From Actinomyces slackii (GTDB lineage Bacteria > Actinomycetota > Actinomycetes > Actinomycetales > Actinomycetaceae), in contig NZ_LR134363.1 in assembly GCF_900637295.1 (NCBI RefSeq), positions 2,914,001 to 2,978,000 of the forward strand: a stretch of 64,000 nucleotides of DNA, read 5' to 3'. Below, piece after piece: positions 1-64,000 of this stretch. Every line of letters starts with the position of its first letter. Position 1 is the stretch's first letter. Below the pieces are notes generated by a model, which searched no databases, had not been told where the DNA came from, and worked only from the letters and a program-made list of their open reading frames with translations. Both the position numbers and the translations under genes were made by a program.

Positions 1-999
1 CCAGTCGTTGCGGCCGTCGCCGCACTCCTGCTCGGACTGGTAGATCTTCAGCTCGGGGTGGCCGTGGTGGATGTGGGGCAGGGCGTGCTTGCCGGCCCAC
101 TGGAAGCCGACGCCGCCGATGCGCGGCCCCACCTGGGGGTCGGCCAGGATGGCCTCGACCAGGCTGTCATCGGCGCGCTCCATGGTGCCGAAGAAGACCT
201 CCACGCCGCGTGACTCCATGTGGGGGATGAGGTGGCGCAGGAATGAGATGAGCCCCTGGGGCGTCCAGGTGCAGGCGGGGAAGACCTGGTTGGAGTTGAA
301 CTCGTTCTGGGGCATGACCATGGAGATCTCGATGCCCCGCTCCCGGTAGGCGTCGATGAATGCCCCGAAGTAGCGCGCATAGGTCTCCAGGTTCTCCTCG
401 GTGAGGATGAAGCCGTCCTCGCCCTCGGCGATCTGGTTGTCGCGCGACAGTCCGTTGTCGAAGCGGGTCTGCGCGGCCAGGGGGTTGGGGGCGGCGCAGG
501 CGTAGTGGTTGTTGCGCTTCATCCAGGTGGGCGGGCACCACGGGGAGGCCCACAGCCGCAGCTCGGGCTGGTGGCCCTTGGCCGCCTTGATGTAGGGGAT
601 GAGGGTCTGCTCGTCGTGGGCCACGGAGAAGTGCTCCAGGGCATGGTCCCCGGGGGTCTCGTCGTAGGAGTACCAGTCGCGGGAGAAGTCGTTGGCCCCG
701 ATGGGCATGCGGCACACGGTCAGCCCCGCCCCGACGCCGGGGGCGAAGACCTCCCGCAGGATCGCCTCGCGATCCTGGGCCTCCAGGCGGCTCAGGGCGT
801 CCCATCCCAGCTCGTTGAAGCAGATCCCAAATCCCTCGATCTCCTGGGCGGGCTGGTCGAGCCGCAGGAAGGCGCCGGGGAAGGCATCCATCTCCGTGAT
901 GGTCACGGGGGTCTGCGCAGTGGTCCAGGGCGCGGCCTCGGTGGTGACCACCCAGGTGGGCTGAGCTTCGTCAGGGGATTGCGGGTTGGCGACGGGCAT
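1..999 (-). CDS. GH30-family glycoside hydrolase, C-terminus beyond window edge
   Basis: The frame is open from an ATG at 999 to base 1, so 333 codons are visible and the 3' end is missing. SD-like GGAGAC lies just upstream of the ATG. The protein shows glycosyl-hydrolase family 30 hallmarks: an N-terminal GFGICFNELGWDAL block, the WASPWCPPTWMK strand, NEF (residues PQNEFN) as the likely acid/base Glu, and SEQEC near the edge as the likely nucleophile Glu. GH30 enzymes cleave beta-glucosides, beta-xylosides or related glycans; the exact substrate cannot be read here. There is no signal peptide, so the enzyme is probably cytoplasmic and acts on imported oligosaccharides or glycosides. Confident for the family, not for the substrate. 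Confidence 0.85.
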   Translation of the reverse strand, partial: MPVANPQSPDEAQPTWVVTTEAAPWTTAQTPVTITEMDAFPGAFLRLDQPAQEIEGFGICFNELGWDALSRLEAQDREAILREVFAPGVGAGLTVCRMPIGANDFSRDWYSYDETPGDHALEHFSVAHDEQTLIPYIKAAKGHQPELRLWASPWCPPTWMKRNNHYACAAPNPLAAQTRFDNGLSRDNQIAEGEDGFILTEENLETYARYFGAFIDAYRERGIEISMVMPQNEFNSNQVFPACTWTPQGLISFLRHLIPHMESRGVEVFFGTMERADDSLVEAILADPQVGPRIGGVGFQWAGKHALPHIHHGHPELKIYQSEQECGDGRNDW

Positions 1000-1072
1000 G
1001 ATGTCTCCTCGCATCGTTGCGGCTCTCGCATGGCGGGCCCTGCTGCGTGCCCGCGGTGTCGAGCCTACCAGG

Positions 1073-1096
1073 CTTATCTACTATTCGCTAGGTAAG
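1073..1096. promoter_or_regulatory. Inverted repeat upstream of the GH30 gene, candidate operator
   Basis: The arms CTTATCTA (1073-1080) and TAGGTAAG (1089-1096) pair at 7 of 8 positions around an 8-base spacer, about 75-100 bases before the GH30 start codon. Size and position fit a repressor operator for a sugar-responsive regulator, but no regulator gene is in view. Inferred from symmetry only. Confidence 0.35.
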
Positions 1097-1136
1097 CGAG
1101 GGCCGCCCAAGCCCTTTGAGGCCTCGCGCACAAGGC

Positions 1137-1180
1137 GAACCCCCATGGGAGACCAGTGACCACATCTCCCATGGGGGTTC
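1137..1180. repeat. Perfect 16-bp inverted repeat, orphan hairpin
   Basis: GAACCCCCATGGGAGA (1137-1152) and its exact reverse complement (1165-1180) flank a 12-base loop. No gene ends immediately beside it on either strand: the GH30 gene starts at 999 and reads away. It may be a terminator for a lost gene or an intergenic repeat. The rest of 1100-1500 shows no convincing gene. Confidence 0.5.
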
Positions 1181-1501
1181 GGCAGGAGCGAAGGACCGTG
1201 TCGGCTCGGGTCCGGCCCGGGTCCGGCTCACGCTCAGCGCCGACGGCGTCCGAGAAGCTCGCGCACCACGATCATCAGGACCTGCCCCAGGCCGAGCCGG
1301 TGCTCGGAGTCGAGGTCACCGGTTCGGTGCCACGACGGGGGCGGCTCCTCCAAGGACGATGTTGCAGCGCTCATGAGCGCAGCCTACGCAGGCCGTCATG
1401 ACGCAGGTCACCACCATATGGAGGAGCATCACGATTCGGTCATCCTCCCCGGGCAGTAGTCGCACTCCACCCAATGACGCCGCCCTGGCACCGGCAACCT
1501 G

Positions 1502-1546
1502 AACGCCAGGTGGCCCACCCCGATCCGGGGTGGGCCACCTGGCGTT
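1502..1546 (-). terminator. Long GC-rich palindrome, terminator of the surface protein gene
   Basis: Near-perfect palindrome centred on GATC (about 1524), with arms of roughly 21 bases, 43 bases past the stop of the LANTG protein gene. A very stable hairpin but without a clear U-tract, as is common in high-GC actinobacteria. Confidence 0.7.
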
Positions 1547-1588
1547 GTTCATGCCGCGATCAGCGGCAACGCTCACTCAGCGTGGGCA

Positions 1589-3361
1589 TCAGGCCTTGCG
1601 ACGGCGGGACAGCGCGAGGGCGCCCCCACCCAGGCCCAGGCCGACCAGCACGACCAGGGCGGCCACGTCGGCACCGGTGTTCGCCAGAGGCGGCGAGCCG
1701 GGCTTGTTCGGGGTCCCCGGAGCACCGGGGGTGCTGGGGCTGCCGGGCGTGCCCGTCGGAGGAGCGGTCTCCGGGGGAACGGTCGCCGGCGGGCCGGCGG
1801 TCTCCGGAGGAGCGGTCGTCGTCGGCGGGGCCGTGGTCGGCGGGGTGGTCGCCGGCGGGGTGCTGACCGCCTTGTTGGTCAGGCTCACGCTGGTGACAAC
1901 CTGGTCGCCAATGGTGAAGGTGTTGGTCTCCTTGCCGTCGACGACGAAGACCGGGGTCCCCCACTCGTAGCCCTCAGCGGCGGGCTCGGCCTTGGAGACG
2001 TCCTCGGAGAGGGTCACGGTGGTGCCCTTGGGCAGAGTGCCCTCGAACTGGGTGGTCTCACCGGGCTTGACAGTCATCGTGGCGGTGCCGGTGCGGCCCT
2101 CGCCCTCGGGCTTGGTGCCCTCGGGCGCGGTCCAGCCGGGGTAGGTGGAGGCGGCCGCGGGCAGCTCGTAGGCGACCTCCACCGGGAAGGAGGTGCCAGC
2201 GGCCTTGTCGGCGGCGTCGCCCTCAACGGCCTTGGTCACGGAGAAGCTGCCGAAGCCGGGCTCCATCTGGACGTTGATGTCGAAGTACTGCACATAGGCC
2301 TGCTGGTTCTCAGAACTGAGGTCAGTGCCGTTCATCGTCACCGAGTTGTTGTAGGTCGAGCCCTTGACGGCCTTGCCGCCGGCGAAGGTGACCGGGTACT
2401 CGATGGTGAAGTTGTCACCGTTGTTGAAGGGGCCGGTGACCTCGATGGTGGCGGTACGGCCGTCACCGGAGATGGTGGTCTTGAGGTCGTAGTCGCCGTG
2501 CTCGGTGGTGGCGTCAGCCCCGGAGGCGTCGGTCAGGCGCACGCCCGGCCCGTCGCCGTTGCGCTTGTTGAGGGTCCAACGGGTCAGGTCGGAGTTGAAG
2601 TCCATGCCCTCGCCGAGGGTGTCGGTGAAGGTGATGGTCTGGCGGTTGGAGCCGGTGAAGGTCGTGCCCAGCTTGCCACCGGTGGTCTCGTTGGCACCGA
2701 AGTTAATGCCCCAGGTCAGCTCGGAGTAGTCGTTGTAGAAGCTGGAGGACCACTTGTAGAGCTCCCACTGGGACGGGTTGGGGGTGCCGATGCCGCCCTC
2801 GCCGGGCAGATCCACCGAGGCGATGCCGTTGGCGGTGATGTCCGCGGTCTTGGAGGTGGTGGACTCGACGATGGACAGCATGGCCGAGCCACTGCCGCGG
2901 AAGTTGTGGAATCCGGCGTTGCGCAGCTCCTCGACCTTGCCGTTGAAGGTGCAGGTGATGTCCTTGGCCGTCAGCTCGCAGGTGCCGACCTCGACCTCGG
3001 TGCCGTTGTGGTCAACGGTCATGGGCTTGGAGGCGGGGACCTGGAGGTTCTGGAAGTATGTGCCCAGGTTGATGGTGAAGGAGTCACCGCTCTTGAGCTC
3101 CGTACTGGAGGCGTCCCAGTCGAAGTTCAGGCGGGCGTGGTCGTAGTAGGTGAGGGCGCCCTCCCGATCCACATTGTTACCGTCGACCCGTGTCAAAGTC
3201 ATGTTGGTAACTGTGATGCCCTGGTTCTCATCGGCTTGCGCCGGGGCGGTCACCAGGGGGGCGATGGCGGCCAGCATGAGGGTGAGAATGGCAGCGATTC
3301 CTGCGCCCGCTCCTCGGACGAGGGGTGGACGAGACGCGGTGCCCGTTGAAACTGTGTTCAT
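1589..3361 (-). CDS. LPXTG-type (LANTG) cell-wall-anchored surface protein with DUF5979-like domain
   Basis: 590 residues from the ATG at 3361; GGAGAT lies 3 bases upstream, so I reject the longer open frame to 3430. Order: signal peptide with a hydrophobic core ending in PAQA (about residues 1-43); an adhesin-like beta-rich region (about 45-370) resembling the Ig-fold ligand-binding regions of Gram-positive adhesins; a DUF5979-like domain (about 375-500, beginning near FSVTKAVEG); a Pro/Thr/Gly-rich wall-spanning stretch; LANTG, a hydrophobic helix and an RRRK tail. LANTG is a permitted variant of the sortase signal. No sortase or pilin gene is adjacent, so it is probably anchored by a housekeeping sortase. 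Likely a surface adhesin; ligand unknown. Confidence 0.88.
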   Translation of the reverse strand: MNTVSTGTASRPPLVRGAGAGIAAILTLMLAAIAPLVTAPAQADENQGITVTNMTLTRVDGNNVDREGALTYYDHARLNFDWDASSTELKSGDSFTINLGTYFQNLQVPASKPMTVDHNGTEVEVGTCELTAKDITCTFNGKVEELRNAGFHNFRGSGSAMLSIVESTTSKTADITANGIASVDLPGEGGIGTPNPSQWELYKWSSSFYNDYSELTWGINFGANETTGGKLGTTFTGSNRQTITFTDTLGEGMDFNSDLTRWTLNKRNGDGPGVRLTDASGADATTEHGDYDLKTTISGDGRTATIEVTGPFNNGDNFTIEYPVTFAGGKAVKGSTYNNSVTMNGTDLSSENQQAYVQYFDINVQMEPGFGSFSVTKAVEGDAADKAAGTSFPVEVAYELPAAASTYPGWTAPEGTKPEGEGRTGTATMTVKPGETTQFEGTLPKGTTVTLSEDVSKAEPAAEGYEWGTPVFVVDGKETNTFTIGDQVVTSVSLTNKAVSTPPATTPPTTAPPTTTAPPETAGPPATVPPETAPPTGTPGSPSTPGAPGTPNKPGSPPLANTGADVAALVVLVGLGLGGGALALSRRRKA

Positions 3362-3705
3362 GGGATCTCCGAGTTCTAGGCTTCGTAGAGACGTGGTCAG
3401 GGGTGGTCCCCCGTCGCCCACGGAGCACACCGATCCGCCAGCAGCCGGACGGGCAGTGACGCCTCCGTGACCTTCGTGACCACTCTGTCACACTTGCCAG
3501 GGTTTTCGGCAGTGCCTGAAAGCGACAGGCTGTATCTCACAATCTCACAGCCGCCCCTTAGGCAGGTTCCTCCACGAGGCACATCCTGACCGTGCCGGAC
3601 TCAACCACGCCGTCCTGAAGAATGCGCGTGACGAAACCGCTCATGACCTGCACTGATGCAGATGCGTACACCATTATCCCGAGTCATGGACACCCACGCG
3701 CCCCA
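3362..3705. other. Intergenic stretch upstream of the surface protein gene
   Basis: I see no convincing gene. It must contain the promoter of the LANTG protein gene and possibly the end of the small truncated frame next to the ATPase. Open frames here are overlapping shadows with no family resemblance. Confidence 0.5.
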
Positions 3706-3957
3706 TCATTGCCTCAGGGTCCCCGGCAGGTGCCTCCCTGCGCGCAGACATGCCGGCAACACGCCCGAGAAGCCCCTGGTGGGCACGCCTCCCCATGCGC
3801 GTCGCATCCTCCGCCCCGCCAAGACGCAGCACATGTCCGGGAAACCCTCAGGCACCGTCCACCGGAATGCCGGGTCTCGGGTCCAGTCCAAGTGGTGGCG
3901 AAGATCGGCCCAGGCCTCATCAACGCTGATCGTGATCGCGGCGCCCTGGGGCTCCAC
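3706..3957 (-). pseudogene. Short frame coupled to the AAA ATPase, probable truncated partner gene
   Basis: A GTG at 3957 lies 2 bases after the ATPase stop, with AGAGGG about 7 bases upstream inside the end of the ATPase gene: classic translational coupling. The first 45 or so residues look like genuine protein (acidic, Trp- and His-containing, EAWADLRHHLDW). The remainder is Arg/Gly-rich and reads like out-of-frame high-GC sequence, ending after 83 codons. I infer that a longer partner protein was truncated or frameshifted here. No family recognised. Confidence 0.4.
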
Positions 3958-3959
3958 GC

Positions 3960-5243
3960 TCAGACCCTCTCATCCAGGAGCGTCTCCACCAGAGGGTGGA
4001 CGCCGTACCAGTCCACCTCCCCGTTGCGATAGCACAGCACGTATCCCAGCGCCTGAAGGGCCCGGGCCTCAGGCACCTGAGCGCGCGGGACGCTCAGCTG
4101 CTGAGCCTCCTTGACCTGCCTGAGGATCTCCCACTGCTCCCGCGAGAGCGCCACCGCCGCCTGAGAGCGCATCTGCCGCTCAACCTGGTCAACCTCCTGA
4201 GCACTGACTGGCAGCGCCCCGTCCTTGAGCAGGAGTGCCGAGACCAGCCGGAAGAGCTCCCTGAACTGCCCACCCGAGGACCGGATCACCCGGTCCACCT
4301 CCGTTCCCAGGAGCCGCTCCAGATCGCCGCCTGGCGCGCGCTTAACCAGTACCTCGCGCAGCAAGTCGATGCCCTCGCGACAGTCGCTGCCGTTCCGCTC
4401 GCGCACCTTGACGTTGAGCACGGGCCAGATCGGACTGTCCCAGCCCACAGGCTTGGCGTAGATGGGCACCGTGTAGACCACGTGCATCCCGGGAAGCGAC
4501 AGCTCGGAGGCGTGGACTGAGAACAGTGACTCCACCGAGTCGCGCACCTCGTCGAAAGGGGCTGCCCTGCCACGGAAGTGGTCGATCGAGTCGACGACGA
4601 AGACCGGGACCCGTCCTCCGGGCATCTCACCGACCACGGCGCTGAAGAACTCATGGACCTCCTGCCGGAAAGTCCTTCGATTGGACTCCAGTGCCTGCCG
4701 AACCTGGGCCCGGAAGGTCTCGTCCTCACGAAGTGCCGCTCTGATATCCAGGGACACCGATCCGGGGTTGAAGGCAGCACTGGCATCGACGGTGAGCTTG
4801 AGGCGCTCCAGGAGCCCCTCCATGCGCTCCGCCAGCTTCTGCTTGGGGATACCCGCGCCCTCGCAATTGGCCACGAAACCGGCAGCCAGCCCGATGAGGA
4901 AGGACCCGCTGTCAAGGGGAAGCTCGGGGTTGAAGTAGTCCTCAATGTTGAGATAGACGGGAACGTAGGCCTCGGCGTCGAGCTCACGGCACAGCCGCAG
5001 CAACTCGGTGGTCTTGCCTGCTCCCCGGTAGCCCGAGAGCAACTGCACCGAGCCTCCGGTGGTGAAGTCGATGGCGGTGGCGATCTCACGGACCAGGTCA
5101 GGGCCCGCCGGGCCGTCGGGCTGGTCGTAGATGGGCACGTAGCACTGCTCGTACTCCTCCTGCCCCGAGACCAACTGCGCCCCCTGGTGGAGGTTGACGG
5201 CCCGGTAGAAGGCCTTGCGGTACTCCCGATCGGTGTCAGCCAT
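3960..5243 (-). CDS. AAA-type P-loop ATPase, stand-alone
   Basis: 427 residues from the ATG at 5243. Walker A is GYRGAGKTTE (about residues 67-76). Walker B is VFVVDSID (about residues 215-222), followed by an arginine-containing FRGRAAPF loop. The C-terminal part (about 340-427) is helical and reads like a winged-helix or AAA-lid region. The layout recalls STAND/AAA_16-type ATPases often found in defence or signalling operons. No effector domain is present, and the coupled downstream frame (3957 to 3706) is short, so any two-gene system is probably broken. Function not assigned. Confidence 0.75.
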   Translation of the reverse strand: MADTDREYRKAFYRAVNLHQGAQLVSGQEEYEQCYVPIYDQPDGPAGPDLVREIATAIDFTTGGSVQLLSGYRGAGKTTELLRLCRELDAEAYVPVYLNIEDYFNPELPLDSGSFLIGLAAGFVANCEGAGIPKQKLAERMEGLLERLKLTVDASAAFNPGSVSLDIRAALREDETFRAQVRQALESNRRTFRQEVHEFFSAVVGEMPGGRVPVFVVDSIDHFRGRAAPFDEVRDSVESLFSVHASELSLPGMHVVYTVPIYAKPVGWDSPIWPVLNVKVRERNGSDCREGIDLLREVLVKRAPGGDLERLLGTEVDRVIRSSGGQFRELFRLVSALLLKDGALPVSAQEVDQVERQMRSQAAVALSREQWEILRQVKEAQQLSVPRAQVPEARALQALGYVLCYRNGEVDWYGVHPLVETLLDERV

Positions 5244-5319
5244 GGAGCCCAATCTATGCCTGCAGTCATTGGCGAGGAGGGCCCATGCCTACAGGCCCGC
5301 TCCCCGCCCGGGCCGGGAC

Positions 5320-6819
5320 TCAGCCCTCCAGGCGCAGGAGGTCCTCCACGGTCTCAGGCCGCAGCACCCAGCCCTGCTCCCCCTCGCGCACCCAGGCCAC
5401 GCCGGGGCGGGTGAAGAGGTTGTAGTTCATGGCCATGGAGCGCCCGTAGGCGCCGGTCGCCGGAACCGCCAGCACATCGCCGATGGCCAGGTCGGCGGGC
5501 AGGTCCACGTCGCGCACGACGATGTCCCCGCTCTCGCAGTGCTTGCCCACCACGCGCGAGCGCACCAGACCGGCCTGGGGGTCGGGCAGGCGGTTGGCCA
5601 CCAGGGCCGTGTAGGCCGCCCCGTAGAGGGCCGGGCGCAGGTTGTCCGACATGCCGCCATCCACGCTCACGTAGAGGCGGGCGGTCCCCTCCCCCAGCTC
5701 GACGCGCTTGAGGCCGGTCACCGTGTACAGCGTGACCTGCGACGGCCCGGCGATGGAGCGCCCGGGCTCCACCGAGACATACGGGGGCTCATCGCCCAGC
5801 TCCTCGCATACGCGCCGCACCACGCCCGCCAGGGCGCGGGCCAACGTCGCAGGCGACGGCGCGGGCGCATCGGCGCCGGTGTAGGCGATGCCGAGCCCTC
5901 CGCCCAGGTCGATCTCCGGGCACAGCCAGCCGGTGTCCGCGGCGACCTCGTGCCGCAGGCGCAGCACGGCCTCGGCGGCGGCCTCGAATCCCGCCGGGTC
6001 GGCGATCTGGGAGCCGATATGCGAGTGCAGGCCCCGCAGCTCCAGCTCGGGCGCGGCGATGATCGCATCGATGGCGGCGCGGGCGGCGCCGCTGTGGATG
6101 GACAGCCCGAACTTCTGATCCTCATGGGCCGTGGAGATGAACTCGTGGCCACCGGCGTGGATACCGGTGGTCAGGCGCACCATGAGGGCCGCCCGCTCGT
6201 CGGGGGCGTAGATGCCCTCGGTCCTCAGGCGGCGCACGGCGGCGACGGCGTGGTCGATCTCCTCGGGGGAGTCGATGACGACGTGCCCCAGCCGGTGCGC
6301 CAGCGCGACGCCGACCTCGGCCTCGGTCTTGCCGTTGCCGTGCAGGCCCAGGCGGGAGGGCGGGAAGTCGGGTGCGTCGTCATCGCCCTTCAGTGCGGCC
6401 AGGCCGACGGCGAGCTCCACGCGCGAGGCGGTGTCGATGCCCAGGCCCTCCTCCAGGGCGATGCGGGCCACCCGGGTGGTCAGGAAGGCCTTGCCGGCGT
6501 AGAAGGCGCCGCCGCCCCTCATGCCGTAGCCCTCCCAGAACTCCTCGGCCATGGTGGCGGCCCAGGTGGCGGCGCGCCCGCGGAAGTCGGCCTCGTCCAT
6601 GACGTAGACCGGCGCGGGGGCCTGCTTCAGGATGGCTGAGACGGCTCGCCCGCCGATCTCCAGCTCACCGTCGCCGGTGCGCCGCGCCGTCGTCGGCCAC
6701 AGGTCGGGGCGGTCGGCCGGCTCGGGGCAGGCCAGGTCCCCCAGCGGGGCCTCGCCGGCGGGAACGCTCAGGGCCTGAGGCCCCGTGCTCGCTGCGCTCA
6801 CAGCGCTCACAGCGCTCAC
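5320..6819 (-). CDS. lysA: Diaminopimelate decarboxylase
   Basis: PLP enzyme of fold type III that decarboxylates meso-diaminopimelate to L-lysine, the last step of lysine synthesis. 499 residues if started at the GTG at 6819, which overlaps the argS stop by 4 bases (GTGA). Three tandem GTGAGCGCT units give three in-frame GTG codons, so the exact start is uncertain. Visible signatures: the PLP-lysine region [10 protein letters not shown], the HSHIGSQI strand, the LGGGLGI phosphate-binding glycine loop, EPGRSI, and KHCESGD with the catalytic cysteine near the C-terminus. Co-transcribed behind argS, a pairing common in actinobacteria. Confidence 0.95.
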
Positions 6820-8492
6820 ATCCTCTCCGGGGCGCTGACGCCCAGCAGGTCCAGGCCGTTGGCCAGGACCTGGCCCACGGCGTCGTTGAGCCACAGGCGC
6901 GCCACATGCCCCGGGGTGACGGCATCGTCCCCGCGCGGGGTCACGCGCGTGGAGCCGTACCAGGTGTGGTAGGCCGCGGCCAGGGACTCCAGGTAGCGGG
7001 CCACCCGGTGCTGCTCGCGCAGCCCGGCGGCCTGGGCGACCGTGGCCGGGTACTGGGCCAGGACCCCCAGGAGGGCGGAGTCGGCCGGGTCGTCGAGGGC
7101 CGCAGGGTCGAATCCGGCATCCCGGCTCACCCCGTGCTCGGCGGCGTTGCGCGCCACGCTGCAGGTGCGGGCGTGGGCGTACTGGACGTAGTAGACGGGG
7201 TTGTCGTTGCTGGAGGAGGCCAGGAGGTCCAGGTCGATGTCGATCGTGGAGTCCATGGAGGAGCGGGCCAGGGCGTAGCGGGCGGCGTCCACGCCCACGG
7301 CTTCCACCAGGTCCTCCATGGTGACGATCGTGCCGGCCCTCTTGGACATGCGCACCGGGGCCCCGTCCTTCACGAGGTTGACGAACTGGCCGATGATGAT
7401 CTGCATGTTGACCTCGGGGGTGTCCCCGAAGGCTGCGCACATGGCCATCATGCGGCCCACGTAGCCGTGGTGGTCGGCGCCGAGCAGGTAGATGGCGCAG
7501 TCGGCGCCGCGCTCGCGCTTGTCCAGGAAGTAGGCCAGGTCCGCGGCGAAGTAGGCGGCGTTGCCGTCGGACTTGATGAGCACGCGGTCCTTGTCATCCC
7601 CGAAGTCGGTGGTGCGCAGCCAGATCGCGCCCTCATGGTCGTAGATGGCGCCGCGCTCGCGCAGCTTGGCGATCGCCCGGTCCACGGCCCCGGAGGTGTG
7701 CAGGGAGTCCTCGTGGAAGAAGACGTCGAAGTCCGAGCGGAAGGCGTGCAGCTCGGCCTTGATGGAGTCGAACATGAGAGCCACGCCCCCGGCGCGGAAG
7801 ACCTCGGCGGCCTCGGCGTCCGGCAGGCCGGCGGGGTCGGGGCGGCCGGCGGCGGCCTCGTCGGCGGTCACGCGCGCGGCGATCTCAGCGATGTACGCGC
7901 CGCCGTAGCCGTTCTCCGGGGTCGCCTGCCCGCGGGCCGAGGCGAGCAGGGAGTTGGCGAAGTGGTCGATCTGGCCGCCGTGGTCGTTGAAGTAGTACTC
8001 GCGGGTGACCCTCGCCCCGCAGGCGGCCAGGATGCGGGCCAGGGAGTCGCCGACGGCGGCCCAGCGGGCCCCGCCCAGGTGGACCGGGCCGGTGGGGTTG
8101 GCCGAGACGTACTCGAGGTTGATGTGCTGGCCGCTCAGGGAGTCGTTGCGCCCGTAGGCCCGGCCGGCCTCCACGACGCTGCGGGCGAGCTCGCCGGCGC
8201 TGGCGGCGTCCAGGCGGATGTTGAGGAATCCGGGCCCGGCGATCTCCACCGAGGCGACGCCGTCGACCTCGGCCAGGCGGGGGCTGAGCAGCTCGGCCAG
8301 GGCGCGCGGGTTGGTGCCCGCCCTCTTGGCCAGCTGCATGGCGACATTGGTGGCCCAGTCGCCGTGGTCGCGGTTGCGGGGGCGCTCCACGCGAGGCTCG
8401 GGGATCTCGGCCTCGGGCAGGCTCAGGGAGCCCTCGGCGCAGGCCTGGCTCAGAACGGTGCGGATTGCTGCGGAGAGCTCTTCTGGGGTCAC
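6816..8492 (-). CDS. argS: Arginyl-tRNA synthetase
   Basis: Class I aminoacyl-tRNA synthetase charging tRNA-Arg, 558 residues, normal length. An N-terminal Add1 domain (about 1-95) is followed by [14 protein letters not shown] (the HIGH-equivalent), the Rossmann core, MSKRAGT (the KMSKS-equivalent, about residue 385) and the DALR anticodon-binding domain ending in the last 130 residues. It follows the siderophore ABC operon by 51 bases and overlaps lysA by 4 bases. Confidence 0.96.
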
Positions 8493-8543
8493 GGCGCCAC
8501 CCTACCGGAGAGCGGCGCCGGCGCATCCGCGCGTCTCAGCGGC

Positions 8544-9302
8544 TCAGGCGTAGTACATGGCCACTCGCCGCCCGTCGAGCTCGTGGATGGGGATGGCCCA
8601 GCCGTAGATCGTCTCCAGCACGGCCGTGTCCATGATCTCCTCGGGGCTGCCGTGAGCGGCGATGGCGCCGTCACGCAGGGCCAGGATCGAGTCCGCCCAG
8701 CAGGAGGCGTAGTTGACGTCGTGCAGGACGACGACGATGGTGCGCCCTAGCTCGTCGGCGGCAGCGCGCAGCCGGCGCATCATGGCGGTGGCATGGGTCA
8801 TGTCCAGGTTGTTGAGGGGCTCGTCGAGCAGCACGTAGGGCGTGTCCTGGGCCAGGACCATGGCCACGAAGGCCCGCTGGCGCTGACCTCCGCTCATCTC
8901 ATCGAGGCGCCGCTCGGCCAGGTCGTCCAGATCCATCCAGGAGATGGCCTTGGCCACGGCATCGCGGTCGGCCCGGGAGGGGCGGCCCCCGTTGTGGGGG
9001 AAGCGGCCGAAGGACACCAGGTCGCGCACCGTCAGGCGCACCGCCAGGTGCGTGTCCTGGCGCAGGACGGCCATGGTGCGGGCCAGCTCGCGGGTATCGG
9101 CCCGGGTGACGTCCAGGCCCGCCACGCTGACGGTGCCGGCGTCGGCGCCCAGCAGGCGGGCGATGATGGACAGCAGGGTGGACTTGCCCGCGCCGTTGGG
9201 GCCGATCAGGCAGGTGATCCCGCCGGCGGGCAGGTCGACGGTGACGTCGTCGAGGACCAGTGAGCGCCCGTAGCTCTTGGAGACGCGGTTGATGGAGATC
9301 AC
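8544..9302 (-). CDS. Iron-siderophore ABC transporter ATP-binding protein
   Basis: 252 residues from a GTG at 9302 that overlaps the upstream permease stop by 4 bases; longer open frames toward 9716 are shadows of the permease gene. Walker A GPNGAGKST, signature MSGGQRQRA, Walker B VLLDEP and the switch histidine in VVVLHD are all intact. FecE/FhuC/YclP-like. It powers ferric-siderophore uptake with the two FecCD-type permeases upstream. Last gene of the import operon. Confidence 0.94.
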   Translation of the reverse strand: MISINRVSKSYGRSLVLDDVTVDLPAGGITCLIGPNGAGKSTLLSIIARLLGADAGTVSVAGLDVTRADTRELARTMAVLRQDTHLAVRLTVRDLVSFGRFPHNGGRPSRADRDAVAKAISWMDLDDLAERRLDEMSGGQRQRAFVAMVLAQDTPYVLLDEPLNNLDMTHATAMMRRLRAAADELGRTIVVVLHDVNYASCWADSILALRDGAIAAHGSPEEIMDTAVLETIYGWAIPIHELDGRRVAMYYA

Positions 9303-10306
9303 AGGCGCTTGCCCTCCCGGATGAGCAGGATGATGAGGAGGATGCCGCCGATCAGCTCGATGACGACGGACAGGACGGTGGACCAGGCCAGTAGGTGGTG
9401 GAGGATGGCCTGGCCGCCCACCAGGGTGACCATGGCGCACAGGGCGGCCATGGGCAGGATGACGGCGTGCTGGTAGCTCCCCGATAGCCGGTAGGCCAGG
9501 TGCGCCACGAGCAGGCCGAAGAAGGTGATGGGCCCGACCATGGCGGTGGACACCGAGACGAGCACGGAGATGGCCACCATGGCACGCAGCATCTCGCGGT
9601 CGTAATCCACGCCCAGGGACACCGCCAGCGGACGGCCCAGGAGCATGACATCCAGGGTGCGCCGCCGCCACCACAGGGCTCCCGAGACCAGGGCGACGAT
9701 CCCTCCGCCGGCCCACAGCAGCTCCTCGCTGACCCCATTGAAGGAGGCGAAGAGCCGGTCCTGCAGGATGAGGAACTCGTTGGGGTCCATGATGCGCTGG
9801 AGGAAGACGGTGATGGAGCGCAGCAGGGTGCCCAGGATGATGCCTGACAGGACCAGGACATGGACCTCGCGCCCGCCGCGCAGCAGCGGGCCGATGAGCA
9901 GCAGGGAGGCACCCACCATGATCACCGTCATCGCCGCGAACTGGGTCAGGCTGGAGACAGTGGCCAGGACCTCGCCCCCGAGCATCATGATGACCAGGGT
10001 CTGGATGAGCGCGTAGAGCGCGTCGAGCCCCATGATGGAGGGAGTCAGGATGCGGTTGGCGGTGATGGTCTGGAAGACCACGGTGGAGATGGCGATAGCC
10101 CAGCCCACGATGAGCAGGGCGAGCAGCGTGGGCAGGCGGATCTCCAGGATCGCGATGAGACTGCGCGCCTCATAGCCCAGGAGGAAGGCTGCGCAGGCCG
10201 CAACCAGCAGGACGGCGATGAGCAGGCGCACCCCCGGGTGCATCCGCGCGGTGGTTGGAGCGGCGGTCGGCGCCGCGCCGCGGGTCAGAGCCTCCGGTGG
10301 TCTCAT
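9299..10306 (-). CDS. FecCD-family siderophore permease, second subunit
   Basis: 335 residues with about nine hydrophobic helices, typical of BtuC/FecCD permeases. It carries LGRPLAVSLGVDYD, the cytoplasmic coupling loop, and GPITFFGLLVAHLAYRL, the family signature region. It overlaps both neighbours by 4 bases, so translation of the operon is tightly coupled. Forms the heterodimeric membrane channel with the product of 10303-11349. Confidence 0.93.
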   Translation of the reverse strand: MRPPEALTRGAAPTAAPTTARMHPGVRLLIAVLLVAACAAFLLGYEARSLIAILEIRLPTLLALLIVGWAIAISTVVFQTITANRILTPSIMGLDALYALIQTLVIMMLGGEVLATVSSLTQFAAMTVIMVGASLLLIGPLLRGGREVHVLVLSGIILGTLLRSITVFLQRIMDPNEFLILQDRLFASFNGVSEELLWAGGGIVALVSGALWWRRRTLDVMLLGRPLAVSLGVDYDREMLRAMVAISVLVSVSTAMVGPITFFGLLVAHLAYRLSGSYQHAVILPMAALCAMVTLVGGQAILHHLLAWSTVLSVVIELIGGILLIILLIREGKRL

Positions 10307-11349
10307 CGGGTCCTCCGCAGCAGCAGGATGAGGAAGAGCAGGGAGCCGACGATGCCCATGATGACTCCCGCGGAGATCTCGTAGGGGCGGATGAGCAGGC
10401 GCCCGACGACATCGCAGGCCAGCACCATGGCAGCGCCGCCCACCGCCACCCAGGGCAGGGAGCGGCGCAGGTTGTCGCCCACGATGAGGGAGACGATATT
10501 GGGCACCACCAGCCCCAGGAAGGGAAGGGCGCCCACGACCACGACGGTCACCGCACTGGTGATCGCCACAATGGCCAGCCCCAGGGCCATGGTGCGGTCA
10601 TAGGCCAGTCCCAGACCGACGGCGTGGTCGCGGCCCAGCCCCGCCAGGGTCAGGCGATCGGCGGCGAGCCAGGTGATCAGCGCCACCAGGCCCACGCCCC
10701 ACAGCAGCTCGTAGCGGCCCGCCACGATGGTGGACAGGTCCCCGCTGGTCCACGCGCCCAAGGACTGCATGAGGTCCATGCGCCAGGCAACGAAGGTGGT
10801 GGCGGCCTCCACGACGCCGGCCATCATGATTCCCACCAGGGGGACGACGACGTCGTCGGGCCGGTGAGTTGGCAGGCGCCGCAGGAGCCACAGGAAGAAG
10901 GCCGACCCCGCCATGGCGGCAACCGCCCCGAAGGCCATCTTGGTGCCCACGGCGGCTCCTGGGGTGAGGATGGTGGCCGCCAGCAGGCCGGCGGCGGCGA
11001 ACTGGACGGTGCCGGTGGTCGAGGGCGCCACGAAGCGGTTGCGCACCAGCAGCTGCATGAGGGCCCCGGCCATGGCCAGGGCGGCGCCGGAAAGCGCCGC
11101 CGCGGCGGTGCGGGGGATGCGCGAGACGATGAGCACGCGCGCATCGCGCCCCTGCGCCCCACCCTCCAGCAGGCCCCCCACGGTGATGTCGGCGCTGCCC
11201 ACGCACACCGATACCAGGGCCAGGAGGATCAGGGTGAGGAGCGTGGCGGCCAGGATCGGTCGGTGGCGGCGGGCCGGCTCCGGGCCCGCGGAGCTGAGTG
11301 CCCGCGGGCCCGGAGCCTTGGCGGTGGTGGCCGTCAAGGGGGATATCAT
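10303..11349 (-). CDS. FecCD-family siderophore permease, first subunit
   Basis: 348 residues. A short cytoplasmic N-terminus is followed by about nine membrane helices. The coupling-loop region GLGRDHAVGLGLAYDR and the signature PFLGLVVPNIVSLIVGDN are present. It overlaps the binding-protein gene and the second permease by 4 bases each. Paralogous but not identical to the neighbouring permease, as usual for heterodimeric siderophore importers (FepDG, YclNO). Confidence 0.93.
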   Translation of the reverse strand: MISPLTATTAKAPGPRALSSAGPEPARRHRPILAATLLTLILLALVSVCVGSADITVGGLLEGGAQGRDARVLIVSRIPRTAAAALSGAALAMAGALMQLLVRNRFVAPSTTGTVQFAAAGLLAATILTPGAAVGTKMAFGAVAAMAGSAFFLWLLRRLPTHRPDDVVVPLVGIMMAGVVEAATTFVAWRMDLMQSLGAWTSGDLSTIVAGRYELLWGVGLVALITWLAADRLTLAGLGRDHAVGLGLAYDRTMALGLAIVAITSAVTVVVVGALPFLGLVVPNIVSLIVGDNLRRSLPWVAVGGAAMVLACDVVGRLLIRPYEISAGVIMGIVGSLLFLILLLRRTR

Positions 11350-12380
11350 GCCTTGATGGCGGTCTTGATCTCGTCGACCATGATCGGGGCGTTGTTGAGC
11401 CCCGCGCCCACGATGTACCAGCTCTGACCATCCAGGTAGACGACCTGGTTCTTGGTCCAGGCGGTGGTGGAGGTGACGAGCTCGGTGTTGAGAACCTCCT
11501 TGGCGGCCTGTCCGCTCTCCCCGATGGCGGCGTCACGATCGACGACGAAGAGCCAGTCGGGGTTGGCCTGGTTGACGGCCTCCAAGGAGACGGAGTCGCC
11601 GTGGGTGGCGGCCTTGACGTCCTCAATGGCGGGAGCCACGCCCAGGTCATCGTGGATGAGGCCGAAGCGCGAGCCGGGACCGTACGCAGAGATCTTGCCT
11701 CCCGAGGTCATGAGGATCAGGCCCTTTCCAATGCCCGAGGCCTTGGCCTTGACCTGCTCGGCCTTGGTCTTGTAGGCGTCCACAACCTCGGTGGCCTTGG
11801 CGGTGACGCCGAATACCGACCCCAGTAGATCGGCGGCCCCGGTCAGGCGCTCGGTGAAGGCGGTCTCGCGTCCTCCGGGCATGAGGATAGTGGTGAACTT
11901 CTCGGCCATGGCCTCGTAGGAATCCTCCGCGCGGCCGCCCACGATGACCAGGTCGGGCTCGAGGCTCGCCACCTTCTCGATGTCGGGCTCATGGAAGCTG
12001 CCGACGACCTCGGCCGAGCCGTAGGAGTCCCCCAGCTTCATGGGCAGGCTGTCTCCGCCCGAGACGATGCCGACGACGCGGTCGGCCAGCCCCAGGGCCA
12101 CCAGGCTGTCCATCGTGGTGATGTCGAGCACGACAACCTTCTTGGGCTCAGCCTCAATGGTGACCTCACCCTTGCCGTCGGTAACGGTCAGCGGGTAGGT
12201 GACCGCCTCGGCGGAGGCGCTCGAGGCTGCGCCCGGGGCAGAGGAGCCCGAGGTCTCACCGGAGGGGGCGGTGCTGGCGCCGGAGGAGGCCGAGGCGCCG
12301 GATTCACCCGAGGAGCAAGCGGCGAGGGTGGCGGCAGCGCCGACTGCGGCGAGTGACAGGAAGTATCGACGAGTGCTCAT
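11346..12380 (-). CDS. Siderophore-binding lipoprotein (class III substrate-binding protein)
   Basis: 344 residues from the ATG at 12380; an upstream open frame lacks a signal peptide. The N-terminus is a lipoprotein signal, MSTRRYF...LAAC, with Cys at about residue 22, followed by a Ser/Gly/Ala-rich linker and then the two-lobed PBP fold (VVVLDITTMDSLVALGL, EPDLVIVGGR). YclQ/FeuA/CeuE-like, which usually bind catecholate or related siderophores; the ligand is not determinable here. First gene of the import operon, with an iron box 45-63 bases upstream. Confidence 0.92.
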   Translation of the reverse strand: MSTRRYFLSLAAVGAAATLAACSSGESGASASSGASTAPSGETSGSSAPGAASSASAEAVTYPLTVTDGKGEVTIEAEPKKVVVLDITTMDSLVALGLADRVVGIVSGGDSLPMKLGDSYGSAEVVGSFHEPDIEKVASLEPDLVIVGGRAEDSYEAMAEKFTTILMPGGRETAFTERLTGAADLLGSVFGVTAKATEVVDAYKTKAEQVKAKASGIGKGLILMTSGGKISAYGPGSRFGLIHDDLGVAPAIEDVKAATHGDSVSLEAVNQANPDWLFVVDRDAAIGESGQAAKEVLNTELVTSTTAWTKNQVVYLDGQSWYIVGAGLNNAPIMVDEIKTAIKA

Positions 12381-12424
12381 GGTGCTCCTAGGGATTTGAT
12401 TTTCATCATGCAGTGCTTGTCTAG

Positions 12425-12443
12425 CAAGGTTAGCCTTACATAT
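12425..12443 (-). promoter_or_regulatory. DtxR/IdeR-like iron box
   Basis: The 19 bases match the published DtxR/IdeR consensus (TTAGGTTAGCCTAACCTAA) at 14 of 19 positions, including an unbroken AGGTTAGCCT core. It lies 45-63 bases before the ATG of the siderophore-binding lipoprotein, where binding of iron-loaded repressor would block transcription. Predicts repression of the whole importer in iron-replete cells. Confidence 0.72.
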
Positions 12444-12559
12444 CCAGCAAGGATCGGCCAAGTCCTCCGTGACTGTGTCATCTCCCCCACCGATTTCCCT
12501 GGTGAACTCGAGTGCCGGTTTCACCCCGGAGGTCCGGCACTGGTAGAGTCCCGGCTCGG

Positions 12560-12635
12560 GCCCCGGTAGCTCAGTGGATAGAGCGTCTGCCTCCGGAGCA
12601 GAAGGTCGCAGGTTCGAATCCTGTCCGGGGCGCCA
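12560..12635 (+). tRNA. tRNA-Arg (anticodon CCG)
   Basis: 76 bases with a complete cloverleaf: acceptor GCCCCGG/CCGGGGC, D-arm, anticodon stem TCTGC/GCAGA enclosing loop CTCCGGA, T-arm containing TTCGAAT, discriminator G and an encoded CCA. The anticodon CCG reads CGG arginine codons. It lies divergent to the iron operon. Confidence 0.97.
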
Positions 12636-12638
12636 GTC

Positions 12639-12669
12639 ATGGAGCCCCCGCCATCGGCGGGGGCTCCAT
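12639..12669 (+). terminator. Terminator of tRNA-Arg
   Basis: A perfect 14-bp stem (ATGGAGCCCCCGCC and its complement) with an ATC loop, 3 bases past the tRNA and followed by a T-rich CTTTCCT. It may also serve the convergent phosphodiesterase gene. Confidence 0.82.
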
Positions 12670-12707
12670 CTTTCCTGCGGGCGATGCGGGCAGCGCGGCG
12701 GCCGCGG

Positions 12708-13502
12708 CTATGGCCGGCAGGGCCGGCCGGCGGCCACGGCAGTCTCGGGGCGGGGCGGGCCGGATAGCTCCTTGGTGGCCAGGGTGGGGACATCGGTCAT
12801 GATGGCATCCACGTTGAGCGCGGCCATGCGGTGCATCTCCTCGGGGGTGTTGACATCCCAGACATGCACCTCCAGCCCCTCGGTGTGCGCGGCCGCCACG
12901 AAGCGCCTGGTGACCACCGGCACCCCGCGGTAGGCGGGGGGAACCTGGACGGCGTCGACCCTGCCGCGAGTCCAGCCCCACCGGGTGTGCGGGAGGGGAA
13001 CGGCCGCCTCGCTGAGGAGCATGAGCCCCATGACATCGGCGACGCCCAGCGCGGTCGTGGCCCTGGGCTCCTGGCGGCGCAGCATGGCCAGGCGGCGGGC
13101 GGAGAAGGAGACGAACCGCGTGCGCCCCAGGGCATCGGCGTCGCGCACGGCCTGGAGCGCGGGCTGGACGACCTCGGACTCCTTGAGGTCCACGTTGAAG
13201 CACAGCTCCGGGTGATGGGCCAGCGCATCGGACAGGCGCACGAATCCGCGGCGATCCCCGGCGTCCAGATCAGCGAGCTCGGCCCACATGACCTCCTGGA
13301 TGCGGCGGGGGTCCCCCGCCGCGCGCAGCAGGTCCTCGTCATGGGCCAGGACCACGACGCCGTCGGCGGTGGCGCGCAGATCGGTCTCCATCCACTCCAG
13401 GCCCAGCCTGGCGACATGCTCAACAGCGGTCCAGGTGTTCTCCGGAACCTCACGTGCTCCACCGCGGTGCGGGATGACGGCGGGGCGGCCTCTACGTGCC
13501 AC
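12708..13502 (-). CDS. Glycerophosphodiester phosphodiesterase family protein
   Basis: 264 residues, GTG start at 13502. TIM-barrel GDPD with HRGG near the N-terminus, PEN, METD and the catalytic HDE all intact. It hydrolyses glycerophosphodiesters to glycerol-3-phosphate and an alcohol. No signal peptide is seen, so it is probably cytoplasmic, and not one of the secreted GlpQ forms. It follows the M23 peptidase gene by 13 bases and is likely co-transcribed with it. Confidence 0.9.
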   Translation of the reverse strand: MARRGRPAVIPHRGGAREVPENTWTAVEHVARLGLEWMETDLRATADGVVVLAHDEDLLRAAGDPRRIQEVMWAELADLDAGDRRGFVRLSDALAHHPELCFNVDLKESEVVQPALQAVRDADALGRTRFVSFSARRLAMLRRQEPRATTALGVADVMGLMLLSEAAVPLPHTRWGWTRGRVDAVQVPPAYRGVPVVTRRFVAAAHTEGLEVHVWDVNTPEEMHRMAALNVDAIMTDVPTLATKELSGPPRPETAVAAGRPCRP

Positions 13503-13515
13503 GGTTACCTGCCTC

Positions 13516-15462
13516 TCAGGAGCAGTCGGTGGTCAGTTCGACAGCCTTGTGGGACTGGAGCCAGCCCCAGGGCTCGACGGTGGACTCATCCGCGGTGTCA
13601 TCGGCCGTGCGGATCTCGAAGTGGAGGTGCGGGCCCGAGGAGCGGCCGGTGTTGCCCACACCGGCGATGTGCTGGCCGGCGGTGACGGTGTCCCCCGCCT
13701 TGACGTGGATGCCGTCCTCGTACATGTGGAGGTAGCTGGAGTACCAGGTCTGGCCGTCGATCTCGTGCTTGATGGTGATGGTCCCGGTGCCGTCCACCAT
13801 GCCCGCCGTGGTCACGGTCCCGCCGGCCACCGCGTAGATGGCGGTGCCCACGGGAGCGGAGAAGTCCTGGCCGGCGTGGAGCTTGAGGATCCCCAGCGTG
13901 GGGTGGATGCGGTAGCCGTACTCCGAGGAGATGGTGTAGGTGTCCGGGAGCATCGGGTAGAAGAGCTCGGGCGCCGAGGCGAAGGCGGCGGTGTCGCCGG
14001 AGGCCCCGGTCTCCGAGGAGCAGGTCTTGGCGGCGTTCTGGTAGGCCTCGCGGATGCGGGCGCGGGTCGCAGCGTCCGGCACGTTGGACAGCGCGTCCTC
14101 GCCCTCGTCATCCCAGTCCGCATCCGATCCCAGGACCGCCGCGGCCACGGAGGAGGAGCGGGTCGTGGCCCGCGGCTGCGCCTGGGACTCGGAGTCCTGG
14201 GAGGCTAACGCGGCGTTGGTCAGGTACCCGCTGACCGGGGCGATCACCGTCGCCACCGCCAGGACCGTGAGAACCGCGGTGCGCCCCAGCACGCCGACCC
14301 CCCTGCGCCCGGCCGACGGCCTGGCAGGCGAGGGCCCGCGTGAGGCTGACCGGGAACGACGATTGGCGGCCTCCCTGGCAGCGCGGCGCTTGCGGGTGAG
14401 TTCGGGGACCTGGACCGTGTCGGCGCGGCGGAACTCCTCCAACTCGCGGGAGAAGCGGATCTCGCGCGGCTCCGAGCCCTTCTCCGGCCAGGAGTACTCA
14501 GGGTCCTCGTCCTGCGAGGCGGTCGGCTGGGCCTCGGTGCGCTCCGCGACCGCGGCGGGCTCGGCGTGGGCGTCATCCTGCGGTGCGTCCTGCCGGGCGG
14601 AGGCGCGCAGAGAGGGTCGAGGAGTCGGTGAGGCGTCGGGGGCGCCCAGGGGCCAGCCTCCCGCGACCTGGGTCCACGGGTCTTGCGCGCCGGCAGGGGC
14701 GGGCGTGGCGGGCACAGCGGGCACGGCCGCCGGCGTCGCCGATAACGCGGCTGATGAGTCATCGACCGCCTGCGGGGCCGCCTGCGGAATCTGGGGCTCG
14801 GCCGCCTGGGAAGTCTGGGGCTCGGCCGCCTGCGGGGCCCGAGGAGCGGTTGTCTGAGTCGTCTGAGGGGCCTGGAGCGAGGCCTGCCGCCGGGTCTGGG
14901 AACGAGCCTGAGAAGCAGCAGCCCCCTCGGGGGTCTGCCCGGGACGCTGCTGGGCCTTGGCGGCCTCCATGCGACGACGGGCCATGCGCGTCATGGGAGC
15001 CGGGGACGCTGCGGCCTGGCCCTGCGACATCGGCTGCGCCACCGTGTGCGCCTCTGCTGCCTGGACGGAGGTGGCCCGGAGCGGGGCACCGTGAGAGGAG
15101 GGGGCTAAGGCGGAAGAAGAAGGGGCGGGACGGCCAGCAGCACTGGCAGCACTGGTCCCGGGGTCCTGGAGCCGGTGGCTCGGGGAGGCCTGCGCGAGCC
15201 TGAGGCCGGCGGCGGCAACCGAGTCGGAGGCCGCCTCGGGAGCGGCAGTGCTGGAAGTGGCCCTGGAAGCGGGCGCCGACGGGGCGGGGATCGACGTCGC
15301 CCCGGGGACTGTGGCACGTGACGACGCGGACTCCGGCGCCGGACCGGCCGATGAGGCACCGGCCTGCCCGTGCGCGAGGGCCCGAGCAGCCTCCGCGGCG
15401 CGCTCAGCCTCACGACGCTGGCGCCGGCTCATGGGCTGTGTGGTCACGCTGTGGGCCTCCAT
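13516..15462 (-). CDS. Membrane-anchored M23 metallopeptidase with long disordered N-terminus
   Basis: 648 residues. About 1-385 are low complexity, rich in Ala, Pro, Gln, Ser and Thr, with several TSQAAEPQ-like repeats and basic patches; this part is predicted cytoplasmic. One membrane helix follows (about 390-415, VLTVLAVATVIAPVSGYL). After a linker the LytM/M23 domain (about 515-648) has LHAGQD (zinc His and Asp) and HLHFE, so it should be catalytically active, cutting peptidoglycan cross-bridges or activating amidases. The unusual feature is the very long cytoplasmic extension. Start chosen at the first ATG; MSRRQ at residue 11 is an alternative. Confidence 0.9.
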   Translation of the reverse strand: MEAHSVTTQPMSRRQRREAERAAEAARALAHGQAGASSAGPAPESASSRATVPGATSIPAPSAPASRATSSTAAPEAASDSVAAAGLRLAQASPSHRLQDPGTSAASAAGRPAPSSSALAPSSHGAPLRATSVQAAEAHTVAQPMSQGQAAASPAPMTRMARRRMEAAKAQQRPGQTPEGAAASQARSQTRRQASLQAPQTTQTTAPRAPQAAEPQTSQAAEPQIPQAAPQAVDDSSAALSATPAAVPAVPATPAPAGAQDPWTQVAGGWPLGAPDASPTPRPSLRASARQDAPQDDAHAEPAAVAERTEAQPTASQDEDPEYSWPEKGSEPREIRFSRELEEFRRADTVQVPELTRKRRAAREAANRRSRSASRGPSPARPSAGRRGVGVLGRTAVLTVLAVATVIAPVSGYLTNAALASQDSESQAQPRATTRSSSVAAAVLGSDADWDDEGEDALSNVPDAATRARIREAYQNAAKTCSSETGASGDTAAFASAPELFYPMLPDTYTISSEYGYRIHPTLGILKLHAGQDFSAPVGTAIYAVAGGTVTTAGMVDGTGTITIKHEIDGQTWYSSYLHMYEDGIHVKAGDTVTAGQHIAGVGNTGRSSGPHLHFEIRTADDTADESTVEPWGWLQSHKAVELTTDCS

Positions 15463-15719
15463 ATGGCTGTTAAGTCCTTCGCCCGGGAGGGCGATTCGTC
15501 GATTGCCGCACTACACGATACGTCGGCGTCGGCTCCTTGTCTGCCGGAACCATAGCGGGGCCGGAGCACTGTGAACAGGACAAGGATCACACGCGATCGG
15601 ACCCCCGATGCTGGCCGCCAGCGCGGCGCGCTCGCACGGAGCGCGGGCCGCTGGTCGCACTGCGCGCCGGAGGGGCCGCCCGCGCGGCGATCCCCCTTAA
15701 ATCACGGTGCTCCCAGTGC

Positions 15720-16826
15720 TCAGCCGCGACGCTGGTGCTCCTCGCGCTGCATGGCATCGTGAACCTCGCCGACCAACTCTTCGAGGATGTCCTCCAAGAA
15801 GAGCACGCCCACGAGTCGTCCCTCGTGATCCTCGACTCGTCCCAGATGGGCTCCGGTGCGCTGCATGGCGGCCAGGGCGTCCTCCACCTCATCGTCGCGG
15901 GAGACCTGGACCAGGGCCCGGGCCCGCCAGGCGGGAACGGGCAGGACGCGTTCCTGGCCCTCGGCGTACAGGACGTCCTTGAGGTGCAGGTAGCCGGTGA
16001 TGGCAGGGGCCTGATCGGCAGCGGCGGTTGAGCCGGTTGAGCCGTCCTGCTGCGGTCCCGGGTCGGCCACCAGGGGGAAGCGGGAGTAGCCGGTGGAGGC
16101 CACGGCCCGCTCCACGTCCTCGGGCGTGCAGTCCTGGGGCAGCGTCACCAGCTCGCCCAGGGGCACCATCACGCTGCCGGCAGTCTCCTCGGAGAACTCC
16201 AGGGCGCCGCTGAGCAGGCCCGTGGAGTCCTCCAGGACCCCCTCGGCGGTGGAGCGCTCGACGATGGAGGCCACCTCCTGGGCGTTGAAGGTCGCCGAGA
16301 CCTCCTCCTTGGTCTCGATGCCCACCAGATGCAGAACGCCGTTGGCGAAGCCGTTGAGCCCGTTGATGACCGGGCCCATGATCCGCGAGATGCGCACCAG
16401 GGGCGGGGCCAGCCACAGCACGGCCCGCTCAGGGGAGGCGATGGAGATGTTCTTGGGCACCATCTCGCCGGCCACCACGTGGAGGTAGACCACGATCACC
16501 AGGGCGATGACCACGGCGATGGCATGCGAGGCCGCCTCCCCCAGGCCGACGGCATGCACCCAGGGCTCCAGCGCGTGGGCGATGGCGGGCTCGGCCACCA
16601 CCCCCAGGCCCGTAGAGCACAGGGTGACCCCCAGCTGGGCGGTGGCCAGCATGCGCGAGACGTTCTGCAGGGCCCACAGGGAGGTCGCCGCCCGCGCGTC
16701 ACCGGCCTGCGCCAGGGGCTCGAGCTGGCTGCGCCGCGCGGAGGTCACGGCGAACTCCGCCCCCACGAAGAAGGCGTTGCCGGCCAGCAGCGCCACGGTG
16801 ATGATCAAGGCCAGGGGCGTGCTCAT
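15720..16826 (-). CDS. CNNM/CorC-family membrane protein (DUF21 + CBS pair)
   Basis: 368 residues: a DUF21/CNNM membrane domain with about four helices (1-185), then two CBS motifs (about 210-355). The C-terminal CorC_HlyC domain present in most family members is absent; the protein ends just after the second CBS. Homologues are implicated in magnesium/cobalt efflux or haemolysin-like activity. Overlaps the upstream paralogue by 4 bases. Confidence 0.87.
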   Translation of the reverse strand: MSTPLALIITVALLAGNAFFVGAEFAVTSARRSQLEPLAQAGDARAATSLWALQNVSRMLATAQLGVTLCSTGLGVVAEPAIAHALEPWVHAVGLGEAASHAIAVVIALVIVVYLHVVAGEMVPKNISIASPERAVLWLAPPLVRISRIMGPVINGLNGFANGVLHLVGIETKEEVSATFNAQEVASIVERSTAEGVLEDSTGLLSGALEFSEETAGSVMVPLGELVTLPQDCTPEDVERAVASTGYSRFPLVADPGPQQDGSTGSTAAADQAPAITGYLHLKDVLYAEGQERVLPVPAWRARALVQVSRDDEVEDALAAMQRTGAHLGRVEDHEGRLVGVLFLEDILEELVGEVHDAMQREEHQRRG

Positions 16827-18163
16827 GACTCCGCCCCCTGCTGCGCACCGTGCGCATCGGACTCGCCCTCCAGGGGGCGCACGAGCAGGCGGGTGACGCG
16901 ACGCGACTCCATGGCGTCCACGCTCAGCACCGCGCGATCCAGGGCGATGGTGTCGCCCACCTGCGGGATGCGTCCCAGCTGGCTCATGACCAGGCCCGCC
17001 AGGGTCTCATAGGGCCCCCCATCGGGCACCTGGATGCCGGTGCGGCTGGCCAGCTCGTCGGGGCGCATCCAGCCGGGCACGGACCAGCGTCCCGAGGGGT
17101 CCAGATGGGCGCCGGAGCGGCGGCGGTCGTGCTCGTCGGCGACGTCGCCCACGACCTCCTCAACCGCGTCCTCCAGGGTCACCACTCCAGCGGTCCCCCC
17201 GTACTCGTCGACGACGACGGCCATCTGCGATCCCTGGGCGCGCAGCTCGACCAGGAGATCGGCCAGGGGCATGGTCTCGGGCACGCGCGGGGCCGGCGTC
17301 ATGAGGGAGGCCGATGCCACCGGCACCTCGCCGCGGCGCTCGTAGGGCACGGCGATGGCCCGGCGCAGGTGGACGATGCCCTGGACGTCGTCGGCATCGC
17401 GGCCGATGATCGGGAAGCGGGAGTGGCCGGTGGCGCGCGCCAGGGCCACCACGTCCTGCGCGCTGGCCTCGGCCTCCAGGGCGTGCAGGCGGCCGCGGTC
17501 GGTCATGACATCCACGGCGGTGAGCTCACCCACCCCGATGCTGCGGGTCAGCAGGGTGGCGGTGGAGACATCCAGGGTCCCCTCCTCAGCGCTGTAACGC
17601 ACCAGGGCGGCCAGCTCGGAGGCCGAGCGAGTGCCGCTGAGCTCCTCGGCCGGCTCAATGCCCATACGCCGCAGGATGCGGTTGGCCGTGTTGTTGAGCA
17701 CCACGATGAGGGGCTTGAGCAGGGTGGTGAAGCCCATCATGAACGGTGAGACCAGGCCGGCGGCGCGCATGGGGTCGGCCAGGGTGGCGTTCTTGGGGAT
17801 GAGCTCGCCCAGCACCATGGAGAAGGCGTTGACCACCACCAGGGCGATGACCACGGCCGCCCCCGTGGCCACGGACTGGGCCATCCAGCGGCTCATGAGG
17901 TCGCCCAGGAGGCTGGCCAGGGCGGCCTGCATCGTGTAGCCCAGCAGGATGGTGGTCAGGGTGATGCCCACCTGGGCGCTGGACAGGAGGGTGGACAGGC
18001 GGGACAGGGCTCTGCGCACGGTGACGGCGCGCTTGTCCCCGGCGGCGGCGCGAGTCTCCACCGTGGAGGGGTCGAGGGCCACCAGGGAGAACTCCCCGGC
18101 GACGAATAGCCCGGTCCCGATGGTCAGCACCACGCCGACCAGGATCATGAGCCAGTCCATCAT
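16823..18163 (-). CDS. CNNM/CorC-family membrane protein (DUF21 + CBS + CorC_HlyC)
   Basis: 446 residues: DUF21 membrane domain (about 1-195), CBS pair (about 210-340, with [16 protein letters not shown] typical of the second CBS) and a C-terminal CorC_HlyC domain (about 355-440). Complete member of the family; probably forms a heteromeric partner with the shorter paralogue downstream. Divergent from kgd. Confidence 0.88.
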
Positions 18164-18573
18164 GGGCGCTCATCCGGGCTGTGGGCGGGGATCCTGGATG
18201 GATGGGCCGCGCGAGCCCGCCGGGGGCTCGGGCAAGCGGGCTCATGGACGGTATGGGCGGGGTGGGGGCGGTCCTCCACGCAGGAGGCGCGGTGCGGGCG
18301 GGCGCAGCGTCTGCGGGCCCGGCGGAAAGCCGATCGCATAATTCCCGCACGCTACCACCGCCGCGGCTCGCCCGGAGGCCGACAGCCCCGGCGGACCGGT
18401 CCCGCCGCCCCGTTCCTGCTGTTGGAGAAGGTGTGCGACAAAGGTCCCGTGTTGACAGGACATTCTTCCCTCCAACCCGTAACATGACCCCGGACACAGC
18501 GCGCCGGTGCGAGACGTCCCAGGACCCTCCCGGGCGGCCACCAGCGCCATACACCGACTCAGGGAGATGCGTC
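18164..18573. other. Divergent promoter region between the CNNM gene and kgd
   Basis: No convincing gene. It carries the promoters for both directions. A TTGACA at 18452 is visible, but the only TAACAT-like element sits 22 bases away, which is too far for a standard sigma-A promoter, so I do not call one. Confidence 0.5.
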
Positions 18574-21500
18574 GTGCCCACATCGCACAGGCCCGCCTCA
18601 GCAACCGGCGCAGGATTCGGCGCCAACGAGTGGATGGTCGAGGAGATGCGGGATGCCTGGTCCGCCGATCCTGCCTCCGTGAGCCCGCAATGGCGCGAGC
18701 TCTTCGAGTCCGACCCCACGGCCGGCACTCCCCCGCAGACGAGCCCGGCCCTGGCCGACGGCTCCTCGACCCTGGCGCTGGGCCCGCGCCGGGCCACCAT
18801 CTCCGCGGGCGCGGCCCGCCCCGGCGACGGCCCGGCAGGAGCCCCGGCGCCGCAGGACGCCACCGTCCAGGACGTCACCCGCTCCGACCTTCCCCCGGCC
18901 CCGGCGCCGGACACCGCTCCGCCCACCTCTCCCTACGCCCGTCGTATGGCCGACCAGAGCCTTGGGGGCGCCGAGGACGCCGAGCCCCAGTCCACCTCGG
19001 CGCGCATGAAGGGGGCCGCTGCCCGCACCGCCAAGAACATGGACGACTCCCTGTCCATGCCCACCGCCACCTCCGCGCGGGCCCTGCCCGCCAAGGTCCT
19101 CATCGAGAACCGCGCCATCATCAATGAGCATCTGGCCCATACCCGTGGGGGCAAGATCTCCTTCACCCATCTCATCGGCTGGGCGGTGGTGGAGTCCCTG
19201 GTGCAGATGCCGGGCATGAATGTCTCCTACTCCACCGACGACGACGCCCGCCCGGTGCTCAACACCCCCGCCCACGTGGGCTTCGGTCTGGCCATCGACG
19301 TCCCCGGGGCCGACGGCGAGCGTCGGCTGGTGGTGCCCTCCATCAAGAAGGCGGACCTCATGGATCTGGCCGGCTTCGTCGAGGCCTATGAGGCGCTGGT
19401 GGCCAAGGGGCGCTCCGGGGCCCTGGAGCTGGCCGACTTCCAGGGCACGACGGTGACCCTGACCAACCCGGGGATGCTGGGCACGCTGCACTCCGTGCCC
19501 CGGCTCATGCCCGGCCAGGGGCTGATCGTGGGCGTGGGCTCCATGGACTACCCGGCGGCCTTCGCCGGGGCCAGCGCCGAGACCCTGGCCCGTCAGGGCA
19601 TCGGCAAGATCCTGACCCTGACCTCCACCTACGACCACCGGGTCATCCAGGGCGCCGCCTCCGGGGAGTTCCTGCGCCTGGTGGAGCGCAAGCTCCTGGG
19701 GCTGGACGGGTTCTGGAACCGGGCCTTCACCTCGCTGCGCATCCCGCATGAGCCGGTGCAGTGGGCCCGGGACACCACCTACGACCCCGAGTTGGAGACC
19801 GGCAAGCCGGCCCGCGTGGCCGAGCTCATCCACGCCTTCCGCCAGCGCGGCCACCTGGCGGCCGACACCGATCCCCTGACCTACCGGCTGCGCCGCCACC
19901 CCGACCTGGACATCACCACCTACGGCCTGAGCCTGTGGGACCTGGACCGCTCCTTCCCCACCGGGGGCCTGGGCGGGAGAGGCCGGGCGACGCTGCGCGA
20001 GATCCTGGCGCTGCTGCGCGAGTCCTACTGCGGGACAGTGGGCGTGGAGTACATGCACATCCAGGACCCGGCCCAGCGCACCTGGTGGCAGGAGCGCCTG
20101 GAGACCGCCTGGCAGGAGGTCGACCCGGTCGAGCGCCGCCGGATCCTCACCAAGCTGGAGCAGGCCGAGGCCTTCGAGACCTTCCTGCAGACCAAGTTCG
20201 TGGGCCAGAAGCGCTTCAGCCTGGAGGGCGGGGAGTCCCTCATCGTCCTGCTGGACCGGCTCCTGGACGCCGTGGCCCATGACGGCCTGGATGAGGCGGT
20301 CATCGGTATGGCCCACCGCGGGCGCCTCAACGTGCTGACCAATATCGCGGGCAAGTCCTACAGCCAGGTCTTCGACGAGTTCGACGGCAACGTCGTCATC
20401 GAGGGCGCCAGCACCGGGGATGTGAAGTACCACCTGGGCACCGAGGGCGTCTTCTCGGGGACCGACGGCGTGTCCACCCGGGTCTCCCTGGCCGCCAACC
20501 CCTCCCACCTGGAGACGGTCAACGGCGTCGTGGAGGGCATCGTGCGCGCCAAGCAGGACCGCATCGGCCTGGGCGAGAAGGGCTACACGGTCCTGCCGGT
20601 GCTGGTGCACGGGGATGCCGCCTTCGCGGGCCAGGGCGTGGTCTACGAGACCCTCAACATGAGCCAGCTGCCGGCCTACCGCACCGGCGGGACCGTCCAC
20701 ATCATCGTCAACAACCAGATCGGCTTCACCACGGGGGCCGCGGCCGCGCGCTCAACCACCTACGCCACCGACCTGGCCAAGGGGCTGCAGATCCCGATCT
20801 TCCACGTCAACGCCGATGACCCGGACACGGTGGCCCGGGTGGCGCGCCTGGCCTACGAGTACCGGCGCACCTTCCGCAAGGACGTCATCATCGACCTCAT
20901 CTGCTACCGGCGCCGCGGTCACAACGAGGGCGATGACCCCTCGATGACCCAGCCGGTCATGTACCGCCTCATCGACTCCATGCCCTCCACCCGCGAGGTC
21001 TACACCGCCGACCTGGTGGGACGCGGGGACATCACCGCCGAGGAGGCGCGCCGCCTGGCCGAGGAGTACCACGACGAGCTCGAGCGCGTCTTCACCGAGG
21101 CCCGCGCCCAGGTCTCCGCGGTCAGCGCCCAGGCCGCCGCGGGGATGGCGGCCGCCGAGGCCCAGGACCTGTCCGACCCCACCAAGGTGGGGGTGCCTCG
21201 CTCCTCCCTGGAGATCCCCGCCTCCCAGCAGGCGGGAACCGGGATGATGATCGGCTGGAGCTCGGCGGTGGACCGTGGCGTCCTCGAGCGCATCGGGGAC
21301 GCCCAGGTGGCCTGGCCGCCGTCCTTCACCGTCCACCCCAAGCTCAGGGCCATGCTGGCCAAGCGCCAGTCCTCCACGCGCGAGGGCGGCATCGACTGGG
21401 GATTCGGCGAGCTGCTGGCCCTGGGGAGCCTGCTCATGGAGGGCGTGCCGGTGCGCCTGGCCGGGGAGGACGCCCGCCGCGCCACCTTCTCCCAGCGCCA

Positions 21501-22425
21501 CGCCGTCCTGCATGACCACGACTCGGGGGCGGAGTGGACGCCGCTGAGCTTCCTGACTCCCGACCAGGCCGCCTTCGAGATCTATGACTCGCTGCTCAGC
21601 GAGTACGCGGCCCTGGCCTTCGAGTACGGCTACGCCGTCGAGCGGCCCGAGGGCCTGACCATGTGGGAGGCCCAGTTCGGGGACTTCGCCAATGGGGCTC
21701 AGTCGGTGATCGACGAGTACGTCACCTCGGCCACCCAGAAGTGGGGGCAGCGCTCGGGCCTGGTCATGCTCCTGCCCCACGGCCAGGAGGGCCAGGGCCC
21801 CGACCACTCCTCGGCGCGCATCGAGCGCTACCTGCAGATGTGCGCCCAGGACAACATGCGGGTGGCCCAGCCCTCCACGCCCGCCAACCACTTCCACCTG
21901 CTGCGCGAGCAGGCCTACCGGCGCCCGCGCCGCCCGCTGATCGTCTTCACCCCCAAGCAGCTCCTGCGCCTCAAGGCCGCCTCCTCCCCTGTGGAGGCCT
22001 TCACCTCCGGGGCCTTCGCCCCGGTCATCGGGGAGGTCGACGCCGCAGTGCGCGACAGCGGGCAGGTGGACCGGGTGCTGCTGTGCTCGGGACGCGTCTA
22101 CTACGACCTGGCGGCCCACCGCGCTCAGACCGGGGACACCCGAACGGCGATCGTGCGCCTGGAGCAGCTCTACCCGCTCGACGACGAGGCCCTCGGCGCC
22201 GCCCTGGCCCCCTTCGCGGGGGCCGAGCTGGTGTGGGTCCAGGATGAGCCGGCCAATCAGGGCATGTGGCCCTACCTGGCCCTCAACCTCTCCTCCGAGC
22301 TGACCGGCGGGGTCCTGCCCCAGCTGGTCTCCCGCCCCGAGGCCGCCGCCCCCGCCGTGGGCACGGCCGGCGCCTACCGGGCCCAGCAGGACGAGCTCAT
22401 CGCCAGGGCCTTCGCCCGCGACTGA
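18574..22425 (+). CDS. kgd: Multifunctional 2-oxoglutarate decarboxylase/dehydrogenase E1-E2 protein
   Basis: 1283 residues from the GTG at 18574, with AGGGAG at 18561 as ribosome site; the frame stays open upstream to 18181 but without such a site. Order: a Kgd-type N-terminal helix (FGANEWMVEEM), a Pro/Ala linker, a lipoyl-less E2 acyltransferase core (about 130-400, ending TYDHRVIQGAASG), then the thiamine-diphosphate E1 part (about 410-1283) with MAHRGRLN, GDAAFAGQG and NNQIGFT. Converts 2-oxoglutarate to succinic semialdehyde, 2-hydroxy-3-oxoadipate or succinyl transfer products in the actinobacterial TCA cycle. In mycobacteria it is controlled by the FHA protein GarA; garA is not in this window. 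Confidence 0.95.
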   Translation: MPTSHRPASATGAGFGANEWMVEEMRDAWSADPASVSPQWRELFESDPTAGTPPQTSPALADGSSTLALGPRRATISAGAARPGDGPAGAPAPQDATVQDVTRSDLPPAPAPDTAPPTSPYARRMADQSLGGAEDAEPQSTSARMKGAAARTAKNMDDSLSMPTATSARALPAKVLIENRAIINEHLAHTRGGKISFTHLIGWAVVESLVQMPGMNVSYSTDDDARPVLNTPAHVGFGLAIDVPGADGERRLVVPSIKKADLMDLAGFVEAYEALVAKGRSGALELADFQGTTVTLTNPGMLGTLHSVPRLMPGQGLIVGVGSMDYPAAFAGASAETLARQGIGKILTLTSTYDHRVIQGAASGEFLRLVERKLLGLDGFWNRAFTSLRIPHEPVQWARDTTYDPELETGKPARVAELIHAFRQRGHLAADTDPLTYRLRRHPDLDITTYGLSLWDLDRSFPTGGLGGRGRATLREILALLRESYCGTVGVEYMHIQDPAQRTWWQERLETAWQEVDPVERRRILTKLEQAEAFETFLQTKFVGQKRFSLEGGESLIVLLDRLLDAVAHDGLDEAVIGMAHRGRLNVLTNIAGKSYSQVFDEFDGNVVIEGASTGDVKYHLGTEGVFSGTDGVSTRVSLAANPSHLETVNGVVEGIVRAKQDRIGLGEKGYTVLPVLVHGDAAFAGQGVVYETLNMSQLPAYRTGGTVHIIVNNQIGFTTGAAAARSTTYATDLAKGLQIPIFHVNADDPDTVARVARLAYEYRRTFRKDVIIDLICYRRRGHNEGDDPSMTQPVMYRLIDSMPSTREVYTADLVGRGDITAEEARRLAEEYHDELERVFTEARAQVSAVSAQAAAGMAAAEAQDLSDPTKVGVPRSSLEIPASQQAGTGMMIGWSSAVDRGVLERIGDAQVAWPPSFTVHPKLRAMLAKRQSSTREGGIDWGFGELLALGSLLMEGVPVRLAGEDARRATFSQRHAVLHDHDSGAEWTPLSFLTPDQAAFEIYDSLLSEYAALAFEYGYAVERPEGLTMWEAQFGDFANGAQSVIDEYVTSATQKWGQRSGLVMLLPHGQEGQGPDHSSARIERYLQMCAQDNMRVAQPSTPANHFHLLREQAYRRPRRPLIVFTPKQLLRLKAASSPVEAFTSGAFAPVIGEVDAAVRDSGQVDRVLLCSGRVYYDLAAHRAQTGDTRTAIVRLEQLYPLDDEALGAALAPFAGAELVWVQDEPANQGMWPYLALNLSSELTGGVLPQLVSRPEAAAPAVGTAGAYRAQQDELIARAFARD

Positions 22426-22546
22426 GCGCCCGGCCGCGCGGGCCATGGGGCGCCATGAGCCCTGATCCGCCGCACCGGCGGGCTTACGGGCCAGCGGGCC
22501 GCCGGCGCGGTAGCGTCTAAGCACCGCACGGAGGAGGAGGCACGCC

Positions 22547-23137
22547 ATGGAGGAGACGAGGCTGAGCTTCATCGGGGACGAGCTGGTGGCCGGATACGGC
22601 GACGCCCGCGCCCTGGGCTGGACCGGGCGGGTGATGGCCCGGACCCCGCGCGAGGCCGACATCCTGTGGACCTCGCTGGCCGTCCCCGGGGAGACCACCG
22701 CCCAGCTCGCCGACCGCTGGCAGGCCGAGGTCTCGCGCCGCACCACCCACACCAGGGTCAACCGCCTGGTCGTGGCCCTGGGCGTGGCCGATGTGCGCGC
22801 GGGCGTGTCCTATGCGCGCTCCCGCCTGGCCCTGGCCAATATCCTGGACACGGCGGCCTCGGATCACCGCGAGTGTTTCGTCGTCGGGCCTCCCCCGCTG
22901 GGGGGCGTGGACCCTGATGCCGTCGCCCAGCTGGCCACGGCCGCCTATGAGGTGTGCGCGCGGCGCAAGATCCCCTTCGTCGATGCGTTCGAGCCGCTGC
23001 GCAACCATGAGCAGTGGAATGCCGATGTCTCCGCGGCCGGTGGGGCGCATCCCGGCCAGGCCGGCTATGGGCTGCTGGCATGGCTGGTGCTTCACCGCGG
23101 CTGGTACGAGTGGCTCGGACTGGAGCGCCCCGCCTGA
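22547..23137 (+). CDS. SGNH-fold protein with degenerate catalytic blocks
   Basis: 196 residues, with GGAGGAGG before the ATG. The fold signature is clear, but key residues differ: block I reads FIGDEL where the nucleophile serine of GDSL should be, block III reads GVAD instead of GxND, and block V reads GGAHP instead of DxxHP. Serine, oxyanion asparagine and aspartate therefore all appear missing, while the histidine remains. No signal peptide. Probably a non-hydrolytic SGNH-fold protein, or one using another mechanism. It is 121 bases behind kgd. Confidence 0.72.
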   Translation: MEETRLSFIGDELVAGYGDARALGWTGRVMARTPREADILWTSLAVPGETTAQLADRWQAEVSRRTTHTRVNRLVVALGVADVRAGVSYARSRLALANILDTAASDHRECFVVGPPPLGGVDPDAVAQLATAAYEVCARRKIPFVDAFEPLRNHEQWNADVSAAGGAHPGQAGYGLLAWLVLHRGWYEWLGLERPA

Positions 23138-23181
23138 GCAGGCTGAGCAGAACCGCGCGCCTGGTCGGATCGGAGGACGAC

Positions 23182-23212
23182 GGCGGCCGGCCACCTGGGG
23201 TGACCGGCCGCC
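23182..23212. terminator. Bidirectional terminator between the SGNH and bL37 genes
   Basis: GGCGGCCGG (23182-23190) pairs exactly with CCGGCCGCC (23204-23212). The convergent genes on each side end 45 and 31 bases away. Confidence 0.65.
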
Positions 23213-23242
23213 ATCTCTGCTGTGGGCGCGTGCGAACCCGGC

Positions 23243-23317
23243 TCAGGCGTTGGGACGCTTGCCGTGGTTGGCGCTGGACTTGGCGCGTGCACGACGCTTA
23301 CGACCGCGCTTGGACAT
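23243..23317 (-). CDS. Ribosomal protein bL37 (24 residues)
   Basis: A tiny, very basic frame: ATG at 23317, stop at 23243, with GGAGG about 6 bases upstream. It starts MSKRGRKRR and ends ANHGKRPNA, the pattern of the small actinobacterial large-subunit protein bL37 (COX24/AURKAIP1-type annotation), seen in mycobacterial ribosome structures near the 23S rRNA core. Short and conserved; easily missed by gene finders. Confidence 0.9.
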   Translation of the reverse strand: MSKRGRKRRARAKSSANHGKRPNA

Positions 23318-23477
23318 CACTGCCTCCTCGTGTCAGAAACGCCCCACGAGGGGGCTGGAACGACGGCGATTCTCCCACACGCCGCGAGCCCCCGGCCAGC
23401 GGCCGGACCGCTGCGCACCGGTGAGGGTGCCCACACCGCGGGGCGGGGCCGCTGCGGCGGGCCCGCCCCGGCCGGCC

Positions 23478-23834
23478 TCAGTCCCGCTCGATGCGGATGG
23501 AGCGCGTGGTCGTCGTCGTGCGAGTGACCGTGCCATCCGCGGAGGAGGTCACGCTGGAGGAGGTCACGCTCACCTGGGAGGTCACCCGCATCATCGACAG
23601 TCGCCCCAGCACCCGCGCGCGCAGCTCGGGGGGGGCCTGCTCGGCGCAGCGCGAGCGAAGGATCTGGCGCAGGTGGGTCTCGGCGTCGGCGAGGCGGGAG
23701 CAGTGGTCGCAACTGGCCACGTGCTGGGCCAGGCGCTCGGTCAGGTCGGCGGAGCACTCGTGGTCGAGGAAGGCCTCCAGATGGGCCCGGGCCTCACTGC
23801 AGGAGCACTCGGAGTCGGGGGTGGCGCTCATCAC
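23478..23834 (-). CDS. Zinc-binding anti-sigma factor, RsrA/RshA type
   Basis: 118 residues. The HVASCDHC stretch gives the HxxxCxxC zinc motif of the ZAS family, with an additional upstream CSC. Thiol oxidation releases zinc and the bound sigma factor in this family. The C-terminus is a Thr/Ser-rich tail (about 80-118), longer and more polar than usual. The ATG overlaps the sigma-factor stop by 4 bases, so the two are translated as a coupled pair. Confidence 0.88.
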
Positions 23835-24499
23835 TCCTCCTCCGCGCCCAGGTATCCCAGTGAGCGGGCGTGGTCGGCCAGCAGCTCGCGCAGCTGACGG
23901 CGCCCGCGGTGCAGGCGGGACATGACGGTGCCGATGGGCGTGTCCATGATCTCGGCGATCTCCTTGTAGGCGAAGCCCTCGACGTCGGCCAGGTAGACCG
24001 CCAGGCGCCGGTCCTCACTCAGCTCGCCGAAGGCCGCCTTGATCTCCTCGTCGGGCAGCTGGTCCAGGGCCAGGGCCTCGGCGCTGGGCAGGCCCACGGA
24101 GTCGTGGGAGGCGGCCCGGTGGAGCTGCCAGTCCTCGACGGCGTCGGCGTCGGACTGCTGGGGCTCGCGCTGCTTCTTGCGGTAGGAGTTGATGAAGGTG
24201 TTGGTCAGGATCCGGTAGAGCCAGGCCTTGAGGTTGGTGCCGGGCCGGTACTGGTGGAAGGAGGCGAAGGCCTTGGCGTAGACGTCCTGGACCAGGTCCT
24301 CGGCGTCGGCCCGGTTGCGGGTCATGCGCAGGGCGGCACCGTAGAGCTGGTCCAGGTAGGGCAGGGCCTCGGCCTCGAAGCGGGCGCTGCGGGCGGCCTC
24401 GTCCTCGTCGACGGGCGCCCGGTCCAGGGTGCCGGTGCCGTCGGGGTCGATCGCCTCATCGAGGGCCAGTGCGTCGGTGGGGTCGTCGGTGTCCGTCAT
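23831..24499 (-). CDS. sigR: ECF RNA polymerase sigma factor, SigR/SigH type
   Basis: 222 residues from the ATG at 24499; upstream open sequence is low-complexity shadow. An acidic N-terminus is followed by sigma-2 (about 48-115, with [14 protein letters not shown] and [20 protein letters not shown]) and sigma-4 (about 150-205, with [20 protein letters not shown]). In actinobacteria this sigma controls the disulphide-stress regulon (thioredoxin, mycothiol genes) and is held by the adjacent ZAS anti-sigma. Confidence 0.92.
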
Positions 24500-24798
24500 C
24501 AGCCATGAGCCTAGCCCGCCGGCGCGCCCGCGGTGGGCAGCCCCACCGGCCCGTCCTGCTGACGGGCGGGCGGCACGGGCGCCATGGCGCGCGCCGGCGT
24601 GGCCTGCATGGCCTGCATGGCCAGCGCCGTGCGCGGATCGCGCCCCGCGGGGCAGGCGCGTCATCGTGGATGCTGTCACGCCCGGGTCAACGTCCCCGCC
24701 CCGCCCTTTCATTCCCCGGCCCTCCCCTGGGCGCACCAACAGCGACTGGCCTGCGCGAAAGCCTGGCCCAGGAGGGCCGATTGCGCCAGGATGGGGGC

Positions 24799-25302
24799 AT
24801 GGATCTTCTGCGCGCTGCGACCCGACCGATGCTCGCCGCCCCCTTCATCGTCGATGGGATCGATGCGATGGTGCGTCCGGGCCGTCATGTGGACAAGTTC
24901 AAGCGGGTCACCCCCACCCTGGAGCGGGTCGGCCTGCCCCCGATCCTGACCTCGGATGCCCGCATGCTCACCCGGGCCACAGGGGCGGTCAGCGTGGTGG
25001 CGGGCCTGGGCCTGGCCACAGGGCGCGCGCCGCGCTCCAGCGCCGCCGTGCTGGCGGCCCTCAACCTGCCGCTGACGATCGTGGGCAATCCGGGCTGGAC
25101 CCTCAAGGGGGCCGCCAGGCGCGAGGCGCTGTCTGGCCTGCTGCGGGGCGCGGCCCTGGGCGCGGGCCTGGTCATGGCCGGTGTCGACCGGCAGGGCCGC
25201 CCCTCCCTGGCCTGGCAGGTGCGCAACGCCCGCCAGCAGCGCGAGGCCATTGAGGCGGCGCATCTGGCCGTGCGCCGCCGCTACGGCGTCGCCCCGGCCT
25301 GA
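24799..25302 (+). CDS. DoxX family membrane protein
   Basis: 167 residues from the ATG at 24799, with AGGATGGGGG upstream. About four hydrophobic helices. The N-terminal [18 protein letters not shown] block, the [25 protein letters not shown] helix and the [11 protein letters not shown] loop fit the DoxX family. Function is poorly defined; homologues associate with membrane redox complexes in thiol-stress protection, which would fit the divergent SigR neighbour. Confidence 0.82.
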
Positions 25303-25448
25303 GGCAGGGCATGCGCCGGGCGTGACCCGCGTGGGCGCGTCCGGCCGTGTTGTGCGTTGTGCGCGCGTCATGACTGCCCGCTAGGCTCGGCCGCGTCTGT
25401 ATCGCCAGCAATCACCAGCAACGCACCGAACGCACCGAGGGAGCACGC

Positions 25449-27665
<2,217 letters not shown>

Positions 27666-27806
27666 TCAACGCGCGGTAAGGCGCCGAGTCCGGAGGGAGC
27701 CCTGCTGCCCGCGCGGGCCAAGGCCGAGACCTCCACACTGGCCCCCATAATCGAGGACTTCCGTATGGAGTGCTGGGTGTTTTTCGGACTGTGTGTGTTG
27801 TGTTGG

Positions 27807-28693
27807 TCAGGCTGCTTTCTTGTGGTCCAGGAGCTCTTGTTCCACTTCGTTAGGGGTGCGATATCCCAGAGAGGAATGCAGTCGGGTGTGATTGTAGACC
27901 AGCTCGATCCATGAGGCAATATCATTCATGGCCTTGTCCCGTGTGGGATACACCATCCGGTGAACCCTCTCGTTCTTGAGTGTGGCATTGAAGGACTCCG
28001 CCCACGCATTGTCCCAGCACACCCCGGTCCTGCCCACCGACAGGCGAATACCATGGGCGCCCAGGTGCTCAGCGAATTTCTCGGAGGTGTACTGCGACCC
28101 CCGGTCGGAGTGGAAGATCGTTGTCCCTCTGACCGGCGGGCAATTGCGCACCGCCATATCAATAGCCTCACACGCCAGACTGGTGCGCATGCGGTTCAGC
28201 CATGGCGTAGCCCACGACTTTCTTCGTGGCGCAGTCCAGAACAGTGGCCAAATAGACGAATCCCACCCAGGTGCGGACAGTGGGTGATGTCCCCGACCCA
28301 CTTGGTCCCTGGCGCAGTGGCGGTGAAGTCCCGCTCCACCAGATCCGGGCGCCCCTCCAGGTCGGCCGCCGGGATGGTGGTGCGCGCCCTTCGGCGAGGT
28401 TGCGCGGCCACCAGACCGGCCTGGCGCATGAGGCAGCGCACAGTGTCATGGTGCACCACCACGCCCCGGCGCCCCAGACGGGCGGTAATACGCCGGTACC
28501 CGTAGGTGCCGTCCGAGGCCTCGAACTCGGCCTCAATCAGTGCGACTAATTCCTGCCGCCTGATATCCCTGCGGGACTGTGGTCTATCCCGCCAGGAGTA
28601 GTATCCCGATCGGGACACTCTCGACCAGCGGCACATCGAGGCGATCGGGTAGTTGCCTTCTTCGCGGTTGATGAGCTCGTAGCGCTGGCTCAC
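27807..28693 (-). pseudogene. IS3 transposase orfB, two frameshifts
   Basis: It starts at a GTG overlapping the orfA stop. The HTH_21 region and the first catalytic Asp (WVGDIT) read in one frame to about 28280. VGFVYLATVLDCATKKVVGY then reads in a second frame to about 28200, and the rest (HSDRGSQYTS, the final ESFNATLKNE with Glu) in a third. The DDE residues all survive, but the product cannot be made without two corrections. Confidence 0.88.
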
Positions 28694-28761
28694 TGGTCGT
28701 TCTTCGCGAAGAAGGCGGCCGGTCGGGTAGCCCGGGGGAATCTCACCCCCGGGCTCCCACG

Positions 28762-28795
28762 GAACCGTGCGTAACAGTCTCCCGTTACACGGCTC
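28762..28795 (-). ncRNA. Group II intron domain V catalytic hairpin
   Basis: 34 bases, the canonical length: GAGCCGTGTAAC at the start, GGGAGACT around the loop and GTTACGCACGGTTC at the end. It has the typical two-helix form and is followed by a GC-rich domain VI hairpin (about 28724-28759). Confidence 0.9.
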
Positions 28796-28809
28796 TTGTC
28801 ATTTTCTGG

Positions 28810-30063
28810 TCACCAAAAGGAGTGAACCCAGACCCAGTGCGCCATGAGGTAAGGAAACTGTTTGGTGACCCTCCTCCAGGCCGCCTTGGCCTTCTTGAAA
28901 GTCCGCAACCGTTTGTACTTCTTGCGCAGCCAGCGCACCAAGTAGGCGTTGATGCGCTTGAGGAGTGGATACATCGCGGTGCGATAGAACGCGCCGTAGT
29001 ACTGCATCCACCCACGCACGATCGGGTTGATCCTGCGTGCCAGGTCGGCCAGAGTGTGACCGGTGCGCAGGTGCAACCTCCAAGACCGCACCTGAGCACC
29101 CAGCCGCTTGCAGGCGCTAGGGCTGATCGCGGGCAGGAACGAGGTGAACATTCTGCCCTGCCGATCGACCGCACTTCGGGCTCGGAAGGTGTAGCCCAGA
29201 AAATCGAACGACGTCACGGGATGCTTCTCCCGCCGTTTCGTCGTTGGGCAGTACACGTTCCGGGTCTTGTCCGGGTGCAGCCGCAGCCCGACCTGCGCCA
29301 ACCTGTCGGCCAGCGCCTGGCGCACCTGATGGGCCTGACGCTGGGTGAGGCAGTGCACCACCGCGTCATCGACATACCGCTCGAACGGCACGGATGGAAA
29401 GCTGCGCTCCATCCAGGCATCGAACGCGTAGTGCAAAAACAGGTTCGCCAGAACCGGACTGACCGCCGAGCCCTGCGGGGTACCCCGCCGGCGCGCAGCA
29501 AGGGTGCCGTCGGCCAACTGCAACGGTGCGGTCAACCACCGCGCCACATACAGCCTCACCCACGGCTCGCACGCGTGCTTGGCCACAGCCTTGAGCATCA
29601 ACTCGTGGTCGACCTCGTCGAAGAACTTCGCGATGTCCACCTCCACCACCCAGGCTCGCTGCCAGCAGCGCTTCCGGCACTGCGCCACAGCATCCAGAGC
29701 CGATCGTCCCGGACGGTAGCCGTAGGAGTCCGGATGAAAGATCTGCTCGACCCTTGCCTCCAGCCTCCTGGCAACCACCGTCTGGGCAACCCTGTCCGCT
29801 ACCGTGGGGACTGCCAGCACTCGCACACCACCGTTGGGCTTGGGTATCTCCACAGCCCGTACCGGCGGCGGGAAATAACTCCCCGAGGACATCCGGTTCC
29901 AGATCTTGTACAGATTGTCCCGCAGATCCTTCTCGAAATCCTCCACCGAGCAGTTATCCACCCCCGGTGCGCCCCTGTTCGCCTTCACTCTCAGATACGC
30001 TTCCCACACCTCCTGTTTCGGAATGTCAAACGGTTTCCTTGATGGCGACTGCAGTCCGCTCAT
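28810..30063 (-). CDS. ltrA: Group II intron reverse transcriptase/maturase, no endonuclease domain
   Basis: 417 residues. RT blocks are intact: IPKPNGGVRVLAVP, SYGYRPGRSALDAV, GTPQGSAVSPVLANL and the catalytic RYVDDAVVH. Domain X (maturase) reads INPIVRGWMQYYGAF. The protein ends soon after, with no HNH endonuclease. Such En-minus introns usually insert using the replication fork for priming. It binds and folds the intron RNA for splicing. All catalytic residues seem intact, so the intron may still be mobile. Confidence 0.94.
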   Translation of the reverse strand: MSGLQSPSRKPFDIPKQEVWEAYLRVKANRGAPGVDNCSVEDFEKDLRDNLYKIWNRMSSGSYFPPPVRAVEIPKPNGGVRVLAVPTVADRVAQTVVARRLEARVEQIFHPDSYGYRPGRSALDAVAQCRKRCWQRAWVVEVDIAKFFDEVDHELMLKAVAKHACEPWVRLYVARWLTAPLQLADGTLAARRRGTPQGSAVSPVLANLFLHYAFDAWMERSFPSVPFERYVDDAVVHCLTQRQAHQVRQALADRLAQVGLRLHPDKTRNVYCPTTKRREKHPVTSFDFLGYTFRARSAVDRQGRMFTSFLPAISPSACKRLGAQVRSWRLHLRTGHTLADLARRINPIVRGWMQYYGAFYRTAMYPLLKRINAYLVRWLRKKYKRLRTFKKAKAAWRRVTKQFPYLMAHWVWVHSFW

Positions 30064-31458
30064 CCGATTCCTCCCAGAGTCTCCTGGTTGATCGACCCGC
30101 GATCCACAAAATGACCCAGCCCCTTCGCTCCGCCCCCATTACAAGGACATCCTCACTACTACGAGCCAGTCCGCCAGCATGCCCAGCAACGGTACTCCGT
30201 CTCTTGCGGTTCATCCGCTCCAAGACTCTCCCTATCACCACCCCAACTGGGGCGCCTGTATCCAGGCATGCCTTCCCACGTTCCACGCAAGAGCCGCAGA
30301 TCAGGCTCACGCCGCCTCCATGCCGGGCACCGCCTGGCCAGCAATACGGGCCCTCCGCCAGACTCATCCCAGGCCAAAAAGTAACACCCGGTTCTGATGC
30401 CACCTATTCAATAACGACACGTCAACAGCGGTTCGCTCGCGCTCGTCTTCCTGATCCCCACCTGACGCCTACACCCGGCGCCTTTTCCACATCGCTCACC
30501 ACGCTCCCGTCACCAGTCGCGCAGCATGCGGCGGTTTGAAGCCTCCGCCCGCACAGCGGCTCCGAAGGGCCAGACCCCTTCATCTCTCACGCAGCCTCAA
30601 GCACAGCACCGCATCACCTACACACGCATGCAGCACCCCACCCTTCGTGGCACACCTTTTTTCAAGAACTCGTTCTCCTGACGCAGCTCGCGGACCTCGC
30701 GCCGAAGCCGAGTGATCTCAGCCGCCTCCGCGGCTGCCTCCTTCTCCTGATCCGTGGCGTGCTCCTTCCTGTGCTTAGCGACCTAGTTGCCCACCGTCTG
30801 AGCCACCAGACCATAGGAGGCCGCCACCGACGCTATCGACCGCTCCTTGTCGATCACCTCGCGCACCACTTGTTCCTTGAACTCCTCAGAGTACTTCGCC
30901 CTTGACATGGCTCCATCCTATCGAATCAAAGGAAGACGAAAATCCTCCCCTGTCCGAAAAACACCACTCACCCCAAACCCGTCTGGACGACCGATTACAC
31001 AGCTTCAACACCTTTACTCTTGGGAACCACAAGTATGTAATAGACACTCATTCCATGCACCCCTATCTATGCAGAGAGCGGTAAGAAGAAAATACTGATC
31101 CGCTGCCCAACTCCCAAAAAATTGACGTTGAAGAGCGCCACATCCGACAGGAAAACGCACCGCGAAGTCTCCGTCTAGGTCAATAGTCACCTCAATATCC
31201 CTGAATCGCAGCCGACTTTTCTCAAGTGAAAACCATGCTTTATATGCAGACTCTTTTATACTAAAAAGTAGGCTATCTACGAAAACTCTATCAGTTAAAA
31301 CACTCAACTTGGCTGTCATCGCTAGTTCTCTTGCCGACGCTATCCTATTTAGAACTCCAGCCTTCAATGGCCGATTTATTTCAGCATCTATCCCGATGGT
31401 CGAGACTTCCCGGCGCAGTGCCACGGCTGCAGCATGGTAACCGTTTCTGTGAGTCATA

Positions 31459-32362
31459 GGGTGTTATTCATGTGGGGGTTACCAGCCTGTTCTGTAGAGT
31501 TCGAGTTTGGTGATCAGGGTGATGATGCTGGGGAGCTCTGCCAGGCGGTGGCGGTAGCCGGTGGATAGGATCTTCCATTTCTTCAGCGTCGCGATGGTGT
31601 GCTCGATGGCGGCGCGCGTGGATGACACGGCTCTGTTGAAGTCTTTCTCCCATTCCAGACGATCTCTTCCCGGCGTCTTCTTGATGGGGGTCAGTGCGCC
31701 ATGAGCGGTGTATGCGGTATCGGCGATCCAATCGGCGCCGGTGAGGATCGTGTCCCAGCCGCACAGGCTCAAGGCGGCGCTGTCGTGACGTGAGCCGGGC
31801 ACCGGGTCCGAGACCGCCACCAGGGTGGCGTCGGTGGTGGCGGCGACCTGGACATTCAGGCACTGGGCATGGTGCTTGCCCGAGTAGTTGGCCTTCTCGA
31901 CCTGCCTGCCGGCTGCGGGCCTGTTACCAGTGGGGATCGGCGTGCCATCAACGAGCAGCAGGCTGCCCTGAGCCACTGCCTGGGACAGAGAGATCCCACT
32001 CATGGCCAGCACATGGGTCAGCAAGGGGACCATGCGCCTCCAGATCCTGGAGACGGTGGGCTGGGAGACGCCGCACATGTCGGCGGCCAGGGCCTGGGAG
32101 ATGTTATGGCGCGCCAGAATCAAGGTCAACTCCACCTGCTGCCTGAGCCCCAGGCGGTAGCCCAATAGACTCTGGCCCCGAGATTCGAGCACCTCTTCGA
32201 TGCGCCCGACAAGCTCATCGATATCCTCATCGCACAGCCCCGTGGTAGACTCGTAATGCATCGGCCGCCTCCCCAAGAGAATCGAGTGTGGTAACCCAAT
32301 TCTCTCCCGAGACGGCCGATGCACCAACTAACGACACGAACAAACCCCCATGAATAACACCC
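31459..32362 (-). mobile_element. 904-bp IS5/ISL2-type insertion sequence, copy 1
   Basis: The terminal inverted repeats begin GGGTGTTATTCATG at 31459 and end with its complement at 32362. It is flanked by ATA direct repeats (31456-31458 and 32363-32365), a 3-bp target duplication. It encodes one transposase. The second copy at 53413-54316 has the same length and orientation. Confidence 0.93.
31479..32261 (-). CDS. IS5/ISL2-group DDE transposase (copy 1)
   Basis: 260 residues from the ATG at 32261, preceded by GGGGAGG. An N-terminal helix-turn-helix (ADMCGVSQPTVSRIWRR) is followed by a DDE_Tnp_4 catalytic domain: LLVDGTPI, GADWIADTAY and RAAIEHTIATLKKW supply the D, D and E. Looks intact and is probably responsible for both copies in this window. 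Confidence 0.92.
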   Translation of the reverse strand: MHYESTTGLCDEDIDELVGRIEEVLESRGQSLLGYRLGLRQQVELTLILARHNISQALAADMCGVSQPTVSRIWRRMVPLLTHVLAMSGISLSQAVAQGSLLLVDGTPIPTGNRPAAGRQVEKANYSGKHHAQCLNVQVAATTDATLVAVSDPVPGSRHDSAALSLCGWDTILTGADWIADTAYTAHGALTPIKKTPGRDRLEWEKDFNRAVSSTRAAIEHTIATLKKWKILSTGYRHRLAELPSIITLITKLELYRTGW

Positions 32363-32637
32363 ATACTTCCTACAATCCCGCAAGGCCACACAGGTTCGCC
32401 ATTTCCACATGGCACCATTGACGCACGATCGAAGCCAAGCTTCGCCAGAGCGATCTCTGCACAAGCTCTCACTGAAGTAAATTCCCTAATTCTTTTTTTG
32501 TGTGCAGTTCTCATGTAGGAAATCTCTTCAGGATAGAGCTGAGCGTAAAGGCTTCCACGAGCCTCTGCGACAGACACCTGAGGAAGCACTAAGGACCCCA
32601 TTGACGCCCTCACTGTGTAGGTTTGTCTATCATGCAT

Positions 32638-33255
32638 AATGTTTATCCCTTCACCAGTTCTTTTATACTAGAAAGGAAGTCATACGAGCCGAAAAAGAAC
32701 CAAGCTTTTACATGTCGGTTTTCTACTCAGCATTACTTCACAACTACGCAGGTAACTTGTGGTGAACAGTTCGCTCTATAACCAGTCAGCATGTCGAAGC
32801 GTAAAGTGCCCCATGATGAACGGATGCACAAAGAGAAACGTGCTGAATGCAGGCGCCTTGTAGGTGGAACGGTCACGCAGAACCAGATGCGTCCCCAGCT
32901 TCCTGGACCCAGACTCGCCGATTTAATAAGGAAACACAGAAAACTAACTCTGCATCGCTAAGAATAATTCTTATGATCTCACAGTTTGTTAGGACGCCTG
33001 TATCCGCGAACATAGTGGCCGCACCAAGACACTGTGTCGTTGCTAAAACTGCTTGTCAGCTAACATACACACAAGTCCACCGAACTCCGTTCATCGCTAC
33101 CACTAGAACTTTCTAAGGGCCATCATGTCAAGCCCGACGCATATCGCATACCCTGTCCATCAACCGCCGGTTCTTAGACAGTTTTCTCCACTCTCAAGAC
33201 TGCGGCTAACAAACTACCTACTGGGAACTACCAACACGCAGCAAACCAGAGGGGT
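32638..33255. other. AT-rich spacer between the DAHP synthase and PPTase genes
   Basis: No recognisable gene. A 56-codon plus-strand frame (32791-32961, starting MSKRKVPHDER) has no ribosome site I trust. The stretch probably holds the terminator of the main operon and the promoter of the PPTase gene, although no clean hairpin is visible. Confidence 0.5.
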
Positions 33256-34596
33256 TTACTCGTTGCGAAGCATCTCTGCAACTTCGAAGGCCATCTCAAG
33301 CGATTGTTCATGATTGAGCCTGGGGTCGACGAGCGTCTCATAACGCTCACTCAGATTAGCTTCGCCGATCTGAGCGCCTCCGCCGAGTACTTCAGTCACG
33401 TCATTACCAGTAAGCTCGATATGAATGCCGCCAGGAATCGTGCCTAGCGCTTTGTGAACCTCAAAGAAACCTCGGACTTCGTCTATGATCGCATCGAAGC
33501 GACGTGTCTTGTAATTACCCCTGGACACGATCGTGTTGCCATGCATCGGGTCAGCTATCCAGGTAACGGGACGGCCGTCAACACTTGCAGCTTCTATCAG
33601 CCTAGGTAGAACGTCACGAATACGGTTCGAACCCATCCGAGTTATGAAGGTAAGACGACCCGGATCACCCGCCGGGTTGAGCCGCTCAATCAGCGACGAA
33701 ACTTCGAGAGGACTAGTGGCAGGCCCAATCTTAACAGCCACTGGGTTGACAACGCTAGAAAGAAAAGATACATGGGCGTGTTCAGGGCTACGGGTCCGCT
33801 CACCGATCCACAGCAGATGTCCGCTAGCACAGTAGCGTTGTCCCGACAGGAAGTCATTACGAACCATAGAATCTTCATACTCCAACTGCAAAGCCTCATG
33901 GGAAGCGTACAGGTGCACCTGACGTAGCGTATCAAAATCGACTCCTGCAGCTTCCATGAACCGCATCGCGCGATCGATTTCGTCTGCGAAGTCCTCAAAG
34001 CGCATGTATGCTGGATTACTTGTGAATCCCTGATTCCAAGAATGCACTCTACGTAAGTCTGCATATCCGCCTGTCGTAAAAGCACGTATAATGTTTAATG
34101 TAGTTCCAGCCCGTAGATAGGCTTCCAACATACGGGAAGGATCGGGCGTACGAGCCTCGCTTGTGAAATCGTACCCATTTATGGAATCACCGCGATAGAC
34201 AGGAAGACTAACACCATCACGAGTCTCGACATCAATGCTACGAGGCTTAGCATACTGACCTGCGATACGGCCAATCTTCACAACAGGCATGGAAGCACCA
34301 TAAGTCAGAACGGCAGCCATTTGAAGAATAGTCTGGACCTTACGCCGTATACTTTCAACGCTATCGTAGAAGGACTCGGCACAGTCGCCGCCCATAAGGA
34401 CAAAACTACGTCCACGCCCTGCCTCAGCCATGCATTTACGAAGAGAATCGACTTCTCCACCAAATACGAGTGGTGGTCGCGACCGCAAATCGGTCAAGAC
34501 TGCCTTTAACGCATCTGTGTCAGGGTAAATAGGCTGTTGAGCGGCCGGCAGCTCCCTCCAAAATGATGGGTATTCTGCACGTTTATTATCAACCAA
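33256..34596 (-). CDS. Class II DAHP synthase (plant/PhzC type)
   Basis: 446 residues starting at TTG 34596, with GGAGG 4 bases upstream; the frame remains open to 34686 but that would overlap the previous gene. Family blocks: LPAAQQPIYPD, GGDCAESF (metal-binding Cys), KIGRIAGQYAKPRS, HLLWIGERTR, NPVAVKIGP and DPMHGNT. Condenses phosphoenolpyruvate and erythrose-4-phosphate, the entry into the shikimate pathway. A class II copy inside a biosynthetic cluster usually raises chorismate supply for a chorismate-derived product; here PabAB and PabC-like genes sit directly upstream. Confidence 0.93.
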   Translation of the reverse strand: MVDNKRAEYPSFWRELPAAQQPIYPDTDALKAVLTDLRSRPPLVFGGEVDSLRKCMAEAGRGRSFVLMGGDCAESFYDSVESIRRKVQTILQMAAVLTYGASMPVVKIGRIAGQYAKPRSIDVETRDGVSLPVYRGDSINGYDFTSEARTPDPSRMLEAYLRAGTTLNIIRAFTTGGYADLRRVHSWNQGFTSNPAYMRFEDFADEIDRAMRFMEAAGVDFDTLRQVHLYASHEALQLEYEDSMVRNDFLSGQRYCASGHLLWIGERTRSPEHAHVSFLSSVVNPVAVKIGPATSPLEVSSLIERLNPAGDPGRLTFITRMGSNRIRDVLPRLIEAASVDGRPVTWIADPMHGNTIVSRGNYKTRRFDAIIDEVRGFFEVHKALGTIPGGIHIELTGNDVTEVLGGGAQIGEANLSERYETLVDPRLNHEQSLEMAFEVAEMLRNE

Positions 34597-34669
34597 GGGG
34601 CCTCCATATATCTCGAAGAAGATGTCCGCGGACAACGGATGTAGCAAAGGAAAACAACCGAAGTCACAA

Positions 34670-35389
34670 CTAAATCTTGTCCGCAAGCTCCCACAGGAGC
34701 GAATTTAACCACGATACATCAATTGAACAAGATAGAGAGCTCTTGACATTCTCAGTCACATCACTATCGCAATCAAAAAAACTCCATTCGGTGACATACC
34801 TAACACCAGAGAAAGCATTCAAAAATAAAACCTCCGTACCTAATAACTCCTCTATAGAGAAGCCTTCGGATTCTATCTCCACTCGAAATCCACTATCGGA
34901 AACGATATCCGCAACTTGTTCGACTGTGACGGAGCGCATAGCTCTAGGATGATGTCCTATGGTCACCACCGAGCCAGCTACAAGAAGCAGACTCGAAAAT
35001 ATGCCTTCGATGACGAACCCGTGCTTGTCAACTAAGAGGCCCTCATCGCATCCACGCTTATGTGATATCGTCATTCTAGAGCGTAACCAGGCTAAGTCAG
35101 GCCCCTTGACCAGCGGCGCAACACGTTCGTCACAATGTCCACACGCATCAACGATAATGCTACTAGAAAAAGGCCTATCGGGGCGCATATCAAGCTCAAT
35201 AGCGCTGTCCGAACAATAGACGATAGGGTTGCAGCTGCGTACGCCTTGACGTTCGAGGACCTCCCACTTGGCCTTAAGCATGTTTCGAAACTTGTTCGAG
35301 CGATAACCATTAAGCCCCAAGCGTCTTAGATGACCATCAAAATTGCGCACACGCCCCTCAACCATGCGAAAGGAGGTTACCTTCAACAC
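34670..35389 (-). CDS. Aminotransferase class IV protein, probable 4-amino-4-deoxychorismate lyase
   Basis: 239 residues, GTG at 35389 with GGGAG 7 bases upstream. SFRMVEGRVRNFDGHLRRL matches the N-terminal pattern of class-IV PLP proteins. The PLP lysine is probably that in VKGPDLAWL, followed by the VDKHGFVIEG strand. In this context (next to PabAB) the likely reaction is elimination of pyruvate from aminodeoxychorismate to give 4-aminobenzoate. A D-amino-acid or branched-chain aminotransferase role is less likely given the neighbours. It ends 73 bases before the DAHP synthase start. Confidence 0.78.
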   Translation of the reverse strand: MLKVTSFRMVEGRVRNFDGHLRRLGLNGYRSNKFRNMLKAKWEVLERQGVRSCNPIVYCSDSAIELDMRPDRPFSSSIIVDACGHCDERVAPLVKGPDLAWLRSRMTISHKRGCDEGLLVDKHGFVIEGIFSSLLLVAGSVVTIGHHPRAMRSVTVEQVADIVSDSGFRVEIESEGFSIEELLGTEVLFLNAFSGVRYVTEWSFFDCDSDVTENVKSSLSCSIDVSWLNSLLWELADKI

Positions 35390-35440
35390 TGTGACTCCCG
35401 AAACGTTGCCATCGCCTAAAGCTCACAAACCAGCCTTCTA

Positions 35441-36157
35441 TTATGCCTTTGCGGCGGCAATCCGAACAGCAGGTCGAACACGCATTGGCGAACTTCCTCG
35501 AGTTGGCTTACCTAGCCGCTGCCGAACCTGGCCGTGGAGAACCGTGCCAGATGCGACCTTTCCGTCAACAAGACCCTCACCAACGAACAGAGTGCTTGTC
35601 CAGCGGGCACGCAATTCAGAATCCGGAGAAACCAAGTTTTGCAACACGAGCGAGCACCAAAGCTGGCGAGTCATCAACCTACGAGTATCCACTCCATCAA
35701 TGGAGTACACTCCCTGGTGAGCAGACACCACGTCGTTGTAACTTCCCATGGCGAGCCCAGCGTCGGAAACAACCGTCGCAAAAAGTGTCCACGGTGAATC
35801 CAGGTCAGCATTGTTCACTCCTTCTCCGAGACGCTCATCTACGAAGTCAGGTACGACAATCTCAGTCTGATCACTTCGCACATACTCTTGCAACTTGGGC
35901 CGTACATCAAAAAGATTTGGCGAAGTTACCAACAATGCGCCATAATGTACGGAGTCCGCGAACTTACATTCAGCGAAGTTAGCAGACATCAACTTGCACA
36001 CACGATCGAGCTTGCTCCAGGTATCCTGTCTAAAGGCTCCGGCGAGGTAATCCTCAGTCGGTTGCGGTACACCAGCCTCAGCGAGTGCCTCCAGCACGGA
36101 ATCATTAGTGTTCCAGCCACTAGCAACTAGGCTCTTGAGGTAGCAATTGTCAGACAT
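35441..36157 (-). CDS. Unknown protein inside the polyketide/4-aminobenzoate operon
   Basis: 238 residues, ATG at 36157 with GGAGAG upstream, same strand as its neighbours and only 70 and 51 bases from them. I do not recognise a family. It is soluble, with no signal peptide or membrane segment, Asp/Val-rich and acidic in the middle, with a basic C-terminal end. Blocks that look conserved-like: a DSPWTLFATVVSDAGLAM stretch and LFVGEGLVDGKV. Its placement between pabAB and pabC argues for a role in handling or activating 4-aminobenzoate, but that is only a positional guess. Confidence 0.7.
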   Translation of the reverse strand: MSDNCYLKSLVASGWNTNDSVLEALAEAGVPQPTEDYLAGAFRQDTWSKLDRVCKLMSANFAECKFADSVHYGALLVTSPNLFDVRPKLQEYVRSDQTEIVVPDFVDERLGEGVNNADLDSPWTLFATVVSDAGLAMGSYNDVVSAHQGVYSIDGVDTRRLMTRQLWCSLVLQNLVSPDSELRARWTSTLFVGEGLVDGKVASGTVLHGQVRQRLGKPTRGSSPMRVRPAVRIAAAKA

Positions 36158-36227
36158 GTCTACTCTCCTTGATGTCGCTTCACAGTGCGGTAAATGCCGT
36201 ATGCGGCCGACCAGGCTGCATTGTCGA

Positions 36228-38294
36228 TTATAAGAACACTCTCACCAGTGCCTTGGCCTTCAACAACATCTCTCGATACTCTTCGTCCGGATCAGAGTCA
36301 AGAACAATCGCACCTCCAGATCCTATCCCGATCTCATCATCGTAGGCGACTGCCGTTCTAATAACAACGTTCAGGTCTGCCGCCCCATCGTACGAGAGGT
36401 AACCTATGCTACCAGAGTAAATCCCCCGAGCAGAAGTCTCTAGGCGATCAATAATGTCTGTTGTTCGCACCTTTGGTGCCCCTGTCATCGAGCCAGGCGG
36501 AAAACTTGCCTGGATGGCGTCGATCGTGTCGCGATCGTCACGAATATCTCCGCGAATAGTAGACACCAACTGATGGACTGTCTCGTACGACTCGACCATC
36601 ATATAGTCGGGAACCGTAACCGAGCCAGGTTTACACACGCGACCCAGATCGTTACGCACCAAATCGACGATCATAAGATTCTCGGCAACAGTCTTTCTAT
36701 CCGCTGCCAACGCTTCTCTTCGCTTAGAGTCGGTAGCTGGGTCAAGGCTACGAGGAGCTGTTCCTTTAATGGGACGACTTCTAACCACGCCGTCGGAACT
36801 CACGGTTAGAAAACACTCAGGCGAGCTGCAGTAAACCGTAAGCCCGCCGAGTTTAAGGAACGCTGCATACGGAGCTGGGTTCGAGGCGCGGAGCTCAAAG
36901 TACTTCCGCAAACTCGCATCATCATCATAGCCTGCATGAAGAATATTAGTCAGGCATACTTCATAGGTGTTCCCCTTGTGGAGTTCAGACTTAATCTTTG
37001 AGATTTGCTCGACATAGTCATCTCTTGACCGTGCTAGCTTGCGAACAAAATTGTCATCGGGAAGCTCGGAAGAACATGAAACGGTCGTGCTTCCGCTCTC
37101 AGACGCAGTGTTGTCTTTCCCGAGCCTACTGCTCCACTCCTGAAAGCTGTCACGCAGTTGCTCAGGCCAACTTGCTCCGTCTGCGCTGTCGCCGATCTCG
37201 ACAGCGTAGGCACGGTCTTCGACGTGATCCAACACCACATAATTAAGGCTCTTCACCCAGATAGAATCCGGAGTCGATGCTGAGTGAAATGCATTAAGGC
37301 CACACTTGGCCTTCATCTCATAACCGAAATACCCCACGTAGCCACCTTTGAATGTTCCGGGAATAGCACTCATGTTGCTAATCTTCGGCTGCCGCAACTT
37401 GCTCTTTAAATAACCAAATACATCAGTATGCAGCCTCTCTCTCACCAATCCGTCGCGCTCGATCGTCAGTACATCGGCTTCAGCAGAATCATAACGAACT
37501 AGGTCGTTTCTCAAGACTCCTGCAGGCACAAAATATGAGTATTTGGCGTTCGCATTCGAAACGCGGGCACAATCTAGCCAAACCCAATTTCCATACATAC
37601 AGTCAAAGAACTCCGCCAGCTTAACGCCATCCGCGTTGCTAGAGAGCTGTAATACGTTAGCGTAGCGAACTAACTCATCGTCACGAAATTTACTATCCAC
37701 CTTCCCATGATCAACGAGCCAATCCAGCGCCAGATTTAAAAAATTAGCAATAATCTGTTCGCCATAGGTCGTTGCAACAGACTCAGGATGAAACTGAACC
37801 CCCCAGTGAGGACGCCGACGGTGTCGCAGGCCCATCACCAGTCCATCGCTTTCAGACCGTGCTATCACCTTCATGTCATCGGAGACCGGTTCGCTAACTG
37901 ACAAAGAGTGGTATCTAACAGCCGAAAAACGACGCGGTACACCCGCGAAGAGCGGGTCACCATAGTGCACCATACCTCCTACAAACCCATGGAGCGGCTC
38001 AGGAGCCTCTACGACCCTTCCCTGCGCAGCGACAGCGAGTCCCTGATGGCCAAGGCATACTCCGAGCACTGGGAGCTCGGGAAGGCTGTACACAGTGGAC
38101 GCATAACCAAAATCTCCAAGGTTAGCAGGATTGCCAGGACCTGGCGACACGACCACCGCATGAAACATGCTAAAATTCATGACTCTCAGACTGTCATCAT
38201 CGTTTTTAAGCACCTGCACATCTCCAAAACGTGCAAGAACCTGGTACAGATTGTAGGTGTAGGAATCATAATTGTCGATGAGAAGAATCTTCAT
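36228..38294 (-). CDS. pabAB: Aminodeoxychorismate synthase, PabA-PabB fusion
   Basis: 688 residues from the second ATG (38294), which has CGGAGC 8 bases upstream. Residues about 1-195 are a class I glutamine amidotransferase (PGPGNP, GVCLGHQ with the nucleophile Cys, HPES). About 300-688 are the chorismate-binding PabB half (PIKGTAPR, VDLVRNDLGRV, PGSMTGAPK, GSGGAIV). The Lys in PIKGT is the residue that marks ADC synthases, in contrast to PIAGT of anthranilate synthases. Converts chorismate plus glutamine to 4-amino-4-deoxychorismate. The order amidotransferase then synthase differs from phenazine PhzE (reverse order). First dedicated step toward 4-aminobenzoate. Confidence 0.93.
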   Translation of the reverse strand: MKILLIDNYDSYTYNLYQVLARFGDVQVLKNDDDSLRVMNFSMFHAVVVSPGPGNPANLGDFGYASTVYSLPELPVLGVCLGHQGLAVAAQGRVVEAPEPLHGFVGGMVHYGDPLFAGVPRRFSAVRYHSLSVSEPVSDDMKVIARSESDGLVMGLRHRRRPHWGVQFHPESVATTYGEQIIANFLNLALDWLVDHGKVDSKFRDDELVRYANVLQLSSNADGVKLAEFFDCMYGNWVWLDCARVSNANAKYSYFVPAGVLRNDLVRYDSAEADVLTIERDGLVRERLHTDVFGYLKSKLRQPKISNMSAIPGTFKGGYVGYFGYEMKAKCGLNAFHSASTPDSIWVKSLNYVVLDHVEDRAYAVEIGDSADGASWPEQLRDSFQEWSSRLGKDNTASESGSTTVSCSSELPDDNFVRKLARSRDDYVEQISKIKSELHKGNTYEVCLTNILHAGYDDDASLRKYFELRASNPAPYAAFLKLGGLTVYCSSPECFLTVSSDGVVRSRPIKGTAPRSLDPATDSKRREALAADRKTVAENLMIVDLVRNDLGRVCKPGSVTVPDYMMVESYETVHQLVSTIRGDIRDDRDTIDAIQASFPPGSMTGAPKVRTTDIIDRLETSARGIYSGSIGYLSYDGAADLNVVIRTAVAYDDEIGIGSGGAIVLDSDPDEEYREMLLKAKALVRVFL

Positions 38295-38340
38295 TGTGCT
38301 GCTCCGATTCATGGTTGTTGCTGAACTATAGTACTACTCT

Positions 38341-39045
38341 CTATCCGCATCCTCCAGCATGCCCTTCAGCAGATACGTCGTGAGAAGTCGGTTCAGTTGA
38401 TCTGTCACCAAGCGATCGTGGCTGGGCCTCCTGACACCGTTCTCTGTAGCACGCCTCAGCGTCATCCAGCCTGTCATAGCCCCAAAAAGGTTCGCGTCCG
38501 ACCTTGAATAATGGAACTCCAAACACACCGTCTTTGTCCATCCGTGTCGCAACCATGTCGAGCACATTGTGCCGAGTACTATCCGTAGCTCTAGGGTGCG
38601 ATCCAACGCTCTCCAGCACGCTCATCAACTCCGATTCACTACCCACGTCGAGACCCTTAGTCCACCTTGCCCGACTGATGGCCATAACCAGACGCTTGCC
38701 CATCTTCTGATCTTCATCAAGCACCTGTTGGCAAAGCACCGTGCTTATCTCCCAATTGACTGCTGTGTCGATCGGCCATGTAATTCGCTCGATGCCGTGC
38801 TTCAAAGCAAGCCGACGAACATCCCTAAGAATATAGAGGTGCTTAGCCTTGCTCATAGGTGTATAGTGAAATCTGACACCGTCCGCTTCAAGGCGCTCTT
38901 GAGTGCCCTTCTGAGGCTCAAAGAACATTCTCATTGTAGACACGTCGAGCAGCCTGCTGCATCCGTCTTGTGCAGCACGCTCTAACGCAAGCCAAGAATA
39001 TGGGCTTCGTATTGAAGCGTACCAAACGACATCTTTCTCAATCAT
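38341..39045 (-). CDS. DsbA-like/kappa-GST family isomerase (2-hydroxychromene-2-carboxylate isomerase type)
   Basis: 234 residues; the ATG overlaps the ketoreductase stop by 4 bases. The N-terminal thioredoxin-fold start is VWYASIRSPYSWLALER, with SPYSWLA at the usual active-site Ser. The C-terminal GVFGVPLFKVGREPFWGYDRLD is the classic ending of HCCA isomerases. The last 30 residues are extra and polar. Relatives isomerise double bonds with a thiol cofactor; in a polyene cluster it could set E/Z geometry. That role is inferred from context, and actinobacteria would use mycothiol, not glutathione. Confidence 0.82.
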   Translation of the reverse strand: MIEKDVVWYASIRSPYSWLALERAAQDGCSRLLDVSTMRMFFEPQKGTQERLEADGVRFHYTPMSKAKHLYILRDVRRLALKHGIERITWPIDTAVNWEISTVLCQQVLDEDQKMGKRLVMAISRARWTKGLDVGSESELMSVLESVGSHPRATDSTRHNVLDMVATRMDKDGVFGVPLFKVGREPFWGYDRLDDAEACYRERCQEAQPRSLGDRSTEPTSHDVSAEGHAGGCG

Positions 39046-39788
39046 ACCAACATTCCTCCGTCTACATAGATGGTCTGCCGAGTAATGTAGCTGCTTGCCG
39101 AACTTCCTAAAAACAACACCGCCTTCGCTATGTCCTCAGGCTGTCCGAATCTTCTAAGCGGAACTCGATCAAGAAAGCTGGCTTTCTTGTGTTCCACCAG
39201 TTCTTCTGTCATGTCAGTAACAATAAACCCAGGCGCAACAACGTTAACCCTAATCTGCCATCTAGCTAGCTCCACAGCAGCTGACTTACAGAGCCCGATC
39301 AGACCTGCCTTCGACGCGCTGTAGTTGGCCTGACCGATGTTGCCATCCCGACCAACTATGGACCCTACTAGGACGATAGACCCGCTTTTCGACCGCATCA
39401 TCTGCGTACTACTTGCGCGACACAAATTGAACGCACCCGTCAGATTGGTTTGTACCACGCTTTCCCACAGCTCGGGAGACATGGCTGGAAGGAGCGCATC
39501 GCCTACAATGCCTGCCGAGTGTACCGCTAGATCCAACCGACCGTACCTATGCGCGACCTCGTCGACGAATGCCTTCACCTTGTCCGCGTTCCTGACATCT
39601 ACCTGGCGACTAATCCAACTGTCGCCGCCAATCTCTTGCAGAGTAGAATCAGCACTTGCAGTGTCGGACTGGTAGCAAAATCCGCCGCTATATCCGACAT
39701 TAGACAAATGACGAACAATAGCGCGCCCGATTCCTCTCGAGCCACCGGTGACAACCGCTACAGGCCCTTGGCTTTCTGCTTGCTTCAT
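39042..39788 (-). CDS. FabG-type 3-oxoacyl-ACP reductase (SDR)
   Basis: 248 residues. GGSRGIGRAI is the NADPH-binding loop; VLVGSIVGRDGNIGQANYSASKAG contains the catalytic Ser, Tyr and Lys. A ribosome site GGAGGG overlaps the stop of the preceding dehydratase gene, one base apart. Reduces the beta-keto group after each KS/CLF condensation, which is what makes this a reducing, not aromatic, type II system. Confidence 0.92.
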   Translation of the reverse strand: MKQAESQGPVAVVTGGSRGIGRAIVRHLSNVGYSGGFCYQSDTASADSTLQEIGGDSWISRQVDVRNADKVKAFVDEVAHRYGRLDLAVHSAGIVGDALLPAMSPELWESVVQTNLTGAFNLCRASSTQMMRSKSGSIVLVGSIVGRDGNIGQANYSASKAGLIGLCKSAAVELARWQIRVNVVAPGFIVTDMTEELVEHKKASFLDRVPLRRFGQPEDIAKAVLFLGSSASSYITRQTIYVDGGMLV

Positions 39789-39789
39789 A

Positions 39790-40593
39790 TTACCCTCCGA
39801 TGCTATCTATGGCAATCAACATCCGGGACACCTTCACACACTTTCTGCTGTTGGAAAATACATCTACGTCGGTGATAACCGCCCTCCCAATATGGCGAGT
39901 TGACCGAAATCGAAACTCGACAACTGACTGTTCGGGAATCTCTGACAGAATATCTATGCGCTCAATCCCTGCGAGCAATCCAAAGCTGAAAGGCTGATCA
40001 GAAAGGACCAGGATAGCACTCTGAGCTGCCGATTCGAGGAGGAGGGGCACGGGCACGGCGTGATGTGAGTTCTCGCGACTACATTGACCGAAACGATAGC
40101 TCACGGTGTAAGGATCCGAATCGCTGGGAGCGTTCTCTACAAACAGCATTGGATGCCTATGTCTCACCTTACTGACCAATTCCTTATCCAGGTTCTCCTC
40201 ATGTGCGGACACCATGGATAGGTCCACCCGATCGTATCCTTCAGGACGATACGTGCTGCCAAGCGTTATATCTGCGCTTGCGGCAATGTTCCCATCCAGC
40301 AATGCTTCACAATGTGTCCAGCCGCCCGCATTGTCGTCGACAACGACCACAAAACTGTCTCCTGGAGATATTCTTCTCCTAAATCTGATTCTTCGACAGC
40401 TTGTAGCTCCTGCTTCCGCAGCGCCATGTCTACATGCGTCTAGGAAGGTGGCAAGAATAAAGTTTCCAGGCACAATAGGATTGCCAGGGTAGTGGCCTCG
40501 AAACAGCTCGTGGGATGGACTAAATTGCGCTCTGTAGCGCTTTGATCTCCCTGTCCGTTCTTCCGACGCAATATTAGCAGCTACAATTGACAT
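39790..40593 (-). CDS. Double-hotdog FabA/FabZ-like dehydratase
   Basis: 267 residues, with AAAGGAGG before the ATG. Two hotdog halves: residues about 15-130 with HELFRGHYPGNPIVPGNF (FabZ-type catalytic His region) and about 145-267 with RHRHPMLFVEN and VPLLLESAAQSA. Expected to dehydrate beta-hydroxyacyl-ACP to enoyl-ACP. Such fused pairs are seen as dehydratase components of aryl polyene and polyene type II systems; the second half lacks a clear catalytic His motif and may be structural. Confidence 0.82.
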   Translation of the reverse strand: MSIVAANIASEERTGRSKRYRAQFSPSHELFRGHYPGNPIVPGNFILATFLDACRHGAAEAGATSCRRIRFRRRISPGDSFVVVVDDNAGGWTHCEALLDGNIAASADITLGSTYRPEGYDRVDLSMVSAHEENLDKELVSKVRHRHPMLFVENAPSDSDPYTVSYRFGQCSRENSHHAVPVPLLLESAAQSAILVLSDQPFSFGLLAGIERIDILSEIPEQSVVEFRFRSTRHIGRAVITDVDVFSNSRKCVKVSRMLIAIDSIGG

Positions 40594-40665
40594 TGTTAAG
40601 TCCTCCTTTCGCTTGCTTGCTTCATGTCCTGCGCTGCAGCTCTTGTCATACGGCTATGATCGACG

Positions 40666-41682
40666 TCAGGCGGGAGACACCAGCGCAGCCGTCACGGTCT
40701 GATGCAGTTCGTCGGTAGTGATTATAAGCCATGGTTCGTCCGCGGCCAGATTGTCTAGCGCCAAAGACAGCGCCAAGCCGCCACCCCAAGCGCCTAAGCT
40801 GCACCCCTCCCAGCCTAGCTTAACGGTCCGTTTCGAGCCGAACTCGACTCCGACGTGACCAAGGACGGCATCACACAACTCCGATTCACCAACCGCAGTC
40901 ACCACTGCGGGTTCGCCAACCGACGTCTGAGACAAAGAGATGTCCCTAAACCAACGCTCTACCGAATACTGCAAGTCAGACAGGCGAGCCGCTTGCACGG
41001 GACGCCAAAGACGCAACTCGGCCTGTGGCCGCGATTGATCAAAAACATTCGGCTTATGGGTAACCAAGAAACTAGCGGCGCCCTCAATAATTTCTGTGTG
41101 CTGTTCTCTTGCGGCGGACTCTATCGTATCACGCTCAGGAGACGATTCCTCAGAAACTCCGACAACAAGACCAGAAGCCTGACCGGAGCGCATCAGCCGC
41201 TGCCCGTAGGTTGCTGCTACGAAAAGTGATCCAGCACCTCCGGCAATAGTCGCATTGGGTCCCTTCAAGCCGTTCCAGATCGCTGCCTGAGCTGCAGCAA
41301 AGTTCATCACTGTGTTTGGAAATTTTGCAGGATTAACAAGATAGGGGCGGGACTCAGTAAAACTGTCTTGAGTAAAGTTCACGGTACTCGAGATTGAACC
41401 GAACGAAGTCCCGACAATCACTCCCAGCTGATCTTTAGGAACAACTCCTGTCTTCCAATCACTGCCAAGACGTTTCACCGAACTCAGCAGGAGTGCGCTA
41501 CTCCTATCTAGATTACGGATGCTTCGCTCATTCAGCTCGCCATGCGCATCGAACAACGTATGTTGTTTTGCGCTGCGCAACCCGCTACTATCTAGCTTCC
41601 GCAAGCTACTGAGAGAGCACTCCAACCTAGACACCACACTGCTGTTCCAGACATAGAGCGGCTCGGACGACGATAAACTCAT
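40666..41682 (-). CDS. Chain length factor (KS-beta-like), catalytic residues lost
   Basis: 338 residues from the ATG at 41682, with GGAAGG 5 bases upstream; an ATG at 41700 overlapping the KS stop is an alternative. Same fold as the neighbouring KS, but the three catalytic positions are replaced: the Cys region reads IAGGAGSLF, the first His region TAVGESE and the second GCSLGAW. This is the hallmark of a chain length factor that pairs with KS-alpha and limits chain length. Shorter than most CLFs (about 400). Confidence 0.88.
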   Translation of the reverse strand: MSLSSSEPLYVWNSSVVSRLECSLSSLRKLDSSGLRSAKQHTLFDAHGELNERSIRNLDRSSALLLSSVKRLGSDWKTGVVPKDQLGVIVGTSFGSISSTVNFTQDSFTESRPYLVNPAKFPNTVMNFAAAQAAIWNGLKGPNATIAGGAGSLFVAATYGQRLMRSGQASGLVVGVSEESSPERDTIESAAREQHTEIIEGAASFLVTHKPNVFDQSRPQAELRLWRPVQAARLSDLQYSVERWFRDISLSQTSVGEPAVVTAVGESELCDAVLGHVGVEFGSKRTVKLGWEGCSLGAWGGGLALSLALDNLAADEPWLIITTDELHQTVTAALVSPA

Positions 41683-41696
41683 GACACCTTCCGATC

Positions 41697-42902
41697 TCAT
41701 TCTGCTGATTGCCGATCAAGTTTCACACGACGTAGCAAAACAACAGCGTTGTTTCCTCCGAAGGCCAATCCATCGTTCATTACCACGTCTAGACGTGCCT
41801 GCCTTGCCCTATTTGGTACACAATCAACAGGACATTCAGGATCAGGCGTCTCGAAGTTGATGGTTGGGGGAATCACCTGGTTTTCCATCGCAAGCAAGCA
41901 GCCGATGACAGCCAAGGCGCTTGATGCGCCCATTGTGTGTCCGAGCATCGATTTCATAGAAATGACGGGAGGTAAGTGCCCATTAAACACGCTCATGAGT
42001 GCGTTGCACTCACTGACATCATTGGACCGTGTTCCAGTTCCATGAGCCGAAATGAGATCAACCTCCTCTGCCTGAATATCAGCAAGCTGCAAAGCCTTGT
42101 TCATGCATGCCTTCACCCCTTCCACGTCGGGAGCCACAGGATGCTTAGCGTCGCAGTTGATCGCATACCCCGCGACTTCTGCGTAGATGTGAGCCCCTCT
42201 TGCAACCGCATGCTCAAGAGATTCAAGCACCATCATTCCAGCGCCTTCGGCTGTAAGGATTCCTCTCCTGTTAAGATCGAACGGCTGGCAACGTTCGGGA
42301 GCGACAGTTCCAAGGCGATAGAATCCTGTAAAAGTCTTCCTACATAGTGCGTCGGCACCGCCAACAATCGCAAGCTCGACATCGCCAGAACGTATAGCGT
42401 CATATCCTGCGCCCACAGCGTAGTTTCCGGCGCTACATGCGGTAGCTATTGTCATGTACTCGACATCCTTTAAGCCGAGACTACTTACGACACTTCTCGA
42501 AAGATTCAGAGGAAATGACTGAATTGCCTCCATGCATGACGGCTTCGTTTCAGACAAAAGACGTTCGGATATCGCATCAAGGCACTGCGATTCTCCATCT
42601 GTAGTGCCAACATAGACTGCCGTCGCCGCTCTACTCAACCGATCCGAAGAAAGCTGCGCGTCTTCCACTGCGAGTAGGGCGGCGGTCACGGCGAACTGTG
42701 ATGCGCGTTCCAATTGCGGATCTCGTGGCAGATTGGCTACTTCGCAAGCGGTAGTCTGTTCGAATCCATCTGTAGAGAATGCACTAATTTCTGAGGCACC
42801 GCTGGACCCGCTGATTAGCGCATCAGCATACTCATCCTTGCCAGTCCCGATCGGAGAAACGGGACCTATTCCGGTTACTACAACTCTCGTTTTCGAATTC
42901 AT
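41697..42902 (-). CDS. Ketosynthase KS-alpha (FabF-like)
   Basis: 401 residues with all catalytic residues: Cys in TACSAGN, His in SAHGTGT and His in MLGHTMGA, plus the GGNN loop near the C-terminus. Carries out decarboxylative Claisen condensation on ACP-bound chains together with the CLF directly downstream. The KS-CLF pair distinguishes this from a FAS-II FabF duplicate. Confidence 0.94.
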   Translation of the reverse strand: MNSKTRVVVTGIGPVSPIGTGKDEYADALISGSSGASEISAFSTDGFEQTTACEVANLPRDPQLERASQFAVTAALLAVEDAQLSSDRLSRAATAVYVGTTDGESQCLDAISERLLSETKPSCMEAIQSFPLNLSRSVVSSLGLKDVEYMTIATACSAGNYAVGAGYDAIRSGDVELAIVGGADALCRKTFTGFYRLGTVAPERCQPFDLNRRGILTAEGAGMMVLESLEHAVARGAHIYAEVAGYAINCDAKHPVAPDVEGVKACMNKALQLADIQAEEVDLISAHGTGTRSNDVSECNALMSVFNGHLPPVISMKSMLGHTMGASSALAVIGCLLAMENQVIPPTINFETPDPECPVDCVPNRARQARLDVVMNDGLAFGGNNAVVLLRRVKLDRQSAE

Positions 42903-43295
42903 CTTGGCCTTTCCTTGGTTTCGGCGGCGTCGCGAGCCAGATGGACCGCCTAACTAAAGGTAGTGTTCGGACTGTGTATTCTAAATGATTGCGAAGAGGC
43001 CTCCTGTCAAAGAACCTTTCTCTGTGCCCATCTACTCCGGATCGGAATTACGACACACAGCCCCAGTTCTACACAGTCCCTAGGCCTCTCAGTACGCGGT
43101 CCAGAGTGAGCATCATGAAGTGTGCCGACAGATCCATAGACTGTCATCGGCCGATATAGAGGTGCACGGCATGGGATGTAATAGGACCGTCGCACTCCAA
43201 AACTTCACCTGCTCTGCTCACCTTTCACACCGCTGTAGTGTGTGCTACCTCCTGGCTCGAGTATTATTTCAACTCAAGCCAAAGATCGTGTGCAG
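42903..43295. other. Unusual 393-base gap between the KS and ACP genes
   Basis: No gene recognised; the open frames are short and without ribosome sites. It is the largest gap inside an otherwise tight operon and could mark a lost small gene (for example a second ACP) or an internal promoter for the KS-to-DAHP synthase part. Confidence 0.5.
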
Positions 43296-43538
43296 TCAGC
43301 CATGCTTATCTACGATAGCATAAATACTGTTCATACACGTCATCTCGGCGAGCAGGCTGTTGTCAAGGTTCAGGTTGTAATCTCGATCCAGGAGTGCAAG
43401 AATCTCAAGTGCCAACATCGAATCGGCTCCGAGATCTTCAAATAGTGTGTCGTCAGCTACCTTAACAGGGTCGACTTCTAGAATGTCGCACACCTTGTCG
43501 TGGAGTTCGGCGCGCTGGCTGCTGTCTAGCTTGGTCAT
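43296..43538 (-). CDS. Acyl carrier protein
   Basis: 80 residues; GAGAGGAC before the ATG. The phosphopantetheine serine lies in LGADSML (about residue 40), and the helix II sequence LALEILALLDRDY is typical. Carries starter and growing chain. The cluster's own PPTase gene is disrupted, so holo-ACP formation would depend on another PPTase in the genome. Confidence 0.95.
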   Translation of the reverse strand: MTKLDSSQRAELHDKVCDILEVDPVKVADDTLFEDLGADSMLALEILALLDRDYNLNLDNSLLAEMTCMNSIYAIVDKHG

Positions 43539-43714
43539 GACTTACAGTCCTCTCTCTGTCGGTGATTGCCTCTTTCGAAGGCGCATGATCGGATGAATCT
43601 TATTCTTCGTTAGCGGTCTACTCCTCCTTTGTGCGATGCGTCTGCACTTGGAAATGTTCTTTCTCTTAAAAATGCTGTCCCTAGCGCCTTCTATCACTCA
43701 GTCGGGGTGCTTCT

Positions 43715-45598
43715 TCAACTAGAAGCCTGGCCGAAAATTGGCTTCAGATAGTCAGCTAGTGTCTCAGGATCACCAAGGGGCAAAACTGCCCCAACATACT
43801 GGTCTGGCCTCACTACGACAATGGCCCCCTCGTCCGAAACGCAAGCCTCGCTAAACACATCAAAACTTGTTGAGCAAGCGTACACCTTATTGAGATTGGA
43901 CAGACGATACTTGCCAACACGAGGCTTAAATACTTGAGGAACGTCCGGCAAGTTCAGTTCACGATGATTCTGGGGGTAAACAACGTGCACATCAAAAAGC
44001 GCATCATCGTCATAGGACGTCTGTGACTTGTATGTGTTCAAAGGCGACCTTGAAGAAACGCTTAGCCAATCCGCAAATTTACCGAGCCTGTCGTTGTGGC
44101 CCCTTCCGTTAGGGCGATCAGCAAACACATACAGACGCCAGCGGCCATCCGCAGTGGCCTGGTGTCCAAGATGAACTGTGTTCATGTCACACACTCTTAC
44201 TACCTCATGAGACTTGAACCGCTTTCCAATCGGGTACCCTGTTGCGATTGATTGATGCGTTTGGCTGGCCGTCAGCATAGACCGGGAGTACATTGTCATG
44301 AATCCTGCGGGAAACTCAGCTGTCTTGACGTAGTACTCTTCGAGTGCCTCAGGAGTGTGCAACTCGTCCACTTTCTTTGCGAAAAGCCCATACCATTCAC
44401 GATCAAAGTCAATGAGATTCTGCGCAACCTCCATACGTTCGCTGTTGTAGGTGTTTAGGATGCTACTAGACGCAATTCCGGATGCTACATACCCGATTTT
44501 CCATCCGATATTGAATCCGTCTTGAAGCGAAACGTTCATTCCCTGCCCCGCTTTTGCTGAGTGCGTGTGACATGCGTCTCCCGCAATGAACACGTTAGGT
44601 GTTTTACTCCCTCCGACACAAGCATCAAATGAGTCGGTAATTCGATGCGCCACCTCATAGACGCTGTGCCAGGCCACATGCTTCACGTCAATGGAATAAG
44701 GAGCTAGGATCCTATTAATTTTAGCAATGCTCTCGTCAGCGGATGTAGCCCTAATTCTGTCCTGATTTTCTGCGGTGACATCGCCCAAATCAACGTACAT
44801 CCGGAAAAGATATCCACCCTCTCGTGGAATCAGTAGGAGACTTCCACTGGATTTGGACTGGATGGCACATTTCATCCTGATGTCAGGGAAGTCTGTGTCA
44901 GCCAGAGCGGCGAGCACTCCCCAAGCCCTATTGGCCTGATTCCCTTGGAGTTCGCGGCCTATCGATGCCCGCACTGATGAGTGTGCCCCGTCCGCACCTA
45001 TCAGATATTTGGCATAGACTACCTTTTCAGCTTCGCCGTCTTCAGTTGCGAAATGAGCCCTGATAGGAAAATCAGTTTGTTCTGAATGCTCGAGCCTCAG
45101 AAATTTGACTCCGTAGTAAGGAGATGTGGGTCTTGGCGCGTTTTGCATGTATTGTTGGAAGTACGCAAGTACTCTTGGCTGGTTCGAAATAAGATGTGGA
45201 AATTCGCTGAGATTTCTTGGATCATCTTCAGTGACCGCGGCGCGCACAATTCTTGTCTCATCGTCAGGGTCCGGCCGCCAGAAATTCATTCCTGTCATCT
45301 GATAGGATTCTTGTACAAGTTGATCCGCGAATCCAAACGCTTGAAAGGTCTCTACAGTTCGTTTCTGGATTCCTTCCGCACGCCCATATTTAAGCGGCTC
45401 ATGGCTTTTCTCTACAACAAGTGTTGAGACCGTAGGGAAGTAGGACAACTGAGCAGCGGCAATCATTCCTGCAGGGCCAGCACCTACAATGATAACGTCC
45501 GTCTCTTTTGGCATCTCTCGCATGAGCGGTTCGCTTGGCTGCTGGCACATCCTAGGATCGCTAGCGGAATAATCGTTGTAGTGAAATTCTAGTGCCAT
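43715..45598 (-). CDS. Phenol/3-hydroxybenzoate-type FAD monooxygenase
   Basis: 627 residues, with AAAGGAG upstream of the ATG. PHBH-fold: VIIVGAGPAGMIAAAQL (FAD), YLIGADGAHSSVR (DG motif) and FIAGDACHTHSAKAGQGMN (second FAD motif), followed by the C-terminal thioredoxin-like domain (about 460-627) characteristic of phenol 2-monooxygenase and MobA. Such enzymes hydroxylate an aromatic ring ortho to a hydroxyl or amino group. In this cluster the likely substrate is 4-aminobenzoate or the finished aryl product; inferred from context. Confidence 0.88.
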   Translation of the reverse strand: MALEFHYNDYSASDPRMCQQPSEPLMREMPKETDVIIVGAGPAGMIAAAQLSYFPTVSTLVVEKSHEPLKYGRAEGIQKRTVETFQAFGFADQLVQESYQMTGMNFWRPDPDDETRIVRAAVTEDDPRNLSEFPHLISNQPRVLAYFQQYMQNAPRPTSPYYGVKFLRLEHSEQTDFPIRAHFATEDGEAEKVVYAKYLIGADGAHSSVRASIGRELQGNQANRAWGVLAALADTDFPDIRMKCAIQSKSSGSLLLIPREGGYLFRMYVDLGDVTAENQDRIRATSADESIAKINRILAPYSIDVKHVAWHSVYEVAHRITDSFDACVGGSKTPNVFIAGDACHTHSAKAGQGMNVSLQDGFNIGWKIGYVASGIASSSILNTYNSERMEVAQNLIDFDREWYGLFAKKVDELHTPEALEEYYVKTAEFPAGFMTMYSRSMLTASQTHQSIATGYPIGKRFKSHEVVRVCDMNTVHLGHQATADGRWRLYVFADRPNGRGHNDRLGKFADWLSVSSRSPLNTYKSQTSYDDDALFDVHVVYPQNHRELNLPDVPQVFKPRVGKYRLSNLNKVYACSTSFDVFSEACVSDEGAIVVVRPDQYVGAVLPLGDPETLADYLKPIFGQASS

Positions 45599-45650
45599 TT
45601 CTGGTCACTCCTTTCTGAGGTCTATTCGTTACTTATTACGGGCCCGCTGT

Positions 45651-46079
45651 CTATCCACAGATGCGCATGTGCACTCTCACGCCGGTCATGACTTTTCCGG
45701 TGTCAGGAAGCGCTGCGTAGAGACGAATTGTCACCATGTTTTGTTCAACCGATTCCACTTTTCCGGAAACTCGGAATCCCCCTCCTCTTTCGTCGTCCGG
45801 TACTACGACTGGGGTTGAAAAGTTCGATACCGAATACTCCATAAACTCCATGGCAGGCCCAAAGTAGTCCGCTATTGCCCGTACAGCTGTAGCGATGTTA
45901 AGGGTGCCATGGGATATGACGTTTGTTAGTCCGACTTCTTTAGCAATCTTTTCGTTCCAGTGTGTCCCAGTAAAGTCACCGCATGCTCCACAGTATCTCA
46001 TCAGGTCGACTCTATGGAGTCGTATCTCCTGCTCCGGAACTTCGTCTCCGACCGATACTTGCACTGCATCATAACTCAT
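45651..46079 (-). CDS. MaoC/HadB-like dehydratase subunit
   Basis: 142 residues from the ATG at 46079, with AGGAGG 7 bases upstream; the frame opens at 46112 but without that site. It reads CGACGDFTGTHWNEKIAKEVGLTNVISHGTL, with the hydratase D/H catalytic pair spread over TGTHWN and SHGT. Pairs with the next gene in the manner of HadB-HadA of mycolate FAS-II, so it probably supplies the catalytic half of an (R)-hydroxyacyl-ACP dehydratase. Confidence 0.86.
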   Translation of the reverse strand: MSYDAVQVSVGDEVPEQEIRLHRVDLMRYCGACGDFTGTHWNEKIAKEVGLTNVISHGTLNIATAVRAIADYFGPAMEFMEYSVSNFSTPVVVPDDERGGGFRVSGKVESVEQNMVTIRLYAALPDTGKVMTGVRVHMRICG

Positions 46080-46101
46080 TGTCGAACCTCCTGTCATATG
46101 A

Positions 46102-46557
46102 TTAGATTTCAATATTTCGAGACAGAATGGTATTGGTTACTTCGGCGACAGGTCTTCCGTCATTGTCGGTAATCTCATGTCGCATTGTGAATTCATCATG
46201 AATCGACACTTCTCTAATGTCAGTGATGGTCGTGGTTTGCCACAGTTCGTCCCCAGGAATGATTTGTCGATAGATCTTAACCTTCTGTGCTCGATGCACA
46301 CAAACTGGCTGCTTTTTCTTCCCAAATTCCGGATCATACAAAGGCCATCCTCCATATCGAAAGAAAAGGCACACCATGAAACTCGGAGGTGCGATTACGT
46401 CCTCATATCCTAGATGCTGGGCCGCGGCAGCATCGTAGTAGATGGGGTTTGTTTCTCCGGTTGCAATAGCATAGTCGCGAATTTTTTCGCGGCTCACTTC
46501 ATATGGGCCATCCGGACCATGTGTGCGCCCCAAAAAGTCCCTATTGAAAACTTTCAT
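46102..46557 (-). CDS. MaoC/HadA-like dehydratase subunit, first gene of the cluster
   Basis: 151 residues; AGGAAGGG before the ATG. The N-terminal hotdog segment (YEVSREKIRDYAIATGETNPIYYD) and APPSF resemble HadA/HadC N-terminal MaoC domains, which lack the catalytic dyad and bind substrate. It is 22 bases from the HadB-like gene. A separate dehydratase pair in addition to the double-hotdog protein is unexpected in a single type II PKS. Confidence 0.83.
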   Translation of the reverse strand: MKVFNRDFLGRTHGPDGPYEVSREKIRDYAIATGETNPIYYDAAAAQHLGYEDVIAPPSFMVCLFFRYGGWPLYDPEFGKKKQPVCVHRAQKVKIYRQIIPGDELWQTTTITDIREVSIHDEFTMRHEITDNDGRPVAEVTNTILSRNIEI

Positions 46558-47031
46558 CGCTAATTCCCTTCCTGTTTCTGCACCTGCGCGGAACTCGTCT
46601 TCCCAACTACCATTGAACCTCCCTCAATCACTCAGGTTGTGACGCATGCGGAGTATTTTCGTTGCTGAGCATATGTAGAACCTCGTCTGACCTCCAATGT
46701 CATCGCGGCTGGCCGCTGTTACTACAGACTAAGATTTTCCCTGCACCCAAAGCAAGCGGTGCACGACAGTCGTTATACTTTCGTTATATACCATTATGGT
46801 AATTTTGTCTTCCACTTCTCTTTTTGGCGGCATTATGCGGATCACTCAGCTATACCCTATAGTGCAGAACTCAAGTATGATCAACTAGTTGCTTCTTCCT
46901 TCATCCTTCCTTTCGCACGTGCCCCTGCCGCCATTTGCGTCATTTCAACAGCCGGCGCAGCGTTGCAAGACTGTTCAACTTCATGGAGGGATGTTTCCCT
47001 TCTGGCTTGCGCAGGCTGATTGGGTTGGCGG
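46558..47031. other. Region upstream of the biosynthetic operon, ends at an IS
   Basis: No gene with family resemblance. It should contain the main operon promoter, reading toward lower coordinates. The far end is cut by the IS427-like element, so any regulator gene that stood here is gone. Confidence 0.5.
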
Positions 47032-47034
47032 CTA

Positions 47035-48041
47035 GGTCGTGTTATGTAAGTCGTTTGAGCCAGTGGTTGATGCTGGCGATGTGGGTGGTGGCCTGGTAGC
47101 GCATGGCGAGCTTGTCGTACCTGGTGGCGAAGGCGCGGTGCTGCTTGAGGTGGCCAAAGCAGCGCTCGACGGTGTTGCGGTCCTTGTAGGCGATGGGGTC
47201 GAAGGCGGGTGGGCGCCCGCCGCGCGACCCGCGGCGCGCACGGTTGGCGGCCTGATCGGCCTTGACGGGGATCGTGGCCCGGATGTGGTGGGCGACCAGC
47301 CAGGCGCGGTTCGCCCGTGATGAGTACGCCTTGTCCGCCAGCACCCTCTCGGGCCTCTTCCTGGGCCTGCCCGGACCCGTCCTGGCCACCCCGATGGCCT
47401 CCAGGACTGGGACCATCATCGGGCAGTCGCCGACCTGGCCGGCGGTGAGCAGGCGGGCCAGCACGCCGCACCGGGCGTCCACGGCAGCGTGCACCTTGGT
47501 GGACCACCCGCCCCTGGACGCCCCCAGCGCGTGGTCGGCGGGCTCACCGTCCACCCGCAGGGCACTGTCCCTGCGGGCCCCGGCGGCGTGCACGTGGGCC
47601 CGGCAGGTGGTGGAGTCCACCGACACCCGCCAGGCGATCTTCCCGGCGGCATCGGCCCTGGCGACCAGGGCCGCCTCGATCCGTTCCCAGGTCCCGTCGG
47701 CCTGCCAGGCCCGGTACAGGGCGTAGGCCCTCCACCAGGGCCCGTAGCGGGCGGGCACGTCGCGCCACGGAGCCCCGACCCTGGTGCGCCAGCGCACGGC
47801 GTCGATCATGGACCGCAGCCCGTAACGGCGGGGCCTGCCACGAGATGGCGGGGCCGGAAGCAGCGGCTCAAGCAGCTCCCACTGGGCGTCGGTCAGGTCA
47901 TGGCGGGCACAGGCATCTACACTCACCATCTGAGGCCTCCGGTTTGATCACATGATGACTTGACACCACACGTGATACCCCGGAGGCCTCACCCCACCCA
48001 TCACGCCACGCCGCAACCACCCCCAACTTTCACAACAGGCC
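47035..48041 (-). mobile_element. IS5-family (IS427-like) element, 1007 bp
   Basis: Imperfect inverted repeats GGTCGTGTTATGTAAG at 47035 and its partner ending GGCC at 48041. CTA flanks both sides (47032-47034 and 48042-48044), a likely target duplication. It holds one intact transposase gene. GC-rich, like the core genome and unlike the cluster next to it. Confidence 0.8.
47042..47929 (-). CDS. IS5-family transposase
   Basis: 295 residues, intact. The N-terminal LTDAQWELLEPLLP and YGLRSMIDAVRWRTRVGAPWRDVP form the DUF4096-type domain of IS5 transposases. The DDE part has VDSTTCRAH, LADKAYSS and RNTVERCFGHLKQHRA, giving the D, D and E. The stop lies 7 bases from the element end. Confidence 0.93.
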   Translation of the reverse strand: MVSVDACARHDLTDAQWELLEPLLPAPPSRGRPRRYGLRSMIDAVRWRTRVGAPWRDVPARYGPWWRAYALYRAWQADGTWERIEAALVARADAAGKIAWRVSVDSTTCRAHVHAAGARRDSALRVDGEPADHALGASRGGWSTKVHAAVDARCGVLARLLTAGQVGDCPMMVPVLEAIGVARTGPGRPRKRPERVLADKAYSSRANRAWLVAHHIRATIPVKADQAANRARRGSRGGRPPAFDPIAYKDRNTVERCFGHLKQHRAFATRYDKLAMRYQATTHIASINHWLKRLT

Positions 48042-48258
48042 CTAGGATCTCCACTTTTCTGCGGAGTGGCAGAGGGAGCATGGGTGCTGTGGAGCCATCG
48101 TGCTGGATCGGTGAGGCTTTGAGGGGATCTGGTGGTGACACTTTGATGGGCTGGAGCCCCTGTCACGCCGACCCCCGACTAGCCCGACTGCCCTGTGCCA
48201 GGATGTCAAGGATCAGGCAGTGTCGGTGCGCGAGGCCCTGGGTGTAGTTGGCTGGCAC

Positions 48259-49590
48259 TGAAGCGCCTTGGGTTTCGTTGCGGGCTACTTCCTCAAGGAG
48301 GATCGGAACATGCCCCAGAAGTACACCCCGGAGTTCAAGGCCCGGGCCCCCTGGGGCTCATCGAGGAGACAATCCAGTCCGAGCAGTGCTCGGGCTGGGC
48401 GGCCTGCACCGCGGTGGGCCAGGCCCCGGGCGGGATTTCGCCCCACACTCTGCGCAACTGGTGGAAGCAGCGCAGCACATGGATCGCGGTGGGGCCCCTG
48501 GGCCGGCTACTGAGGAGTCAGTAGGGGCTGCGTCGGTTGCGCAGGGAGGGCCTCGAGCTGCGCCGCGCCAACGAGATCCTGCGGTGGGGTTCGGCGTTTT
48601 TCGCAGCAAAGCTCGACCTGCCCACGAGGAGGTGATCCGGTCCTCGAGGAGCATCGTGAGCAGGCCGGGGGTCAGGCCATCTGCCGCACCCTGCGTGCCA
48701 CAAGAGTGTGGGTTCATCACCTCCCGCGGCTACCGTGCCGCGAAGTCCCCTCCCGCCTCGACCGGCCCTGCGCAATTGAGGCCTTGTTGCCTGAGATCAA
48801 GCCGATCCATGCGCAGAACTGACTGGGTCTACGGGGCGGGGAAGATGCGCCAGGCGATGCTCCGCGCTGGCTGGGCGGATCGGCCGATCAGACAGCCCGG
48901 CTCATGCGCATCGCCGGGCCACGGGGGGTGCGTCGTGGTCACAGGGCCGGTCACCACCGGCCGGGCCGGTGAGCCCGATACTCGCCCTGACCTGGTCCAG
49001 CGGCAGTTCAGCCCAGAGCGTCCTGATCAGCTGTGGGTCGCTGACATCACCTATATCAGGACGCTGTTGCCAGGACGCTGTCGGGGTTGTGCTGCACCGC
49101 GTTCATCACCGATGCCTGCTGCTCCCGGCGTATCGTGGGGTGGGCCCTCTCAGGGTCCCTGCACACTGCCGCTGGCGGGGCTGGCCCTGGAGCATGCTCT
49201 GGCTTCCACCGGCACCACTGGAAGCCGACAGGGCCTGGTTCATCACAGCGACCGCGGGGCTCAGTACGCCTGTGTGGCGTACTGGGATGCGCTGGTCACC
49301 GCTGGGGTGACCGCCTCGCCAGGCTTCCGTGGGCGACTCGCACTCAAGCGCCCTGGCCCAGAACAGTCAACGGACTCTTACAAGACCGAGCTCATCGGCT
49401 CCCAGCGCCTCTGGCAGTCCACCCAGGCCGTCGAGCTGGCCACCATGGGCCGGTCCACTGGTGGAACACAGCCCGGTTGCATGAGGCGCTTTGCTACACC
49501 ACCCCGGCCGAAGTCGAAGCCCAGTACACTCACCAGCAGGACCCAGCGCCCGTTGCGTCCTGACCACGGAACGAAACCCCGGGCGCTTCA
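48259..49590 (+). mobile_element. Degraded IS3-family element
   Basis: TGAAGCGCC...GGGTTTCGTT at 48259 and its complement ending at 49590 form the inverted repeats. orfA starts at 48310 (MPQKYTPEFKAR) and breaks within 20 codons. orfB is recognisable in pieces: LWVADITYIRT (first Asp), HSDRGAQYA (second Asp) and the C-terminal ELATMGR...WWNTARLHEAL, spread over three frames. No target duplication found. The 217 bases between it and the IS427-like element hold nothing recognisable. Confidence 0.82.
48310..49563 (+). pseudogene. IS3 transposase remnant with several frameshifts
   Basis: orfA and orfB of the degraded IS3 element. The catalytic core is readable only by switching frames near 48350, 49080, 49300 and 49450. 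Not functional. Confidence 0.82.
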
Positions 49591-49636
49591 CGACATCATC
49601 ACCTAGACCCGGCAATGGAACCGCCACCCCCTGGCA

Positions 49637-50730
49637 GTGTCAAGGCGTGGGAGCAACGGGGGGTTGATCGTTGAGGAGTCGGGTGAAGGCTTCGGTGGGG
49701 GTGAGGTAGCCCAGGCGGCGGCGGGGGCGGTTGTTGATCTCCTCGGCGATGCTGGTCAGGTAGGGCTGGTGGTCGGGGATGGTGGTGCCTTTGGGGAGGT
49801 AGGCGCGGATGAGGCGGTTGGTGTTCTCGTTGCTGGGTCGCTGCCAGGGTGAGTGGGGATCGGCGAAGTAGACCGGCATCTGTGTGGCCAGCGTGATCCT
49901 GGCGTGCTGGGCCATCTCGCTGCCCCGGTCCCAGGCCAGAGAGGCTCGCATCATCTTTGGTAGCTCGTTGAAGTACTCGATCACCGCCTCGGCGGTGGGC
50001 TCGGCGTGCTTGGAGGCCAGGGCCAGTAGCCCGGCCAACCCGCTCACTCGTTCCACCAGGGTCGCGGCGCACGAGGCAACATTCTTCCCGATGATCAGGT
50101 CGCCTTCCCAGTGCCCCGCCACCCGGCGCTGATCAGCGTCCTGGCCGCGCCGGCAAGGGCACCATGGCGACGATCGGACCGCCCCGGGAACGGCCGATGC
50201 TCCGGGGCCGGCGCCGGGTCCGCTTGGAGGGCAGCATGATCCCGCGCCGGGCCAGCTCGCCGCGCGGCAGGGCGTAGATGTACTGGTAGATCGCCTCACC
50301 GGAGATGGTCCGGCCCTTGGCATCGGGAGAGTTCGCCATACGCTCCACCGTCGGGTCTGCCGCCTCCAGACGCAAGCGGCCCGAGATCTGGTTCGGGGTC
50401 CATGACGCGGCCAGATCAGCGTCCACCCGCGCTTTGAGCACCGGGTCAGCAGCGACCTTGCGCCGCTGGGGCCGGGCCCGGCGGCGTTGCGCGGCCACGT
50501 CCGCGCCAACAGCCTGGTACCCGCGCGTCTTCGTTGAGTTCCGGCGGATCTCCCGTGAGATCACCGACGGGCACCGACCCAGATGCCGGGCGATCCGACG
50601 CACCGACCAGCCCGCCTTCGTCCCCGTAGCGATCTCCGAGCGATCACCAAAGGACAGCTTCCTCCGCCCCACCCCAACACCTCCGATCACACCCCCACCA
50701 ATCAGGAGCGTTGCTTCCACGCTACGACAC
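49637..50730 (-). mobile_element. IS30-family element
   Basis: The ends GTGTCAAGGCGTGGGAGCAACG (49637) and CGTTGCTTCCACGCTACGACAC (to 50730) are imperfect inverted repeats. One transposase gene on the minus strand with a frameshift near 50140. Confidence 0.82.
49640..50720 (-). pseudogene. IS30 transposase with one frameshift
   Basis: The N-terminal part (50720-50133) has the IS30 HTH (RIARHLGRCPSVISREIRRN). The C-terminal part reads in another frame from about 50140 with GHWEGDLIIGK (first Asp), LAWDRGSEMAQH (second Asp) and ENTNRLIRAYLPKGT (Glu region). Both halves are well preserved, so a single-base indel, or a sequencing error in a GC-rich run, separates them. Confidence 0.85.
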
Positions 50731-50803
50731 CACCCCTAACCCTTCGCATGCACCATGACCGCCGACCAGATCGAAGAAATCCTCACCCACTATTACCAAT
50801 GAA

Positions 50804-51444
50804 TTAACAACTCACGACACTAGGTCTGCAAGATTGGCACTGACAGGAATGACGGAGATCAATACACTTTATGCCAGCATGAGTTAAATAATATTTCTTT
50901 TCCACCGTAAGTGCGTCTGCACTTCCAGAAAGGACGACCTGATCGCCGCTATTGTCATTGGCGATTTCAATTACATGACCAGAATCAGATATTACACCAC
51001 ATGTTGATTCGAGCAAGCGTAATGGCGCTCCAACAACCGCCATCATGCTACCTGACGAGGAGCCCAACGACTCCACAAACCTACCTCGCTTGTCTAAGAG
51101 CTCTACCCCTTCCCGAAGGACAATGCTCCTGACGCAACAAGAGCTGAATATTCTCCGAGACTGTGTCCCGCAAAGACACAAGGAGTGAAGCCAGCCTTGG
51201 CAAGATTCTCCCACATTAGCATGCTGACGACAAATATAGTCGGTAGAGTTACAGATGCACGACAAAACTACTAAGCTGTTCCCTCAGTGCACATCAAAGA
51301 AACATCCCAGCCTAGAGTATGCCGCTTGCGACCTCCATTCGTTCCAAATAAAGCTTTGGATCTAACTCAACTATACATCAGCCCATCCCGGGTCTTTGGT
51401 TGCCCCGACCGACCGGGGAAAATCACCGCTATATTGGCGCTCAA
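50804..51444 (-). pseudogene. Malonyl-CoA:ACP transacylase (FabD-like) fossil
   Basis: Readable by changing frames. From a TTG at 51444 (AAGGAG upstream) comes NIAVIFPG followed, one frame over, by GNQRPGMG, the MCAT N-terminus. Then TIFVVSMLMWENLAKAGF and AGHSLGEYSALVASG, the nucleophile elbow. After a one-base loss near 51125 it reads REGVELLDKRGRFVES and VIEIANDNSGDQVVLSG. It breaks off before the C-terminal third, next to the IS30. Such an enzyme would have charged the cluster ACP with malonate. AT-rich like the cluster and on the same strand. Confidence 0.85.
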
Positions 51445-51575
51445 TATACAGCACTCTCCTTGCTTCCTGTGAAACACAAACCCTTACCTTGCTTAACAAG
51501 AGATCAAAAAACTCTAGCCGTGGGGCTCTAGCTGTGGGGCTGGAGAGATCAAAGACCGCCTCTCCCCGTTGCCCC

Positions 51576-52706
51576 TCATGCTTTACGCCCGGTCAATGTA
51601 AGGACAAGAGGGATCACAAGGAGTGTCGCCGCTAACCAACCTACATACTGCTCACCAATGCCATCAATGATGAATTTACCTACTGAACTTGCCACAGCAA
51701 AACCAACATATACTGCCGACGAAAGCAAGCCTAGCAGAAGCGGAGCAGAGTTTGGGTCAAGCTTCACAATACGTGCTTGCTGAGGGACAGTAAACATGCC
51801 CACAAAGAACCCATTAATAGCAAGAACAAGAGGTGTGAGGTGCGCGGCGAACCCAAATTCAGCGGTTGCAAGACTTCCGATAAGTCCAATGATGCAGATT
51901 AGAACGCAAATAAGGGGACCGCGAACATCGATGATCTTACCTGCAGTAAAGTTACCGATGAGATTGAACACACCGAATAGAGCAAGAGAAACAATAAGGA
52001 GTTTTCCAGACGCGCCAGACACAATCTGTGCATAAGTAAAAAGCTGCATGCTCGCACCAACTACAAGGATAGTTGTTGCGACAACCGCAAGAATGCGTAG
52101 GTTGGAAAGTGGGCGTAAACGATCTTTGAGTGAGGCAGCAGGAAGCATAACAGGCTGAACTTTAGAACGAATAAGAACAAGAGAGATAGTACCAAGCACC
52201 ACTAGCGACCAGAGGGTATAGCGCCAGTTGAGAGCTCCAATCACGAGACCAAGCGGAACTCCGATAGCAGTCGCGGTAGTCAATCCACCCATAACAAGAG
52301 CCAGGGCCCGCCCTTGACGCTCCTTCGGGATTGTAGCGATAGTAATCGCAGACGCTGAAGGGGTAATGAAACTTGCACCTGCAGCCGCAACAATGCGAGA
52401 CAGTAATGCAACAGCGAACGTAGGAGCAATTGCCGTTAAAATATTGCCAACAATGAAGACAGCCAGACCGAAAGTCAATGTAGTATCACGTCGCCACCCA
52501 GCGGTCAGTGCACCTAGAACGGGCGCACTAATGGCAAACACTGCACTGAAGACTGTGACCAATTGAGCTGCAGAAGTCGGAGGTACACCAAGATCCTTAG
52601 AAATGTTACTCAAGAGTCCGGCGATGATGAAGGTGTCAGTTCCAACGACAAACGTAGCGATCGTTAATGGGATTAACAGTCTGGAAGATGCGGTAGTTGA
52701 GTTCAT
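51576..52706 (-). CDS. MFS drug/product exporter (DHA1-like)
   Basis: 376 residues from the ATG at 52706, with GGTGAAG upstream; 43 further in-frame codons lack a ribosome site. About twelve hydrophobic segments. TAGWRRDTTLTFG lies in the loop 2-3 position and ASASFI-like helix 5 sequence follows. Most like Bcr/CflA-type or AraJ/chloramphenicol-efflux proteins. It lies 131 bases upstream of the MCAT fossil on the same strand and shares its low GC, so it probably belonged to the polyketide cluster as exporter or self-resistance. Intact. Confidence 0.85.
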   Translation of the reverse strand: MNSTTASSRLLIPLTIATFVVGTDTFIIAGLLSNISKDLGVPPTSAAQLVTVFSAVFAISAPVLGALTAGWRRDTTLTFGLAVFIVGNILTAIAPTFAVALLSRIVAAAGASFITPSASAITIATIPKERQGRALALVMGGLTTATAIGVPLGLVIGALNWRYTLWSLVVLGTISLVLIRSKVQPVMLPAASLKDRLRPLSNLRILAVVATTILVVGASMQLFTYAQIVSGASGKLLIVSLALFGVFNLIGNFTAGKIIDVRGPLICVLICIIGLIGSLATAEFGFAAHLTPLVLAINGFFVGMFTVPQQARIVKLDPNSAPLLLGLLSSAVYVGFAVASSVGKFIIDGIGEQYVGWLAATLLVIPLVLTLTGRKA

Positions 52707-53347
52707 GTCTTCACCGTAACATCCACAGCATGCAGGGTCAACCCTGCCCCACATCGCCGAGACTAGATGACGCGACAACAATTGGACTGTCTGTTGCGAC
52801 GACGGGAAAAAGTCTGGATCGCTGATCCGAGTCAAGTCTGATCACTGACGCCCTACAACGACCTTAGGCTTGACTTGTTTTTTGGCAGTACCAACAAACA
52901 TAGCTGCTTTTTTTGAATGCTGAAACGGCCGCTCTGGCCGCCAATTCAAGAGGGCGATGCTGGGCTTGTATCACTACATCATATTTCAACATTCACTGCA
53001 TAGGTAAATTCAACTGACAGTCGCAATAAGCGAGCGTGAAATTGCGATGAGATCTATCCTATTCATATACACGGTGAGGCTTTCTCGCCAGAGTTAGTTG
53101 ACAGTGCTGTGAGGTCGTAGCGACAGCGCTTGTTGGAGGAGCAGCAGAGTTGTGTCAGGTGGGTTGTTGGCGATGTCGGATCAGGCTATGGTTGGGCTGA
53201 GACTGAGGCAGGGCTGGTCGCTAAGGAGGATCGCTTATAATAATCGGTCGCGATATGTCGGTGGTCTGGTAAGAGACAGCCCGTAACCAGTAGAGCTTGT
53301 GGGTCATCAGCCGGTCGGCGCGGATGTGGCCGCACACCAGCGAAGAA
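52707..53347. other. AT-rich spacer upstream of the exporter gene
   Basis: No gene recognised. It includes the exporter's own promoter region and, past 53100, more GC-rich sequence leading into the IS3 fossil. No regulator reading frame is visible. Confidence 0.5.
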
Positions 53348-53412
53348 TGAAACGTTCGGGTTTCGTTCCGAGTTACTTCCTCAAGGTGCATCGGAGCATG
53401 TCCCAGTAGTAC

Positions 53413-54316
53413 GGGTGTTATTCATGTGGGTGTTACCAGCCTGTTCTGTAGAGTTCGAGTTTGGTGATCAGGGTGATGATGCTGGGGAGCTCTGCCAGGC
53501 GGTGGCGGTAGCCGGTGGATAGGATCTTCCATTTCTTCAGCGTGGCGATGGTGTGCTCGATGGCGGCGCGCGTGGATGACACGGCCCTGTTGAACTCTTT
53601 CTCCCATTCCAGGCGTTCCCTGCCCGGTGTCTTCTTGATGGGGGTCAGTGCGCCATGAGCGGTATACGCGGTATCGGCGATCCAATCGGCGCCGGTGAGG
53701 ATCGTGTCCCAGCCGCACAGGCTCAAGGCGGCGCTGTCGTGGCGTGAGCCGGGCACCGGGTCCGAGACCGCCACCAGAGTGCCGTCAGTGGTGGCGGCGA
53801 CCTGGACATTCAGGCACTGGGCATGGTGCTTGCCCGAGTAGTTGGCCTTTTCGACCTGCCTGCCGGCAGCGGGCCTGTTGCCGGTGGGGATCGGCGTGCC
53901 ATCAACGAGCAGCAGGCTGCCCTGGGCCACTGCCTGGGACAGGCAGATCCCGCTCATGGCCAGCACGTGGGTGGCCAGGGGCACCATGCGTCTCCAGATC
54001 CTGGAGACGGTGGGCTGGCAGATGCCGCACATGTCGGCGGCCAGGGCCTGGGAGATGTTATGGCGCGCCAGAATCAAGGTCAGCTCCACCTGCTGCCTAA
54101 GCCCCAGGCAGTAGCCCAATAGACTCTGGCCCCGAGATTCGAGCACCTCACCGATGCGCCCGACAAGCTCATCAATATCCTCATCGCACAGCCCCGTGGT
54201 AGACTCGTAATGCATCGGCCGCCTCCCCAAGAGAATCGAGTGTGGTAACCCAATTCTCTCCCGAGACGGCCGATGCACCAACTAACAACACGAACAAACC
54301 CCCATGAATAACACCC
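53413..54316 (-). mobile_element. 904-bp IS5/ISL2-type insertion sequence, copy 2
   Basis: Same length, ends and orientation as the copy at 31459-32362. TAC direct repeats flank it (53410-53412 and 54317-54319). Deleting it restores the fossil IS3 orfA as TAG TAC GCT CCC GAG, so the insertion is younger than the IS3. Confidence 0.93.
53433..54215 (-). CDS. IS5/ISL2-group DDE transposase (copy 2)
   Basis: 260 residues, nearly identical to copy 1 with a handful of substitutions (for example GICQPTVSRI for GVSQPTVSRI). The D, D, E residues are conserved and the frame is intact. Confidence 0.92.
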   Translation of the reverse strand: MHYESTTGLCDEDIDELVGRIGEVLESRGQSLLGYCLGLRQQVELTLILARHNISQALAADMCGICQPTVSRIWRRMVPLATHVLAMSGICLSQAVAQGSLLLVDGTPIPTGNRPAAGRQVEKANYSGKHHAQCLNVQVAATTDGTLVAVSDPVPGSRHDSAALSLCGWDTILTGADWIADTAYTAHGALTPIKKTPGRERLEWEKEFNRAVSSTRAAIEHTIATLKKWKILSTGYRHRLAELPSIITLITKLELYRTGW

Positions 54317-54809
54317 TACGCTCCCGAGTTGTAGGGCCTGCTCTCTGCAGCTCGTTGAAGAGAGGATCCAGTCTGAGCAGTGGTCGGGCTGGGTGGACTG
54401 CCGGACTGGCGCGCTGCTGTCCCTGGAGCATACGCTGGCCTCCACCTGCACCGCTCGAAGCCAAGCCGACAGGGCCTGATTCCATTACAGCGACTGTGGA
54501 GTTCAGTATGTCTCTCCGGCGTACTGGGATGAACTGGCCACCGCCTACCGCCTCGCTAAGCTACCGTGAGCGACTCACATTCATGCGCCCTGGCCCAGAC
54601 AGCGAACCAGTCAACGGGCTCTACAAGGACCGAGCTCATCGGCTCCCTGCGCCTCTGGAAGCCCACCCAAGCCCTCGAGCTGGCCACCATGGGCCGGGTC
54701 CACTGGCGGAACACAGCCCGGTTGCATGAACCGCATCACCACACCACCCCGCCGAAATCGAACAAGCGGGTCAACGCGCCGTCCACCGGCACGCCGGCCC
54801 TACTCCCCC

Positions 54810-56594
54810 TCACTCCTCCTCGCTGTCGCCCTGCCCGTAGTAGCCCTCGTCCCAGGCGTAGATGGTGGGCTCCTCGGGCACCTCAACCCCCAGCACCCCC
54901 AGGACGGCCGCGATATCAGGACTGGCACCGCCACCGGTCCCCCGGGCCTGGGCGAGCGCCCGCTCGACGTCGGCGGTGGTGGGGTAGGCGGGATCGGGCA
55001 GGCTGACGCGCAGCAGGTTCCTGGCATCGGTGTCCACGACCAGGGAGGTCCAGCCCGCCGCCCAGACGTGGTCGGGGAAGGCCTCGAACAGCGCGGCCCG
55101 GCCACCGGCGCGGGTGTCAGCCGGTGCGCTCTCCACTGCTCGCCGCACGGCGCCGTCCTCCACCACGCGCCGCACAGTGCCGTTGCGCTCCAGAGCCGCG
55201 GCCAGGCTGACGGCTGGGTCGAGGGCGCTGAACCGCAGGTCGGCAGCGCGCAGGCGCGGATCGTCCCACTCGCAGCCGTAGCGCGAGCGCAGGTGCTCCA
55301 GCACCATCAGCTTGGCGCACCACTCCACCAGATGGGCGGCGTGCTGCGGGCCGCGCTCCAGGGCGTCAAGGGCCTCGCCCCACAGGCTCAGGACCTCCTG
55401 GGTCTCCTCATCAGCCCCCGTCCCGGCCACGACTCGGATCTCGTCGAGGAAGGCGCGCTGGATCTCCAGGGCCGAGGCGCTCCCTCCCTCCACCAGGCGG
55501 CAGCGCGCCTGGAGAGTGGGGTCATGGGAGAAGTCCTTCAGGGCGGCGACCGGGTCGGCCAGCGCCAATCGCTGCGCCAGCGCCCGGGCGCGCTGCGGGT
55601 AGCCCTCCACCAGGGACAGCAGGGCCGCCATCGAGCCCATCCGCAGCAGGGTGGTCACGGCCAGCACCGAGGAGTCGGAGGTGATGACGTGCAGGCGCCG
55701 CCAGCGCGCCGGGTCCGCATGGGCCTCGTCGCGGGTGTTGACGATGGGACGCTCGCGCGTGGTGTAGAGCGAGATCTCCTGCTCGACGTAGTCGGCGCGC
55801 TGGAAGATCTGGAAGCCCGGGGCCTGGCTCTCGGGCCCCAGCCCGATCCGCCCGGACCCGCCGATGACCTGACGGGTGGCGAGGAAGGGGAGCAGGACGG
55901 CGGTCAGCAACTCCCAGTCCACCTCCCGGTCCACGGCATAGTTCTCGTGGGCGCCCCAGGCGGAGCCGCGCCCGTCGGTGTTGTTCTTGATGACCTGGAT
56001 GCGCGAGCCCCGCTCCTGGCTCAGTGCGGCCTCGGCGCGGTGCATGAGCAGGTCGCCGGCCATGTCGTACAGGGCCGCCTGGCGGGGCCCGATGACCTCA
56101 GGGGAGGAGTACTCGGGGTGGGTGTGGTCCACATACAGCCGGGCACCGTTGACCGCGTGGCTGGCCGACCCCCGGTAGTAGTGGGACTCAAAGGCATTGA
56201 CCCGCCTGATCCAGCGGGTGGGCGAGCCGGCCAGACTGGGACGGGCCGAGGCGGATCCGGTCAGGTCAGCGCTGGTCAGGGCGGTCCCCGTCAGGACGGC
56301 GCCCGCCTCCTCCTCCGTGCGGGCCTCGGCGGGCAGCTCATGATCGGCCCCGTCCCGGGCGTCGCGGGTGGGGAGCTCCCCGGAGTAGTCGAAGCGGCAG
56401 CCCGCGCCCTCCAGAAGGACTCGCCCGGTATCCGCCGGCACATGCTGGGATGCCGGCTGGCCCTGGGCAGCGGCGTGGCGGGCGTAGGCGAACAGGAGCC
56501 GGCGGGCGAGGCCGTCGGGGTCGGCGGTCAGGTCGTCGCGATCGACCAGGGCGTACTCGGTCTCCACGCCCATGATCCTGCGTACCGTGATCAT
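54810..56594 (-). CDS. dop: Pup deamidase/depupylase
   Basis: 594 residues; AGAAAGGA before the ATG. Of the Dop/PafA family, the sequence is Dop: MGVETEYAL at the N-terminus, NGARLYVDHTHPEYSSPE, KNNTDGRGSAWGAHENY, GSGRIGLG, and NTRDEAHAD followed by the RRLHVITSDS strand. Dop converts Pup's C-terminal Gln to Glu and removes Pup from substrates. Longer than the usual 500 or so; the extra residues are mostly at about 25-130, between the first strand and NGARL. pup normally follows dop directly, but here the next sequence is the IS3 fossil. Confidence 0.92.
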   Translation of the reverse strand: MITVRRIMGVETEYALVDRDDLTADPDGLARRLLFAYARHAAAQGQPASQHVPADTGRVLLEGAGCRFDYSGELPTRDARDGADHELPAEARTEEEAGAVLTGTALTSADLTGSASARPSLAGSPTRWIRRVNAFESHYYRGSASHAVNGARLYVDHTHPEYSSPEVIGPRQAALYDMAGDLLMHRAEAALSQERGSRIQVIKNNTDGRGSAWGAHENYAVDREVDWELLTAVLLPFLATRQVIGGSGRIGLGPESQAPGFQIFQRADYVEQEISLYTTRERPIVNTRDEAHADPARWRRLHVITSDSSVLAVTTLLRMGSMAALLSLVEGYPQRARALAQRLALADPVAALKDFSHDPTLQARCRLVEGGSASALEIQRAFLDEIRVVAGTGADEETQEVLSLWGEALDALERGPQHAAHLVEWCAKLMVLEHLRSRYGCEWDDPRLRAADLRFSALDPAVSLAAALERNGTVRRVVEDGAVRRAVESAPADTRAGGRAALFEAFPDHVWAAGWTSLVVDTDARNLLRVSLPDPAYPTTADVERALAQARGTGGGASPDIAAVLGVLGVEVPEEPTIYAWDEGYYGQGDSEEE

Positions 56595-56831
56595 CGTTCG
56601 TCCTTTCTGGGACCAGTCATGTTCTGGGGGCCGGCCAGCCCGCGAACCACCCGGCAGGGGTGGGCTGACCTCAGAGCGGCCTGTCCGCCCTGGAGGGCAG
56701 ACCGGTCAGGCATGAGGGCTCAGGTGCACGCCGTCGTGCCAGGACCCGCCAAGCCTACGGAAGACAGGTGGAACCGCGAGAAACCCGCGGAGTGCCCGAT
56801 CATACACCCATGAACAGGCCGGCCCCGGCCG

Positions 56832-56996
56832 TCAATCAAGGGGGATGACCTCGACGAACCGGCGGTCCGCCTTGGCCAATGAAGCCGAGATCCGAGCATC
56901 GAGCGTGACGATCGCATGATGCGCATGATTGGCGAGCGACAACGCCACGAGCACATTGGCGTCAAGCAGACGCACCGCCCGCTCACTCGTCGCCAT
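56832..56996 (-). pseudogene. VapC-type PIN toxin with internal deletion
   Basis: 54 residues. The N-terminus RLLDANVLVAL has the first PIN Asp. The sequence then jumps from NHAHH straight to AIVTLDARISASLA and VEVIPLD, the normal C-terminal end of a PIN toxin. About 80 residues, including the central acidic residues, are missing with no frameshift. Start taken at the ATG overlapping the antitoxin stop by 14 bases. Cannot be an active RNase. Confidence 0.75.
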
Positions 56997-57216
56997 CGCG
57001 GTACCTCTCGACGAGGTCAAGGGTCACCGTGTGTCCCTCTTGCCCCGATGGAGGAGCGAAGACGGGGACACCGCGTGATCCTCTCACCGCGCTTTCACCC
57101 CGGATTCCCCGGGCCGCGTAGTAGGAGACGGCCCTGCCCAGAGAAATGCCCTCCCGCTGAGCGCGTTCGCGCGCCACCGCAAGAACACCATCGTCGATCT
57201 CCAAGGTCGTACGCAT
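56983..57216 (-). CDS. Ribbon-helix-helix antitoxin (VapB type)
   Basis: 77 residues. MRTTLEIDDGVLAVARERA...ISLGRAVSYYAARG is the typical RHH DNA-binding fold, followed by a tail (FAPPSGQEGHTVTLD) that would bind a PIN toxin. It probably represses its own promoter. Its toxin partner is internally deleted, so it may act only as a regulator or decoy. Confidence 0.85.
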   Translation of the reverse strand: MRTTLEIDDGVLAVARERAQREGISLGRAVSYYAARGIRGESAVRGSRGVPVFAPPSGQEGHTVTLDLVERYRDGDE

Positions 57217-57317
57217 GACAGCATCATCGCATCACCGCATCATGACGCATGAATAGGCGACCGGACGACGCGTGGGTCGCCCGGTCGCCCTCAGGCGCAG
57301 GCCGTTAGAGTCGGGCC

Positions 57318-58733
57318 GTGCACCATGCCTCGCTCGACGCCCCGCCCTGGCCCGCGCCGTCGGCCCCAGGGCCCCTCAACGCCGTGGTGGAGCTTCCCGG
57401 CTCCAAGTCGCTGTCCGCCAGGGCGCTGGTCCTGGCAGCCATCGCGGCCGAGCCGAGCACCATCACCGGCGTGCTGCGCGCGCGCGACACCGAGCTGATG
57501 ATCGCCGCCCTGACCACGCTCGGCGCGCGCTTCGAGGAGGCCGGCTCCCCCACCCGCCTGCGGGTGACCCCCGCGCCCCTCCCCTTCCCCGTCAGCCGTG
57601 CCCCAGCGCAGCCCGGCCAGGCCGCCCGCATCGACTGCGGCCTGGCCGGCACCGTCATGCGCTTCATCCCCCCACTGGCCGCATTGGCCGACGCCCCCGT
57701 TCTTCTCGACGGCGATGAGGCCGCCCGCGCCCGCCCCCTGGGCCCCCTGCTCGAGGCCATCACCGCGCTGGGCGCAACCGTCGACTATCAGGGGCGGCCC
57801 GGGCACCTGCCCGCCCTCATCACCCCCTCCCCCGCCGAGCAGGCCCGCCCGGGCGAGGCGCACCCGCCCCTGCTCCTGCCCGTCGACTCCTCCGCCTCCT
57901 CCCAGTTCCTCTCCGCCCTGCTGCTGGCCGCCCCCCTGCTGCCCGGCGGCGCCGCCATCACCCCCACCGGGCCGGTGCCCTCCCTGCCGCATGTGGCCAT
58001 GACCGTCGCCTCCCTGCGAGACAGGGGCGTCGTCGTCGACGAGCCGGCCGACCCTCTCCCCGACCTCCCCGACGGCTCGCGCACCTGGACCGTCCACCCC
58101 GGCCGCCCCCACGGCGGAGAGATCGCCATCGAGCCGGACCTGTCCAATGCCGGCCCCTTCCTGGCCGCCGCACTCGTGGCCGGCGGCCAGGTCACCGTCC
58201 CGCACTGGCCCGCCCCCACCACCCAGGCCGGGGACGCCTGGCGCTGTATCCTGCCGGCCATGGGCGGGGCGCTCGAGGCTCCTCCCGGGCCGCAGGGCGC
58301 CGGCACCGCCGTCCGGGCAACCGGCACCGGGCGCCTTCGCGGCATCGACGTCGACCTGTCCCAGGTCGGCGAGCTCGCCCCCACCGTGGCGGCACTAGCC
58401 GCACTGGCTGCCCACCAGGGCCATCCCAGCCGCCTGCGCGGCATCGCCCACCTGCGCGGCCATGAGACCGACCGCCTGGCCGCCCTGGCCGCCGAGATCA
58501 CCCGCCTGGGCGGCTCGGCCCGGGCCGAGCCCGACGCCCTGGTCATCGAGCCCGCCACCCTGCACGGGGCGCTTCTGCGCTCCTACGCCGACCACCGCAT
58601 GGCCACCTTCGCCGCCATCATCGGCCTGGCCATCGAGGGGGTCGAGCTCGACGACGTCGAGTGCACCTCCAAGACCCTGCCGGGCTTCACCGGCCTGTGG
58701 GACAGCATGCTCGCCACAGCCAGGGGGCAGTGA
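57318..58733 (+). CDS. aroA: 3-phosphoshikimate 1-carboxyvinyltransferase (EPSP synthase)
   Basis: 471 residues from a GTG at 57318. Signature regions: PGSKSLSARAL (PEP/shikimate-3-phosphate site; SLS where SLT is usual), GLAGTVMRF (equivalent to GNAGTA/GTVMRF), DGDEAARARPLGPL, DSSASSQF and LRSYADHRMA with the catalytic Asp/His. It makes EPSP, the precursor of chorismate, the same metabolite drained by the island's PabAB. The core copy; it is coupled to rsgA by 1 base. Confidence 0.95.
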   Translation: MHHASLDAPPWPAPSAPGPLNAVVELPGSKSLSARALVLAAIAAEPSTITGVLRARDTELMIAALTTLGARFEEAGSPTRLRVTPAPLPFPVSRAPAQPGQAARIDCGLAGTVMRFIPPLAALADAPVLLDGDEAARARPLGPLLEAITALGATVDYQGRPGHLPALITPSPAEQARPGEAHPPLLLPVDSSASSQFLSALLLAAPLLPGGAAITPTGPVPSLPHVAMTVASLRDRGVVVDEPADPLPDLPDGSRTWTVHPGRPHGGEIAIEPDLSNAGPFLAAALVAGGQVTVPHWPAPTTQAGDAWRCILPAMGGALEAPPGPQGAGTAVRATGTGRLRGIDVDLSQVGELAPTVAALAALAAHQGHPSRLRGIAHLRGHETDRLAALAAEITRLGGSARAEPDALVIEPATLHGALLRSYADHRMATFAAIIGLAIEGVELDDVECTSKTLPGFTGLWDSMLATARGQ

Positions 58734-59872
58734 TGGCCCGGCGCGACATCGGCACCGACGACCCCCGCGTGCGCGTGCGGCCCTCGAAGGGCTCGCGCCC
58801 CCGCACCAAGCTGCGCCCCGCCCACGCCGACGCCATGCCCGGCATGGTCACCCGCATCGACCGCGGCCACTACCGGATCCGCCTGGAGGACCCCGCGCTG
58901 ACCGACGACGGCGGCGGCGACATCACCGCCATGAAGGCGCGCGAGCTCGGCCGGGGCAAGGTGGTGGTGGGCGACCGGGTGGGCGTCGTCGGCGATGTCA
59001 GCGGCCGGGACGGCACCCTGGCCCGGATGGTGCGCATCGAGGAGCGCACCACCCTCCTGCGGCGCAGCGCCGAGGACGCTGAGGCCACCAGGTCCACCGG
59101 GTCCGCCGGCGCCGAGCGCCCCATCGTCGCCAACGCCCAGGCCCTGGTCATCGTCACCGCCGTGGCCGACCCCGCCCCGCGGCCCCGCATGATCGACCGC
59201 TGCCTGGTGGCCGCCTACGAGGCCGGCATGGAGCCCATCCTCGTGCTCACCAAGTCGGACCTGGCCGACGCCGCCCCCCTGCTGTCCCTTTACCGCCCCC
59301 TGGGGGTGCGCGCCTACTCCACCCGCCTGGGGCACTCTCCCCGGCCTGAGCGGGCCGCCCATGACGGGGTGGAGGCCGTGCGCGCGGCCCTGACCGGGCG
59401 AACCTCGGTGCTGGTGGGCCATTCCGGGGTCGGCAAGTCCACCCTCATCAACGCCCTGGTGCCCGGGGCCGATCGGGCCACAGGCCGCGTCAACGAGGTC
59501 ACCGGCCGCGGCCGGCACACCTCCACCAGCCTCCAGGCACTCCAGCTTCCCGACGGCGGCTGGGTCATCGACACCCCCGGCGTGCGCTCATTCGGGGTCG
59601 CCCATGTGGGCAGCGCCGAGGTGCTGCGCGGCTTCCCCGACCTGGCCGAGGCCGCCCAGGACTGCCCCCGCGGCTGCAGCCATGAGGCCGGCGCCCTGGA
59701 CTGCGCCCTCGACGAGTGGGCCGGCGCCCCCGCCCTTCCGGAAGGCGCCACCGAGGCGCCCGAGGGCCCACGGGCCGCCGCCCCGGACACTTATCAGCGA
59801 TCGCAGCGCCTGGACTCCTTCCGCCGACTCCTGGCCCCCGCCCTGGCGGCCGAGGACCCCACCCGTCCCTGA
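58733..59872 (+). CDS. rsgA: Ribosome small subunit-dependent GTPase A
   Basis: 379 residues; start codon overlaps the aroA stop (TGATG). An OB-fold N-terminus is followed by a circularly permuted GTPase: TKSD (G4) precedes GHSGVGKST (G1) and DTPG (G3). The C-terminal zinc region reads DCPRGCSHE...DCAL. Assists late 30S maturation. aroA-rsgA adjacency is usual in actinobacteria. Confidence 0.95.
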   Translation: MARRDIGTDDPRVRVRPSKGSRPRTKLRPAHADAMPGMVTRIDRGHYRIRLEDPALTDDGGGDITAMKARELGRGKVVVGDRVGVVGDVSGRDGTLARMVRIEERTTLLRRSAEDAEATRSTGSAGAERPIVANAQALVIVTAVADPAPRPRMIDRCLVAAYEAGMEPILVLTKSDLADAAPLLSLYRPLGVRAYSTRLGHSPRPERAAHDGVEAVRAALTGRTSVLVGHSGVGKSTLINALVPGADRATGRVNEVTGRGRHTSTSLQALQLPDGGWVIDTPGVRSFGVAHVGSAEVLRGFPDLAEAAQDCPRGCSHEAGALDCALDEWAGAPALPEGATEAPEGPRAAAPDTYQRSQRLDSFRRLLAPALAAEDPTRP

Positions 59873-60262
59873 TTCCCACAAACAGGCCCCGCGCTGACGC
59901 CCGGGCCCCGACGCGCAGCGCCACCGGGCCACGCATCGCCTGCGGCCGGAAAACGCCGTCGTACCGCCCCTAAGTCACCCCCGCCCCGCGGAACCGGGCA
60001 GCGCGCTGACCCGACACGCCGGGGGTCCGCCCTCTCGATGGTCACAATTCCATGGACCCATAAGTGTTGGATCTCACATACATCTCAGGTACCCTCAGAC
60101 CCCACCCTCTATAGATCCGCGCCATCACAAGGGAAACTGACCCATCAGCGGCCGCCGGCGTCCGCTGATTGGACACCTCATCCAATAACAGACGAGTTGC
60201 AGCATTCAACTACCCGTGATTTTGGGTTTTCCCACAAGGATCAGAACGATAATCTTCGTGTC
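59873..60262. other. Intergenic region upstream of the HTH regulator
   Basis: No gene. It becomes AT-richer after 60050 and should hold the regulator's promoter. No ribosome site is visible right before the ATG at 60263, so the transcript may be leaderless or the start may differ. Confidence 0.5.
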
Positions 60263-60994
60263 ATGCACAACAGCCGTATCACTACGTTCCCCCGCCCTGC
60301 GCTGGGAGACCTGTCCGCCCGAGCCGACCTGTCCGCCGCCCGACGACGAGTCCTTGAGGTGGTTGAGGCCTCTGATGAGTCCATGACCGCCGTCCAGGTG
60401 GCCAGTGCCCTCAACCTCCACCACAACACGGTGCGCGAGCACCTGGACTCCCTGGTCGACGCCGGCTTCGTCACCATCTCGACCCGCCCCACCGGAAAGC
60501 GCGGCCGCCCTGCCCTGCGCTACTCCTCGACCGCGCCCGACCCCCGCCAGGTCATTGATTCCTACCTGCTCCTGCTGGATGCGGTGGCACACACGCTGGG
60601 CAAGGGCGAGTCCGCCCAGAGCGCGGCCCTGGAGATCGGCCGCCGCTGGGCCGAGCTGACCCCCGCCGTCGCCCAGATCGTCGCCATCACCCCGGCCGGA
60701 TCACGCGAGCGCATCATGTCCCTCCTGCCCTACCTGGCCATGATGGGCTTCGCCCCCGAGGTCAAGGGCGAGGACGTCATCCTGCGCTCCTGTCCGCTCG
60801 TCACCCACGGCCACACCCCCGACCCCCTGGTGTGCGCCATGCACGAGGGCTTCGTGCGCTCGGCCGCCGAGACCGGCCGCGAGCGCGTCACGCAGGACGG
60901 GCCCGAGCCCGCTCCGCTGCGGATCGCCCGCTCGGCCGGCGAGGGCTGCCAGCTCCAGCTCCACGAGGTCACCTCCACCGCCAAGGCCAGCTGA
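60263..60994 (+). CDS. HTH transcriptional regulator with C-terminal Cys/His cluster
   Basis: 243 residues. A winged helix (about 25-90, AVQVASALNLHHNTVREHLDSL and the wing PTGKRGRPALRY) is followed by an all-helical part. CPLVTHGHTP and VCAMHEGF at about 177-200 resemble the metal or Fe-S binding element of SufR/ArsR-like repressors (CxxxxH...CxxH). Convergent with the nitrite reductase gene, and so a plausible NO- or iron-sensing regulator of it; inferred from context. Confidence 0.8.
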   Translation: MHNSRITTFPRPALGDLSARADLSAARRRVLEVVEASDESMTAVQVASALNLHHNTVREHLDSLVDAGFVTISTRPTGKRGRPALRYSSTAPDPRQVIDSYLLLLDAVAHTLGKGESAQSAALEIGRRWAELTPAVAQIVAITPAGSRERIMSLLPYLAMMGFAPEVKGEDVILRSCPLVTHGHTPDPLVCAMHEGFVRSAAETGRERVTQDGPEPAPLRIARSAGEGCQLQLHEVTSTAKAS

Positions 60995-61029
60995 GCCCGC
61001 CGCCCCGCCATCATCCCTATCCACCCATC

Positions 61030-61066
61030 AGGCCCTCCGCCCCGGCTCCCCGGGGTCGGAGGGCCT
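61030..61066. terminator. Bidirectional terminator between the regulator and nirK genes
   Basis: AGGCCCTCCG (61030-61039) pairs with CGGAGGGCCT (61057-61066), with an inner CCCCGG/CCGGGG helix. It lies between the two convergent stops. Confidence 0.75.
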
Positions 61067-61086
61067 TCGAGCGCCCTGGTGGTCGC

Positions 61087-62832
61087 TCAGGCGGTGATGC
61101 GCAGGATGCCCTTGGCGCCCTTCTCCATATCCGCGAAGGAGTGGGTGACCAGCACGTAGTTGCCCGGCTCCTGGGCGACGCACTCGACGAAGCCTCCCTG
61201 CGCCGGATGCAGCCCCAGGGCCTGAGAGCCCCCGGACCAGGGCTCCCCGATGCGCTGCGGTCCCCCCAGGGTCCAGGCACCCTCGACGAAGACCTGGTCG
61301 AACTGCAGCCCCACGATATGGAAGGAGGTCGGCAGGGAGGGCCCGGCCGACATCACCCAGAAGCGTATCCGCTCCCCCACCCGGGCGGTCAGGGGGCGCT
61401 GGGCGTACTGGAAGGCCACCCCGTTGAAAGTCATGAGATCGGGGGCCTTGGCGGAGATCTTCTCCGCATTGGGCTCCCCCTCCTGAGGGCCCAGGTAGAC
61501 CTCGGAGGCCACGATGAGGAACTCCTTGTCCGCCGCGGTCAGGCCGGGCGGGTCGATGATGACGGCGCCGTGCATGCCGGAGGCCAGGTGGAGGCTCATG
61601 GGGGCCGTTGAGCAGTGGTAGAGCCAGATGCCCGAGTGGCGGGCGGTGAAGCGGTAGTCCAAGCTCTGCCCCGGGTCGATGGAGCGCATGGCGTCATCGG
61701 GCGGGGTGATGCCCGCGTGGAAGTCGATGGAGTGGCTCATGGTGCCGTCATTGACCAGGGTGATCTCGAAGGCGTCCCCCACGCTGCCGCGCAGCACGGG
61801 TCCGGGGACCTGGCCGTTGTAGGTCATGCGGCGCTGCCTGGCGCCGCCGCCGACCTCCATGACCTTCTCGGTGACGGTCAGGGTGTGGCGGTGGGTCACG
61901 GGCCCGCCCGAGGCGTCCGGGGCGGGGGCCAGTGCGGCGTCGACGGCGGTGAAGCCCTTGGGCAGCTCGGCCTCGTAGTCGGCGACGGCATCCTGGGCGC
62001 CGGTCTGGCCCGCCTGGCCGGTGTGGGAGGCGTGGGAGGAGTGGGCCGAGGAGCCGGTGGTGATGTGGAAGACCATGCCCTGGGCGCGGTGGCCGGCGAT
62101 GGAGCACCATCCCTCGATGGGCCCGGAGACGACGCCCGCGTCCAAGGTGGCGCGCGCTCCCGCGGCCACGCGCCCGGTCTGGGCCCCGGTCTCCAGGACC
62201 AGGTCGTGGACCTGGTCGGCGGTGTTGGACAGGGTGATGACCAGCCGGTCGCCGGGGGCCACCTCCACGGTGTCGGGGATGAAGCGCATGCCCTTGACGG
62301 TGATCTCCACCTCCACCGTCTTGCCGCTGGCCGCGACCCGGCCCTCCCCCGATCCGCTGGGGCCTGACCCGCCCACCCCCGCCTGGCCGGCCATGACGCT
62401 GCCGGCGACGACGGCGGCCCCCGCGGTCAGGATGCCCAGCAGGGCCCCGCGGCGGTCGGCTGAGCGCCCTTCCGTGGAGTCGGAGTCGGAGCCTGCGCCC
62501 CGTCGATCGGGGCGCGCCAGGGCCGGCGCGGTGCCGGCGGTCACCGCGCTGCGGGGCGCGGAGGCGGTGCGGGCCTGGCGCGCCTTGTCTCCGCGGGGAC
62601 TGGGCACGCCCGTGGGCCGGGTGTCCACGTCGTCCTGGTTGTCATGGTCGCCGTGGTTGTCGTGGTCGCCGTGGTTCTCGCGGCCGCCGCCCGCGTCCCG
62701 CGGCTCGCCGGTGGCGCCGGTCTGCGCACTGCGGTCCGCGCTCTGGCGGGCGATCCCCGTGGGCCGGGTGTCCAGGTCGTCCTGGTCGGGCCCGGTCTCG
62801 GGGCTGTGGGCTGAGTGGGGTGAGCTGCTCAT
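61087..62832 (-). CDS. nirK: NirK-type copper nitrite reductase with extra N-terminal cupredoxin
   Basis: 581 residues. About 1-125: charged, His/Asp-rich cytoplasmic stretch with HGDHDN repeats and DTRPTG twice. About 128-155: RRGALL plus hydrophobic segment (Tat-like anchor). About 165-270: plastocyanin-like cupredoxin with H, C, H, M ligands (QVHDL, WCSIAGHRAQGM). About 290-581: two-domain NirK with HSIDFHAG and YHCSTAPMSLHLASGMHG (T1 copper ligands plus T2 His) and SFHIVG (third T2 His). Reduces nitrite to nitric oxide; the N-terminal domain is a likely built-in electron donor. Confidence 0.9.
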   Translation of the reverse strand: MSSSPHSAHSPETGPDQDDLDTRPTGIARQSADRSAQTGATGEPRDAGGGRENHGDHDNHGDHDNQDDVDTRPTGVPSPRGDKARQARTASAPRSAVTAGTAPALARPDRRGAGSDSDSTEGRSADRRGALLGILTAGAAVVAGSVMAGQAGVGGSGPSGSGEGRVAASGKTVEVEITVKGMRFIPDTVEVAPGDRLVITLSNTADQVHDLVLETGAQTGRVAAGARATLDAGVVSGPIEGWCSIAGHRAQGMVFHITTGSSAHSSHASHTGQAGQTGAQDAVADYEAELPKGFTAVDAALAPAPDASGGPVTHRHTLTVTEKVMEVGGGARQRRMTYNGQVPGPVLRGSVGDAFEITLVNDGTMSHSIDFHAGITPPDDAMRSIDPGQSLDYRFTARHSGIWLYHCSTAPMSLHLASGMHGAVIIDPPGLTAADKEFLIVASEVYLGPQEGEPNAEKISAKAPDLMTFNGVAFQYAQRPLTARVGERIRFWVMSAGPSLPTSFHIVGLQFDQVFVEGAWTLGGPQRIGEPWSGGSQALGLHPAQGGFVECVAQEPGNYVLVTHSFADMEKGAKGILRITA

Positions 62833-62872
62833 CGTGGTGTCCCGTTCGCAAGGTGGTGGGGTGGGGGCGCGC

Positions 62873-64000
62873 TCAGCACTGGGCGTCTCGGCGCGCCGGG
62901 GAGTGCGGGGAATGATGGGAGTGCTGCGGCGGCGCTCCGGGCGGCGCTGCGCCCCGAGCGCCCGGGGCGCGCGAGGCGGCGATGGCCCACCCGCACTGGG
63001 CCATGCCCACCAGCAGGTAGGCGGTGATCGCCCCGGCGAGGATGCCGCCGGTCGCCCGCACGGCCACGGGAAGGGTGGGGGTGACGGCCAGGGCCAGGCA
63101 GGCGTTGGCGGCGGTGACCCGGTAGGCGGCCCAGCGGTCCATGATGGCGTTGGTCCGGCGGGTCATCGCCGGCCCTCCCCCGAGCATGACCGGGGTGAGG
63201 TAGCTCAGCGCCGCCACCAGGATCTGCAGGGCGAAGCCGGCCCCCAGCGCCAGGCGGGCAGCGTGGATGGCCTCGCGGGCCTGGGCGGCGGAGTCGGCCA
63301 GGGTGATGCCGGTGGTGATGTAGCCCGTGGAGCACAGGAACCAGGCGATGGCGGCGGCGGCCGAGGCCGTGGCGAAGGAGGTGGGCGGCACTCGCCGAGC
63401 GGTGATGAAGGCCGGGACCAGGACCCCCATGGCACCGGCAAGGTAGACGACTGCCCCCAGGGCCGCCAGGGGCTGCCACAGGCCCGATGCCGCCACCAGT
63501 GCGGCCCCTGCCACGAGGGGGGCCAGGGAGCGGGCCGCCCAGCGCGGGGCCGTGGGCTCCATCGGGGTGCGCAGCATCGTGGGCCACAGGACGGTCAGTG
63601 TTCCCAGGACGGTCACGCCCACGAATCCCAGGAGCATCGTGGTGGTGTGGGCCAGGTAGAGGATGTCGGCCAGCGGGGCGCGCCCGGCGTCGTCGGCCCA
63701 GGAGATGAGGTAGCCCAGGACCGCTCCGACGGCCAGGAGCACCAGGGCGGCGGCGTAGTGGAGGGCCAGGGCCGCCAGGCGCGGGGCCACGGCCCGGCGG
63801 TACTGCACGATGATGGCCACCACCCCGGCCGCGGCCTGGGCCGTGATGATGGCGGCGCCGACCAGTGCCAGGGCCTGGTGGGCGGCGGTGATCCCCGTCA
63901 GGACGGCGGCGGTGCCCAGGCTGTGGGCGGCCAGCCGGCCGTCCAGGAGGGCTGCTCCGCCCAGGGCGGGGCGGTGCAGGAGGGTGTCGGCGAAATGCGC
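62873..64000 (-). CDS. Polytopic membrane protein linked to nirK, N-terminus beyond window edge
   Basis: The frame is open from the edge (base 64000) to a stop at 62873, 375 residues visible; the GTG at 63823 is internal, not the start. About ten hydrophobic helices with His residues in or near membranes (AHTTTMLLGF, LALHYAAAL, TAAHQALAL), then a His/Pro-rich cytoplasmic tail. Genes like this next to actinobacterial nirK are often labelled copper oxidase or NnrS-like; I can only say it is a membrane protein probably involved in NO/nitrite respiration or copper/haem handling. Ends 40 bases before nirK. Confidence 0.75.
   Translation of the reverse strand, partial: AHFADTLLHRPALGGAALLDGRLAAHSLGTAAVLTGITAAHQALALVGAAIITAQAAAGVVAIIVQYRRAVAPRLAALALHYAAALVLLAVGAVLGYLISWADDAGRAPLADILYLAHTTTMLLGFVGVTVLGTLTVLWPTMLRTPMEPTAPRWAARSLAPLVAGAALVAASGLWQPLAALGAVVYLAGAMGVLVPAFITARRVPPTSFATASAAAAIAWFLCSTGYITTGITLADSAAQAREAIHAARLALGAGFALQILVAALSYLTPVMLGGGPAMTRRTNAIMDRWAAYRVTAANACLALAVTPTLPVAVRATGGILAGAITAYLLVGMAQCGWAIAASRAPGARGAAPPGAPPQHSHHSPHSPARRDAQC

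Follow-up and report, generated by a model that had tools for sequence, protein, structure and literature searches.

A reducing type II polyketide synthase and 4-aminobenzoate genes in one operon of a foreign-looking island in Actinomyces slackii

Why should a single operon of Actinomyces slackii hold the genes of a type II polyketide synthase (PKS) together with genes for 4-aminobenzoate, and what might the two sets make in common? The window analysed here, a stretch of 64,000 nucleotides (contig NZ_LR134363.1, positions 2,914,001 to 2,978,000), carries 13 ORFs that run uninterrupted on the minus strand from position 33256 to 46557 with intergenic gaps of -17 to 393 bases, which bears out the single PKS and 4-aminobenzoate operon described in the initial annotation. 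The GC content of the operon is 51%, against 71% and 73% in the flanks (1-27665 and 54810-64000, respectively), and genes for transposase-like proteins and for a group II intron protein lie around this block, which is proposed to be an acquired natural-product island, foreign by its look. In eight of eight relatives, the gene left of the island has no match at 1e-20 within 20-kb stretches around the right-hand gene, so no clean insertion site emerges. The left and right flanking genes are putatively icd and dop, names given, like aroA, menF and MenG for other genes, from the sequences. Three features lie beyond the earlier gene list: an orphan protein of 238 aa within the operon and, outside the range first described, a low-GC MFS gene and a PPTase gene split by an insertion sequence (IS). 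The features of the island, all on the minus strand (-), are as follows.

31014..31457 (-), 3′ part of the PPTase (ACPS)
31459..32362 (-), 904-bp IS within the PPTase gene (DDE_Tnp_4; terminal inverted repeats, 3-bp target duplication)
32363..32637 (-), 5′ part of the Sfp-type PPTase (4PPT_N)
33256..34686 (-), second class II DAHP synthase (TIGR01358, over cut-off)
34670..35389 (-), PabC-like class IV PLP enzyme, putative PLP lysine Lys111 (Aminotran_4, 1e-8)
35441..36157 (-), orphan 238-aa protein, candidate joining enzyme (no family in Pfam/NCBIfam)
36228..38312 (-), fused PabA-PabB, putative aminodeoxychorismate synthase (Pfam/NCBIfam; best solved relative 8hx6)
38341..39045 (-), DsbA/2-hydroxychromene-2-carboxylate-isomerase-like protein (Pfam DSBA; weak match to 3fz5)
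39042..39788 (-), FabG-type ketoreductase, KR (Pfam/NCBIfam)
39790..40593 (-), double-hotdog dehydratase, DH, with His34 in the first half and Glu187 in the second (FabA-like, weak FabZ matches)
40666..41700 (-), chain length factor, CLF (best solved relative 6kxd_B; no active-site Cys in the alignment)
41697..42902 (-), KS-alpha of the polyene type II PKS clade (best solved relative 6kxd_A; tree)
43296..43538 (-), acyl carrier protein, ACP, the only one of the operon (Pfam PP-binding)
43715..45598 (-), MobA-like FAD hydroxylase (best solved relative 2dkh, 3-hydroxybenzoate hydroxylase, 522.8 bits)
45651..46112 (-), HadB-like MaoC dehydratase with D46/H51 (Pfam MaoC_dehydratas, 1.6e-9)
46102..46557 (-), HadA-like MaoC protein with E35/Y40 in place of the Asp/His of HadB (Pfam FAS1_DH_region, 1.8e-24)
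51576..52835 (-), MFS transporter, possible exporter (MFS_1, 3.3e-38; GC 0.491)

Pfam and NCBIfam matches in the operon comprise a class II DAHP synthase, a class IV PLP fold, a fusion of GATase and chorismate-binding domains, a DsbA-like protein, FabG, a weakly matching FabA/FabZ-like protein, two ketosynthase-fold proteins, an ACP, a phenol-hydroxylase-type flavoprotein and two MaoC-like proteins, one protein being without any family. From these observed families and their order we infer what is said below of substrates, the joining step, the product and activity.

The KS-alpha protein keeps Cys156, His287 and His322, while the cysteines of the CLF (28, 276 and 300) all lie away from the active-site position, in agreement with the intact and Cys-less partners originally described. 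The Cys-His-His residues, like the PIKGT and glutaminase Cys motifs considered below, are presumed to have the roles given to them here. In the KS-alpha tree, with the genome's own FabF-like protein as the outgroup, the window protein falls, together with 6kxd_A, into a clade of 15 members (UFBoot 96). It is 49% identical to 6kxd_A and 51-57% to the 13 other members, all 13 of which come from loci with an isomerase match. The tree includes the KS-alpha proteins of the two nearest loci (L029 and L074, which have extra KS proteins absent from the window), omits two L100 rows and contains no APE ketosynthase. A fatty-acid or glycolipid locus, one of the two readings set beforehand as overturning the annotation, is rejected, since KS-alpha groups with polyene PKSs, apart from the FabF-like protein. 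KS-alpha with its Cys-His-His, the Cys-less CLF, the discrete ACP, KR and DH support the assignment of the operon as a putative reducing type II PKS. We take 6kxd to be the KS-CLF of ishigamide (iga), with Iga11 as KS-alpha. The iga system likewise has a KS-CLF of the 6kxd_A/B type, a discrete ACP, KR and DH; to our knowledge, it has neither 4-aminobenzoate genes nor a MobA-like hydroxylase.

All three dehydratase proteins claimed for the operon are present, but HadA lacks the Asp/His pair of HadB and may be its non-catalytic partner, so that the HadA-HadB pair more likely counts as a single dehydratase, next to the double-hotdog protein, whose FabA-like match (22.4 bits) is slightly below the Pfam cut-off. 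HadAB is not a unique trait, as it is matched in three of 40 compared loci, two of them with an isomerase (one locus of a set of 10, L037, was left out of the 40-locus comparison). Matches to KS-alpha, CLF, KR and the isomerase co-occur in 28 of the 40, the count that also holds for the isomerase by itself, and the window isomerase is 47% identical to the protein of L029. This DsbA-like protein is a marker of cinnamoyl-type PKSs and points to the cinnamoyl/Z-polyene branch. According to PMC6510318, the isomerase occurs in skyllamycin (sky) and WS9326A (cal) clusters and is not reported for the other type II PKSs compared, a feature that sets the window apart from iga; the sky/cal chain ends up as the acyl group at the N terminus of a peptide, and KS, KR and isomerase serve as mining probes for clusters of cinnamoyl-containing NRPs (CCNPs). 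Homologues of these three probes stand together in the window as in CCNP clusters, the Sky and Cal sequences themselves being outside the comparison. With sky, cal and kitacinnamycin (kcn), the window shares KS, CLF, ACP, DH, KR and isomerase; it differs in having a single KS-alpha-CLF pair, no NRPS condensation or adenylation domain among the 13 operon proteins and no aromatisation desaturase matched in the operon, and goes beyond them in HadAB, the MobA-like hydroxylase, the DAHP synthase-PabAB-PabC-like set and the orphan protein.

The second half of the operon's content concerns 4-aminobenzoate. PabAB combines a glutaminase domain (Cys86) and a chorismate-binding domain with a PIKGT motif (Lys516), features of a predicted aminodeoxychorismate synthase, the type originally assigned. 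The DAHP synthase, 73% identical to the genome's other copy, and the PabC-like protein had also been correctly recognised, the latter remaining "PabC-like" only, with 24.3 bits for the best PabC model against a curated cut-off of 260. Families and the KS-alpha tree taken together support the central earlier proposal that the operon pairs a reducing type II PKS with 4-aminobenzoate biosynthesis of its own.

Besides PabAB, no PIKGT enzyme was seen in this genome, the only one of 49 in which TIGR00553 (PabB) exceeds its cut-off. Because this cut-off is strict (only four of 14 control genomes pass it), a motif check was added: across 53 stretches from 48 relatives of the genus, covering the best hit of each relative and 10 of 51 weaker non-own rows (27-114 bits; in eight stretches), no PIKGT-type PabB was found, 46 stretches having PIAGT and seven neither. 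Dihydropteroate synthase is over its cut-off in 49 of 49 genomes, and on these two results this genome may have no source of 4-aminobenzoate besides the island. A housekeeping folate origin of PabAB is not supported, since no PabB is genus-wide, and folate supply is kept as a possible side benefit. A grouping of PabAB with housekeeping folate genes, the other outcome set to overturn the annotation, is not what the lack of PabB in relatives and the biosynthetic surroundings elsewhere suggest; the tree alone, which contained no housekeeping PabB and leaves the window protein unresolved at the end of a long branch, does not decide its clade. Among 639 plasmid records with a PabAB match, of which 30 were listed, the surroundings of eight were read, and all eight relatives sit in biosynthetic loci. 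The trio of DAHP synthase, PabAB and class IV aminotransferase also occurs in two Streptomyces plasmid loci.

A PabAB-like match lies near only one of the 28 loci with KS-alpha, CLF, KR and isomerase matches, and it is an anthranilate synthase (tblastn at E 1e-5 over stretches of 8-41 kb). Loci were sampled from the four best non-own hits of one search and the three best (G011, G017, G050) of another; of 25 non-own CLF places, 22 fall inside 20 compared stretches, G1035, G1109 and G1066 being left out. A CLF match was found in 45 plasmid records, and the surroundings were read in four (NBC_01243, NBC_00503, ADI95-16 and NBC_00335). CLF and PabAB matches are about 110 kb apart on the ADI95-16 plasmid, while that of Streptomyces sp. 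NBC_00335 (NZ_CP108007, ~150-164 kb) groups KS, CLF, ACPs, a PPTase, a PabAB fusion and a class IV aminotransferase, so uniqueness of 4-aminobenzoate genes beside a type II PKS is rejected. This plasmid locus differs from the window in two AMP-binding proteins, two adjacent ACPs and a diiron oxygenase; at a threshold of 1e-5 neither the isomerase nor the CLF was matched there, and identity to the window is 40% for PabAB and 33% for the better of its two KS proteins.

The flavoprotein, first named a phenol-type monooxygenase, is indeed phenol-hydroxylase-type by family, but it is closer to 3-hydroxybenzoate hydroxylase (522.8 bits to 2dkh, against 310 bits to phenol 2-monooxygenase), and the phenol hydroxylase reading is replaced by a MobA-like one. 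Similarity to the 3-hydroxybenzoate 4-hydroxylase MobA/MHBH extends over the full length, and His135, Lys243 and Tyr268 correspond to His135 and Lys247 of the MobA carboxylate clamp and to Tyr271. Since this clamp is kept, a benzoate is a plausible substrate. The roles of the MobA residues, including the clamp and the substrate contact of Asp75, are described in PMC3546652. Replacement of Asp75 by Glu and of the hinge Gln73 by Arg suggests a substrate other than that of MobA.

How the aromatic unit and the chain might meet is best judged against known aminobenzoate systems. Spinamycin, reportedly an aryl polyene made by a type II PKS with an aminobenzoate-like starter, may be the closest published product. 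Beside the KS-CLF pair, the second ketosynthase of APE clusters is ApeR. PMC8358021 gives Gram-negative APE clusters two ketosynthases; the operon, with one KS-alpha and one CLF, has no such second enzyme. Highly reducing type II PKSs primed by aminobenzoate are established, with 3,4-AHBA as the starter in the avenalumic acid (ava) and p-coumaric acid (cma) systems and for the lower manumycin chain (PMC10777205 and PMC8000086). These systems share with the window a reducing KS-CLF and a dedicated aminobenzoate pathway, which here (DAHP synthase, PabAB and PabC-like protein) would lead from chorismate to 4-aminobenzoate, not to 3-amino-4-hydroxybenzoate. In ava and cma, an acyl-ACP ligase loads the aminobenzoate on a separate starter ACP (PMC10777205). 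In candicidin and mohangic acid clusters, PabAB and PabC homologues supply 4-aminobenzoate, but the PKS that receives it is, unlike that of the window, a modular type I enzyme whose loading domain is a CoA ligase (PMC12387680).

Tentatively, and with somewhat less than even confidence, we propose that the island encodes an acquired pathway in which the PKS builds a chain that is joined to a 4-aminobenzoate-derived amine; it is the structure of the operon that suggests the link between the two. From malonyl units, the KS-alpha-CLF pair with ACP, KR and both dehydratases would assemble a polyunsaturated acyl chain; one or more of its double bonds would be set cis by the DsbA-like isomerase, in line with proposals for chains of the skyllamycin type. 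The extra DAHP synthase would raise chorismate flux, PabAB would form aminodeoxychorismate and the PabC-like enzyme would release 4-aminobenzoate, which the MobA-like flavoprotein might hydroxylate (on the ring or by oxidative decarboxylation). Chain and aromatic amine would then be joined, perhaps by the orphan protein, and the product exported by the MFS protein, whose gene lies in the same low-GC island with IS-rich DNA between it and the operon. That the orphan protein does the joining is a guess. Pfam matched none of the operon proteins to an amide synthase, a NAT-type acyltransferase, a condensation domain or a thioesterase. The orphan itself is without a match on plasmids or a viral-contig relative, gave two weak partial hits across 395 other genomes, and has a single-sequence AF2 model (pLDDT 31.9) too poor to show a fold.

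The annotation had allowed an aryl polyene either primed by or joined to 4-aminobenzoate. Priming, with (hydroxylated) 4-aminobenzoate as the PKS starter and a loading ligase either encoded at another place in the genome or lost, has precedent in the systems above and in the NBC_00335 plasmid, where a type II PKS accompanies two AMP-binding proteins and 4-aminobenzoate genes, yet we consider it rather unlikely. Neither an AMP-binding ligase nor a separate starter ACP exists among the 13 operon proteins, and the KS-alpha lies closer to its own clade from isomerase loci than to the NBC_00335 KS. Because the ligase and starter ACP of ava and cma are missing, the joined chain is favoured over priming with low-to-moderate confidence, the isomerase also speaking against priming.

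Compatible with either pathway, though improbable, is a decaying, silent island, inactivated by IS elements and with its joining gene lost. The split PPTase with its 3-bp target duplication and the mobile elements around the island speak for it, against which stand 13 open biosynthetic ORFs and four other ACPS-family matches in the genome, one about 43% identical to both PPTase parts. With the PPTase of the cluster interrupted, the pathway may be inactive if no other PPTase takes over; a second IS copy (53413-54316) is 95.7% identical to the inserted one. Least probable of all is that the 4-aminobenzoate genes mainly feed folate in a lineage otherwise unable to make this precursor, their place beside the PKS being chance or a selfish bonus: the PIKGT and dihydropteroate synthase counts fit, but PabAB starts 28 bases after the isomerase gene inside the PKS operon, the extra DAHP synthase and benzoate-type hydroxylase are superfluous for folate, and the PabAB relatives read, a side benefit notwithstanding, sit in biosynthetic loci.

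Returning to the joined chain, its most detailed form, a new type of natural product, is doubtful as a whole: a cis-containing, perhaps ring-closed, polyene acyl group amide-linked by the orphan protein, as a novel enzyme, to an amine that the MobA-like hydroxylase provides, either 4-aminophenol or hydroxylated 4-aminobenzoate. The mobile-looking island with these genes would also be the only 4-aminobenzoate source of a lineage that scavenges this compound and is probably host-associated. If the proposal is true, a 4-aminobenzoate branch would be added to isomerase-bearing type II PKSs, a short gene list would define a testable product, and the orphan protein would be a candidate for the missing acyl-arylamine joining step. 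It also raises the testable question of whether a natural-product island may lessen the dependence on 4-aminobenzoate of a genus in which the downstream folate step is retained.

The 13 biosynthetic genes form a single minus-strand operon in which every reading frame is open and neighbours overlap or lie no more than 393 bases apart. In order of transcription, they encode HadA-like and HadB-like proteins, an FAD hydroxylase, an ACP, KSα, CLF, a double-hotdog dehydratase, a FabG-type ketoreductase, a DsbA-like isomerase, a PabAB fusion, an orphan protein, a PabC-like enzyme, and a class II DAHP synthase. The operon has a GC content of 51% and is part of a low-GC island, while the flanks reach 71% (1-27665) and 73% (54810-64000).

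Features of the operon and the low-GC island
31014-32637: PPTase gene within the low-GC segment, interrupted by an insertion sequence (IS)
31459-32362: 904-bp IS, copy 1, with inverted-repeat ends GGGTGTTATTCATG, interrupting the PPTase gene
33256-46557, minus strand: the 13-gene operon
51576-52835: MFS gene in the low-GC segment, past IS-rich DNA
53413-54316: 904-bp IS, copy 2, with inverted ends GGGTGTTATTCATG

The two IS copies are 95.7% identical and are flanked by 3-bp target duplications, ATA and TAC. Mobile elements crowd the island at 27807-30063 and 47042-50720, among them a group II intron reverse transcriptase/maturase, an IS4/5-type transposase, and two integrase-core ORFs; the ORFs at 27807-28693 resemble IS3 remnants by eye. 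A 153-aa low-GC ORF without a Pfam match (50804-51265) lies upstream of the MFS gene.

The initial annotation of the locus as a reducing type II PKS is borne out by the ACP, CLF, ketoreductase, and dehydratases in one operon and by the position of KSα. Among solved structures, KSα and CLF come closest to the two chains of 6kxd, the KS-CLF of the ishigamide PKS. A tree of 38 ketosynthases groups the KSα with those of L029 (a locus from an uncultured Micrococcaceae) and L074 (UFBoot 97), and a 15-member clade (UFBoot 96) unites it with 6kxd_A and with KSαs from Streptomyces, Kutzneria, Saccharothrix, and other loci. However, L029 and L074 bear extra KS proteins, whereas there is a single KSα-CLF pair in the window, and, unlike cinnamoyl nonribosomal peptide systems, the operon has no NRPS domain. 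Among 40 loci fetched as KS/CLF relatives, matches to KSα, CLF, ketoreductase, and isomerase co-occur in 28, only one of which (L045) has a PabAB match, a PIAGT-bearing anthranilate synthase; L101, a Streptomyces sp. NBC_00335 plasmid, has a PabAB match and no isomerase match. HadA-HadB matches were found in 3 of the 40 loci, and matches to the hydroxylase and the orphan protein in none. Different reducing type II PKS loci, with no PabAB matches, occur in three genus relatives (L052, L053, L054; KSα 43-44%, CLF 34-39%). Elsewhere in the genome, a region of about 50 kb (G000:C1:2200237-2256303) holds very long open frames, the longest of 4487 aa, in which KS matches recur; it resembles a type I PKS of modular design and adjoins an ACPS-family match.

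The proposed dedicated 4-aminobenzoate (pABA) pathway is supported as well: PabAB has the glutaminase cysteine and the PIKGT motif, passes the TIGR00553 cut-off, has aminodeoxychorismate synthase as its best solved relative, and is accompanied by the DAHP synthase and the PabC-like enzyme. The latter has the right fold and a putative PLP lysine, yet scores far under the PabC cut-offs. PabAB is 45-47% identical to fused PabABs on Streptomyces plasmids, which either belong to type I PKS clusters or have a DAHP synthase and class IV aminotransferase next to them. A tree of 16 fused PabABs, with no housekeeping PabB among them, places the window protein on a long branch with no resolved sister. 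The DAHP synthase was probably recruited separately because it is 73% identical to the second class II copy of the genome, against 55-56% for two cinnamoyl-type loci and 40-42% for Streptomyces pABA cassettes. In both cinnamoyl-type loci, L031 (Streptomyces; 37-1329) and L161, the class II DAHP synthase lies nearby and PabAB has no match.

The assignment of the FAD hydroxylase as a phenol-type monooxygenase gives way to another, since 3-hydroxybenzoate hydroxylase scores 522.8 bits and phenol 2-monooxygenase 310. In the former, the carboxylate is described as anchored by His135 and Lys247, and the substrate as contacted by Asp75 and Tyr271 (PMC3546652). The aligned window protein retains His, Lys, and Tyr, with Glu replacing Asp75, which makes a benzoate the likely substrate; pABA would be the obvious candidate.

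The product had been envisaged as a chain primed by, or joined to, pABA. Of these, we tentatively favour a polyene-type chain that would be joined to a pABA-derived amine, because the operon contains neither a ligase nor a second ACP and its PKS core is closer to cinnamoyl systems than to aminobenzoate-primed ones. In cinnamoyl systems, the finished chain acylates the N terminus of a peptide, and an isomerase is reported for the skyllamycin (sky) and WS9326A (cal) clusters but not for the other type II PKSs compared (PMC6510318). No joining enzyme can be recognised in the operon, which is the weakness of this reading. Aryl priming, with aminobenzoate as the PKS starter, has precedent in reducing type II PKSs: 3-amino-4-hydroxybenzoate is loaded on a separate ACP by an acyl-ACP ligase in the avenalumic and p-coumaric acid pathways (PMC10777205), and it is the lower-chain starter of manumycins (PMC8000086). 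The NBC_00335 plasmid likewise unites KS, CLF, ACPs, PabAB, a class IV aminotransferase, two AMP-binding proteins, and a diiron oxygenase (L101, 25064-38968) in a possibly aminobenzoate-primed cluster. Among the operon genes, however, neither the ligase nor the second ACP of those pathways is present, and priming seems rather unlikely here.

The orphan protein is the only operon member without an assignment. Its gene is preceded by AGGAG and matches its neighbours in codon GC, and searches of plasmids, 395 other genomes, and viral contigs gave no relative; two partial matches in the 395 genomes (E 0.002 and 0.009) were taken as chance. The parts and logic of the cluster are already known. None of the 40 compared loci combines a cinnamoyl-type core with HadAB, a hydroxylase of MobA (3-hydroxybenzoate hydroxylase) type, a pABA module, and the orphan protein, and no paper was recognised as describing such a set among those listed in literature searches. 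Novelty is tempered by two surveys: one of aerodigestive-tract bacteria includes Actinomyces in the genera that have aryl polyene clusters, with one Actinomyces cluster in MIBiG (PMC8549736), and one of oral bacteria describes a cluster of flexirubin-like type in Actinomyces massiliensis (PMC6469967); either might correspond to this gene set.

With its PPTase split, the pathway may be weakened, but the genome has four further ACPS-family matches, one about 43% identical to the split PPTase, and these and the 13 open biosynthetic genes would count against a loss of activity.

Across 49 genus genomes, the PabB family model exceeds its cut-off in this genome only. As this cut-off is strict (4 of 14 control genomes pass), the PabB/TrpE motif was inspected directly in 53 stretches from 48 relatives, including the best match of each and 10 of 51 weaker matches: 46 read PIAGT, as in anthranilate synthase, 7 read neither, and none reads PIKGT. 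Besides PabAB, the PabB model matches a PIAGT-bearing TrpE and, judging by its neighbour, a presumed menF in the genome itself. Although pABA might also arise by a different route, the lack of PIKGT in the inspected stretches of the relatives, together with a dihydropteroate synthase above cut-off in all 49 genomes, suggests that the genus scavenges pABA and that the island may be this strain's only source of its own.
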